Of a DNA stretch of 64,000 nt, positions 1 through 64,000 are shown piece after piece; position 1 is the first letter of the stretch, and each line of letters opens with the position of its first letter. Made by a program: the position numbers and the translations under genes. Under the pieces are notes generated by a model. The model was not told the origin of the DNA. It made no database searches and saw nothing but the letters and a program-made list of their open reading frames with translations. Source of the stretch: Physcomitrium patens (lineage: Eukaryota > Streptophyta > Bryopsida > Funariales > Funariaceae); NCBI RefSeq assembly GCF_000002425.4, contig NC_037267.1, forward strand, positions 12,632,044 through 12,696,043. The letters are read 5' to 3'.

Positions 1-3000
1 ATCTCATGTGTTTTCAATGTGAATCATGGAGGTATTATTCTTATGACTATAAAAGAAGTTTAGAGTCTATGTCAAAAAATTATACAGTTAAATGAAGTAA
101 GTAGATTAACCTTACAATCAAATCCAAGAAGTTTTGTTTTTATAAGTACAATAGAGATAAGGATTAGTATGCCCAAGAAGTTTGAGGGAACAAGATCAAA
201 ATTTTAAAGATTTTTGCAATAAATTAAGTTCTATGTAAGGTTGCACTATTTCAAATATCCTAATGGATTTACTCAAGTTGAGTTCATATGTGCATTTCTA
301 TCTAAGATTAATCTTTCTTGGTTTGCACCTTTGATGGAAAAAAATTTACCACTATTATATAATTTGAATTCATTGTAGAAGTGTTTAGGGCCACATTCAA
401 AGAAAGTAATTGAAAATGAGTAGAATAAATTAAGCTCTTATTTTTATAACAAGATTTATAATTAGCTACTATATATATTATTGAATTCCAAAACTTTGCT
501 TGCCACATAGATTGGAATGACAAAGCCCTTATTAATCATTTTTTTTATAAATTAAAAGATAATGCCAAATATTTATTATTGATAATATCAAAAGTAGAAT
601 CTTTGAAAAAAATATTGCTCAAGCTATTACATGTAAAAATCAAGTATTTAAAAAGTATCAAGAATAAAGACTTAATTGGAGAGAACAAATCAAGTGATGG
701 TATCTCTTAAGTTTTTTGAAACTTATTTATTAAGGCTAAAACCAATGCAAATTGATACAATGTATATTATCTATGAGACTATTTCTTTATATGTAGTAAT
801 ACTAATATTTAAAGATCATAATAACATAATAATATTTAATATAATAAGATCTCCCTTCAATCTAATTATTTTAGGATTATTATAATTAAAAAAATATAAC
901 CTTCAAATAGATTAGATTTTTTATAATCTTAATTTTTTTTGTAGTTTAATCCAAAATCTTATTAAATAAGTAGAAATACACAAGTTTACTATATCCATAT
1001 TTTTATTGGTAGAAGCAAGAGCTTTTATGCATGTTGCAAAAGAAGAACCATTGAATAGAACTAGATTATGTCTAAGAACTAAGATCCTTCTAATTTGTAG
1101 CCATATAAATCCTGTTACAATATAAGACAATGTAGACTAGAATAAAATTGACGAGATCTAAACAAAATAGAACATAGAGGGTAAAATAGACTAAAAAAGA
1201 ATAAAATAGAATAAAATAATAAAAATACAAAATCAAACTTTATTAAGAGAGAAGAAACAAAGCTATACCTAAATGAATATCTAAATGGTCCTAGGCAATC
1301 CTATTTATACTTTATCTAACAATCTTAGAATTTTTTAGAACATTTTTAATAATAAGCTCTACTTAAATAACCACCTTGAGTCTTTTTTAGAATGTTTTAT
1401 GGTAGATCTTACATAGACTACTAATTTAGCCCTAATTCTAGAATTTTTAAGAGGAACTCCTATCTTATTTGTAAAGAAAAAATATGGATCTTTATAGATG
1501 TATATAGACTATCGAAGACTTAACAAGATCACTATCAAAAATAGATATCTTCTATCTTTGATTTTAGGACTTTTTAATCAACTAAATCAAACAAAGATCT
1601 ATATAAAAATAAATCTATGATGAACTTATAATCTAATGTGCATTAAAAAATTTATAAATAAAAAATTACATTTTAAACTAAATATGGGTATTTTGAATAT
1701 AATGTCATACCTTTTGGATTCACAAATATATCAATTATTTTTTAACATCTAATAAATAATGTCTTTCATGAGTTTCTTGATAATTTTGTCATCTATTATT
1801 TGGATAATATTTTAATCTACTTTAAGAACATAGAAGAGTAAGAAGTTCATGTTTGTTATGTGTTATAAAAACTTAGAGATGTAAGATTATATTCTAAGTT
1901 AGAAAAGTATATATTCCATATTCTTCAAGTTAACTTCTTAGGATACATCATTTCTAATGAAGGACCAATGATAGATCCAAAAAAAGTTTAGACTATCATA
2001 GATTGGAAAATTCTAAGAATATTAAGAGATGTGCAATGCTTTTTGAGCTTTACTAATTATTACCAAATCTTCATCAAGAATTTTTCTCAAGTTTCAGTTC
2101 TACTTATATGTTTGATTTGTTAAGACAAATTTAAGTAGAATAAAGAAATCATAGCATTATTTGATGCTTTAAAGAAAGAATTAACTTCTGTACTAGTCTT
2201 ATATTGTATTGAATTCTCTAAGATATTTTATATGGAAAAAAATGTATTAGACTTTACTTTTAATGTAATATTATCACAAATGGGAGCAGATGATAAATCA
2301 TATCTAATATTTTTTTATTCCAAGAAATTTTCAAGAACTAAGATTAATTATGAGATTCACAATAAAGAATTCTTTGCAATCATAGATTTATTTCAAGAAT
2401 AGCATTATTATTTAGAAAGTGCTTTGAGTCCAATCATTGTATATATAGATCTCAAGAACCTTAAGTACTTCATGCCGGCACATATTTTGAATCATCACCA
2501 AGCTTGTTGGAGTATGTCTTTATGAAGATTTGATTTCAAAATTACTTATTGACTTAGAAAACAACAAGGTTTGTTGAAGGCTCTTTTTAGATATTTTTAT
2601 CTTCTACCAAAAGAAAGAAATCCATCTTTTGATCAAAAAAGAATATTTTTCTTAAAGTTGGAGCATTTTTACCTCAAACAATTAAATCAACATTAATTAT
2701 TGATTCAATTTTTATCAAGTAAATTAAATCAAGTATGTCCTCTAATCTTCTTATTCATGATATCAAAAATACTTCCTCTAAGTATCATGATACTTCCAAA
2801 TTCAAGTTCAAAAATAACTTATTCTATTATGAGGGACGATTATACATTCTAGAAGGTAAGGTACAATTATATATCCTTCAAGTTTGTCATAATTTTCTAA
2901 TAGATGGACATTTTGGATACAACAAGACTTTGGAGCTAATATCAAGAGATTTTTGATGGCCTCAAATATAGAAGACAGTTAAAGACTTTGTACAATCATG

Positions 3001-4250
3001 TGATATTTGTTCAAGATCCAAAATTCCTTGCTATCAATCTTATGAACTTCTTCAACCATTACCTATTTCAAAACAACTATGGTCTTGTGTTTCTATAGAT
3101 TTTATCATGAATCTTTCAATCTTAGATTTAATTGATTCTATATTTGTGATAATAGATTATTTTTATGAAGATGGCATATTTTATAGAATGTATAAAATCT
3201 ATCACAAGTAAAGAAACATATGAGTTTTTTCTTGACAAAATCTATTGCTATTATGGATTGCCCAAAGATATTATATCAAATGCAAAAATTCAATTTGTAT
3301 TAAGATTTCAAAGAATATTTTTTAAAATTTTAAAGATAGATATAAAGCTCTTTTTGACTTTCTATCTTCAAACTAATGGACAAAAAAAATAGTCAAATGA
3401 AGTTCTTAAGCAATATTTAAGATATACCATCAATTATAATTAAGATGATTGAACAACTCTTTTGCTATTGGTAGATTTTGCAAATAATAATTTGATACAT
3501 TTTTCTACTCAACAAATATCTTTTTTTATTAATTATAGTTATCATCCATAATTTGATACTTTTGACATTTCAAAAGTTCATAATCTTGCAAAATAAATTT
3601 TAAAAAATTATTTGTCATAGCTACATACAAAAATGAAGGTGTAGTTAAAGGAAGCTCAAGAATGACAAAAAATCAATGCACATGCCTATCTCAAGTTACA
3701 ACCACAATTCAATGTGAGTGACAATGTATGACTACTTTGTTGCAATATCAAGACTACTCGTCCTTGTGACAAGTTGGACTATTGTAGGTTTGGACTTTTT
3801 TTTTATTTGTGAACAAATCAATCATATTTTTTTATCAATTTCATCTATAGAAGTCTATGAAGATCTATCTCATATTCTATATGTCTCTTCTTGAGCCATA
3901 TAAGACAATGAATAACTTAGGAAGAAGTCAAATGCCACCTCTTCTTATAAAAATAGATAATAATCAAGAATTTGAGATAAAGAAGTCTTAGATTGAAGGC
4001 AATACCAAAATAGGTTAGAATATCTTATTTTTTGTCGTAGATATGATATTATTGAATGCACATAGAAGCTAGTAAAGAATCCTACAAATATAGGAAAGAA
4101 GATTGAGGTATTTTATCAAAAATATCCATGAAAAATAAGATGAAGAATTCTAAGATCCATGAAAGATAATGACTGCTCCTTATAGAATTCATTCCTAGAA
4201 GGGCAAATAATATCATAGATATATATAATTATTATAATATTTACCTATAT
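1..4250 (+). mobile_element. Ty3/gypsy LTR retrotransposon fossil (gag-pol debris)
   Basis: Strongly decayed LTR retroelement, plus strand, running in from the left edge. Recognisable parts in order are gag-like and protease-region debris (about 1-1,150), reverse transcriptase (about 1,440-2,150), RNase H (about 2,160-2,500), then integrase with its zinc-binding N-terminal part and core (about 2,735-3,400) and a weak integrase C-terminal region to about 4,000. The RT-RNaseH-integrase order is that of Ty3/gypsy elements. The copy is broken many times over and looks old. It is extremely AT-rich and poor in CG dinucleotides, as expected after long methylation and deamination in silent chromatin. 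Confidence 0.85.
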
Positions 4251-5000
4251 GTTTAAGTAGAAATAAATAAAAGTATATTTATTTCATAATATTTTTTAGA
4301 CAAGCTTCTTAGAAGCTTCATAGACTTTGATTTGACTTTACATGTATTTATAATTGATTAGTAGGTTAAAAACCTCATCAACAAGTTAATTACATGTTGG
4401 TAGCTTGCAAAGCAAGTTAATTATGTGGCATACATATAGAAAAATTGCCTTACAAGTTAAGATACATGTCTTGCAAAGTCAACACGTTTTAGAGATCTAA
4501 TAAGACATTGCTACATAGCTCCTACTTAAGAGTATATATGGAGGCAAGAATAAAGCCTTTTTTATTCTTATCAATATCTTTCTGGTCTTTATTCTTATTT
4601 CAAGACTTTCTAATCTTCTTGCCTTAGGCAATAGCTATTTTAGTTTAATATTATATCATCTTCAAGTGATTTTTTAGTCTTTTTGAGTGACACAAGAGTG
4701 TATTGAGATTTTCTTTCTTTGAGATTCATGTCTTTCATACAAAATACATAGTGTAGCCTTTAAATTAACCATAGTTTGGTTTATTGCCCTAATTATAGTC
4801 ATATACTATCTTTTTTAAAACTTAAAATAGCTCAAGAAATATGATAGATATACACAAGAAAGGTAGCAGTAGTAGTCGTGTTGAAGGCAAAGCCTCCTCA
4901 AGTTGTTTAGATATCCATACCATTTCACAAAATCAATAAATATTCAACTTAATTGTCCATAGTAGTAGAATTATATATATATATCCTTAATTCAAGTTGA
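4250..5000 (+). repeat. Probable LTR of the gypsy fossil
   Basis: This segment lies between the pol debris on its left and a second gag-like stretch on its right. It has LTR-like features: a TATA-like stretch near 4,530 followed by AATAAA-like signals, and no coding similarity. The exact ends are not resolved because no second intact LTR is available in the window for alignment. Confidence 0.45.
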
Positions 5001-5039
5001 TTTGAAGGTGTCAAGAACTATAGAGTCTAGTCCCTTCAC

Positions 5040-5900
5040 ATGAAGCATATAATGGAGCATCACTAGTTTTAGTTCTATTGAAATACTTTGGTCACTAAAA
5101 TGGACAATATAGATGTTGAAATAGATGGTAGCAAAATAATATTAACAAAAATAGAAAAAATCCTAAAATATATATTCATTACCATTGTAGCTAGATTCTA
5201 TGATTTATATGAATATTGAAAATATCTATAAGATCATTATAAACCATAATTGTTAAACAAAAGGATCCTACTTCTTAAGAAGTTGGTTCATTCAAAACTT
5301 GAGGACAAAGGTATCATAGAGTAGTAACTCATAGAAGTCAATGACATAATCAATCAACTAACAAAGATAAAAATTATTAACTCAAAAGATTATGTCATTC
5401 TTATGCTTTTATAGTCACTCTCTTGAGAATATCAATATTTCATTCATGCTATGCAAAACAAAGATTTTCTTCTTATGTTTGTTAAATTAGAATTTAGATT
5501 ATTTAATAAAAAAAAAATGCAATTTAAGCTAGAAGCTGAAAATGATGCAACAAGTAAAGCATTATACCTGAAGAAGTCAAATAAATAACGTCTAGTCTCA
5601 AGCTCAACAACTCAATGATATCCACCAAAAGTTGAATACCTAGAACATTTATTTGATTGCACAACTACAAGTTGAGATAGTTTTAGAAGGTGCAAATATC
5701 AAGTCCCAACCTCAGAACAAGACAAATAATCAAAACAACCTCATTAGAACAATATTTGTGGATATTGCAAAGAACATGGTTGTAAGTCATCAAATTGATT
5801 CAGTGGTAGTTTTTGAACAAAAATTGCACTTGTAGTAACCAAATTACTAATCTTAGATGAATATTATTTTAGGAAAGTCTAATTAAAAGAAAAATAGTAT
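5040..5900 (+). mobile_element. Gag-region fossil of a second gypsy copy
   Basis: Decayed gag-like coding debris follows the LTR-like segment. Its 3' part (about 5,650-5,835) resembles a Gln/Asn-rich linker leading into a degraded zinc-knuckle region. The order pol, LTR, gag on one strand suggests two copies sharing an LTR, or a rearranged copy. It is broken, old and of the same AT-rich composition as the element to its left. Confidence 0.5.
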
Positions 5901-5970
5901 TAATAGAAGAAATACAATTTGTGTAGATATTCTAATATAAAATTCCAACTTTAGATGGCATCTTATTTGG

Positions 5971-6016
5971 CATCCTTGGAAGCATCATTTTAACATCCTT
6001 GGAAGCATCATTTTAG
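5971..6016 (+). repeat. Two tandem 23-bp repeats
   Basis: The 23-bp unit beginning CATCCTTGGAAGCATC occurs twice back to back, and its first bases recur again just downstream. It sits at the boundary between the AT-rich retroelement debris and the GC-rich island. Confidence 0.8.
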
Positions 6017-6059
6017 CATCCACTTGGTATCTATTGAGCATCCAAAGAGAATCTAGAAT

Positions 6060-7330
6060 GTTCGAATTTTAAGTACTATATGGTTTCGAATATCGTATAG
6101 GAAACCATATTGTATATTGTATAGTGTGTTCTGGATACCATACGGATCCAAATACCATATCGGGCTGCCGGATATTGGACTGCCCGTGTATCGAAGTGCT
6201 CCGTCTTCCAGGGACAGCCGCTGTCGACAAGGGTCCCTGGCTTGACGTAATTCTTCCTTGTTTTTTTTTTTTTGGTTTTTGAGCTCCGGAAGTTCCGTGT
6301 TGTAGGGTGCTGCGGCTGAATCCGCAGAGGTAGTGTGTACTCTCTCGCATTGAGAGAGTCGGGATTTGTTTCCTTCCGTTGTTTTGTTGGAATGCGTTGC
6401 AGAGGGCGCGACTGTTTTCTTTTAGATCTCTTTTCTGTTTTTGTTCCGTTGACGGCTCGGTTAGTCGAGGCGAAGTTGCTGGAGTCATCCTGTGTTCTGT
6501 TCCGACAGTGTGGCGGAGGTGTGGCGGAGTCCAGAGCTCCGGCGACTGTGACAGTGGGATTCATGTGTGTTGGAGTTGTTCTCGTTGCAATGTGACAGCA
6601 GCGGCGACCACTCTTTCCTTTTGTCGGTGTTCCTCGAAGTGCGGATCTCGCGGTAGAAGGAACTAGTCGGCGCGGTTCCGGTAGTCTCTAGGCTCAGTGG
6701 AGTTGGGGTGCGGTGCGGCGTCACTTGACGTCAGCGGTTGAACACCATCTAGCTTGCAATGTGAGGTTCGGTGCACCTTGTCATCGCGTGGACTGCTGTC
6801 AGCTCGCAACGTGGAGACTGTGGCATTGTAGAGTGGCGGTTCAAGGGAGCAAGGGCAAGCTGTAATTTCTTGCAACTGTGTCGTCAATCGCCTGTGTGGC
6901 AGTGTATTGCTGTGCAGATTTAATACTTCCTTAGTGCTGCGGCGGAGAAGCGTTGTGCGGCATTTTTACTGGGTGTTGAGCAAGGTGGCGGTGTTTCCTC
7001 CCCATTATTCTTGGTCCAGGCACTTGTTGTGCTGTTGCTGATTTCCCTCCTCACTTTGTGGAAGCGTTTGGAGGAATTCTTATCAACCACGTCTGGTCTT
7101 GCTGTAGCCTAGTAGGAGTTTAGTGGTGGTTGCAAGCTTGTTCGTGCCATCGAGGTAGTGTAGTTTCGATTGCGAATAGGAAGAGCGCTCTGAGTTAAGA
7201 GAACGTCGAAGAGAAGAGGTGCCTGGCAATTGAAATCTCCATCAGTTGTTCGGTGTTCCCGTGCATGAAAGGATCCACATCGATGCTATTCAGAACTAAG
7301 AACCTGTGAATTCTTTTGCTGTACCATGAT
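6060..7330. other. GC-rich island, no assignable gene
   Basis: The base composition shifts sharply to GC-rich between two AT-rich blocks. Overlapping open frames of 70-160 codons exist on both strands (for example 6,069-6,564 minus and 6,335-6,666 plus). None shows a recognisable domain, and their overlap in several frames points to low stop density in GC-rich DNA. The segment contains a perfect 10-bp inverted repeat (6,078-6,087 with 6,101-6,110), an 8-bp hairpin (6,339-6,346 with 6,352-6,359) and a T-tract near 6,260. It could be a promoter or 5' UTR, or the LTR of a younger element. Confidence 0.5.
6078..6110. repeat. Perfect 10-bp inverted repeat
   Basis: ATATGGTTTC at 6,078-6,087 is repeated as its reverse complement at 6,101-6,110 with a 13-bp spacer. 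It could form a hairpin or be a palindromic binding site. No function is known. Confidence 0.7.
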
Positions 7331-8336
7331 ATTTCTAGGCCCTAGACCTTCAAGTTTTGTTGTAGGAAATAGAAACAAATCAATAAATAATTAGACACAA
7401 TTAAATATTATTAAGGGTTGACTTGAATGTGGTTAACAAATTAGGTTAAAGTTGGATGAATTAGATTAGGATTAGATGACGTTTTGAATTGGATGAACTC
7501 AAATTGTAGGTAAATTTTTGTTCATAAATGAAATTTTATTAGTGGATGAAAACTCATTTGCAGATGATAAATTGTATGGATGAAGAATATTTTAAAAATA
7601 TATAAAAAATTGTTGAAGACTTGAGAACTTGAGATTCATTTACATGCATGATTGTTTGTGAGTTATTTTTAGTGATCTTAAGGGTAGTTTAAAGTATTTA
7701 AAGGAGTCTTTTAGTAAAAACTTAGAATAATATTTTTATATTACTTAATTATAAGATAAGAATTTGAGGTGGCTTAGAGTAGACTTCCAATTAGTGGGGA
7801 TTTATTTTCATTCACAATGACCATGATGAAAAATATTGTGAACTTAACATAATAGTTGAGCAAAAGAAGAACCTTGACAGCAAACTAAAACAACTTAACA
7901 AATGAGGAGAAAGCAAAACACAAGCAAATCTTGTGGACATGAAGAGTCTAAATGCAATGCCCCTTTTTGAGCAATTTGGAGACCAATACAGAGGACATTG
8001 TTGAGAGATACTTCATTGAGTCCATTCAAGCAAACTCAAAGAATAAAATAAACCAGCTCTAAAATTAAGTGTCCTTGAGCAAAAATTAAGTCTCCTTGAG
8101 TTTGTATCTTTGATGGACATCTTATTATTTTACTTCTAAAAAGAAATGAATCCATTTACTTTTTTGTATTTTAGATTTTATTTTTTACAAAAAGAATCAT
8201 GACCAACTTGCTACATTTTTTTAAGAGAGTTTATTCTTTTAAAAATAAATTTCATGTTTTTAGGAAATTCAAAACATGAAAAAAACTGCACATCTGATCA
8301 ATTTTTGGAATTTCTTTTTAAAACAAAATTGACTAA

Positions 8337-8379
<43 letters not shown>

Positions 8380-8700
8380 GGATTGTTTGCATATATGTAG
8401 ATATTTCCTTAAGTTTCAAATTATGGAGCATTTAATCAAACAAATTTTCAATTTTTTCAAAAAAAATTCTTCATGAACTATAATTAGTATTGCAGTCATA
8501 TCATTAATTCAAATTAGTAGTTCTGAAAGTAAAAAAATAACAGGTCCTCATCTCAGCATCTCCCAACTATATTCAATCCTCCAAATCCTCACCTCTTCAT
8601 TCAAAACTCAGAAAACATGCAAGAAACTTTCACCAGCATATAACAGACTACTGCAATTTCTACTTTCTAACTTTTTTACATTACATCTGCTTCTAGGTGA
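7331..8700. other. AT-rich intergenic DNA
   Basis: No gene is recognised. It contains a composite (AT)n(AC)n microsatellite at about 8,343-8,379 and otherwise irregular AT-rich sequence without usable open frames. Confidence 0.6.
8343..8379. repeat. (AT)n(AC)n microsatellite
   Basis: About thirteen AT dinucleotides run directly into about five AC dinucleotides. Confidence 0.95.
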
Positions 8701-11700
8701 TGTTTCATTGTAGCAAACTATGAAACACCTGCAACGTCTGAAATTCTTCAAAGTCATTCTGAATCACACGTCATGTAAGCCAATCTCCAGCATTCCAATC
8801 CTGACGAAATGTCTCCAAAATCTTGCATTCAGTGCACTTGCATTGGTCTCTGGAATCCCAGTTCTGGTCTTTTTTGAGTTCAGTCTCTGGTCTCGCTGTT
8901 CGTGTGAGCTCTCATGTCTACATTTCCTACGATTGAGTCTTATTGCTCAAGAGTTCGATGATTAGACGATCAACAGCAAGATCCATGTCCATTGTGCACC
9001 GTTCAATACTCTTGTGCTAGAATCCAGCACTAGCATTGCTCATTGCACTGAGATTGCAGATGTTTGTCAATCTGTTGAGCAGTTGTAGACGTGGTTCTTC
9101 ATCAAGCTCATGATACCCACTAGATCCAAGCCTTGCCTCTTATGCCGCAGGCTTGAACTTGCTCTGTACTCTGGTCTTCTCTCGAAGTGCCTGATCCAGC
9201 CCTTGATCGAAATTTGAAGAAACTTTTCTGAGTTTGTAACTGGTTATGCAGCAGTAGAGGTCGACCTATCCGACTTAATCCAAATTCATATACTGGAAAA
9301 CTTCCCCAAGGGGCTGCTGAATGCTGACGGGATTGAATCTAATCACAATCACCACTACAGCAACCTCACATGCGAATACTTGGAAAGCGTGTTTGCTGAT
9401 CTGACATAAACACCCACACCGGAAGTAGACATCAGTCGATCACATCTTGCTGCTCTGCTCCGAGTCCCAACCTGACTCCGGCCCCTCTTGAACAACTCAG
9501 TTGCGATTCACTTATTTGGGTCATTCTCAACAATGGCTACTTCCTTTCTCAGCTGAGGTCATACTAGAAAAGTGATGACAAGGATACTTAATCTCATTGA
9601 ACACACATCAGAGAAACCATGCCTTCGTTAGAAATTGCTACAGGTTGCAAAAGCCAACAGCCCAACGTTAGAGGCACAAACGGACATGCTGATGAGGACC
9701 GATATTGAAATCAGGCTGCCACTGCCTACTAAACTATAGAAGACTTCTGCTCCCAGCACGAACTTGGGCATGCGCTCGACTGCAGCTGCTTGTGTAAATT
9801 TTCGTGATTGTACTCGCTGAACTCTGACGTATATTTCACCGTGTCATCTTTAACTACCGTTTCGTGCTTCGGGCAGTGCTGGAATCCGATTCCTCGTTTC
9901 CTGTTTTGGAATCAGATTCACCCACATGTTCCATGAGTTTTAAATTGCTTTTGCCACCCTAGGTTTTGTCCGCCTGGCTCTCATTGTAGGAATCATCTCT
10001 GCAACTCTCGAAACTAGGCCCTTCGGTGATACAAAGCATGCCGTTGACCTCAGCCCTACTAGAAAAAACATATTCTCTGGATTCAGATCAGGACCATTTT
10101 TATGCATCCAAGATGTCAACGAGAAGTTTCTTTGTGTTGATTGAGCCTCGAAAGGTCTCTTGAATGCACTGAGGGGTTTAATATTTTGTTCTTTTCCATT
10201 AAATACAGAGTGTGGTCTCATCAAGAAACATGTGATGTGTACTGGCATTGAAAAATTCATATATTATATAATATAAAGTAATAAAATTTATTTTCCAGTA
10301 TTTAACCGAGATTCAAGAGAACGGGCATAAATTAATATATTTATAAAAACCAACCCCCTGAATAGTATTGAGGGACCCTGGTATATTTATTTTGTGTTTC
10401 ATCATATGTTTCATGATGTGTCGTATGCAACTGTCTGTACCAAACTTATAATCTACAGATAGGTATTTTCAATTAAACATTTATTTGCACTGAGTTTATT
10501 TTAAGTTGTAATTACTGTATGACTGCACATGTTCACATGCACCGAATAAAGACATGATTGCAACGTGAACACTGACCACCTTACTGGAGTTGAGGTGGAA
10601 AAGATGCCGTCGTTACCTAAAACCGAATTATGTCGATGCTGCTAGGCTTTTATAAATTGTCACAATTGTTCACGATTTTCAGGCATTTCCACAAGAACCG
10701 TGAGGCAAGCTGTAGGTGAAATGGAACATTCCGATGTCCTGAAATGTGAGGTCTGCCGATTCATTGAATGGTGGCACAGAGCTCCAGAGTCCCTTACGTG
10801 TAGCTTCAGGCACGTTCTCCGGAAGTATTGGCGGAGGTTCTCTTGCTGACAAACTTGGTCGGTGGAGAATTTGTCAAGGGGATGTATATCCTCATATGAT
10901 CAGATCTAGTGTTCGCACTTTAGTTTACATGGTAAACCATCTCAGGAAGTCAGGCTTGCAGTAATATTGGCTAGCACGAGTCCAAGACGATTGAGGAAAG
11001 TGCAACCAGACCCTGAATCTTTTTGTTGAATCCATCAATTGCTGACTGGAAGATTCTCTCGTGCTCTGCTCATTAATGATATATCTTGACCCCACATGGG
11101 GAAGATTTGTCGAGCCATCTAGGGGGAAAGAGTCAAATAACGAGGTGGCACTGAAGCTTATGTACACAGCCGAAGACCTAAAAAGCTTGTTTGACGAAAA
11201 GTTCAGCCTAAGCGCTAGTGTTACAAGTTGAATCATTGGCCTGCAGTCTAAACGGCCCCTTGGGAAGATCACCCAGAAGTAAAAACGTGTAACACATGGG
11301 ATAGTTGGCAAGTTTGGTGGACGATAACCCTCAGTACTTGCCAATACTGAAGATTCACTCTCAATACCTTTAGACTAGCTCGAGTGTTTCAAGCGAAACG
11401 CTACGCATCAAAACAACCAGAGACAAATCGACCTGAGCAGAAGTAACGAAGTCAATGATTAGGCAGATTCTATAGAAACTGAACCGTATAGACTACAATT
11501 GATCAGCTAGAATTGAAGTGCAACTAAATCCTGGTTTGAACTGTGTCAAGAGAAGGACTGATCATCTGCCCATAACCAGGTTGAAAGAAGTGCGTGACGT
11601 AGTCAATGCGGCGGGAATATTCTGAACCAACCCGCATCTGGCTGCATCTGGCTGCATCTGAAGCGGAGAAAATCACCCACTACTTTTGAAAGTTTGTGCG

Positions 11701-11854
11701 CACGTGCACAGCAGCAGGCTGCCAGCAGGTCATTCGATACTCCCAAATTGCAACGTTCCAGAATTAGTGTAAGGCTTTGGCGATTGTGTCACTGGGCCAA
11801 AGTTGCTAAGGCCTTGATGTTGATCGAGACGTGCCATGATTCTGCTGAAGTGTC
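8701..11854. other. Unassigned DNA downstream of the receptor kinase
   Basis: Composition is moderate and genic-like, but no recognisable domain is found. Open frames without family resemblance lie at 8,720-8,965 (plus), 9,940-10,260 (minus, 106 codons), 10,746-10,964 (plus) and 10,925-11,344 (minus, 139 codons). They overlap or lack splice-linked partners. A tandem duplication of the decamer CTGCATCTGG lies near 11,637-11,660. The right end probably includes the 3' UTR of the minus-strand receptor kinase. Confidence 0.4.
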
Positions 11855-14800
11855 TTAATGTAAGTAAGATCCCACTTCGAATTCGTCTGAAGGATAGGAC
11901 AAGGGCCGGTACTGGGGATGCTGCCTCCGACTCGGATGCTTTTTATCGTTCAGCGAACTCTCCTGTTCAAATTTGTGCCAATCTGCAGCTGCATTACTCA
12001 ATTTGGCAGCCACGTCTTTCATTTTTGGACGGTATCTATGCTCGGTCTGCACACATTGCAGAGCCAGGGCTATGATGGCGTGAAAAGAATCCACTCCCTG
12101 AGGTGGCTCCAAGCTGGGGTCCAATACAGCCGCAACGTCTTGTTCATACATCTCAGCAGCCCAGCTTGTGATGTTTCTCCTCTCGTGCACCACCTTCCGC
12201 CCACTGAGAATCTCCAGAAGCACAATTCCAAAGCTGTAGACATCACTCTTGGGCGTGAAAGAACCAAGGGAAGCATACTCCGGGTCGAAGTACCCTGGAG
12301 TACCCCCCATGCGTGAAGCCCACAGCATTTGCGCATTTTGGTCGTGGCTAGAGAGAGACAACCCGAAGTCTGAAATGTGGGCCTCAAGCTTGTCATCTAA
12401 CAAGATGTTGGCTGGCTTAACATCGCCGTGGATGATCATGGTGGTAGCATACTCGTGCAGATACTCTAGTCCCTTAGAAGCTCCTGCGGCGATTTTCAGT
12501 CGCTCTTCCCAGCTCAGTGGCCTCCCTAGACGGTTCTTGTGGAGACAGTCTTCCACAGTTCCATGTTGCATGTATTCGAACACAAGCACATGTTCGTCTT
12601 CGCAGTAACCGATCAGACGCACTAGACACCTGTGGTTCAACTTCGACAGGAGGTCTAATTCTTTGTCAAATGTGGACTTGGCAACGTCGACCTCTGGATG
12701 AGGTTTTTTAATGGCTCGAACCACGCCGTGTAGCTCTCCCCTGTATACACTACCACAGGCGCCCTTCCCCACGAGAGCCGCCTCTGACCAGTTGTTGGTT
12801 GCTTCCTCGAGCTCCTCCATTGTGAAACAGACCACATCTCTGCCGAGAGATTGATTACCCACTGGCCAAGCTGCAGCTTTGGAACTCTTTTGCCTACGGC
12901 ACGTAATTAGCACATGTATAAGAGCTATTAGATTGGAAACAAGAAAATATCAAATTGCATGAAATGAGAACTTCCGAACCCTGAACATTCAAGCACTGAA
13001 AAACCCTTATTGAAGCAACCAAGTTTAAATCCGCACGGATTTTGAAACATAATAGAACCCCTTGCTAAACGTACTTTCAATCGACGTGTATAGATAGATG
13101 TGGTTTAATCATACCGAGCAGGAGAACCAGAGATAGCTGAGTTAGGCCGGGGGGTGGATAATTCAGATGAGCCCCGCTTAAAGCCGTTTCCACCCTTGAG
13201 TTTTCCAGATAGGGATTTCTCTGAGCTTGCAGATTTGGTTGCTACAACAGAAACCTGGTTTTCTATCTTCCTGTCTTCGAATCTGCGCTTGCAGCAATAC
13301 AGGGTTAAGAGTGCAGCAACTACCAGGGCAAGCAAAATACCTCCAATAGTTACGCCGATGATCACATCTCTTGATGGTGAGCTCTTGGTGTCACCGGTTT
13401 TGGGGGCTTTGCATGTGGGAGGACAGTTGCAAACACGCTCTTCATATGAAACGCCGCTGGTGTCATTGGTGGGGCATAGAGGGTTCGCAGGGGCTACGAC
13501 ATTAGGACATGTGTTTAACTCTGAGAGGGTCACCTGAAAGAATGATCCCAACCAAAAGACAATTATAAACGATCATTCAAAGTTGACAAGAACCTCAAAC
13601 ACTAAAGGCAAGAGATGGAGAATTGTGAACAATCTTCATTATCACTGTGTCACTTTAGTTTGTTTGAGTGATTTGGTACTTACATTGCAAGAAAGAGGCT
13701 CAGGAGTGACAGAGACGGAATCATCAGTCGGACGATTAGCTAAGGCAGCAGAAAAGTCGGTGGTTGCAAAGGAGCCTAACTCGGTCAAGAGAACATCGGA
13801 CCCCACTACCCCTATAAGTGTGTAGTTGTCCGGGGCAAAGACGGGATAAGCAACAGTGATAACCAGTCCAGAACTTCCACTATCTATGTAAGGTTTACTC
13901 CAGTAGGGCTTGTAATTAACAGCCTGTAAGCGCCATCGCGCTATAATTCCAAAGTAAGATCGCAAGGTCCAAAGAGGATTCAGAACAGTCTTCTCAATCC
14001 GCTCATATGTCCCACTCACATTGCAAGCTACCTGCGGCAATACTGTCTTAGAAAGATCACGATCAAAGCTGTAGAACAATGGTAGAACCCTCCGTGACCT
14101 CAACTGTGTAAGGTATGGGCTCGTAGAAGTCAGAGTAGTATCGTCTGCAAAATGTCCGTCTGTAAGGACAACCATGATTTTAAGGGCATTGGAGTTGGAT
14201 TCCGGTAAAAAGGTTTGATTGACTTTAAGAATCCCTGATAAGAAATTGGAGGATCCTTGTTTGGCATCCACAGACAATTTATCTAGTTCATCTTTTAAAG
14301 GGTTCATGAAAGTAGTGTTGTAAGTGGCTGTCGTCTGCAATCAACGCAAAGGTGTTAGTTCTCTACGCAAAGACTCGAGACGAATTAGTCTCGTGTAAAT
14401 GTGCCCAACATTCCCTGGCTTTTGTCCATTGCAAATGAAAATGCAGCGAGTAAACGCGTGAATCTTCAATAGATGCTTGGCATGGGCAATGTGGACTTAC
14501 CGTGTTGTACACCAAGTAGGGTTCGGTGGAACTTGAGAATAAAACAACTGATACACGATCACCATAGGTTAGGGTGTCCAGAAGGGCCTTGATAATATTG
14601 ATAGATGTATCGAACTTTGTGACGCCTTTGGAAATGAAGATATCAACAGGTAAGTCATCTCCCATTGAGTTTCCACCATCCAAAAGAATGACGAGATCTT
14701 TCGTTACGGCTGTAGCAGCCTTATACCTGTACACACAAGAAGAATATAATGGATACAAATAATGTGACCTAGGCACTGTCGATTCAAACGGTGGGGATCT

Positions 14801-16321
14801 TGATCCTCTTCACAAAACGATCAACAGAAGGTATAGTGAAACCCACCATGGACGCTTGCGTGGATCGAACAAACAATTTTTCCGTAACACGTCCTGAACA
14901 ATATCCACATCCACATCCACAACAATATTCAGTCAACAGTTTCAAATATTGCAACATCGTGTCCCGGGCTATTTCACTCCAGTCATATTCATAGTTTCTA
15001 GCTACTTGTTTCAATTAAAAAGGAACCCAAATGTCAAGTTTCCCGCAATTCTTATTCAACATTATTTGTATCCATCGTGAGTCCTAGTTCAGAGCTTACA
15101 CGACCAGGAAATGAACGTTGCACTCCTTCCACTGATCCCAGGTAGAACCACGAAGTGAGGTTGATTGCACTGTTATGGCGATTTGAAATCTCCAGAAACA
15201 CGGGATCAAGCATTCTCTGGCTGCATATTGTGTAGTTGGCTGCAGTTGTCAGAGTTACGTTGGGCGGAGTAGAAACTCTGCCAATTAACAAAGATCGCGA
15301 GCGTAAGGTCATCGTTAATAAGTTTCTGGAATCTATTCTGTTATAGAATTTTCTACGCCCCACTCCTTGGACAATGCTCACCCAATGGAAAATGCGATAA
15401 AAGTAACAATAAAATAAAATAATATCATGCTAAAGTAATAGCCCTGAGAATCATGCCTTCTTCCAAACTTGTAAAAAGTTATTGACGTCAAGAAAGTCAT
15501 GTGGGTACCTAACAAAACTCTTGGAGAGAATGACTCGAAGCTGGGAACATCCATAGTTGCCACTTGAATCAACACAAGTAGGATTTTTGGCAACATTCTT
15601 GCATATCAACAAGTCAAGGTCTCCTGCCAAGGGTTCGCATGACTGCCTTGAGCAGCTATCACCGCAAGAAGCCACTAAATCTGCAATTTACGTACTCGTG
15701 TTATTGCATGGATATCTGAGGTGCTCAACTTAGTTCAGTCCACAGATTCTAGAGAAGCAGTACTGTAACCTTGCTTCACCTAAGTTCAAATTTTCAAAAA
15801 AACCTGTAAACTCTCCATATCTAACACCGATGTGTCGGTTTTGATCTTCTAAAGGAGCCTAATAAACAGGCGGACTGTTAAGTGCAACCCACTGAGGATG
15901 AACGCACCAACCAAGCCTGGAAAGAGTATTTCGAGAGAAATTGTGCACCATCGTAATCTTGTACTGCAAAAATATGGCTTAGTATATGGGTGAGAAACAT
16001 ACCACAAGTGTTAGCAAAATTTTCGGTGGCTTTTGCGGCAACTCTAATGACCTCTTTTTCGATATTGTCCAAATACGCAACGGTGTCGTTGAGGCTTTGT
16101 GCCCAGCACACATCGTAAGCCTTTCCAACTAGCAACAACACAACTAGTAAGAAAAAACGGTGCAATCTGCATTGTCCCTGTCTCCTTCGCTCCGAGGAAT
16201 ACCTTGTTTCAGCACCTCTTCCTATCACCCCCTTCCTACTGATACTAGTGCCACAGTGAATGCCCACCATTTCTAGAAGCATCCCATATACAAGTCTTAA
16301 GACTCCTGCCTCACTCAACAC
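11855..16321 (-). CDS. Receptor-like kinase with VWA and dCache (alpha2delta-like) ectodomain
   Basis: Single-pass receptor kinase, about 1,049 residues in my model. Exons: 16,003-16,321; 15,509-15,680; 15,100-15,376; 14,847-14,893; 14,501-14,726; 13,684-14,334; 13,115-13,533; 11,855-12,893. All introns are GT-AG, phases match and the sum is 3,150 nt. Order: hydrophobic signal (about 56-66); first dCache part ending RPWY (270-273); inserted VWA domain with MIDAS-like DGGNS (288-292) and TDG (405-407); second dCache part with PYID (to D498) and VVGSD (to D527); Cys-rich juxtamembrane stretch; TM helix (about 621-643); Ser/Thr kinase with AIK (K766), E782, HGD (859-861) and DFG (879-881). HGD in place of HRD makes it non-RD. 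The ectodomain order is that of animal alpha2delta/CACHD1 proteins. It should act at the plasma membrane; ligand and targets are unknown. The third exon's acceptor (15,376 or 15,352) and the start codon are uncertain. Confidence 0.88.
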
Positions 16322-19300
16322 AGCGTCCAGTATAAATTAGATCCATAGCCTTGCGCTGTTTAAGCCCAATTCACCCAACCTTAGTCCCATGCGGAAACTT
16401 TGTCATACGCTTACACGGAGAATGGGACCTGCACGGTTGTATTTCTCTAGTCTATCCAGAAAGTACCAACACGACAGCCTCATTCTCAGATTGAACTCCA
16501 AGCCTGCTTTCCAACAGCCGAGGCCGAACCCTGTGAATTCACTGAGCTAGTAAGCGAAATGAACAGATGAAATCCTTCGTCGCTTGTTAATATTTGCTGC
16601 GAAAGCCAGCTGATAACGCATAACCTTCGGCGCACTGGAGGTTGCATAGGTGAACAAATTCATTGCCGATATGCATTCTGAGAACAACGAGGAAGAGTTA
16701 ACGAGGAGTCCGAACTCCCCTAAATAGAGGCAGGTGTCACGCAACACTCAACCTCGAGGGCACTTTAACTCCGACGCATCGAATTGCACCTACAACAAAG
16801 TACGAATGAGTCAACGTTAAAACTTTCCTCCAGACTTGCGTGAGTCAGTGAAAAAACAAAAACGGGATTCTCGGTCTCCACCATCTACGTGATCTGAAAC
16901 TGTTGGTCACCATCTCCGTTACATCAAAGCTAGGCAAAACACAAACAAACAAACAAAAACAGACCCAACAGTTAAATTCCACAACGACGATGTATCCACC
17001 TACTTCGCTGCAAGCAAACGAACACAACCTTCGCAAACCTGTACAACCAGTATATCCGACCTCCAAACCCCAAACAGTAAACTCGTCAACACCTACCCCG
17101 ATCCACGCCCGGGCAAGTTTCGATCACACCCCACCTTCAAGTCATCCCCGCATCGATCAAACCCGGAGCTGGACAAACGGCACAAGGTTGTTACAACATC
17201 GACAGGGACTGTAAGAATCCTGAAAAGTCGGCAGGAGCGAGCTCCGTTCGATTCACCATCCAAGTGAGGCTGAGAATAGCAGTTACAGCTCTGCACATGA
17301 GAAGAAGGTGCTCGGGGGATTCGAAGAAAACCCCGTGGCATCCCGGCCCCGAGGGTGGAATCTCAATGTTGCATGGGAACCGGAACGAGGATGCGCTAGT
17401 ATCCTAAATTTGTAATTGAAATGACCCCACGATTGCACGGGGAAGGGGAAGGTGGATGGATGCGAACAGTGCGTTGCAACTTGTCAAAGCAGTTCCCCAG
17501 AGAGCGAAGTTCCGCCATCGGCGACGACGCTGGGGTCGGACCTGCTTCGGCGCAGGGAAAGCTCCGCGCACTTCAATTAAGTCAACTCCCTAGTTTGCAG
17601 CTGACAGCCTGTTGCGCATCCTCATGCTGCGTCACGGCGCCATTGGCCGATTACGTGGGTCACACCAAATTCAGTTTGCACCAATCCTGTTCGAAGTGAT
17701 CCACGAGAGGCATTTTGTAGGTGGAAACACCATTCTGAGAATCAGATGCTGAGTTTTCCCCTCCGACTTACTGAACTGGAAAAAACACTGGCATTCCTTC
17801 CCTACCGAATCACACATTCTTTTACATAATGTATATGTGTCTGAGTGTGTGTGTGTGTATATGGCATTTTCAGTTTCGTAAGACCGTGGTCTATGCTTTT
17901 GAATTTCCGTCAAAATGTCGGTTGAAAGCACTGCTTTCGTCTTCACTTTATTCGGTCCTGTATGTAGGGTCCGTTGTGCTTGACTTCACCATCCACCTGC
18001 TAAGTTAGATCCAACCCGCAGTCTCGAATTCCAGTTCCATGTCCAGGGGTGTGTGTTATATGGCCATGGTGCTGAACAGGATAAGTCAATTGTTGTTGCT
18101 ATGGAGGGGAAACTTGACAAAACCTGTCATCGTAGCACCGAAGTGACCATGAGAATGGAGATGTGACATGATTGTGAGATCATCGTTGAGCGTGGGACTC
18201 CGGATTATTGACTGGGAATGTGGTGTTGTTCAGCACCTTTCTAGAAAATCCGATTGGGAATCAAATATGCAAATAGAGGTTCCACCACCTGTCGAAGAAA
18301 TCCATTTCATTCCCGCACAGTAGAACAACATGAGAGTAAAGTATTGTAGCTGGAAGGAATCTTTGGGACAGATTTTCAACATCAGGTCTGAGTTCACAGT
18401 CACAGAGGAGAAGTTTCGAGTTGCAGAATGGTGACCCCCCCCCCATCTATGTCATAAACGGCAACAGGGAATCGCAGACTGTTGCAATGAGCTCCACAGG
18501 ATTAAAATACACAAACATAGGTTTATATTTATATATATATATATAAACACAAAAACACTCACTCACTCACTCACTCACTTAAAAGCGGATCTTGCTGTAA
18601 GAATAATAATGCTATTTTTTGAGACACGATCGAGAATGAAGTTACTACCGCGTGTTTTATATGAGCGAAAGGGCATCACGGCTACTTCGACGATAATAAC
18701 TATCGAACGCAAGCTCAATCTCCTACCGAATTTAGAAACTGCAAAAGAAATTCTTGTTGCTTTCACAGCCCTAGGTGAACTGTTTGGTGATCAACATATC
18801 CCCCTTTGCCATCACTGCGGGAACGAAAAAAAAAAAAAAATCACAACACAACCAAACAAAAGCTTCACCAGTGTGTCTGACATTCTGATAATCGAACAAC
18901 CGAACGGAATTAATGCATTTCTAGCATCATAACTGCAGGAAAATTGCCAACAGAGGTTCCAGCTGAAGAAACAAGATAAGCCTCACTCAAACAAGTTTAA
19001 TGGACCTTCCACCACCCAAAAAAATACACCAATGAAGAAAGCACTCTAAGCATGGGAAATCTGAAATGCTTGGGAACGAGCAAATCCCTGTACTCTTGCT
19101 GATTAATATTTTTTATTTAATTTATTATTTTTTGTCTTTTTAACATATTGATGTGTGGGTGAAGTTCATAAGACTCTGTTTCGTCATCTTTTTTGCAGGC
19201 AAGTAACCTGCTGGCGTTGAACCATTGCAGACAACAGTGAAATCACGAAGTAAGACCACAGAACTGACTTGAAAACTACGCCAGTGTAATTTGAACCAAC

Positions 19301-19480
19301 CTTTGATATATTGAGACTGAATGGCAAAAGTGCACACCCTCAAGGACTGGCTAGGCTAGTAACTTTAAGAGGCACATGTGCTACTCCTCAGCTACCTTCG
19401 TTTTTACTTGTTTATTCATTTCATAATTGAGTTTTAAGGCATACAGACAAGGTGGCGATTCACTGAAATGATGGAGAAAA
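16322..19480. other. Upstream region of the receptor kinase and unassigned DNA
   Basis: The first few hundred bases should hold the 5' UTR and promoter of the minus-strand receptor kinase. The rest contains only small frames without family resemblance (16,903-17,214 plus, low-complexity Thr/Pro/Gln-rich; 17,421-17,699 plus; 18,609-18,932 plus). It also has a GT-rich tract near 17,846, an AT tract near 18,530 and an (ACTC)n run at about 18,555-18,580. I see no supported gene. Confidence 0.4.
18555..18580. repeat. (ACTC)n microsatellite
   Basis: About six tandem copies of ACTC, next to a short AT-dinucleotide tract on its left. Confidence 0.9.
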
Positions 19481-19592
19481 AAAATATGGTGATAGTTGAT
19501 AAAGATGGTCATGAACTAAAGTCTCTATTAAAAGGTCTCACATAAAGTATATATTTGTATTTATATATTTATGTTACTTTTTCAAATATTTG

Positions 19593-19629
<37 letters not shown>

Positions 19630-20226
19630 TAGACATCTTTGTATGAAAAGGCTTTCTCTTGAATAAATATTAAACATATTTGTATGTGATTAAAGATTTT
19701 TAAACCATGATTTTGAGGTCTAGTTGTATTTTTTTCAAAGGCAATTTTAATATTGACAATATGTTTGCAAGTTGTATCATATACATGATATTTGGCATTT
19801 CAGATTTATTTAAATTAACTTCAAATTAAAGTGTTTTGTGGTTGATTGAAGCTAATTAAATGTGCATGTACCTATTAGATAATATTTTTAAAAAATAACA
19901 AAGTAGTTGAAGACATCAAAATTATATTTAAATGGGATTTTAAAATAAACAAAGAATATATTGAAGTTGAATTAGGTTTTTTAAAAAATATAATTTAAAA
20001 AAACGTATTTAATATGGATTATATTTTAAAATTAAAATTAAAATTATTCATATATTATATAAAATACTGTTAAAAATTAATAGCATCTAATATAAATAAG
20101 AGTATATTTGAAAAAATACTAAAATTAGTATTAATTTAAATATTTTAATTTATATAATATTATAAAATATATAGTCTTTTAATTTTATTTTATAAAATTT
20201 AGAATTTAAAAAGTTATATTAAGCTA

Positions 20227-20266
<40 letters not shown>

Positions 20267-20630
20267 TAGCAAAAACAATCTTTAGAATTGTCATCCATTC
20301 ATTCTCTTGTTTATCCATGTTCTCTTATTCTCTCATTCCTATGTTTGGTCAATAAAAAGTTTGCTTTATCTCTTTATCTTACATCTAAGTTATGTTATAT
20401 AATAGATATATAAACAAAATAAATAATACATATTTAAAATCTAATAAATAAACAATTCAATCATATTAACTTATAAGTATAAGTTTTATATTTAAAAGAA
20501 TTTATTTATTTAATTACTTGATATTAAAAAAATTAAATATTTATTTTTTTCTTCACATTCTTTCTATTTTAAAAAATAAAATATTTTTATAATAAATAAA
20601 TAATACCTATTTAAATTAATTACAACAAAA
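19481..20630. other. Very AT-rich DNA with AT microsatellites
   Basis: No open frame is worth naming. Contains a (TA)n tract (about 19,595-19,622) and a composite (AT)n(AC)n tract (about 20,231-20,266). It borders the gypsy fossil to its right and is probably older debris of the same kind. Confidence 0.5.
20231..20266. repeat. (AT)n(AC)n microsatellite
   Basis: An AT-dinucleotide run passes directly into about five AC dinucleotides, the same composite form as the tract near 8,343. Confidence 0.95.
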
Positions 20631-20639
20631 TAATATTAT

Positions 20640-22500
20640 TTAGATTTGAATTGGAATAATCTTAATTACTAAAACTTTGCTTGTATGAAAAGCTATTGAA
20701 TGAAGTTTATCATTTGCTCCTATTTGTGACAATATCACATTCAAAACAAAGTTTTATGAATCTCTTTCCATCAAAAATGCCTTATAAAAGCCTATACAAT
20801 ATAACATTGATGTAGAATTAAAAGTTGTCTTCACAACTTTAAATATTGCTTGTGCTTCTTTATTCTACTTAATTTTATCTTTACAAGTCAAACATGTTGG
20901 AGGAGTTGCAACTTGAGAAAATTTCTTCATGAAGATTTTATAGTAAATGATAAATAGCAAAAAATATTATAGAATATTATATTAAAAATATTATATGATC
21001 TTTTATTATTTTTGAAATCTTTTAATTTATGATAGTATAAACTTTCTTAGGATCCATTATAAAACCATCATTTAAAATGATATATCCTAAGAAGTCAATT
21101 TAAATTGTGAAAAATACACACTTTTCTATCTTGGAATATAGTCATATATCTCTAAGTTTATATAATATATAATAAATATAAAAATCATATTCTTATGTAT
21201 TCTTAAAGTAAATTAAACTGTTCTCCGAATAACAGACTACAAAATATTATTCATTAAATGTTAAAAAGCAACTTGTGCATTTGTGAGTCTAAAAAACATG
21301 ATATTATAATCAAAATGACTATGCCTAATTTAAAATGTAGTCTTCTATTCATCTCATTTTTTAATGCATAGTAGATTGTAAGTTCATCATAGATCTATTT
21401 TGATTTAGGTCTTTATTTGATTCAATAGATCAAGAAGTCCTAATATCACAGGTAGAAGATGCTTATTCTTGATAATAATCTTATTGAGTCTTTAATAATT
21501 TGTACACAATTTTAGTAATCAATCCATTTACTTCACAAACTAGATAGGTGTTCTTATCAAAGATTTTGAATGCCAAATGAAGTTCTTAGCTAAGTTCTTA
21601 TTAATATATTCCTTGATTCTAGACAACTTGCTCTATGATAAGCTATAGATTGATCCAAATGATGGTTGAGTTTCTTCTTGAATATCAATTGAACAATCAT
21701 AAAGACAATACTTTAAAAGAATATTTGCAATTTCTTCTAAAATATGTATTAATAATCTTGATACTAATATGAAATGTCACTTGAAGTCTTTCTACTATCA
21801 AAAATAGGTGTAGCATAATTGGTAAAATGTGATGTTTCTTTTATAGCATATATGAAGGCTCTTGTATATATCAAAAAAGATTTAGACTTATGATTTTTTA
21901 CTTGAATAATAGAAGTCTAACTTATACTAAAGAAAAAATCAAGGTTATAAGAAATTCAATCTATTTAAGAATTATACTTCTTTAGTTATAATAAACTTAA
22001 AATAACTAAATTGGACAGAGATCTAATAATGTTGAATATTATTAAGTAATTATATCAATTAACTGCTATATCCAAAGAAATAATTTTATAGATAATATCT
22101 TCAAAAGACAACAAACATTCATCTATGACTTCTACATTTATAAGCTCAATTTTCTTAAATGAAGGTATTTTTTTGTTTTTCAATGAAGTCTTTGTCTATA
22201 AAAGAAACTAAGGCTTTTGGACATAACAAAGCAAAGCCTTAGTGATTTGGTCCTAAATAAACATCCATTATAAAACAAGATAAAAAATCTGAGAAGAAAA
22301 TAAAACCCTTGATAGATGTAATACAAGATTTAGCTATTTTATGTAAATCAAAATATTGATGCTTAACCTTTAAGTTTTAATTTATAAAAATGTTCTACTC
22401 ATGAAACTATTCTTAAACATTGTCTATTTTGAAATCTAATTCAGTAACAAATATAACATTTGCAACCAAATTAAATTTTAAAATGAAATATTTTGGTTTT
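20640..22500 (-). mobile_element. Second Ty3/gypsy retrotransposon fossil (pol part)
   Basis: Read on the minus strand, this AT-rich block carries degraded pol. Its segment around 21,050-21,130 closely parallels the RT segment near 1,885-1,980 of the first fossil, including the C-terminal RT region. The protease/RT start lies toward 22,300 and the block fades out toward 20,640. It is broken many times, has no discernible LTRs and looks old, of the same family or a close one. Confidence 0.7.
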
Positions 22501-22958
22501 TGAAACAAAAAATCAAAATAAAATAAAATAAAAAATTACATTACATTACAATTTCAGCAACCTAAATCTGAATGTATTCATTCACGAGCCTTGAATGAAT
22601 TACAGCATATCTCAATATGTAGCAATTTGGTGGAACTAAAGTGGATCTTTCAGTTAAGATATGCACCAATTTGTATGTATTTGAAGGCATAAGCTACAAT
22701 TCCACAACATCAAATCATACTATGAACACTATAGATCTTGTAGTAATCTGGCTGTCTGAGCATAACAGCTTGTGATATCCCCTAATAATCATTCTGCAAC
22801 ATACCGCAGAAGCAAGTTAGAACATTACTCTTGAGGTTGCATGAAACAACTTTTTAGGCAAGCTGATAAGTAATAGCTATCCGCTCAACCATTGATTATC
22901 TGAGAGGCAGTCCAAAGATGTATTATACATTTTAAGACAGATTTCTGTATGATTGCAG

Positions 22959-25900
22959 TTAATATACTTTAAAGAAATCTGCAGATTTCGGAGTAAGAGG
23001 CAGGCTTTTGAGTACCTTGGACTGACTGATAGAAGAGATAGTTCCTCTGATGTTGCGAGCAACAACACGTGAAGCTACCCTTCCAGCAAGTTCGGCGGGT
23101 AGTAATACCGCTTGCTGACGAGCTTGAAAAGGAAGCTGAGAAAAACATAATGTTGAATTATGCTTGATTTCCTTATACAAGCAACAAAGACTATACAACA
23201 AAGGTAATGGGTAGTATTCAGACAAGACGTACACCATTCGCACACAAGAATCAATCACTAAAGCTTGAAAATAAAGTTTCAAGTGAGGTTCCAGCTTATA
23301 TGGACAAGCAGTAAGGTTAAGTAGTGCACCTCAGGAAAAATAGATAGGAATGGTAAATATTGCGTCAAACCAGTAAGACTCTGTACAATATCAGTGATGT
23401 CGTCCATTGAAAGAGCTAAATTTTTGTCGTCTTCGTTCACGAACCGTGTCCTGTCCGCTAGGTAATAACTGTTCGTATTCTTGACAACCTGCGTCTTCGA
23501 CACCCGCTCATTCCCGTTACTGTTACTTCAATTGCTATCCCAATTTTTATCCCCTTAGTTATTCTCAAGCCTTGTTCTCTTGAGTGTTATTGGCTCATTA
23601 AGGTACCATACGATAAATTTACATGAAACTTAAAATTAAGTGCATGTAGAGCCCCGTAAAGCAATATAGAGCACATTATCAACTACTATCTTTGTGATGG
23701 TACCTGAGTATCAGAACGAGAGTTTATTGATGCATCTTCGATTGCAACTGCGTTTCCACCTGTCATGCCTGCTACAGTCCCAACTCCTGAACTTCCTGAA
23801 TTTCCAGATTTCATGAGTACTGTCAAGATCTGCCGGAGATTTTCTAGGTTCTTGAGATCCTCCTCTTCAGTTACAGGCGCAACAAAAGGAAGAGCTATAG
23901 GAGAACGTGTCAACACGTTGTGTGCAGCAGCATCAAAACTCACTCGATTCAACGCATCTATACCCTGTAATACCACCACTTCCAAATTTCAAGAAAATGA
24001 TCATCGAAAAATGCCGACATAGTCTTCCAGGTGCTTCGGAATAATATGTTTGAAGAGCATAAAGACATTGAGCTTCTCAATCACTAAAATCTAACATTTT
24101 CTTGAAGTATTATGCTTGATTTGAATTTGAGAGGTATCCAGCAAACACAAATCGTCCAAAAACTTGCATTCAAGTATGTATCACAACTGAAACATTCTAT
24201 ATCACCAATCCTCACAGCACAGAGAGAAGTGAAACACACCTTAGCAAGTTCATCCAATATCAACTCCCGTACGAAATCACCCTGCCAATCAGCACTACGT
24301 GATTAATTTGGTAATTCAAATCGAATCGTGTTCTGAATCAAAGTTTCAAATTCTTTTGCATGCGCATGCACAATATTCTTGAACCCATGGGTTAACTGGC
24401 CATTGTTGGAGCCGTGACAGTTTTATCCTTGCATTTAATGACTTGAAAAACGATTCTATTAACATGTAGGGTTACACTTGCCTAAAACTCATAAAAAGTA
24501 GTTACAGAATATTCACGTGTTCATTTCGCACATCCGGAATGTTCATAGACAGGGAGGAGAGGACAGACAAGGACAAGAAAAGCACCTGCTCTGTCAGTCC
24601 AAAGATAAGAAGGCGTTTCACAAAATTCCGAGTATTCCTTTCTATTTCCACTTCTTCCTTCTCAGCAGGCCTGTTTATGTGCAATGCCGGGTCGTTCAGT
24701 GGCTGTCTCATTGACTGCACCTCAAGCATACGCCACATATCAATATGAGCCTATTCGCAAAAAGAGCTCTTAATTTTAAAACGGTTAATCATAACCCATT
24801 TGTAAGTGTATTACATATCACCGCTAAAACACCCAGAGTCAATTTAGATTCTCAATATACTACAATCTGATTTTTTAATAAACTGCGTGAGCACAAATGA
24901 TGACCTAAGAATAATAATTTTCCTTAAATAATTTAGTGGAGTGGTAATAGAAATCAAAGAAAAGTATGAGAAAATCAAATAATTGATTTCTACCATCATG
25001 TATACGGCACAATCTGCTAGGTTCAACAAAAACGATGGAGGCACCCACCTCTGTTAATAGTGACTCCAGGCGATTGATTCTAAAAGAGCCATTCTGTTGA
25101 TACACAACTCTCAACATTATTAAGATCGTAGTAACAACCTTGCATCACAGAAAGAATCCACCACAAGTACCGCATATGTCATAGACAAAACACTAGAATT
25201 GAAAAATGTCTTGTGAACTGCGCTCCTAATTCTATTCACATTTTTATCCGACGAGAGTTGACTGTGTTGTAATAGCAAGCCCATGTAATAGTTAACAAAA
25301 GACAAATAAATGGACCCGTCAGCTTTGCTTTACACAAGAGAAAGGAAGATATATCATGTACTTTATAAACTATTTCTTGAAGAGTTGACCGAAGCTTTGG
25401 AGATTTATCAGTGAGGACTTTCCGCGCTATCCATGGATACGAACTACCCAATACTTTATAATTGGGGTCACTGCTCAGCGCAATGCCTTCGAGTACCGTC
25501 AGACTGCGAAAGAAAGATATTCAAAATGAAATGAAAATATGATAAATTGAGTGAATGTTCGGTAAATATAGCACTACTTTAACAACTCTTCATCAACCTT
25601 GACAACATTCACAATCAAATTGTGAAAAGTAATACAAGTCTTAAAAGAATACGAATAGTTGAGAGAGAGATAACGGGATCCTTGAAGGTCGCATGACGTG
25701 AGGAAGAAAAAAGTCGAGTAACAGATCAAAGATGCAAAATTAGACGAATCACCTTCGAATAACAAGCGAAAAGTAGGGAGGAATGCGGAACTTAAATTTG
25801 TACCTGGAGCAAGCAAAAGGATCCAATCAACCAATGATCATATCTAGACACTGCATCATGTCCCTGATCACCATATCAAACTACTGATTTACAATATACA

Positions 25901-28900
25901 ATACACAAGGGTATTAGATAACATCCGGATTACATATTGATCAGCTGTTGTTTCTGAGTTGAATCCAATGTTAATCCACAAGTCTAATGTATTCAAGAAA
26001 AGACGAAATTCTGACAGGTGAGGTCAACTCGATGCATCAACTAACCACGGACATCTAGTGATTATCGGTATACGTACATGGTGACACCTAGTTTCCCTGA
26101 CAAATCTCCAAAGCTTATATTCCGAACGCCCTTGCTTACCGCATCTTGGAACACACCTGCAGCATCTCACAAAAAAATTAAAAACCAAGAGATTGATTGC
26201 ATGGCCAGGAGAAGTAAAGGCAGGATTGCCTGAACCTGTGACCAGAATGCGACCAGAACAAATGAGCTGCTGATCCTCTAATCCAGTGCTTTGACCTGAG
26301 CAACATCATGGCAGGCTTTCTCGTACCTGTAAGGGCCTTAGAGACCTCACCCAATTCTGCAGTTGGTGGGACGAGCCTGCCATAACAAACTTACATAAGG
26401 TTATTTTAAAAAACGAACACCTTTCAGATATTCAATGCGATACATACACACAACCGGATACATTTAGTCTTCCTTCCAATCTAATGTTCAACATGTCGTT
26501 AACCATCCGTTAGCAAAACTTTAACCAACTTCTCACTTAAAGTCGCAAACGCCACCAATTTTTAAGTGAAATTGAGAAGTCAATATTTACCCGAGAGTGA
26601 CAAAGTCCCCAGCAAGAAGTTCGTATTCACGGTTGACAAGGTGGACTGAGGCCTCAATCAACCCATCTCTAAGATTCTCCCTCATTTCACCCATCATTCC
26701 AAAATCTGAACACATCAACAGGCCACGTGAGGAGGCAATACGAGAAACATGCCAAGCGGTAAAATTTACTAGGAATTGAAAGCTGGTGGTAACAATTTCT
26801 AGAAATCTAGATTATGAACCTCAAAATCTCCTATTCCAGCAAATCACACAAGTACTCAATCAATTTAATATGCTAAAATACAAATCAAAATTAGCGTGAA
26901 GAAAAATGCGAAAATCAAGTTGAAGTTCTTATGTTGGAATATTGTAGATAGCTATTTTCTGAGCGTCAAAATCTCATTCTAGCAAAAAGGTGGAACAGTA
27001 CCTAGATAAGCTAATTTGCCGTCTGGAGTACGCAATAAGTTTCCGGGATGTGGATCCGCATGGTAGAAACCACTATCCAATAATTGTGTAAGTGAGCAAA
27101 AAACTCCTACCTGATTGAAAAATGAGAAGATCCATACTTAGTGAACTATCACTAAGCTAAGGTCGTGAAAGTGATGAAAGTCGAAGTTTCCATGATTATC
27201 CTTATAACGTTCATAATGCAATCTTCACAAGTTCTTCAACGACTTGTCTACACAATACTAAGAAGTATTACTGATTGGTGCAATTGTACTACCTCAACTA
27301 AGCGAAGGTCACTGACTTCTGACAATCGTTGTCCCTGCAGAGAAGCGAATCAGAACGGTTAGCACAACTATCTACTGGTTAATATTAAACTTCTATTAAT
27401 TTTCATTAGTATTAGAAGGAAGAGTAAACTATATCTTCCTCCTGGCATGCCTCTTTTGTTCAGAAACAACGAGAATTAACAATCAGTGCTTGTGCGCAAA
27501 GCTAGCTTCAATCAAGAAAAGTAAGGGCGTACCTCAACCCATTCCATGACAAGAACCCGACGACTAGTTAACTCTGAATACATCTTTGGTACTACCACAT
27601 CAGGTAAATTTCCAAACATTTTCCTGCCGTGCACATCAATGTTAAATTTAAACTTATTTCCGATTTCAACTGCTGATCGTATTCGACGAAACAAAAGTCA
27701 TTCTAAATTAGACGTCCCTAAGGCGTAGACGCATTATTAATAACATCGGACTTTGTAGTAAGTGATTTTTTTCAAAATAACAGTACAATTATGTCACAAA
27801 GCATGCAAACAAAAGGACCAGTACTAGTTCCATTCGTGTCAAGTTCATGAGAAATTCTCGACAAGCAGGAACATGAAATCGGTTGTAAACGAAGGTTCTC
27901 ACCGAAATCGCGAACCATTACGAGCCTCTGCTTGGTAATCCATTTCCTGCAATTCCAAACCTTATCATATTAATAACAGTGATGCTTCTATGGTTATTAT
28001 TTCGGAAGATGTTAAGTAGTAAGTAAGTAAAAGGAAAATAGCAGTGATTGAATTTACTTTGAAAAGACTTGAAGCCCATTCGTCAACAACACTCTGCAAA
28101 AGCCAAAAGATACCTGTCAGCACCAAAGAATAAAAAGAAAAACTTAACATTTGCATATTCATGTTCTCTGATGCATAATCGCCACCTTGGCGAGTAGCAA
28201 TCTACAACTTCTCTAAACTATCAATGACCTACCCAAACGATCTGCCCTACAATTAAAAGGTTTTAATAGAAAAATTACACCAAATCACTGACAGCAGCCT
28301 GCTACATTGGGCCTTGACAGTAAGAGTGCACAAGTAAATATAAGTACTAAAAGTTATCTCAAAGGTAGCTCACAAAGATTTAACACGACGAGAATTCATG
28401 AATAATAAAGAAAAGAAAGGGGTTTTAACTGGAAGATCTGTGTTGAGTTTCAGCGATGTCTTTGCGAATTTTGCGAGTTGACGCAAAATATAAAGATCAA
28501 GGGCCATGGCTGCTCGAACCCCAGGGCGTTGCACCTTAACAGCTACTGGTTCACCATTTGCACGCAATAGTGCCTGGTAAACCTGTAACAAAAAGCATTT
28601 TTGGTACGGACAGACAATTATCAATTGCAGAATTAAGGAGAGGATAGAACATCAACAAAACCACTTTCGCAAATCTATCGAAGACCTACTATTGTTTGGT
28701 AGTGTCTATTGTTGAAAGATTAGACTGCTCAACAATTGGATGTTGACGTAGAGGTCAACCACTAAAGCCATATTTCTAAGTCATTTTAAGTATACCTGTC
28801 CAAGAGAAGCAGCAGCAACCGGCTGTGGTGAGATCTCAGTGAAAAGCTGCTCTACAGTAACCCCAAGTTCTTGCTCAATTATTTGAAGGGCGAGTTCCGT

Positions 28901-30246
28901 CGAAAAGGGAGCAATGCGATCTTGTAGCAAAGCTAGCTCTTTCAAATACTCCGGCGGAATGACATCCTATCACACAAGTCTCCATGTCAAGATTTAGGCT
29001 TCAGACCAATGCATTCATCATGCACACTCGTTGGAAATGCCACCCTGATTCTGATACGTTCAACCTTCTGATTATAAAAAAATCGGCCAGGTATAGACCT
29101 TTCTATGTTATTCACATGAAGAGCGCACAGCATGAAGTAGAACTTACAGGGCGTGAAGACACAGCCTGGGCAATTTTCACAAATGCCTGTCATACACTTA
29201 GGTAGACTAAATCAGAAACATGCCATTGAAAGCCAAGCTCGTAACGTACAGTATACGTGTCAAGGCAAATGCAGCTGGCAAGACTAAACCACAGTAAATA
29301 TCAAACATGTAGACTGACTTCATCCTTCAAAAATTCAAGCAATGTGTATAAAGTTTTCACAAAAAAGGTATAATTGTTAAGTACAGGGCCAAGTTGAACG
29401 AGAGCTTGCCGGAGTTGCCCCGCCCGTTCCTGCAGAAATACAAACCATCATGTTGCACCCCCAGCTTAAGGACATACTCACATTAATAGCATAGCAGAAA
29501 CATGATTCGCTTAAACAAAGCTTGCCTTCTAACGTCCAAAATTGGATCGACAATTGAAAATGCTGCGACCTCTCCTGAGGACGTTGCTTCAAAATTAGAG
29601 TTCAAAGATTACAAATCGAGGATAGCAGGTTATCACAAATGATATTAGAAACTTACTTTACAAACAGGTCTGGAAGATAGATAACGTTAGGGAAGAGATT
29701 CCAGAGCTTTCAATTGCGTTTAAATTCTCAGAACTTTTGAGGTTTGTACACTTGGTCCGGCACTCACACAGACGCTAGCTCGTATAGACTTCAACATACC
29801 TTAAAATTTTGATCCTTCTTTCCAAACAAAGTATCGCCATAGCGGACAGCAGCCCACCATCCCAGGGTCCCTGCAATCTGAAGCAACCTCCTTGCCAGCA
29901 GAAACGGCCGGCGCTTAAAAACAGCAGCAATCTTATCTGCATTGTACTCGTTGAATTGGTCAGCTTCTTCAATGGCGGCCTCTGCAATGTACCCGGAGTA
30001 TTGAGTAAATGTGTCGGGCTGGAAGACTGTCTGCTGCCATGGGTCCTCCTTCCCTGAACTGCTGGAAGCTTGGCAAGTAATTCGACAATTCTGTCTTCCA
30101 AAGGAGCTGGGAAGTGTCACCCTGAGAGCAAGATTGATGAGCAAAGATGGACGAAGAGAGTGCTTTGAACCGTGTGTAACTACACGAGAGTCCCTCTGTA
30201 GGTCGTATAACGTGGATGCCCCAAGCATGGCTTGGATTCCCGCCAT
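22959..30246 (-). CDS. ABC1K/ADCK-family atypical protein kinase, probably plastidial
   Basis: ABC1 (UbiB/ADCK) atypical kinase, about 828 residues in about 21 coding exons; most junctions are phase 0. Exon 1 (29,800-30,246) has a Ser/Arg-rich N-terminus that looks like a transit peptide, followed by a conserved plant ABC1K leader. Next come a 45-nt exon (29,385-29,429) and the exon near 29,150-29,190 with the KxGQ region, here KIAQ. Later exons hold the Ala-rich loop [11 protein letters not shown] (about 28,800), VAVKVQRPG (about 28,540), HADPHPGN (about 27,060) and DFGMMGE (about 26,690). The last exon ends at 22,959. Plant ABC1Ks sit mostly in plastoglobules or envelopes and act on prenyl-lipid metabolism and photosynthetic acclimation. 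The Ala-rich loop and KxGQ extension are family marks. I cannot say which ABC1K number this is. Frames inside its introns are shadows. Confidence 0.93.
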
Positions 30247-33047
30247 GGTATGCTCAATGCATGAAAACTTAGAATTTCACTTCACAAAATTTTGCACCAC
30301 AGCCCTGAAACAAGCGGCTCCCGCTTACACAGTATGCCTTCTCGGATCCGTTACTGAGATAGTGACGCGAATGAGACAAAATAAAATAAATAAAAAAATA
30401 ATAACAATAAGAAAAAGAAAAAAAAAGTCCAGATCCTTCCGTGATAATCTCACAAAAAATGGTCTTAAGGAATCTGCGATTGACGGGAACCTAAATGCAA
30501 ATCTAGTTTGATTTGTAACCTGCAGCCACTAAAAGCAATGATACAGGTGTCGCGTTGAGCCTGGATGACTTACTTCGTACAATGTACCTATTGTGTCCAA
30601 AGATTCCCAAATTTCCCCCCTCGAAGATGGAAGTATAGGTCCAAACAGTGCCACTAAACATATAAGCTCAAACACAATTGGACTCTCCTCACATGAATTG
30701 ATGAACCCCGCAACTCAATGTGAACTGCATACACCCTCGAGTTCAAAGATACTGCAATCCTACTATTTGCGACATGACAAAATCAGCCTTTCAAAGGTAT
30801 CCAATCATCTCAGGGCCGTGCCTCCCGCAGAGGTGCTACCGCGGCACTCCCTGACACACTCAATCAATCCACAATCAGATAACTTCAAAAAACGGACAAA
30901 ATGCAAGGAACGGGAGCCTCTCACTTCCCGGGCCATGGAGACCAGACCAGACCAGACGCACGAGAAAGTAGGACAGAATACGGAGCTCCAATCGGCACAA
31001 GGGGGCTTTGCCACAATTCCATCACCGTCGTCGCTTTGCTTCACAACCGTAGGATATCACGGAAACAAATATCACCCGAACTCTTTTCCCTGCAACTCCG
31101 CTCTCAACTTACGCAGACTGCAAACTCTCCGCAATACACCTTGCGCTCATGTGCTCATCACGAAACCTAATTCGCCCCTTCGATGGATTGTCATCAAAAA
31201 CTCAGCATCCAGTGACAAAGCTACCGATTCTTCCCAAACCGTCCTCACACTCAAATTGGACATAGCAGCTCATGTTAGTCGCGAGAGCGGCAATCAGCCT
31301 TTGCAACCATTAGTGGTAAAGTCCCGTGATAGTGCCACCGAAGAAGATTGGCAAGCAGGTTCTTCTTCGTCCGTGGCTCGTGCTTTTGCTTTGCATTGCA
31401 TACATTGTGTGCAGCAGCAGACAGCCATCGTTGCAACCATGAGGAAGAGTGGAGTGCGTATCCATCATTTTTTTCCCCTCCCTCACACGAAGTTCTCACT
31501 TTCCTTAGTTCCTGAGCTATGCCACGCTGGCATATTTTATGCGCCACGTTGGCATCTCCCCTCGTTGCAAGTTTGACGAGTATTATATTCTATGCTATGG
31601 TGTTAGGAACCATACTTGGTGTTGATTTGTCAACAGTCTCACACTACAAACACACTCAAAATTGCTACACGCACACCCAATGCTTCTTATTGGCTTGTCT
31701 CCTCTTCCTTGTCAATGTAGGAGGACTAGGAAGTTGGGGGAGAAAGTCCAAGATCTGCACCAAGACAAGGAAGAGGGGGTCTAGAGAAGACAATTAGAGG
31801 CCTTGGGTGTGTGAAAAGTCACGATGGGTGTGTGTACAGTAATTTAGGGTGTGCTTGTACCTTGAGCCTTGTGAATATTGACTAAATGAGATTATGGTTA
31901 TGGAGTTGTTGTTGTTCCACTTGTTTTTCACTGCAACTTTGATTTGAACAATGTGGGTGAATATTTTACATAGTTGATTGATTTTGAGAACTTTGAACAT
32001 GAAATCAAGTGCATTTTGTTAATTCTTGCAAGTGTGTTTAGATGTGTTTGTGCAAGATTGCCTTGAAAAAGAAAAAAAATAAGAAATATTTCAATCAAAT
32101 TGGCATGTGTTCTTTAAAACATGTAACCTTCACTTCATATTGAAGTAAGACCTTTCATACACGTTTGTTTTCATTGGTGTTGCAATTACTAAGAAGAAAA
32201 TATATCATAACAAGGCAAACTATATTAGATCCATCATCATAAAATTCAATAAGTTCACAACCTTAACAATGGTTTATCCACTCCTCTTCAACATTTCTAC
32301 ACTTTAAGTGTTGAATGTAAATCCTACTATACAAAGATTAAAATGTGATTGAATTTTTATTTTTTATTTTTTTCTTCATAATACATGACAAAACTAGCCA
32401 CATATTAATAAGCCATCTACACAAACATTGCTCCCACATGATTATTGATTATTTAATAGACATGTAATTCATTACTGTGTGCAAGGAGACACCAATAACC
32501 CTGTGTTCACTCGAATGAAAGCTTGGAATATTATGCTCAGATTAGAGCAATGTCAAAACCATTCTGCAGGCAAGCACTCCACTCCTAAGTATACAATCTC
32601 ATGTATTGGTTTCTCTGTACCGTACAAAACATACTGTACACAACATTGTGAACAGGTTCAAAACCTCGCCAGAAGAACCGTCTCTCAGCTAAACCGAGTA
32701 TCAGAAACAGCCGCGGTTCGTCCAGACGACCAACGACGAAGATGTTGTTTTTCGTTTATTTTTCGTCGCAATGGTTTGCCGTTGTCGTCGAGAAGGGTTT
32801 GGGAGGGACCGGGGTGGCGGGAACGGGGATCGATCCCCTTGGTTGGCTTTCTTCTTCGCTGTTGTCCAAATTGCAGAAGAGGAATCACGTCTGTTGCTCA
32901 TCTTGTCACTACTTCAGATGTTTTGTTTTTATTGCAATCTGCTTCACAGAGAGACGTTGCGTGTGGAGTTGGGAGTTTGAATGTTGCGTGCTTTTGAAAG
33001 CCAACCCCCCATTTTTGTGGTTCATGTGGTGAGACATAGTTAGCGGG
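30247..33047. other. Intergenic region between divergent ABC1K and HAT1
   Basis: Shared upstream region of two divergently transcribed genes. It contains a long unexplained plus-strand frame (30,593-31,576, listed separately), a GT/AC-rich stretch near 31,640-31,850 and an AT-rich stretch to about 32,470. A GC-richer segment (about 32,640-33,047) is probably the HAT1 promoter and 5' UTR; short frames there overlap on both strands. Confidence 0.5.
30593..31576 (+). CDS. Hypothetical 327-codon open frame, doubtful
   Basis: A single uninterrupted 984-bp frame on the plus strand, just upstream of the divergent ABC1K gene. The product would be Ser/Thr/His/Arg-rich and basic, with no signal peptide, membrane segment or recognisable domain. 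Its length is greater than expected for random DNA of this composition, which argues for a look. The composition reads like translated non-coding DNA, and shorter frames overlap it on both strands. It may be a young gene, an exon of one, or chance. Confidence 0.2.
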   Translation: MSKDSQISPLEDGSIGPNSATKHISSNTIGLSSHELMNPATQCELHTPSSSKILQSYYLRHDKISLSKVSNHLRAVPPAEVLPRHSLTHSINPQSDNFKKRTKCKEREPLTSRAMETRPDQTHEKVGQNTELQSAQGGFATIPSPSSLCFTTVGYHGNKYHPNSFPCNSALNLRRLQTLRNTPCAHVLITKPNSPLRWIVIKNSASSDKATDSSQTVLTLKLDIAAHVSRESGNQPLQPLVVKSRDSATEEDWQAGSSSSVARAFALHCIHCVQQQTAIVATMRKSGVRIHHFFPLPHTKFSLSLVPELCHAGIFYAPRWHLPSLQV

Positions 33048-36000
33048 ATGGCCAAGGAGAGCAAGGTCGTGCGCGCGAAGCCGGAGGAGCCCGTCTTCTC
33101 CGATGACCGAAGCAAGCGCCGCAAGTTGACTGGTACATGGCATGCCCTGCAACAACCCTTACTTACCGTGATTACCCCCTCGATGGAGTTGTTGTTGTTG
33201 TTGATCGTCTCTCGTTTTCCATTCGTTGAAATGGTGTCCCCCCCCCCCTGGTTTGTTTTTGGTTGTCAGTTGCGTCCGGATTGCGTCATTGTGTGCAGAG
33301 GGTTAGTTGGCTTTGTGTAGATTTAAGTGAGTCTCTCTTTGGGTAAGAAATGTTTCTGGATTTTAATGGAGTATGCTAGGATGAGGCTTGTAGTATTGGG
33401 TTAGTGGTTGCTTAATTGCATTACCATTGATATTAAGCTCCATTGTTTAGTATGAGCACTACCCTGGGCGAATTTGGGATAGGAGTAGATGAGTTAAGAA
33501 GCTTCTTGAACTCTAGTTTAAGTTACAGGTCTCTGCATTGAACTTCGTGCAGCATTGAACCTGACGACGTATTCGCTGCCGATTAGTTGCCTGAAAATGA
33601 CCTCGTAAACGCTTGAGTTGGGTAGTTGGACATGTCCTAGTTGAGTTCGCTTTCCATCTTCAGGAGCAGTCGATAATTCTGGATTCGACCAGCCCATTGA
33701 TCTTTATGATTCACGATCATCATTTCAGAGGATCCTTTATTCAAAGAGTATTTTTATTCTCTCTCGCTCAAAGTGGTTTTTTTATTTATTTATTTTTTAA
33801 TTTTTATATTGCTCAGAAAGTCGTTGCGGGCTGACGGTGAGACTCTAAGCTTCAATTTCAGAAGCTGTTCCGAGACAGCATAATTGAGGACTGACAACTG
33901 TGACCTATGCATTTCGCAGAGGATCACAATTTCTGCAATGCTGACGAAGCAATTACGCTGCATCTTGGTGAGTTTAATGTTTGTTTGGATTTCATGTTTC
34001 TATTCGTTGGTAATGTGGTAAAACTCTTTTTGAGCTAGTGTTCCCTAGCATACTGTGACTTCAGATGTAAATGCTGATTGAGTACGAGAAAAAATATGTG
34101 GTTAGTTTCTCATCTCTTTGTGAAGGATGTGTAAGGACCCTTTATCTCAGCTTCATATGTCACCACTGTTGAATTACTTATTTGAACTCGTACCCAGTAA
34201 GATATATACTGGGACTTTGTTTACATTCAGGATACACAATCTGAAATATTGCTTGTGGTTGCGCAGTTAAAACTGAAAAAGATTATCTTCAAGGGGGTAA
34301 TGAGGATCTATCGTTTCCACCGGAGTTCACGGAACAGTTTTTTGGTGAAGAAGGAAGAATATATGGATATACTGGTCTGAAGGTTAACTGCTTTTTCACT
34401 CTAGCTCTTACAGCATAACTTGGATCTCTACATTATGTTTCTCACAGTCTGCTTCCAGTAATGCAGGCCATAATTACTGGTGATGTATGCAGGTTGAAGT
34501 TTTTATACACACTGTCTCCTTCTATACTCATTATCACCTTACCTTCGATTCGATAGCTAAGGTGAGTTGGCCTTATGGTTTGTGTTAACTTTTGATATGG
34601 TTTAGATTTTATGGCTAACGTAACGATTTCATGTAAGTGTCCAATATGTTGAAAAGAAATTTTGAATGTACATTGCTGATTTCAGTATGGTTTATGTGTG
34701 TTTTTATGTAGGATGGTGGAGCTAGAAATCCTAAGACAAATCTTCGTGCAAAACTGAAGGTTACTTCTTCCCACAATATATTGCAAACTTTGCGCTCTCA
34801 AATACACGTGATAAATGTGGAACTTTCTGGATTTTCAGAAACTTCTGACCTTTCAGGAGGCATTATTTTCACCATTTCGAATTTTACTTGATTGATTATT
34901 TAAGATAAAATACTCTAAAATGAAAGGAGGATTTATACCTGTCAGGTTCAATTGAGGCATTCTTAGTGGATTCTTATTCTGTTGAAGCGTTCCCTAGATT
35001 TAATTTCCTACCTTTGAAGTGACTAGTTACAATAATGCAATTTTCTGATGGTAAATGATCATGGTTCAGGAGATTTTTGGTGAGTCACTGATTGACAATC
35101 GGGATGCGTTCATCGAAAAGATAAAGCAGTCTACTGATTCCTTTGTGTAAGTGGGCATTCTTTCGTCACCTTTCTTCTTTCGAAGTTACATCACAGAGTA
35201 AATTGTTTAAGCGCAAGAATATCCAAACAGTTATTTCCATGCTCATTCTTTGCTGAAGAACAAGCATTGTGGACGGATGAACATGACAGGCAAGTAATCA
35301 AAGAGGAGGGAACTGCTGTGGATTCCTGGAGGGCACCTACAGGGAGAAATCCATCCGATGTCTCAAGGATGGCAAATGGAAAATTACGACAGGTATTTCT
35401 CATTGCGAGATTATCAGGCTTCCCTTGCCTCTTATTATAGTATCCTTAGTCATGACCTTTTTGTGAGTGCTTCTTGTGGGCTTCAAAAACGAACGAAAGG
35501 ACCATGTATATGCGGGGCTTTCTGCTCCGCACGTAAATGACCTCTTAGTCTGCGGGTCTTTCAAATTTCATGAGACTTACTGTGCTTAATTGAGATAATC
35601 ACAGTCCGATATACGAACATCCTTTGATCTGGTATAAAAATATGGGCGATTAAGTTGATTTCATGGATATTGTTTTGTGTACACGGCTGTGAGTGTTTGA
35701 TTTTTAGTCATCTTTCTGTCATCTCTATCTAAGAGTGGCATTCAAACTCATCGTATTCATTAAGTTTGAGGTCCATGTCTTGATAATTTGAACTTCTTTG
35801 AGTTTTCAGGTTGTGCGATTAGAGCTTACGGACCCCCGAGTTAGGAAGTGGTACACTTGTCTGACGCCTCTGATACATCTATTTGTTGAGGGTGAGTTCT
35901 GAACTGGGACTGCAAATGGAACTATAGATTTATTTCCTGCCTCAAAGTGAATGTCAAAAATATCTTTCCGTCATGTGGGTTTTAGAGCTTTTCTAAGATA

Positions 36001-37259
36001 CTGATATGCCTTACTTCCAATGGGTCAATTTTGAGTAGTTGCATTTTATCATGATTTAATGCTAACCTGGCTTCTGAATTGAAATTCAATGTAGGTGGTC
36101 AGCCCATTGAAAGTGATGATCCTAGGTGGGAAATGTATGTGACACTTGAAGGAGAAGGCCCAGATATTATAGTTACTGGGTTTTGCACGGTCTATCGCTT
36201 TTTCCGGTACCCTGACAGCACGAGGTTGAGGATTGCACAGGTTTGTAATCACCATTCTTCAGCTCTTACTCGCATACACACACGCATACACATCTTTGTC
36301 TCCCTCGCTCTCGCTCCCTCTGTGCGTGGATGTGAACTAAAGAGGATGTGGTGTTCCAGGCTTGAAGATTGAGTAACAGATTGAGAACTTAGTCATGTAT
36401 TTGTCGGTAGTTCCTATGTTTTTTGCTAATTTAAATTCTTTTCCTTCCTTCGTTTGAATAGATTCTGGTACTACCCCCTTATCAAGGACAAGGATATGGA
36501 CATCGGTTGCTGGAGACTATCAACAGAATAGCAGTGGAGCGCGACTGCTATGATATAACCTTCGAGGATCCTTCAGATAGCTTGCAAGAGCTGCGCGACT
36601 GCATGGATGTGCAGCGGCTTCTGCAGTTTCCTCCTGCTGTCTCGGCGCTCTCCTTGTCTATAGCAAGATTGCGTAGGATGGCTGGAGGTGGGGGCGAGAC
36701 TGCAACGACGTCAGGACTGGACCCGAAATCGAATACCTTCACCAAGGGTAAGAAAAGAAACTCAGATGTTGATACCGATGACAACATCTTGGTACCTCCT
36801 GCATCGGTTGTAGAGGAAGCCAGGAAGGCTTTCAAAATCACCAAGGTACAAGTGAAAAGGTGCTGGGAGTCTCTACTATTCCTGCAGTTGGCATCATCAG
36901 AGACGGGTGTAGTAGAATCGTTCAGAGAGCTCCTCATAAAGCGTCTCCACGCTGGTATATTTTCCAACAAAGATGAGGCAGTAGGACATGGGAAGCACAT
37001 CATTGACACGAAGAATGACTACAACATCAATAAAACTTTCATGATGATGCGTACTCCACAAAAGGAGACGAACGGCCACGACTCCAAAAAGATAGGTGAT
37101 GTTCTGGATGCCAGTGATGAAGAGAAAAAATTACAAGCCCTTCAAGAGCTTTTAGAGGAACGAGAAAATGAGCTGCAAGCTGTGGCCAACAAGGTATCTG
37201 CGAGGTGTAAAAAACTTGGCATCGCAGTGAAGGTCAAGGATTTAGTTAACCAAGCATGA
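33048..37259 (+). CDS. HAT1: Type B histone acetyltransferase HAT1 (plant HAG2)
   Basis: Catalytic subunit of the type B acetyltransferase, which acetylates newly made histone H4 on lysines 5 and 12 before nucleosome assembly, with an RbAp46/48-type WD40 partner. Exons: 33,048-33,132; 33,920-33,967; 34,267-34,382; 34,493-34,561; 34,712-34,759; 35,070-35,146; 35,218-35,392; 35,810-35,891; 36,095-36,240; 36,462-37,259. The sum is 1,644 nt (547 residues) with all phases matching. Seen in sequence: N-terminal HAT1 domain with NADEAI; GNAT motif A as PPYQGQGYGHRLL; acidic FEDPSDS region matching the family's catalytic Glu/Asp. The last exon adds a Gly/Thr-rich linker, a Lys-rich patch and a Glu-rich, coiled-coil-like C-terminus ending VKDLVNQA. 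The protein is longer than animal HAT1 (about 420 residues), mainly through this tail. The first ATG fits because it precedes the conserved FSDD...KRRKL start. Confidence 0.95.
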
Positions 37260-39517
37260 GGTAGTATGTAGTGCTATAGACCTGTCCTCAATAGATTCTC
37301 TTAGATAATTATACATCACAAGTGTGTCATTTTCCTGCCGCAAGCATCTGATCTGTTATTGCTAACAACCCAGAGGCACATTAATCTCTAGTTTCTTTCC
37401 CCAGGCTGTCATAGAACTTAATTTTCAATGCAGGCATCTAGTCACAAGCTACGTGGGGTTCGACGTATGAATACAGGCTCTTAGTATTGGCGGAATTTTA
37501 TGGACTGTAGCAGAGCACGAACATGTTCTCCAGGCTGAAAGCATGTAATGGACTATCTTGTAACTTATTCCAGAAGGGATCAGGTTTTGGTGCTTAATGT
37601 GAGCCTTGATATTTTAGAATTTTAGATGGAATACATATAGTCCTTAAATTTTTACTTACATGATGAATTGGCTTGGATGACCTCGATTGTTATGTGGACC
37701 CAAGTTGTTAGTTGATTTTATGTAATTATTTGATTTGGATTAAAGACTTAAAAACATGCTTCAAACTCAATTTGTTAGTTGCTAACAAAGGTGGTAATAA
37801 AATTTACTAAATTTAAAAATCAAATTCGATTTTGCCTTCTCACTATTCTTCAATGTAAAAGGTTACTTGATATGGTTGAGCTTCATGACTCATATTATAA
37901 TATTCAGCTTTAGTTTCTATTCTGAAACATTCATTAGTAATTTGGAGTTACAGAAGTTGAATCAATTTGATTGATGATTGTATTGTTTAAAGTTATCAAA
38001 ATAAATATTATTTAAACCGATGTTGCAGTGTTCAATTAAAATAACTGCATCAGATGTGGTATTTTAAATGGTAATTAACCAAAGGTATAATTCTGAAAGC
38101 TAATCCTGTAGAGACATGTTGACACGAACAATTGACATAGTATTTTTTTCTAGAAGTATTTACAAAATACATATATAGGGACTGTATTTAGATGTTTAAT
38201 AATTATAAATAAATTATTATTTATTAAAATAATAAGAAAGATGTTATTAAAAGTCACTAAATTCCTTAAAATATTAAAATAAATGTCCATGAATAAAATA
38301 TTGAGCTTGTTTTTCAATGGACTTAATGTTGTGTATATTGTCTTAAGAAAAGTTGAAAGTACCATATGCACATAAATAATTAAAAAAATATATCATCACT
38401 TTGTGGCAACTTTGATAAAGTTATTTAAATGGTTATAACAATGTGTATGGAATCTTTGTATATATATATATATATATATAACTTTATGCATTACAAATGT
38501 GTAAAATAACTATTTTAAATATCTAATAATGAAATAAAATAAAAATAATAATAAATAAAAATAAGTTGTATTAAACATTGTATTGAAAGATGTCACAATC
38601 TTTACTTAAACAACATTAATTTGGAAAAATGCTAGATCAAATCAATAAGATAATTTTTTTATCATGTTCAATTGGATTTCAAAAATCGTTTTACATTACT
38701 ACTAAAATTTATGATAATTATTTCAAGTATTAAGATTGATAAAATTGTTCATTTAAACATTTCATTTAGGTCAAACAATTTGATTTTAGTTCTAGTAGTT
38801 ACACCAAAACTTAATAAATTATATAATTTTTAATTGCATACATAATCATCTCCACTACAATGAAACCCACTTAATGCAATAAAAAGTCAATCATAATGTA
38901 TTCAATATATTTCTTGTTTGAAGTTAATTTTGCAACCAATAGAATCAAATTTGTTTAGAACCACTAGATTTTGGAACAACTATTTTATCTTCAAATCACC
39001 CCACCTCCATATTTTACAGAAAAAAATATAAAAAGAAATGTGATTAAAGATGATGATAATTAGGGTTTCCAAAGTACCCATTAAACATTGTTCAACAGAA
39101 AACGATGGTGTTTTGCAGCGACGGTGATCCTACGACCATCAAGTAGCATATTTTAGTCCTCGTAGAATATTCCCCCTCGATGTTTTTGGCCAAGCGGCCG
39201 AGCTTTGTCACGTCCACGGCTACGGCCTCAAGCGGCTACCAGCCACGAGCTCATGGCAACTGGAATATATAAAAAAGAGCTTCTGCGTGGTTTTGCTGTA
39301 TTACTTTTAGATTTAGGAAAGGTGTTGTGCAAGGAGGGAAGGAGGAGCGGTTCCATAGTCCCACACTTGCCCTGTGGTGTTGGCGGTGGAGTACCGCAGC
39401 CAAGCTTTGTTCCAATTCTGTGCAGTGCTGTTGAAGTGCGGGTGGTGTTGCTTTCGTGGTGTTAGTGGACTGCAAGTAACTGAGGCATAGAGGAAGAGTT
39501 AGAGGAGAAGGTAGAGC
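37260..39517. other. 3' UTR of HAT1 and AT-rich intergenic DNA
   Basis: The first 350 bases are likely HAT1 3' UTR. From about 37,620 to 39,060 the DNA is very AT-rich with a (TA)n tract (about 38,456-38,480) and no coding signal. From about 39,060 it becomes GC-richer and should include the promoter and 5' UTR of the downstream R3H/G-patch gene. Confidence 0.5.
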
Positions 39518-42500
39518 ATGACAGGAGGCAGAGGACGAGGTGGTCGGAGATCCAGAGGTCGCGGAGGAGACAGACATGAAGGCGGCGGTGCTCGGGGATG
39601 GGGTCGAAACCAAGGAGGAGGACGTGATAGACGATCGTCAGGTGATTGGAATTCCGTTGTTGCCACTAGGTTGTCGATACAGGTAGAGGGACCTGTTTAG
39701 GCTTTCTGTTGGTGGTGTGAGAGTGCTGCAGCATCGAGCATTCTTGTTGAAGAATGTGTTAGCGCTGAGCAGCATGTGTAGGATGATGTTTGCGAGGGTT
39801 TGGACATTGGACATGGGCATCGAGCTGAAAAGAAAATTCGGATAACAATTCGGATATCAATTTAAGGAAAAGTGGTTTTCTGTGTGTGTAGACATTCTAT
39901 CAGTTAAAATGTAGCTAGGGTTTTTATTTCTCATCTTTTATTTTTTTGCTCTCGGAAAATGATGTGACATAGCGTTGTCTGAATAGGTGATGCGTCGCGA
40001 ACTGGATTCGTTGCTGGAGCAGCTCTTGCTGATTGGGAGGCTCCTACACCTGATCGGCTACAATGTATGATTTCGGTTTGACGAGCCTGGCTTTCATTTG
40101 GAAAAATTAAAACCAAACAGCATTCCTCTCTATTTTCATGAAGTAATTGGTAATTCTCTAAAATTTTATGGTGAAAGATCTAGTTTATTTTCCAGTGCTA
40201 GTGGACAAGCAGTTTGGAGGAATTCGATTAAGTGTTTTGCAGTGATGATAATTTATTGTAGGAGCCTTCACTAGTTGGATACTGTTTGTACTTCTACTCT
40301 AGCTCAAGTGCGCTTTACAGACACTCTCTCAGCGATCTTCTCAACGGTTTACATATTTTGGTTGTGGTGATGCTTTCGTCAGCTAATGGTAGGGGAGGCA
40401 GCACACCTGAGGGTGTCAATGCGGGTTCTCGTCAACAAACATCAAGTGTTCAACGAGGCTCACGAAACAACCGGGGCGTGAGCAGACCCGTACAGAATCC
40501 ATTTGCCTTTGTCAGCTTTGACTACTCACGTTTGGACGGTCAAAGGCGGAGTGTATTGCAGAAGGTATTACCCTGTCAGTTACAGACCCCATAATAGTGT
40601 CTTCAAATAGTTTGATGAATGTTTGTATTACAGAAGAGTCATTCAACGAAAACCAGGAATCTCCACGGTGCAGCAAGGTGTGTATTGACGAGTTCGTGAC
40701 ATTTTTCTGCTGATATAGTCTGATTCTTCTTTAATACTCTCCACCATGATTGAATGGTTTTGAAATGAAACACACCTTGTCTTCACAGAAATATAATTCT
40801 CCTTCTGCGGGAAAAGTCGCCATGGCGTCAGATTCAAGAGAAGTTGTTGTTCCAGCAATTGAAGGTCGCGTTGAGGTGTACATAGATCGCAAAGGCTCCC
40901 AAGAGGTATGTTCGTAATTCAATTCCTTCTGGACGTAGCCTTTACTTAAACTTGATTTCATCATGATGTGTTTTTGTAGGTAATCTGTATTCTCTCAGTG
41001 ATGCTCGGTGAGGGTATCTTGGAAGTGCAAAGAACCTTAATTAGCTTGAATAGTATCATCATGACATCGTCTCCACGGTTTTGCAGGTTGTAGAGGCACT
41101 GGAGTTAGGAACAGGACACACTGGTCTGGGATACGTGGATCAAGAGTCTGGTGGTTGTACAAATCACACGTTTGTAAAGGAATCAGGAAATGTTATTTAT
41201 TCTGAACTTAATTGTGTTGAGGACAAGAATGTGGCCGGTTTAGAGGCAATGCAGGTTGATACAGAAGAAGATGATTATCTTCATCTAAAGACTCCTAATC
41301 ATTTAAAGAGTTCTGTTTCAACATCTAAGACTAAGAAGAATAGAAGAGGAGGGAGCTCTGTTGAAAAAGCTTCGAAGAAGGGAATTAATGGTGGATATAT
41401 TAGCATTGGAGGATTGAAGGTTTTTACTGAGGCAGGGGTTACTTATTCCGACGAGAGTGTAGATTTGGAGAAAGATTCTGATGTATCTTTAGAACTCAGT
41501 TTTTCAAGTGGGAAGAAACGGAGGAGCAAAGGAGGCAAGAAGGATAAAAAGAAATTCCGCCAGAGAGGAGAATGGTTGGATAACTCTTTTAGTGAATCAG
41601 GAGAATCCATAATTGATTCAAGTGACTCAGATCTTGATGACGACCTTGTTGAAGACTACATAGCCAATCTGGAGGGTGCAGGTGAGAGTGTGGACGCTTC
41701 TTGGATTTTGAAAAATAAAATGAAGCAAGTTGCAGTTGAAGATATGGGTCGTCAAGATGATGAAGATGAGGATGAAGATGATGATGATGATGATGATGAT
41801 GACAGCTCTAGCGCTGGTGCTAGTGGAAGTGATGACGGTTCCAGCGAAAGCGGCAGTACATCAGCAGGTGTGACCTCGATAACATACGGCTTTCATTTTT
41901 GAAAGTGCTATTGTGATGAACTGGGCTGAGATTCCTCACTCAATGTACCTGAAAATTTTCAGAAAAATTAGGTTTGTGAAACTATATGTGCAATTAGTAG
42001 TCAATTTGGGAACATCAATCATACTTTCTTTTTGATCGTACGATTTGGCTTATGGACGGTGGCGAAACATGTCTTGAACTGCAGAGAGAATGTGGCGGTT
42101 AAAATGGCAGAGCAAAGGGAAAGAATTGATGGACACCGATGTCGACGATGATGGTGATGATGATGAGTTAGACTCCGGGCTAGATGACATATCGAAGGAA
42201 ATAGTGTTTGGTGGCTCAGGTGGGAAACGCGGACGCAAAACACAGACTGCTTTGTTGTTGGGAAAATTAGTGTTGGAGGACAGTGAGGAGGATTCTCATG
42301 ATGGAGAGGGTTTCGACCAACTCATTGACCTCATGGAGGATGAAAAATTCATGCCTGGTGCGTAACTTAACAGGATGTATTTTTTTCAGTTGGTCTGCGT
42401 TTCGTCTTCTGTTGAACATGTGTCCTTACACGGGGGTTTACGTGGTTGTGTGTTCTACTGCAGACTACGTCAACAAGACTCTTGAAAAAAGTAAGCAGAA

Positions 42501-44938
42501 AAAGAAGAATGTCAAAAAATCCAATGGTCCTGTGACTTGGCCAATACAAGTCCATCAAAGTAAAACGAAGTCAAAAAGCATTCCTGGTAAACACCCCACT
42601 AATCTCCGGGAGGGATCGACCTTCAGTTACAAATCAATTCAGCGGAATGTCCTAGATCTGAAACTCTAATAAAAAACTGAACTTTAATTCAGTAAATTTT
42701 GTATCCCATGTAAACCCAATTCAGAAAATTTTACTCAGAGGCAATACTCGAGATGAAATGGCAAGCTACTGGTTAAGTACTAAAATATGGGCTCGGTCGG
42801 TTCTCCTCAAACTTCTTTTTACGAGGAACCTGTACACTAGTTGAATTTTTTTGTAGTTATTTAATTTATATATGTTTCTAGTTTTTTTAAGAGACTAGAG
42901 AGAATAGTCACTCGTAGATTGTAATTTAGTTTCGAACGAGCATTCAGCCTAACACTTCCCGTGAACATTCTGTTACGTAAGATTTCTTTGACAAGTATGG
43001 GTATTACAGGGGATAAAAAGCGTGAGCGCAAGAAAATGATTGCTGCAAAGCGACAGGAGCGCGCACTACGAAGGGGGCTTGACCTGCAGGCCATCAATTC
43101 GGTGCAACATCTGACCTGCTTCATATATAAGCTGTGACATGATTAGCTTGTGATAACCTACGGAGCTGTGGGAATCGTCATGAATGGTGTGTTTTCTTGA
43201 ATTCAAAAGATGCATATTCTGGTTGGACAGGCATTGGAGGACATTGTTTTGCGTGGCACTGATATCTATGCGTTTGGTCCAATGGAAAATCGGGATCGCG
43301 CTCAGGTGAGAGCAATTGCAGATGCCTTCTTCTGTAGTTGAGCAGTCTGTTCACTAGTATAAAATCATGTGGCCTCCCTTACGTAAGAGATTTTAGGGTA
43401 TCAGACACCCATGGTTATATGTTACGAGAAGCTAACTGTTTTATGTCTTCGTCTATCTTTTTTCTCTATTTTTTTACGTTTTATCTTTTCTACTAGTGTA
43501 AATAATCAGGCCCTTCCTTTGTCTAACTATGAGCAGATCCATAAGATGGCAGCGATTTATCGATTGAAAAGCGGCAGTCAGGGTACGGGCAGTAAGAGGT
43601 AAGAAAGATTTAATCGTAAAATGCTTTTCCCTTTGAAATATCTACACGGATGTCAACGTTAGGTGGTTCCAGTACATGTATTATGCTTCTAGTTGTCCCA
43701 TTTTTATTCAAGCTGTGATCGAACAATTTTTACTGAAGCCACTCTACCTGAATGACAGATTCACTGTGGTGACGCGTACTAAACACACCAAGCTGCCTAC
43801 TGGTGCCGACAAGTATCGCATTGCCTCGGTAAGCCATAACTCAGAGGTTTATGCCGCACTGACTTCTGAAATGATGAAATTTCTAAGTGTGGTTTAAGTG
43901 CCCGAGAATCTGATGTCTTTTACAGTCTAAAAATGAAACCGTATGTAATATGAGAAACGACCGTTTTGTCACAGGAACCTTAAACTGCAAAAAGATTTCT
44001 CGAACAGCTTACTCTCGTGCCTATCCACTCTTCATACTTTTATCCGTTGTGTGGGAATCGCTTCTGATCCTAGTATTTGATTGATTGTAGATGCTCGATC
44101 AAGCCGACGAAAACTTGAAAAGGTCACTAACAGGTGAAGCTCGCCGTATGGATAAGAAGGCCAAGAAGGCTGCTCGCGATGCTTTTATAAGCTTCAATAC
44201 ACCTAATCCTAAGAAGAGCGGGAAGAAGCATCAGAAGTTTATGCAAGGTGATGGATTCTCTTATTAGTTTAAACCCAAGAAAGGATAAGGCCCTTAATCA
44301 GATATAACAGCTGTAATTTTCAACTATTGTTGTCTTCCACTGTCTGTTTTTTAGTTGCATTTAGCCTCGTTTACTGGGATGTCATTAAGTCTCAAATAAT
44401 TCTCTGACTGATTTCTATGGTTAATCTGAGAATTTATTGATAGATGGATCTTTGCAGAAATCTCAGTAGTGAATGTCCTCTCCCAAGTGCTAACATGGTA
44501 AAATTCCTGTGCTGCGCAGCTTCAAAGTCAATGGAGAAAAGTGGAAGACAGAAACTGAGAGCTCCAAAATATGCAAGTAATCCCATGTCCTTCATCTCGT
44601 GTGGGACTATTGGCAATGAAGAAGAATCGTTAATCCTAGAAGCAGGGCCATCAGAATGTGTAACTACCACGGTTCAAACATCTAGCATGACTCAGGGAGG
44701 GGAAGCAACGACTAGCAGGTCATCTACTGTTGTGAAAGTTTCTTCTACCGTCCCTGCAACAATAGGCCATTTTGAGGCTCATACCAAGGGCTTTGGCTCT
44801 CGAATGATGTCTAAAATGGGATTTGTTGAAGGCCAGGGCCTCGGTAGAGATGGACAAGGTATTTACAGCCCCTTGGAAGCTGTGAAGCGCCCAAAATCGC
44901 TAGGCTTGGGTGCCTATGCACCATCAACACCTTCTTAG
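39518..44938 (+). CDS. R3H and G-patch domain protein, Sqs1/Pfa1-like
   Basis: Nuclear RNA-associated protein. N-terminal RGG-like run (exon 39,518-39,641), then phase-matched exons at 39,987-40,064, 40,383-40,564 and 40,634-40,676, and more up to a long acidic/Ser-rich exon (about 41,086-41,867) with an Asp tract near its end. Exons near 42,070-42,360, 42,466-42,586, 43,015-43,115 and 43,230-43,305 follow. The R3H domain spans about 43,270-43,830, with NRDRAQIH giving the RxxxH motif. A Lys-rich exon (about 44,092-44,250) leads to the last exon, which ends with a G-patch (44,788-44,920: GFGSRMMSKMGF, GQGLGRDGQG). R3H followed by C-terminal G-patch is the architecture of yeast Sqs1/Pfa1, which activates the DEAH helicase Prp43 in splicing and ribosome biogenesis; that role is inference here. 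Middle-exon boundaries are approximate. Confidence 0.88.
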
Positions 44939-45349
44939 CTTTCTGGCCAGATTGATGACTCTGTGATATTTGTGTAATTCGGTGAATCTCTGTACATTCC
45001 GAGCAGATTCTTGTGTGGGGAGCGTAGATTACGATGACCTACGTATATTTGAGTAGTAGAACGAGGTTGGCCTCTACAAGCTGGGTTTAGCACAGTCGAG
45101 ATTCCTTCGCTTTAGCTAGGGCGCTAATGGAAGTCTTGTTGGGCCTGCTTAGTTTTCTGTGTACAGAAAGGCAATTTGTTTACTCACAAACATTGCTTGA
45201 ATTATCACCAACGGTGGTCTCGTTAAAATGTGATTATTTTTAATTCAACTTCCAGGAATTGTGGTTGTATAATGCATTGTGTGGACTTAACTGGTCTGGA
45301 GGTGTGCCTCAAACAAACCGATATTTCCTAATAGGAGCAAATTCTGATT
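44939..45349. other. 3' UTR and spacer
   Basis: Likely the 3' UTR of the R3H/G-patch gene and a short spacer before the LINE fragment. Nothing else is seen. Confidence 0.5.
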
Positions 45350-48300
45350 AAGTTAAAGGTGGGTTGTGCCATCTACTTCGCAATGGAATTTCGAATGGAG
45401 CAAATGTCCCCAAAATGAGAAGTCTAGGTCGTGCTGCGCTGCATCTTCGTGGTCTTGGCCCTGTGCAAGGATGGCTGCGGACGCTTGTTTCGATTCTGGA
45501 GTCAGAGTTTCAAATGTAAAGAGGGAGCTGTAAAAATTGGTGCACGGGCGTTCAAGAGATGGGCGGTCACATACCGTATTTTGGTGCTCATCCTTAAGGG
45601 CTGAAATGATGGAGGTGGACGGGTGTTCTCGTATTGCTGCAAAAGATTCCCGCGTCACTCTATCACTACTGAGAGACTATCAAACTCCACTTCGGATCCT
45701 CTTCCCAGCAACTTTCCTGCATTCCATTTTCTGCAAGAGTTGTCTTAATTGGCCCGCCTTCTGTTGGAGATCCGAGTTAGTGGCGTCAATGTGGAGCTTG
45801 GCTGAGGCATCGTCTATCTGTTTGCAAAGTGAGTCTTCTTCATGACGATACTCCTGAGCTTTTTGCTTGCAAAACTCATGATATCTTCATGATAAGGCTC
45901 TCAATTTGGAGAAGAAGGGCTGATGAGAAGGCAGGCGTTGCCTTACCCTGTGAATCTTGGGCTTGGCCTCTTGGAGCCATACGGCTGACATTTTCCATGA
46001 GCTGCGGCGGGCTTGAATTTGTTCTAGCACCATTTAAATAAAGAGAGGGTGGTGGTCAGAGAAGACCCAATCACCTCGAATGCTATAGGTGGGAATGGTT
46101 CTATCACCTGACATGGAATCATTAAATATGTAGCAACGATTGTCCCAAAAAAAGGGCAAGCTATCAATCAACCTTGGGCCATCTTCAACGTTGAGGGTTT
46201 CCTTGAGCTCGTTAAACAGTGCTCGTTTTTGTGCAGGCATCATCCTTCTGCATTGCCTTGATTTGTCAAATTTACCTTTGACCATATTGAAGTCGCCAAT
46301 AAGCATTCAACAGCACGTTTGGGGGAGTTCACGTGGCAAGGTCTCTTAGAGCACACATCTTTCATTGGGCTCGTTTGGAGCATAGATGTTGACAAAACCT
46401 GCATCCCCTCTGGGTAAGCCACTGAAAATGAACCAGTGAGCTCAATTTGACATCATCGAGCCGGTTGCTGAAACCAGCTTGGCCTACTTTGGCGCAATAA
46501 AAGTAGCAACACCTCCTTTGCCAGCTTTGTTGTCGTCTCCAGTGCACCCTACTGTGGCATCCAGGCACCAGTAGGTGGATCTTACCTGTAGCTGCTTGTG
46601 TAATTTGGTAGCCGTTTTTTGACGTAACTTATTTTCCTGCAAGAACAGGAAGTCCAAGGACAGTTTGAGGCCCTGAATGTAGTGTTTCAAAGTGTCAATG
46701 GCTTGCGGGGCGTTAAGTCTGCGAACATCGTAAGATAACATTTGTATCTTTATGATTGCGGGTTGGGTTGGAGAAGAGATGAGGCGCCTCCCGCGCTTTG
46801 TTTTATTGGCACATTTTTTAAACATTGATGTTTGGTGAAGCCAAGATTGGGGTTGCTGGAGATCGACTCTCAGCAGCTCAAGCTCTAATTTGTGCCTTCA
46901 TTGTGCGCAAGGAGCTCTCCTCATTCCTCTTGAATGGAATTGTGATGATTTGACTATCCGTTGGGGATAATTCAGTTGAGAAGTCAGCTTCTAGTTGTTG
47001 TGGGCGCATGGGGGTGACGATCGCTTTGTTAACTTGACCAATCCCCGTCTTATTAAATCCCAACGCGTCTTCAAAAGAGTCAGTGTCCTCTCCCATAATG
47101 TCTTGGAAGGTGATTCTACCGCTGGGCCGGTAGAGAAATGCTTTGGGTTGTTGTGGACTTTTGTCTTGGCCACTTGCTGGTCTCTCTGATTCTGTTCGAG
47201 GCAACCAGGGGGTGTCCGACACTGCCTACTTTGAGGTTTGAAGGAGTGCATTCCGCTCGAGGAAAGACAAGTCGATCCCTTGTCCTAATGGGTAGAATCT
47301 TAGGGGTATAAGTTGTCCGGATGCATCACCAATGCCCCAGTACCTCCTTGAGCAGCAACGTTGTAGTCTCTTTCATGGGTTGGCTTGTCATAAGTCTGAA
47401 GGGGAGGAACCAGGGGTAGAGGGGGGTGGTGGTAAAGTTTTGGGCCTAGATGGATCTGGCGCAAGGGATTCGCTGTCCATGTCTCTCCGGTCCTGCTATC
47501 ACTAACTTAGTAGGAAGAACAGAGGAAAATACTGTTTCTCTGAGGGTCTCTTGTTTGTAAAAGGGCTGTTTGGGTTTGCTGTCCAACCTCTTGTCTTATC
47601 GTGGGCGTCAAGGGCGGGGCTGGTTATGGTACGAGTGGCGTTTGACCTCAGCAAAGTCCTCCTCAGATGATGCAAGCCTGACTCGGCTCCGATCGTTGTG
47701 TCCCCTTGCGTGACTGATAGTGCCCCGAGTCGGATTGGCGGCCTGTACTGTACTGTTTCCTCCCTCTATGGTCCCGGCGGGAAGAGTGGTGGTATACTCA
47801 GTCCAAGTTTGGGGTGCAGAATGGTGGGTTGAAGGCCATTTGTGGAGATGATTGCTGATGCTGATTGTCTAGCTGCGTAATTTGTTGGGAAGACGGTGGT
47901 GGAGATTGAAGAAAAACCTCATGCGAGAAGGAGAGGGTTGTGAGGTGCTCCTTCAAAGCACTCGCTTACTCAAAAGTTGAGCCAGACCGCAAGAATTGGC
48001 TTAGAAACGAGTTATGACGCAAATCTGACGATGAGTACATGCGCACTCAGGTGGTCAATGTCCTTGCGTAGAGCTACGAGGTCAAATGTGGACGCTGGAA
48101 TTGAGTGTCTCTTATGGATAAGGAGGCCCTATTGGTTACGATGTGTGCCAGAAGGAAGAAATTCTCCTACTGTGACCGAGAATGGGTTGATTTGATTGGG
48201 CTTCACACGGGAGCCATGGCAGCTTTTGTGAAGGTCATGCCTCCGTTGGATGCCATTCATGTTTTAGCAACCATTCTCCGTTGCTGCTTTGCAAATTCCC
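45350..48300 (-). mobile_element. LINE fragment: ORF1-like part, endonuclease and linker, no RT
   Basis: Non-LTR retrotransposon read on the minus strand. A Ser/Gln/Pro-rich ORF1-like region with several stops covers about 48,250-46,880 (longest open part 47,222-46,878). ORF2 begins near 46,825 with an APE-type endonuclease: FLFLQENK carries the Asn/Glu catalytic region, KGGVATFI follows, then in the next open part (46,306-46,034) GDFNMV and the terminal SDHHPL. The charged helical linker that normally precedes reverse transcriptase runs through about 45,980-45,353. ORF2 is interrupted by stops and frameshifts, for example between the two endonuclease halves near 46,360-46,480 and in the linker near 45,700. 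No reverse transcriptase follows, so the element lacks its 3' half. Confidence 0.75.
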
Positions 48301-48575
48301 ATATCGTTTGTCTAGATTTAGGGTTTAGAGCCAAGGCATCATAAACAAGTGGACTCTTTTGACTTTTGTGTAAAGGAATTCAAACACTCATGCGTGGTGT
48401 CGCTACGCGCAACAACGCTCTACCAAACCCTGAGGGATATGGCTGACCGAAGCAAGTTTCGCCCTCCCCCTACGACTAATACACTAGTCCCTCTCAGCAG
48501 GTTTTTTGGAGCTCAAAGCCCGACTTCAGCTTCCACAACCCTCAAAGTATTGGAAGGGTAAGCTTTCACTCTCAT
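48301..48575 (+). other. Short plus-strand frame, unassigned
   Basis: An open frame of about 70 codons (48,349-48,561) includes an ATG at 48,437 and a Pro/Thr/Ser-rich stretch, followed by a good donor-like GTAAGC at about 48,559. No domain is recognised. It could be a first exon of an unknown gene, but no downstream exon is evident in the AT-rich DNA that follows. Confidence 0.2.
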
Positions 48576-49864
48576 TAATGAAATAGAACCTCATTTTATG
48601 AAGATTTCAAATACACTATTAGGATCAAAATTATTAAAAACAAGGAGGTGGCTTAGGTTAAATTTTCAAAAAGACAACAAAACAAAAACTCAATAAAATA
48701 AAAAAAAGCACCAAGTCAAAGGTCATATATCTAAAAATTAAAAAACTTGCAGAATATTCTAATTCTACCACTGGATTTGTAGATTTTTAAAATAATAAGA
48801 GAGACCAAATCAAAACTTACAAAGTCTACTCAAAATTAGTCTAAGGAGACTAAGAGTGTAAGAATTATAAAGAACATTTATTGTTTTATTAAAATTGTTA
48901 ACTACTATCTCTAAAGAATTACAAGAAGATTTTTTTAAAAAACACTCACAAGATTTGACTTAATAAGAAGTCTAGACAAAAAAACTTTTCTACATATACA
49001 ACACCAACCTCAACTCACCCAAAATTAAGAAATCTAATGTTAACAAATGAACATACTATTAATAGATAAAATTTAAATAAAAAGCATCTATTTGACATAG
49101 TATAGCCATAAACACCATGTTTTAAATGTAATAGTAATATTAAATCAATAATTTAGAATTTACCCCAATACACAAATCCAAATTTATAAATTTTAATTGT
49201 AAAATCTTTAAATTAGTATATTAGTAATATTTAATACTACAAAGATCTTCACAAAATTTGATAATGATCAACAATAATTCAATAAAAGAACAATGATAAT
49301 TCAACTAGTCTTATTTAAATAAAGTTTTGACAACAATTAATTTATTATGCACAGAATGGAAAAGTAATTATGGAGAATCAAATATAAATAAGAAAATAAA
49401 ATTTGAAGACTTATTAATTAATGTTAGTTGGAAACCTTTATTTTAATCCTAAATGTTATTGCAAAAATATCTCATGTTAAGATTTTTAAAAAAATCATAA
49501 AAATATGGAGACTGAGAGTGAAGAAGTTTTTCCAGAAAAAAGTATTTTTTTGATCCAAATAAATATCAAAATCTGTAGGCGGGTGTGTATACGTTAACAT
49601 AACAACAACATTACAACAAAAACAACGTCAACAACAATAACAACAACAACGATGATAAAGCCCAGAAGATCAGGTTAGCAAAACAAATTTCTAAAAACCA
49701 GTTGAAGGACCATGTTGGGACAACAAACTCTCTCACAGCAGAGTTCAATCAACATCAACGACACGGAACTGCAACCAAAACGTGCCCTAAAATCCTGTGT
49801 CGATGAGTGAAAAATTATGGTCAGTTTAGCACATGGGTACACACTCTTGGCAGTGCAAACCGTA
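48576..49864. other. AT-rich intergenic DNA with CAA-type microsatellite
   Basis: AT-rich sequence with no usable frames, probably decayed repeat DNA. An imperfect (AAC)n tract lies at about 49,598-49,655. The right end likely contains the 3' UTR of the minus-strand MYB gene. Confidence 0.5.
49598..49655. repeat. Imperfect (AAC)n microsatellite
   Basis: AAC/CAA triplets with several interruptions, just downstream of the MYB gene's 3' end. Confidence 0.85.
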
Positions 49865-52800
49865 TCAATCAACAACTTCGTCTACTAGATGGACTTCACC
49901 GTTTGCCTCCTCCTCCGCAAGGTCCTTTGTGTAGCAGTTGTGTAGAGTTGTGGTGTCATCAACCTGCATGTTTTGAATGGCATCCCGGTTTTCCTTCTCA
50001 GAATTGGCAACATATGCATCGCTCATGTTGTCCTCATTATTATCAGCCGATTGAGGAAGAGGAAATATTGCCCATGCTTTTACGGACATGTCATGAGCAG
50101 CAGTCTTCTTTAGAATGTACTCTCTGAGCAGACTCGGCCGAAGTTGTCCATGACGATCCTGTTCTACTCAACACACCACATGAAATCTATCTGAGCTACT
50201 CGCAGAATGGCATAATTTTGATTGGGTGCTTTGCAATTGCAACCAGTGGCTAATGATATCGATTACATCAAAAAGGGGAAATTATAGTGTTGGATTGCAG
50301 TGGACCTTCTTGCGCAACGTGGCATGCCAATGGTTCTTAATGCTATTGTCGGTTCTTCCTGGCAGCATCTGTAGCCATCATCGTGCAAACAGAAAGGGTA
50401 GATGTTAATTTGGCAAAGCAAAAAATAGTAACAGTATTCTAACCAAGTATTTTCACGTGAATATTCATATAGCTTGGTATCTCTTCCCCAGGGTACAAGA
50501 GGAGGATTTTGTCTCTAAGCCCTTTCAAAGCTGGATATATTATGTATGAATATAGAAAACTACTGGGTCTCAACTATATCCCGCATGGTGCTATTAGCTT
50601 GCATACACCATACCGACTATTTGCAGGTAGAACGTTTGCAACTGGGTCCAACAAGTCGAACTTAAAGTTCTAGCTTCGAATGTGCAGTAGCCATGCAATC
50701 ACCCAATCCCCGCCCACATGTGTTCATCAAAATAGTCTGTAACTTGCGGCAATGCAATCAGAGATGGCGGCGCCCAATATCTTGTTACAAACCTTTGCAA
50801 TGGCAGACCACCTGTTTCCAAAGGTTGAATGTGCATGAACAAGTAGCTCTTCTTCCTCAGTTGTCCAGCCCTCCTTGCGTATATCTGGATGTAAATGATT
50901 CACCCACCGCTCCCTGCATTGTTTTCCGGAGCGGTCTGTTTGTTCCATTCCCACAGTAAACATGTCAGCGCTGATTTCCTCAACTAATGGTAGGCTTTAC
51001 ACCGCACTGTTGAATAAGATTTAACAATCACGATGAATCTTAGTTTCTATTCCAGAGGTGGAGCTCAACGATGTGGTGAGAACCCCACAAATATATGGAG
51101 CAAAAAGTATGTCTTGAAAATCCCTCCACCTCATAAAGAAAATAACGCAGTTACGAAAAAACATTGCCGTCTGAGACCGAAAGAGAGGTTATCTTGGTTT
51201 AGCAAACATAACATACTGGCGTGAGTACATACGTCCAGTCTCTCATACTTACTGGCAATGTCCGAATGACCCAGAATTGTCAAGAGTAAGATTTTAACAT
51301 ATCATATCCCATTAGATTATCTGGTGTTTTTGAAACGGAGGCATTTGTGTGCAGAAAATACACATGATTGATGTACTCACTTGCCATGAACGTCGATATG
51401 AGCGACCAACGCCGGGATCCATACTGCTTCACCAACTTTCTCAGAACTCTGTCCTCTGCAGCGCCCCATTGTCCTTTCATCCCAGGTTGCCGAAGAGTAG
51501 AGCTGCTTTTGTCCATTGGCACTGTGTGGACCTCATGAACGTCACCCAACGGGACATAGCCCAGCGCTGTTGCATTTGCAAGATCGAATGTTTGGTGTTC
51601 ACTTGGTGCAAGACCACCAACTTGCATTTTTAATGGATCATTTGGGCTAGTATACTGGCCGTTCTTTCTCATCAACACATGTTTATCCTGGCCCAGAAGG
51701 TTACAAAATTCAGGAGATGAAATCCTGCCACCAGAGCAACGACCACCTTGATGAGAGGAGTAGACTACACCTGCAGATTCTGACGGCTCCCTCGCAATAA
51801 ATTCCGGAGTTCTGCCCAGCTCATTCCTCTCCTCTCTACGATCTCCGGATTCTTTTGATGAAAACTCTGGGGTATGCACAGACCAAGAGGTAGCATAAGT
51901 CAGCGACTTAGACTGCGCAATAGAGAGCAACTTAGGCGAAACTTCACAAGTGAGAGCTTGTTTAGAACGTACCGTTTACTAGGGAGATGTGCTCAACTGA
52001 ACTTGACACTATTCCGGGGTCGGATCCCTGACAACCTTCGGCTGGTTCGTGTCTTGAACCAATACCTGCCGGTGAACCGATGCTGATCCTAGAGTCAGAA
52101 GAATGGCATTTCGGGTCATGCTCTGATCTTTCGTCTCTCCTCGTGATTTTGTCACTGCACGCCGATTGACCCCGTTGGGATCCCGGTAAATTTGCAGTCG
52201 GTGGAGTGAGAGTTGTAAACTCCGGGTTCATACATTGCATGTAGCAACCTGCGACCTTTGGGTTTGAGGTTGGTCGTAAGAAAGGGGAGTCATACGAGGT
52301 CATACAGCTAAAAGCACTCTGTGCTGAAAGCTGAAAAGGGGAGCTGGAACTCGGTAAGGACGCGCCGGAACAGAAATCACGCGAAGCGTTGAACACATCG
52401 GGCGAAGTGGAGGAGGCAGATGACACTAGGAAAGGAGTATGAATGACTTTAGTAGAGGCTGGTGCTGGGACGCACTGTAAACATCGAGGCGAATAAACTG
52501 AGGAAGCACCCACTTGGCTCCACAAGCCAACACCTGGTTGCAAGCCATTCCGTTGTGCTGCTCCGTGGTCAGCTGAATCAATGGGATCGATATTCACGAG
52601 GCAGCTCATGGCAGGCATCAAGGAGCCACAAGGAACACGGCAGTGATGTTGGAGACAATCCTCTATGCAATGAGCGCTGTCCTGAGGAATCAAAGCACCG
52701 CTCGAAGTGGGTGCATGGAAGAGCCTTTGACCAGGCGATACTGCTGCATATTGAGATGAATACTTGTACTGAGTTTGTTCAGATCCTGCCTGCTTCCTCT

Positions 52801-53620
52801 TCCGGGAGCAATTCTCCTCTCGTACATCACCTTGGTGAGACTGCGTGTTCGCAGTTTTGCTAAGCAACTCAGGGTATGAGGACCTCATGCCAGCATCGCC
52901 ACAGCTCGAGTACCCTGCCAGGTTGTTCCCAACTCGAGGTTGAAAAGTGGAGACCCCGGGAAGAAAATTCGTAGGCATAGAATGAGTGCTTACTGCCGAT
53001 GATATGTTCGTGAGATGAGGAGTGACTTCAGACCGTTGTAGCTCAGCCAAATTTGACTGTTCTCCTTTGCAAGGTGTTGTGTTTTGATTTTGCATGTCGT
53101 GAACCTCCAGACCTTGAGGCATTTGCATGAAATGAGGATACTGACACAGGTAGTGATGCTGCTGCTGGGGCGCTTGATCTAAATGCATCGGAAGCTGCTT
53201 GCACACGGCACCCAGCTGGTTGACATATTCAAAAACGGGGTTCAGAGTATTTTCATGGTTGCTGGAGGCACTCATGTCTTTGGACATCGAGCACGGTGCA
53301 GCAGCAGCAAACGCAAGATTGGATGGCCATTGCCACGCCAACATATTGAGAGCAGCTGGTGGGAAGTGAGAAAAAAAAGCTTCGTCGAGTTGCCCGTATT
53401 GAAGATGTTGCAGGTGGATCGGTAAGTGATTCTCCCTGAAGGCACAGCATGGTGGGGAATAGCTGTCCGGATCTAGTGGTTGCTTTCTCGACTGCTCACC
53501 TTGAGCATTAGCTACGGTTTCATCTTTCTTTTCAGATTCTGAGGTTGCATCGCTTGCCATCCCACACTTCATCCTTGTCTTATTGGAGGCAGTTAAAGAA
53601 TACTTCCAATGTGATCTCAA
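49865..53620 (-). CDS. R2R3-MYB transcription factor, MYB98/FGMYB-like
   Basis: DNA-binding transcription factor, about 870 residues, with the R2R3 domain near the C-terminus. Exons: 51,980-53,620; 51,381-51,912; about 50,792-50,935; 50,306-50,368; about 49,865-50,109. The first intron is only 67 nt (GT-AG, branch-like CTAAAC). Exon 1 encodes a long Gln/His/Ser/Pro-rich, probably disordered region. R2 starts with [20 protein letters not shown] and continues with [16 protein letters not shown]3 has [20 protein letters not shown] and [17 protein letters not shown], all Trp positions as expected. The KGQW start and the RERW.NHL.PDI junction fit the group of Arabidopsis MYB98/64/119 and liverwort FGMYB, regulators of female gametophyte identity; membership is inferred by eye. 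The last exon is acidic and less certain. The start is the first ATG of the open exon. Confidence 0.9.
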
Positions 53621-56387
53621 GGAGATATAAATTGTGTTTCAAGGTCTTGCCATCCAAGTACTAATCGTAGGTGTTAAGAATCACCAGGTTTTGTGAAAAT
53701 TCACCAATGAGAGCGCTGCCGATCTGGGCTTACGTTCCTTCCACCGAACTAGGGAAGACCTGAGTCAAAAGCATCTCACAGGACTAGCTTCAGAGACTGA
53801 ACATTTTCACCACACATGCTCTTCCTTCATTAAAGTCGGGTAGGCGACAGCTTCAAAATCCCTAACGACCTCCACTTGGAGTCCAAAACATTTCTGTACA
53901 GCCAAATATTTCTCCCTTGAGCGGGTTACAAACCTTCTTCGCACTGGCAACTACAACTGCTTTTCACAAGTTAGTACCCAGCTAAATCATCCAAATTAAA
54001 CGACACTTCCGTACCCCATTTTGTGTCAAATAAATAAATAAACGACACTTTCGTCCGGAAGTCCAGCTCAAAGTTGAGGTTCCACATCCATAGTATGATT
54101 CGACCATTCGAGGTCCAAAACAAGACGTTTCTTTGAACAGTTGAGCGACAGGCTGGTGACACAATTTGTGAAGGTGCACTTCACATCATCTTGTACAATT
54201 TCATATTTGAAACCGAACTACAATGAAACTGTTCCTTACGAGGGGAGAAGATAGCTCCAAAAACGAAGTGTGGATGCCAGTAAGGATGAAGAAGAGCGGA
54301 GTTTTAGATTATGTAAGCTTTATGAGCATTTACTGATGCACCTACTCAGGACTTTAGGCGTTGAAAGAATCTTCGGCAGTTAACAAACACGTACTCTTTG
54401 TACTATCATCCGTCGAATGTCAATCTGCTGTTTTCTCTTAGTACCTACCCATAACACAGAACTACTCTACCGCCGCATCCGGCTAAAGCATTGCTGCCAG
54501 CCCAAGTCCACAAGCTCTGCAACAAATCTTCGCCGTTCTATAGAGGTTCTTGCTTTTGAATTCCCTCTTGCCAACGAAGAGGCATCATCTAATAATTTAC
54601 AGGCCCAAAATAAAACATTCTCGGGAATATAGTAGGTATATATTGTGAATTAAACGGTACGCTGCTCAATCCTTCCATGATTATCAAGGTTCTTACAAGC
54701 CAAACTGATGTGCGAAGGTTGGAAACAGTGTGCGCCGCTTGACACCCAATTCTCTACTCAACCGACGTATTCCTCCTCCCAGCTCCGTGATGCCTTGAGA
54801 CTCCGCTCCAACTCTTCATTGTCTTACACACATCAGTTATTGGAAAAGTGCATTGACTTGGCTGAGGATGGCCATTTCTTCATCACTCATGTTACAGATT
54901 CCTGCGCCTTCCAATCTTGTTCCGACTGTTGAAGCTCACCAAAGTGAGAAATAAGATTTCTACAATTTTCATATCACTCCTTGTGTCCAAGGAGCTGCTA
55001 ATTTCTATCTGGAGCAAAACCATCTGCTACTGTATCCCTGAGTCGTCATGAGGATCTTGCCGAACTCAAAGCTAGCAAGCAGGATTTCCAATCTCAATCT
55101 GAAGAGGCTAAACTGAATCCGCAGAAGAATATGAGAAATCAGCAGTGGAATCACCTCCAAAAACACTACAATATTTCAGGATTCCGATCAGCACACAGGC
55201 ATGACCTCCGGTGAAGGCATGAGAATTCCAGACTCCTCAGGATAAAGAAAACCAAAGAACACTGTTCCAGGCATTCCTGTCTGCACCACTACACCCTGGG
55301 ATCAATTGCTTAAAACAAATAGGACTGCGATATCCCTTCCGAGTGAACACAGCTCCTAGAATTTAATAGCAATACTGCATCAGTTGCAAAAGCAACCGCG
55401 ACAATCCATCATAAATAGTGTAAAGAGAGGATATTTGAACATGGGGCACCTATGTTCCGTAATCAGTTTTAAGATGAGCCAGAGAAGTCATCCTAATTGT
55501 GAGCTGATCATCCAGCTCACCTCCTTGAATAGATACTAGTGTAAGCACCTGTGAAAACTCTCTGCCATCTACCCTAATGATGAAATTGAAAGGATGTGCA
55601 CTGAAGCAAATTTGAGATTGGAAAGAAATAATTACCACAAATCACGTTTGCAGCAGCAAATTCTATCACCTAGTATAACAAGTTTATTATGAACTGCGTC
55701 AAAACACTGAAACCACAGAAACCCACTAATTATAATGACATTAGCAGCAACTTTGATCGTGCCCACAAACCTCCAATCTATAATTTCTAGAGCTTACATT
55801 ACCTAGTCACCTGAAGGTATGAATGACTAATGATGTCCTCACTTCAATTCCACGAGGAAAAACTGAAAAATAAAGCTGATTGGAGTGGTCACACCTATCC
55901 TACCGCTATGGCTCCAGGTTATGACAAAATTCAGTTCCAACGTAGCGAAACCCAGTTTCCAAATCTAAGCTCAATGATCACAAATCCTTAATTCAAGGAC
56001 CAGAGCCATTCAAAATATTTTCATGCTCAAAACTAATCTGATTCCTTATTCAGAAATGATTGAATCCAGCACAAGGAGCTAGGACCAAGCTGCGAGAATT
56101 GAAAATGATCTGCAAAGCCGTGTGAATCAGCAATTCAATTTAGGACCACCATACAAATTGTCTTTCTAATTTGTATCGGAATCAAAATATTAATTTCAGC
56201 AACTCATACGTCCTATTCCTAATAAACGAACAGCACATTTATAAATGCCGTAGGTCAAGTTGTGAAAGTCGATGAATAATCAAGCTGCTTACATCAGACA
56301 ACGTGAGCTCGAAATGTAAAATAATTCATAAAATAATCTACTTTACAAAACTGGTACTCTTGTAACTAGAGCTTTAAGCTAAGAACG
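53621..56387. other. Intergenic region, no supported gene
   Basis: Upstream DNA of the MYB gene and downstream DNA of RRP36. Short frames have no family resemblance. A direct repeat based on ACGACACTT lies near 53,998-54,050. Near 55,023-55,215 (plus) there is a frame of about 60 codons rich in Glu/Gln/Lys/Ser that could be a coiled-coil exon remnant. No complete gene can be built. Confidence 0.4.
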
Positions 56388-58841
56388 CTACACCTGTGGT
56401 CGTCTATATGGTACATATCTATGATCCTTCGCGGCATTCTTCTTCCTTCGTTTTTCCAAAAACTTATCCAGCTTTCCACTAGCCTGAAAGTCAGTCAGGG
56501 TCTGCTGTAAGATTCATTTGAATCACTTATGATGATGCCAGCAGTACATAATCCAAAGGCTCGGAAACACTGAAAATAAGACCAAAATGAGCAGATAAAA
56601 TATATGCGAACGATTTATTTTGACGTATGCGACTAAATCTTACCTTAAGTTCTTGGTACTTCCCAACAAGCTCTTCTTTCTTTAGCTCGGCTGCATCAAA
56701 AGGAGGAAACAATAAATGAATGTCAACAAACACTATCATTAAACAGAATCACCTTAGCTAAGAAAAGCAGAAACGATTCCATCGAAACTTCAGGATCATC
56801 TCCTAGGTACATGTAACTGAGTCAGCTTTATAGACATCAAGAACTCCTTACATTTCTTTGGATAAAAAGGTTTCTTCCCCTGCTTGACAGCCTCCTTTTC
56901 CTTACTTCCATGCTGTGCAGCTGTTTCAGCATGTTTTCTTCGTTGTTGTTCTTTCTTCAATTCCTTGTCCTGCAAAATTCATGGAAAAACTAAATTTATT
57001 TCTTGATTGAAAATTTATAATCGAGGGCGCCATTCGCAGAAGGATGCAAAATACTGGAATGAAGCGCACGCAAACCTATTCAACACAAAAAGGTAGCATC
57101 TGCTCCCAATAGTCAAGAGATGTAAAGCCGGCAAAGCTTCATAATACATAAATCCTCTTATATCATTGCACTACACGCAATCACTAAGGTTAATCCCGAG
57201 ATTCGAGACATACTATCCACTCAAGCCGCTTTTTCTTTTCTTCAAGATCTTCTTCAACTCCGCCACCCTTAGCCAACTCCTTCGAAATCCTCTGTGCCAA
57301 ACACAAAAGCACACAAATGGAAATTCTTCGTCACTCTCAACCAACTTTGTCCAGGCACGTACGCCGACACAACTGATCAAACATGCCACAAAGACTAGTT
57401 CACATGGATCGCAAGTCTTTATTTTTCAGGAGCGTGACACCACACTGCGTGAGATCCACAAGAACTAGTAGATGTGAGCAAATTTTCGAGTCCACACAAC
57501 CGCAAGGGAAAAAGACGGTGTCGCACACCTGGCGCTCAGCAGGAAGATCTTCATCATAAAGGAAACTGTACGCCTTCTTGAATCTGCTCATCGGTAACCA
57601 AAAAAAAGTCTTAGTAGATAAAGTTCTGACCAAAACCTATATACACAAAAGTAACATAATAACCGCAGACGGTAACACAGTAAATGCTAAACACGCCGAA
57701 AATATGACCATTACATCCTAACATACTGCTGATGTCGCAAGACGACATTCCAGAATAGCAACCATCTGCCAAACAGCCACTTAACAAATAGCGATAATGA
57801 GCATTTAAATAGCATACCTAGATTCATCAAAATTTCCACACAATGACTCGAACCGAGGGTCCCGGACCTCCTGCGTTCAAAAGACAAGAGGCATTACCTC
57901 AGCATGTACCATGTCTGCACAGGAAATACCCAAGATTCGACCCGTGCAATAATTTTCTGTGTCGAATATACTCAATCAGCTCTTCTGCTAATGTGCTTAG
58001 AAACGATTCGAACTGAATACATACCCGTTTGGGTGCCTGAATAACCTCTCGAAAACGCGGCACCGGTTTCTTACTAGTCATCTCCATCGGCCTGCAAAAA
58101 GAAGACAAACATTGTAAGTCATATAATGTAAAGATTATCTAAAAAAACTGCGAGGTACAGTTCCTGTAAAAGACTCATAGTAAATTGATCTCTGGATATT
58201 CTAGAGCGAAACCGAGCGCCAGGAGGAGTATACATCATGCCGACCTATTTTTATTTGCTCTCTTGGTATCAGCCACTTTCTTGCTCCGAGAAAAACTAGA
58301 TGTTTGCCCATTGCTGCGTGCCTGTTGCAGCAGTTCAAAAGGCACATCTGCTACTTGACTTTGCAATTCTTCCTGCAATTCGACAAGTCATAACTCAAAG
58401 CCTCCTCAGTAAGAATCGCATGCTCAGATACCATGTGCAACAAGCAAATTTCAGTACAAACATTCAGCTCTTATACAATCTAATGCAACAATCAGAATTA
58501 ATCATCTCAACTCCACGACAAAGACTCCACAACTCAACTTCACACAAATAGGCCACGAGGCAGTCGAAACATATCTACTTCGACACTCTACCGGCAACCG
58601 AACATAAACAAATCGGTTAATACAAGCTCCACCTTTACGACAAAGACCAGTAGATTGTCGAAAAAACTGACGTCGGTTGCAAATAGAGAACACGAACCTC
58701 GGCGCTGTCGGCGTCACTGCCGCTCTCGCTATCGTCCTCGCTATTGTCCTCGCTGCCACTTCCACTGCCACCGCTATCACTAGAAACTTGTTCATCACTC
58801 TCCTCGTGCACACTTTCATCTTCGACTTTCTTTCGTGCCAT
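56388..58841 (-). CDS. RRP36: rRNA-processing protein RRP36
   Basis: Component of the 90S pre-ribosome needed for early 18S rRNA processing cleavages in the nucleolus. The first exon (about 58,699-58,841) starts MARKKVEDES and is an acidic Ser/Asp/Glu-rich tail. Later minus-strand exons are near 58,245-58,370, 58,028-58,095, 57,838-57,892, 57,530-57,590, 57,205-57,290, 56,850-56,970, 56,644-56,697 and 56,388-56,490. Diagnostic family blocks appear in order: KKPVPRFREV, VRDPRFESLCG, FKKAYSFLYDE, the Lys/Glu helix with GKKPFYPKK, then KFLEKRRKKNAAKDHRYVP and the C-terminus YRRPQV. Phases of the junctions I checked match. Length is about 280-300 residues, usual for the family. A telomere-repeat-like motif lies just upstream. 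Confidence 0.93.
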
Positions 58842-58869
58842 GATTCTTCTACTGGACTGACGCCTTGCA

Positions 58870-58880
58870 CCCTAAACCCT
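58870..58880 (-). promoter_or_regulatory. Telo-box-like motif upstream of RRP36
   Basis: CCCTAAACCCT on the plus strand (AGGGTTTAGGG toward the gene) lies about 30 bases upstream of the RRP36 start codon. Telo-boxes of this form are common near transcription starts of plant ribosome-biogenesis genes. The match is exact over one and a half repeat units; function is inferred. Confidence 0.45.
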
Positions 58881-59307
58881 TGACCCGTGAGCACGTCAAA
58901 AAATTCTTTCAGGATTGCGTCGTCAATTCTGAAGATGAAGATTGCAAGCACGAAATTGCAATGTCGCGAACCCCTTAGAAGCACTCTCAATCCCAAGCCC
59001 TACAAAGGGCTTTAGAAGCCCGGCCCTAACCTTGGTATCTACCCGGGTATGGGAGCGGACGGTTTTCATCCTCAACGGCCGTTAGGGGGCGAAGCTGCGT
59101 GGTAATAACACTCTCTCCCTTTACCTTTCTCTTGTCTCCTTCCTTTCTGGGCATTTTTTTTGGTTTTATTTGATTCTTTGATTATTGCCGTAAAAATTAT
59201 TTAAAATCTTTATTGCAATGTGCTATCTTTAGATTTAAAAATTTTTAGGGATTAAATAATTTCTGAGCGTCTAAATTTAAAAATCAAAAGAGAAACATAG
59301 ATATGAT

Positions 59308-59343
<36 letters not shown>

Positions 59344-60950
59344 CATTTGCAATAAAAATAAATTATCCAAATATAATCTCTTACAAGAATTTTTCACGAT
59401 GATTATGTGAACAAAGCATATGAAACAATAAGATGATTTATTTGCAACTTTAGTTGTTCAGATATTTTTAATGTCATTCAAAAATGGCCCAACATTTTGA
59501 AGAAAAAGGTCTACAAGTTCTCAATTACTGCAAATGTAATATATATATACATTTGCAATATAGTAGGGTTTTTTTTTCTTGGACTACATGATTCTTCTTC
59601 TAAAATAGATATTGAAAAAATTTGCATATATACTTTTGTATATATATATATATATGCACACTAACAATTTGTGTTAAAAGATTTAGGAAATTACATGTTC
59701 TTCAAACATTATTGTATTATAATTTAAATAAAAAAAAAAGTTTTAAAAATCTTAAAGAGCTTAAAGAAGTTTAAGTAATTCATTTCGTTTTAATTTGTTC
59801 TCAATTACGAAAAGAATTAATTATCAGTTAAAATTGTGAATCATCTGATAAAAATTAAGACTAGAACAGCATTTATATATTGTTTGTCAGAGTAGTATTT
59901 TTTTTTTCTTGGTAAAGGTTTTTATTTTTATGTTTATTTTTATTTTCACACAAGAGTTGGAAATTCCTCTTTTATGAAATCCTAAGAATAAAAAAAAAAA
60001 TTATGAACCTTTGTGCCTTAAAAATAGTTTTTGAAAGAGGTTTACATTGATTTAGAATTCAACCAATAAGAAATTATAATGAATTTTCTCGAAATGCTAA
60101 ATAAAAAGCACAAAAAATTAAAAATAATATATGTATGTATATGTATATATACACATTGTGAAGATATCAATAAATAATTTTTTAAAATAAAATTAATGTG
60201 TTTAATATTTATGAAAATAAAAATCTTTGACAGATTTGTACAAGTTCAATCATGCTCTAATATTTATCATTTATATTCTAAAATATAAATCTATTTAGGT
60301 TAAAAATTAATCAGATTAAAGATCAAGATAGAAATCTAGTTGTATTAATTTATATGCATATAAATTAGCTTGAAAAATATACTTTCTCAATAAATTCAAA
60401 CCACATAGTTGCTTATTGTTCACAAAATTTTCAACTTTAAATACATTTTAAAACTCCATATACAAAAAAATTAATTAAGGACTAAAGCTGAAACATGGTT
60501 TAAGAATAAACCAAATTTGCATATAAGTATGAAACTTAATTTTTGAATATATGATTATACATACAAACAAACATACACACACATATGCACACACACATAT
60601 GCACACACACATCCATACTAAAATTGTTCATAAATGATAATTAGTACAACACGTTATAGTGACAAAACTATAAAATAATAAAGTCAATAAAAAAATCCTA
60701 ACATTAACATTTGTTTAAATATTAACAGATATGTAATATTTTTGTTTTCTATTACCATTATCATTATCATCAAATTTCTTACATTCAATATTGAATAAAT
60801 TTGTCAAAAACTAAAGGACCATAGTTATTAATATTTACAATAGATTATCATAATCTTTTTCTTGAATCAACAGATAAAAAGTTATTTTCGAAAAGAGAAA
60901 TTAAAATTTCCATGACTATTTAGTTCAAATTAATAAGACCATCCTAAAAT
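58881..60950. other. RRP36 promoter, then AT-rich intergenic DNA
   Basis: The first 200 bases are GC-richer and likely promoter, with a small GGGCTT...AAGCCC palindrome near 59,010. From about 59,160 the DNA is very AT-rich with (TA)n tracts (about 59,315-59,342 and 59,640-59,655) and a CA-rich patch (about 60,570-60,612). No coding signal is seen; probably decayed repeats. Confidence 0.5.
59315..59342. repeat. (TA)n microsatellite
   Basis: Pure TA dinucleotide tract of about fourteen units within AT-rich intergenic DNA. Confidence 0.95.
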
Positions 60951-61872
60951 TAGAAAACTTTCATGATAAAACCCAAAAGCGTGAGTCGAAAAGGTCCTTT
61001 CACAACTGCTTTTACTTTTAGGGACAATCCGATGCCTTTTTCGTTAACCCACAGTTTCCAACCTCGTCGTGTCTGGGTCGTCCAGACGGACGTCCAGTCG
61101 GGCCAGGAGACGGAAGTTGAACGGAGCAACGGAGGAGGAAATAGAACAATAGAGCAGAGCTCGTGTCTTTCGAAGCTCAAGGAAGTAAACAAGCAGCTCT
61201 GCGATTTGCGCTGGAGTCACGGATGCTCGCCCTTTCTCACGATTGCAATCTCGAACGCTCACTCAACGTCATTCAGCTGAATCGTGTAAGGTTTTTGGAT
61301 TAAGATATTTGTATATTTATATAATTTTTTCCCGATTCTTAATTTGTAATTTTGTAGCGAAGGTGCACTCTGTTCCAGGGTGCTTATACAATCTCGATGT
61401 TGCGATTTATTCTAGGTTCATGGCGTTAATGCAGTGATTATGTTGGAATAATTAAAAATCTCCCGGTTCTGTCTTCGCTGAACTGGTTTGGCGGATCAAC
61501 GTCCTGCATGGAGGATTTTTTTTTTTTTTTTTTTTTTTTTTGTTTTTGTTCCGAATGTGCTGTAATCGGAAGAATTTTAGGGTATTGATGTGGCGGGGAG
61601 TTATTTTCCTGGTTCTTGAAATCGTTGAAGGTTTTGGTGTGTGGGAGTGGATTCATACTGTGGCTTTTTGTTCGGTCGTTGTGGAATTCTCTCTTGAGCT
61701 TGGAGCAAATGAAAGGATTCTCGAAGAGCGCTTTAAGATTTAGTGGACTTAATTTTGTACGAGCTGATATAGCTTATTTTCCTCAAGGTGTCGCAGTGGC
61801 GATAGAGCCGAGTTTTGCAATTGAGCAGAAAATGATGGGAATTGCTGATTTTTTGGGAGCGCAGAGAATATA
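60951..61872 (+). promoter_or_regulatory. Upstream region of the FVE/MSI4-like gene
   Basis: Composition becomes genic from about 60,960. Frames here (60,963-61,280; 61,540-61,873) show no family resemblance and probably reflect promoter, 5' UTR or a 5' intron. A run of 26 T lies at 61,516-61,541. Confidence 0.45.
61516..61541 (+). repeat. T26 homopolymer
   Basis: Uninterrupted run of 26 thymines upstream of the FVE/MSI4-like coding region. It could be a poly(A) tail remnant of a minus-strand retroposon, but no body is recognised. Confidence 0.95.
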
Positions 61873-64000
61873 ATGAAGAAGGTTCCGGAGGATCGGTACG
61901 CGCAATGGAAGTTGCTTGTCCCAGCTTTGTATGACTGGCTGACCAATCATCACCTTATGTGGCCCTCTCTTTCTTGCCGGTATTTGCTCCTCACTCGCAT
62001 ATCTTGATTTGATTGCGATCGGAATGTTGTGTGGATGAAGAGATATTTATTGCCATAGGTTACGAGGTTGTGCATGGCATTGGCGAACTGGTTACTGCTA
62101 CCCGAGCTCTCATACAGTGCTTACTAGATTTTGTAAGCGTACAGTTTGATTTTCTTTACCCAAATCATGGATAGACTTAAACCCTACGTACTTTGTATTT
62201 AAAAGTTGTATGAGTTGGACAAGCTTGAACTGAAAGTTTAACCGTAGAACTATTCAAAATTTTGTAATGTGAATTTTCAAACCGCTAGTTTATTTAATTT
62301 TGAGACAAGAGCGTACACCCTGATGCAGCATAGATTCTTAATACTATTGTAAGGAACTCATGTCTGGTATTGGTTCTTCCACTCATTACGGTTGCTCGAG
62401 CTTGCTTTGTCATTGTAGTCTGAACGGAGCTAGATAGCCGATAGAACTCTTACACTCTTCGTGGCCTTTGGCTGTGTTGCGATAAATATCTAAATTTCTT
62501 GTGTGGACTCGGCTACAGGTGGGGGCCGCAGTTGGAGGCAGGGTCCTCCAAGACTCGTCAACTTCTTTTTTACTCTGAAAGGGTCAATCCTCTCTCTACT
62601 TGTCAATAATGCCCCTCTGATAATGTAAACTATAAATATGTTGATTGAGCATTGTCACCGGCTTCGCTGTAGGTTTCTAAAGTTCATCAGTTAGAGTTGC
62701 AGTATGTCATATCAATCCTACACTGTTTTATGAGTGATTGTTCTTATCAGTTATTTTTAAAGATTTATTTTTGACGCCTGATCTCCTGGATGTTTTCAGA
62801 CGGATGGAGAGTGTCCAAACACCATCGTTGTTGCCCAATGTGACATTATGAAGCCACGAACTGCTGCAGCGGAACAGATTTCACAGGCATTTATTCCTCC
62901 TTGTTGCATGTCGCAACGTCCTGAAGTTTCATCACAACCACCGATTTGAATATATTGGCTATAACTTGCGTTAAAATACCTTAACTTACGGGAGCTGTAT
63001 GTTAGTCTTGCCTAAATCATAAACTATGGTGTCTTATGATATGGATGTTCGTATGACTCTTGTTTTGTTTAGATTCTTAATTCTATTTTTCAAGATTTAA
63101 ATTTGAAAAGTTTGAACTGATTTAATCACCCATGCGCAGGAATTTTATTTTGGGTTCTTGTGCAGAATAATTGCCATTGGGCGCAGTAAATCGATTAAAG
63201 TGTTGCAGTTCGTAGTTTATATCATTCTTATGCTATGTGCTGACATTTTAAAATTATGTTCTGGATGAAGCAGTTCAAAGAAGGTGGAAAATCACCTCAC
63301 CTGAAGAAGCTCAAAACTATTATTCATCCTGGTGAGGTGAGGCTTAGACTTGCTTTCAAATCGTTTCTGCTTAGAGGTGTAAGCATGTCTTTCTATCATT
63401 TGTATTTGTGTTCCGTTGCACACTTGTGCTGTTTAGCGGTCATGCAGGTTTATTACATTGATGCACATGAAAAATGCTATTAATTTGTGGTGCTCTCACT
63501 AGCTCAACATTATGATTTGGTTATTTTCTGTAGGTTAACAGAATACGAGAAATTCCTCAGAATAGCAATATTCTTGCCACGCATACTGATAGTCCCAAGG
63601 TAAATCACTCTTTTCTATTTGATAACTTTGTGGTGCAGTGTTTGCAAAGTAGTACTATGTTCCCATATTCCCATTATTTTTCGCATAGCTTTTAAATGTT
63701 AATTTGGAGTAAAAGTCGTTTACACCACGTTCGTGATCTGGACAGGTTCTGATATGGAATACCAAAACTCAGCCAAACCGAGCTACAACATCAGCAGCGT
63801 CTGAATCAAAACCCGATCTGGTTATTTTGCATCTCTAATCCTACTCAGTTGAATCGTAGATTTCCATCGCTACCGTAGGAAAAAAATTGAGTTTTAGTTC
63901 ATACCTGCTAGCACAAGTTTGTTATGTAATTTCGCAATTTCTCTCGTTCAACTTCTGTGGCTTTTGATCAGGCTTGTTGTTTGTTTACAGGTTTTGATAG
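61873..64000 (+). CDS. FVE/MSI4-like WD40 histone-binding protein (5' part)
   Basis: Member of the MSI/RbAp46-48 family, closest by eye to plant FVE/MSI4-MSI5, which work in histone deacetylase and Polycomb-type complexes. Plus-strand exons: about 61,873-61,979 (DRYAQWKLLVPALYDWL, MWPSLSCR), about 62,519-62,581 (WGPQLEAG), about 62,801-62,890 (TDGECPNTIVVAQCD, KPRTAAAEQISQ), about 63,271-63,335 (FKEGGKSPHLKKLKTIIHPGE), 63,535-63,600 (VNRIREIPQNSNILATHTDS) and about 63,747-63,818 (VLIWNTKTQPNRA...KPDL). The final ten bases start the next exon after a CAG acceptor, encoding VLI, as expected before the GH of the next WD repeat. The gene runs off the window. The usual basic Ser/Pro-rich N-terminus of FVE is missing from this model: either the start is at 61,873 or an upstream exon was not recognised. 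Confidence 0.85.

Follow-up and report, generated by a model that had tools for sequence, protein, structure and literature searches.

A moss receptor-like kinase with a VWA-interrupted dCache ectodomain resembling alpha2delta, a candidate amino-acid sensor

Animal alpha2delta-1 carries two dCache domains, the first interrupted by a VWA domain, and has a delta part and a GPI anchor. CACHD1 (8s7c) is a transmembrane protein with a VWA-dCache ectodomain and an additional Cache stretch, and it is not known to carry a kinase. The bacterial dCache proteins PctA and PctB are amino-acid chemoreceptors; neither is known to have a VWA insert or a Ser/Thr kinase. Plant RLK/Pelle proteins such as FERONIA and SymRK place their kinase behind a single transmembrane (TM) helix. 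The amino-acid motif of dCache domains is said to originate from a 2022 PNAS paper. According to PMC9901441, the amino-acid motif is R-x-W-Y plus Y...D, with Arg241 as the R and Asp491 as the D of alpha2delta-1.

The window, a stretch of 64,000 nucleotides from Physcomitrium patens that also holds Myb-like and G-patch open reading frames, contains a gene combining features of these systems. Its minus strand encodes a receptor kinase of 1,003 amino acids plus stop in eight exons (16282-11855; Table 1). All seven introns are GT-AG and leave the frame unbroken, and a Ceratodon protein independently recovers introns 2-7 exactly. A cluster from public assemblies, P0001 (source label lgn, which we take to denote Logan read assemblies; longest contig 4,839 bases), encodes a 1,015-aa protein in a single open frame that is identical to the model except at residue 214. 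P0001 therefore shows that the kinase is joined to the ectodomain and that the two are continuous at the transcript level. The eight-exon, seven-intron frame proposed in the first-pass annotation was thus borne out, and the observation named there as fatal, a kinase exon not spliced to the TM exon, is contradicted by P0001. Of the span given there (16321-11855), the end at 11855 stands and the start moves to the first in-frame ATG at 16282, there being none in 16321-16282. It is scarcely conceivable that two adjacent genes, or wrongly chosen splice sites, were fused into one: the GT-AG frame, the P0001 protein, the Ceratodon introns and a paralogue (C9) with eight exons, identical phases and one differently placed boundary all rule against such an artefact, and no support for it was found. 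Bacterial or animal contamination is ruled out by the introns, by paralogues in the same genome and by the Myb-like and G-patch reading frames of the window.

Table 1. Features of the receptor kinase gene, in window coordinates
Feature	Position	Strand	Content
Exon 1	16003..16282	-	Start ATG (16282), N-terminal extension, hydrophobic signal stretch, beginning of Cache N half
N-terminal hydrophobic stretch	about 16097-16156		Residues 43-62 (hydropathy)
Exon 2	15509..15680	-	Cache N half, Cys-rich beginning; donor backed by Ceratodon protein, acceptor by P0001
Exon 3	15100..15277	-	Cache N half, TICSQ...GSVEGVQRSFPG
Exon 4	14847..14893	-	FDPRKRP, amino-acid motif, first half (F219, R224)
Exon 5	14501..14726	-	Motif WY (W226/Y227, beyond intron 4), junction to VWA, altered MIDAS DGGNS (about 14666-14680)
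VWA domain	14017..14698	-	Residues 236-407, inside dCache, split by intron 5; Pfam VWA 2.3e-11
Exon 6	13684..14334	-	Remainder of VWA, down to about 14017, then Cache C half
Y450	13888-13890	-	Exon 6, amino-acid motif, second half
D481	13795-13797	-	Exon 6, amino-acid motif, second half
Exon 7	13115..13533	-	Cys-rich juxtamembrane stretch, TM helix, beginning of cytoplasmic linker
TM helix	about 13306-13365		Residues 575-594 (hydropathy)
Exon 8	11855..12893	-	Linker, entire RLK/Pelle-type kinase domain, C-terminal tail, stop; acceptor backed by Ceratodon protein
Kinase domain	about 11999-12775		Residues 698-956; Pfam kinase 5e-39
HGD replacing HRD	12422..12430	-	Non-RD catalytic loop

Pfam alone confirmed the kinase (5e-39) and the VWA domain (2e-11). 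Matches to Cache families remained below their cut-offs, both for MCP-like_PDC_1 at residues 443-487 (1.8e-5, 25.6 bits versus 27) and for dCache_1 at residues 445-490 (0.004, 17.1 bits versus 45), and the Cache assignment therefore rests on profile searches, by which both halves are recognisable. VWA_N had no Pfam match in the moss receptor kinase and weak matches in 5 of 30 relatives, and VGCC_alpha2 had none in the receptor kinase at E up to 1. Hence, of the three domains for which the first-pass annotation suggested an HMM search, VWA was found, VWA_N was not, and dCache_1 fell short of its cut-off. Hydropathy, by which signal peptide and topology were judged, identified a single N-terminal hydrophobic stretch and a single TM helix. 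The protein thus has the RLK/Pelle layout of signal peptide, ectodomain, one TM helix and cytoplasmic kinase. Pfam, hydropathy and profiles together agree with the architecture first proposed (signal peptide, VWA-in-dCache ectodomain, TM helix and Ser/Thr kinase in one protein), and the motifs DPRKRPWY, DGGNS and VVGSD named with it are all present.

Sequence comparison predicts an ectodomain in which a VWA domain interrupts a dCache domain. A single-sequence search matched alpha2delta-1 across residues 175-469 (8e-9), and the plant profile found alpha2delta-1 (5e-25) and CACHD1 (4e-20) as the nearest solved ectodomains, upholding the alpha2delta/CACHD1-like order that had been claimed. The VWA domain alone is ruled out as the source of the alpha2delta match, since VWA-free pieces of either Cache half still match both proteins. 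The N-half piece (residues 140-236) matched CACHD1 (1.4e-10), alpha2delta-1 (1.6e-9) and PctB (6e-5), and the C-half piece (430-500) matched a histidine-kinase chain (4e-7), CACHD1 (6e-6), and alpha2delta-1 and PctA (about 1e-3). PctA and PctB match both Cache halves, as well as the RPWY region. The VWA domain sits at the same point as in alpha2delta-1, with 15 gapless residues between the motif Tyr and the first VWA Asp in both proteins, as read off alignments. Within alpha2delta, just the first dCache corresponds to the moss ectodomain, rather than the protein as a whole; residues 525-574, between Cache and TM helix, are too short for a second dCache. Where alpha2delta has its delta part, a GPI anchor and no cytoplasmic domain, the moss protein has a TM helix followed by a kinase. 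CACHD1 differs in its additional Cache stretch and in reading RPIY in the first Cache half, where plant sequences read RPWY. The structural comparison with alpha2delta-1 proposed in the first-pass annotation gave a divided result. Each of the top eight Foldseek matches of the predicted model was a chain either of alpha2delta-1 itself or of a channel complex that includes it (E 4e-19 to 3e-17), but the superposition (rmsd 7-9 Å, TM 0.28-0.32) was too loose to establish pocket geometry, and the model was weak overall (mean pLDDT 66, pTM 0.52).

Conservation extends to the residues through which alpha2delta-1 binds amino acids and gabapentin, with R in 29/29, W in 29/29 and Y in 27/29 sequences. 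In the second half of the motif, relatives retain the second Y in 27/30 cases and D in 22/29, the Asp being absent from seven liverwort relatives. The first aromatic is F in 16/29 and Y in 13/29; the moss receptor carries the complete motif with Phe (F219) instead of Tyr at this position. Across P0001-P0010, D is present in 10/10, and R, W, the second Y and D are invariant wherever covered. The five motif columns exceeded random five-column ectodomain sets in conservation (fraction 0.00035, in a test that ignores relatedness), as did the MIDAS columns among P0001-P0010 (0.021, with Gly counted as the conserved letter). Conservation of RPWY could be partly structural. The first MIDAS Ser is replaced by Gly in all 29 covering sequences, giving DGGNS in the moss receptor where alpha2delta has an intact DxSxS, and the distal MIDAS Asp is found in 11/30 sequences overall and 9/10 of P0001-P0010. 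In these alignments the VWA metal site is altered while the amino-acid motif is kept, a point absent from the first-pass annotation. Relative to the C9 paralogue, dN/dS (NG86) was 0.18 and 0.17 in the Cache halves, 0.42 in the VWA domain and 0.09 in the kinase; the receptor is under purifying selection.

Searched against the PDB, the kinase matched FERONIA (4e-56) and SymRK best, followed by BAK1, BRI1, CERK1 and IRAK4 among others. The glycine loop, AIK, catalytic Asp and DFG are all intact. The non-RD loop, with HGD in 9/9 kinase-bearing homologues, and the type of ectodomain distinguish the moss receptor from FERONIA and SymRK. In one paralogue, P0009 (C1), DFR replaces DFG.

Our main reading, at a probability of roughly 0.55, is that the gene encodes a moss receptor-like kinase with a split dCache_1 sensor, in which VWA is inserted as in alpha2delta/CACHD1 and which senses an amino-acid-type ligand. 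Our best guess is a candidate apoplastic amino-acid or amine sensor, for which we infer the ligand class, the conformational coupling and the downstream pathway. A small extracellular ligand bearing both an amino group and a carboxylate, such as an amino acid or close analogue, would bind in the Cache pocket via R224, W226, Y227, Y450 and D481. Binding would shift either the VWA insert or the juxtamembrane stretch, and this shift may alter receptor pairing and cytoplasmic kinase activity. On this reading, mosses would perceive small molecules resembling amino acids via a sensor not known on plant receptor kinases. The fusion was undescribed in the literature searched, which comprised titles and abstract openings and covered subscription journals thinly. 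Such receptor kinases in a genetically tractable moss would provide plants with a candidate cell-surface amino-acid receptor kinase, and known ligands, including gabapentinoids, would be directly testable in moss knock-out lines.

Several readings compete with amino-acid sensing. The same architecture might bind a different ligand, such as purines, organic acids or a peptide, with RxWY kept for the fold or for that ligand. dCache domains bind many ligand classes, and the Phe at the first motif aromatic (16/29) and the missing motif Asp (7/29) point the same way; however, the invariance of R, W, the second Y and D in P0001-P0010 where covered, and the presence of PctA and PctB among the best bacterial chemoreceptor matches, make this unlikely in our judgement. 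We consider it improbable that protein-protein contact through the VWA domain (with the cell wall, another receptor or, as for alpha2delta, a channel) is the main role and Cache a scaffold. Gly occupies the first MIDAS Ser in all 29 covering sequences, the distal Asp survives in 11/30 sequences, and a comparison of the two closest paralogues shows weaker constraint on VWA than on either Cache half (dN/dS 0.42 versus 0.18 and 0.17). Such contact would nevertheless fit the distal Asp in 9/10 of P0001-P0010 and the dependence of channel enhancement by alpha2delta-1 and -2 on MIDAS, as reported in PMC9901441. Finally, the kinase could be a weak or inactive partner, with the receptor signalling via an associated kinase, as the non-RD loop in 9/9 homologues and the DFR of P0009 might indicate. 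With the P-loop, Lys, catalytic Asp and DFG intact in this gene, and dN/dS lowest in the kinase of all parts compared, we regard this as very improbable.

Among the relatives recovered, those fused to a kinase came solely from mosses (Physcomitrium, Ceratodon, Sphagnum) and from other assemblies. Uncharacterised VWFA proteins of Riccia, Marchantia and Klebsormidium share the ectodomain but lack the kinase, and hydropathy placed a TM helix in 5/5 of the kinase-less relatives checked. A profile search of the protein database added two Klebsormidium proteins only and failed to recover even sequences from the alignment on which it was built, so it does not speak for absence from vascular plants, hornworts or other algae. 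Since the fusion occurs in mosses and kinase-less forms in liverworts and Klebsormidium, "early land-plant" suits the ectodomain and, as far as seen, "moss" suits the kinase fusion. Of the bryophyte or early land-plant receptor class first suggested, the wider label is thus retained for the ectodomain; the same fusion was recovered in mosses and other assemblies, and kinase-less relatives in liverworts and Klebsormidium.

Paralogues are present elsewhere in the P. patens genome, where the ectodomain is attached to at least two different kinases, one of them in a second set of such receptors. The tree of kinases, the layout of exons and the identities speak against the two fusions in mosses having arisen once, but a single origin was not rejected (p-AU 0.137 for kinases and 0.319 for ectodomains). 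No bacterial donor of the complete VWA-in-dCache module was found among the loci listed, which were picked by the RPWY pattern; the 26 RPWY-picked bacterial reading frames among the matches listed contained the first Cache half in 26 cases, the second in 18 and VWA in 0. We tentatively propose, while holding it to be doubtful as a whole, that this amino-acid sensor with VWA inside dCache dates from early in eukaryote history, arising from one insertion event common to animals and streptophytes. Mosses would have fused it to different receptor kinases on two or more occasions. Plants would thus possess, in receptor-kinase form, an equivalent of the gabapentinoid-binding site of animals, responsive to amino acids or analogues in the apoplast. 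With the moss receptors, the age of the alpha2delta architecture would become open to testing. Three P. patens models depart from the motif: L068 has lost R and W, L058 has lost W with its second Y unaligned, and L063 has lost Y and D.

The first-pass annotation proposed that eight exons join a signal peptide, an interrupted dCache domain, a TM helix and a Ser/Thr kinase in one continuous frame, and this model was confirmed. Unguided spliced alignment with a Ceratodon relative (P0002) recovered all splice sites from the exon 2 donor to the exon 8 acceptor (introns 2-7), including the junction of the TM and kinase exons. Intron 1 lay outside this alignment because P0002 lacks exon 1. A near-identical protein from a public cluster (P0001, 1,015 aa) matches the window model except at residue 214 and passes through all exons in a single unbroken frame. 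Its cluster comprises 6 member sequences and 21 contigs, the longest of 4,839 bases, and carries the source label lgn, which presumably denotes Logan read assemblies. An unbroken frame from a gene with seven introns requires a transcript or a processed copy as its origin, and we took P0001 to be a transcript.

Searching Pfam with the window protein placed VWA (2e-11) and kinase (5e-39) above cut-off, while Cache matched only below it; the predicted Cache domain was instead recovered by profile searches. As a single sequence, the window protein matched alpha2delta-1 at 8e-9 over 295 residues. Against solved structures, a profile of seven plant sequences matched alpha2delta-1 (5e-25), CACHD1 (4e-20) and the bacterial chemoreceptors PctB (2e-5) and PctA (7e-5). 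One Riccia sequence as sole query reached alpha2delta-1 at 0.009 only. To determine whether VWA drove these matches, we searched with Cache segments of eleven sequences that exclude VWA, corresponding to window residues 140-236 (N-terminal piece) and 430-500 (C-terminal piece). The N-terminal piece matched CACHD1 (1.4e-10) and alpha2delta-1 (1.6e-9), followed by chemoreceptors and a diguanylate-cyclase sensor. The C-terminal piece matched a histidine-kinase chain (4e-7), CACHD1 (6e-6), and alpha2delta-1 and PctA (both about 1e-3), then more histidine-kinase and chemoreceptor chains, the last up to E 1 being a CBS-domain protein (0.82). VWA is inserted at the same point as in alpha2delta-1, a 15-residue stretch leading from the Tyr of the motif to the first Asp of VWA in both proteins. 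The eight best Foldseek matches to the AlphaFold2 model of P0001 were alpha2delta-1 or channel complexes holding it (450-493 columns), but at 7-9 A rmsd and TM 0.28-0.32. Overall pLDDT was 66, with ectodomain blocks mostly at 65-93, but 55-61 over about residues 111-150.

PMC9901441 describes an amino-acid motif whose first-half residues are R (the gabapentin residue Arg241 of alpha2delta-1), W and Y, with Y and D (Asp491) in the second Cache half. In the window protein, F219, R224, W226 and Y227 align with the first-half block, and Y450 and D481 with the second-half residues. Among 30 relatives, 29 of which cover the first block, R and W are invariant (29/29 each), and the first Y (27/29), second Y (27/30) and Asp (22/29) are common. 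Both second-half residues occur in 10/10 of P0001-P0010, which are mosses or moss-like (four of the ten were not matched to a moss). Seven liverwort sequences have lost the Asp. Klebsormidium nitens P0015/P0016 read RRRPWY/F, and alpha2delta-1 reads RRRPWY. The five strict motif columns were more conserved than random five-column sets in a kinship-blind test (fraction 0.00035 in all 30, 0.0049 in P0001-P0010, 0.0048 in the remainder). Conservation was weaker for the five MIDAS columns, with Gly taken as the conserved letter (0.066, 0.021 and 0.10, respectively). This VWA metal site is altered, its first Ser being Gly in 29/29 relatives covering it, and the distal Asp is retained in 11/30 relatives and 9/10 of P0001-P0010.

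The closest solved kinases to the window kinase were FERONIA (4e-56) and SymRK. Of twelve P. patens loci outside the family that were compared with it, L048 matched best, and we take this locus to resemble CR4. A kinase was matched in 9/30 relatives, all within P0001-P0010, and the catalytic loop is non-RD (HGD) in 9/9. The tenth of these, P0008, stops before the TM helix and represents the front portion of C2. Non-RD kinases in plants are tied to pattern recognition, so an immune role of the window receptor is possible.

The 470 Mb P. patens assembly (101 contigs) yielded 15 modelled loci besides the window, locus numbers from this search being lower bounds.

Window gene and related P. patens loci
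Feature	Location	Strand	Description
Window gene	16282 to 11855 (window)	minus	8 exons, 7 GT-AG introns; 1,003 codons + stop
Group A (besides window)	C9, C2, C1:20.38 Mb		single-exon non-RD kinase
Group B	C1:19.46 (L064), C10:2.28 (L067), C10:2.29 (L068), C6:16.43 (L070), C27:2.65 (L071), C16:7.85 (L069) Mb		same VWA-dCache ectodomain, other kinase type, several introns
Group C	C7 (two), C10:2.51, C1:18.74 Mb		ectodomain loci

The group A locus on C1 has DFR instead of DFG. In group B, whose modelled C-terminal ends are uncertain, the C16 locus has two stops and was excluded from trees and motif counts; the C27 model has one. Among the five models used, four retain the full motif and four have an RD catalytic loop, L068 having HGD. 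No kinase was found within the DNA fetched around each group C locus. L057, spliced with P0009 as guide, is identical to that P. patens UniRef protein, and the C8 locus is a fragment with two stops. In L058 (C3:12.68 Mb), a window-group ectodomain with one in-frame stop precedes a kinase that is degenerate (HLG, VFG) and belongs to a further type; the locus appears to be either a gene in decay or a third ectodomain-kinase combination.

Ectodomain intron positions recur in all three groups, at about window residues 94, 151, 211, 226, 302, 354, 466 and 519, although few genes have the complete set and offsets of some residues occur, partly from protein-guided models. Unlike these, introns in the kinase part differ between groups. 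Group B kinases share 38% mean (42% maximum) identity with group A, versus 52% with another P. patens kinase. In a tree with sixteen other kinases, hand-picked from genome and kinase search matches plus the C3 locus, group B was nested within other kinases (97/92). A clade of A and B, as a single capture would give, was formally not rejected there (p-AU 0.137) or in the ectodomain tree (p 0.319, with a long-branch warning). Given the kinase tree, the intron layout and the identities, two captures by different kinases is the better reading, though not proof.

Between the window gene and its C9 paralogue (72% identity), overall dN/dS was 0.24 (NG86). It was lowest in the kinase (0.09), intermediate in the two Cache halves (0.18 and 0.17) and highest in VWA (0.42) and the cytoplasmic linker (0.46). 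YN00 estimates, which cover the parts other than the second Cache half, were similar or higher (VWA 0.63, kinase 0.13).

Kinase fusions occurred in Physcomitrium, Ceratodon, Sphagnum balticum and further sequence assemblies, and kinase-less forms in Riccia fluitans, Riccia sorocarpa, Marchantia polymorpha, M. paleacea and Klebsormidium nitens; with about 8,000 candidates scored per protein search, this is a presence list and no basis for absence elsewhere. VWA was found in none of 26 prokaryote loci picked by RPWY pattern among those listed, all with the first Cache half. Adjoining gene numbers among P0011-P0030 (R. sorocarpa R1sor_025677-025680; R. fluitans R1flu_026147-026164 and 026425-026429) suggest that genes for kinase-less VWA-Cache proteins have multiplied in tandem in liverworts. 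The streptophyte alga K. nitens has two with consecutive numbers (KFL_006550020 and 006550030; P0015 and P0016).

PMC4822843 describes Cache in plants and fungi as confined to histidine kinases. PMC3019232 describes VWA-bearing alpha-kinases from other eukaryotes, and P. patens alpha-kinases without VWA, a kinase family separate from that of the window receptor. A topical literature search (titles and abstract openings) found no description of a VWA-dCache kinase fusion. Named relatives carry generic database labels (hypothetical, unnamed, VWFA domain-containing or protein kinase domain-containing), so the sequences are public yet, as far as we found, undescribed.

Elsewhere in the window, ORFs at 36462-37256, 44444-44935 and 51283-51975 matched acetyltransferase (GNAT), G-patch and Myb-like proteins, ordinary plant neighbours. 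Blocks 1-4000 and 20001-24000 have 25-27% GC, versus 35-46% in the remaining 4-kb blocks, and are perhaps repeats.
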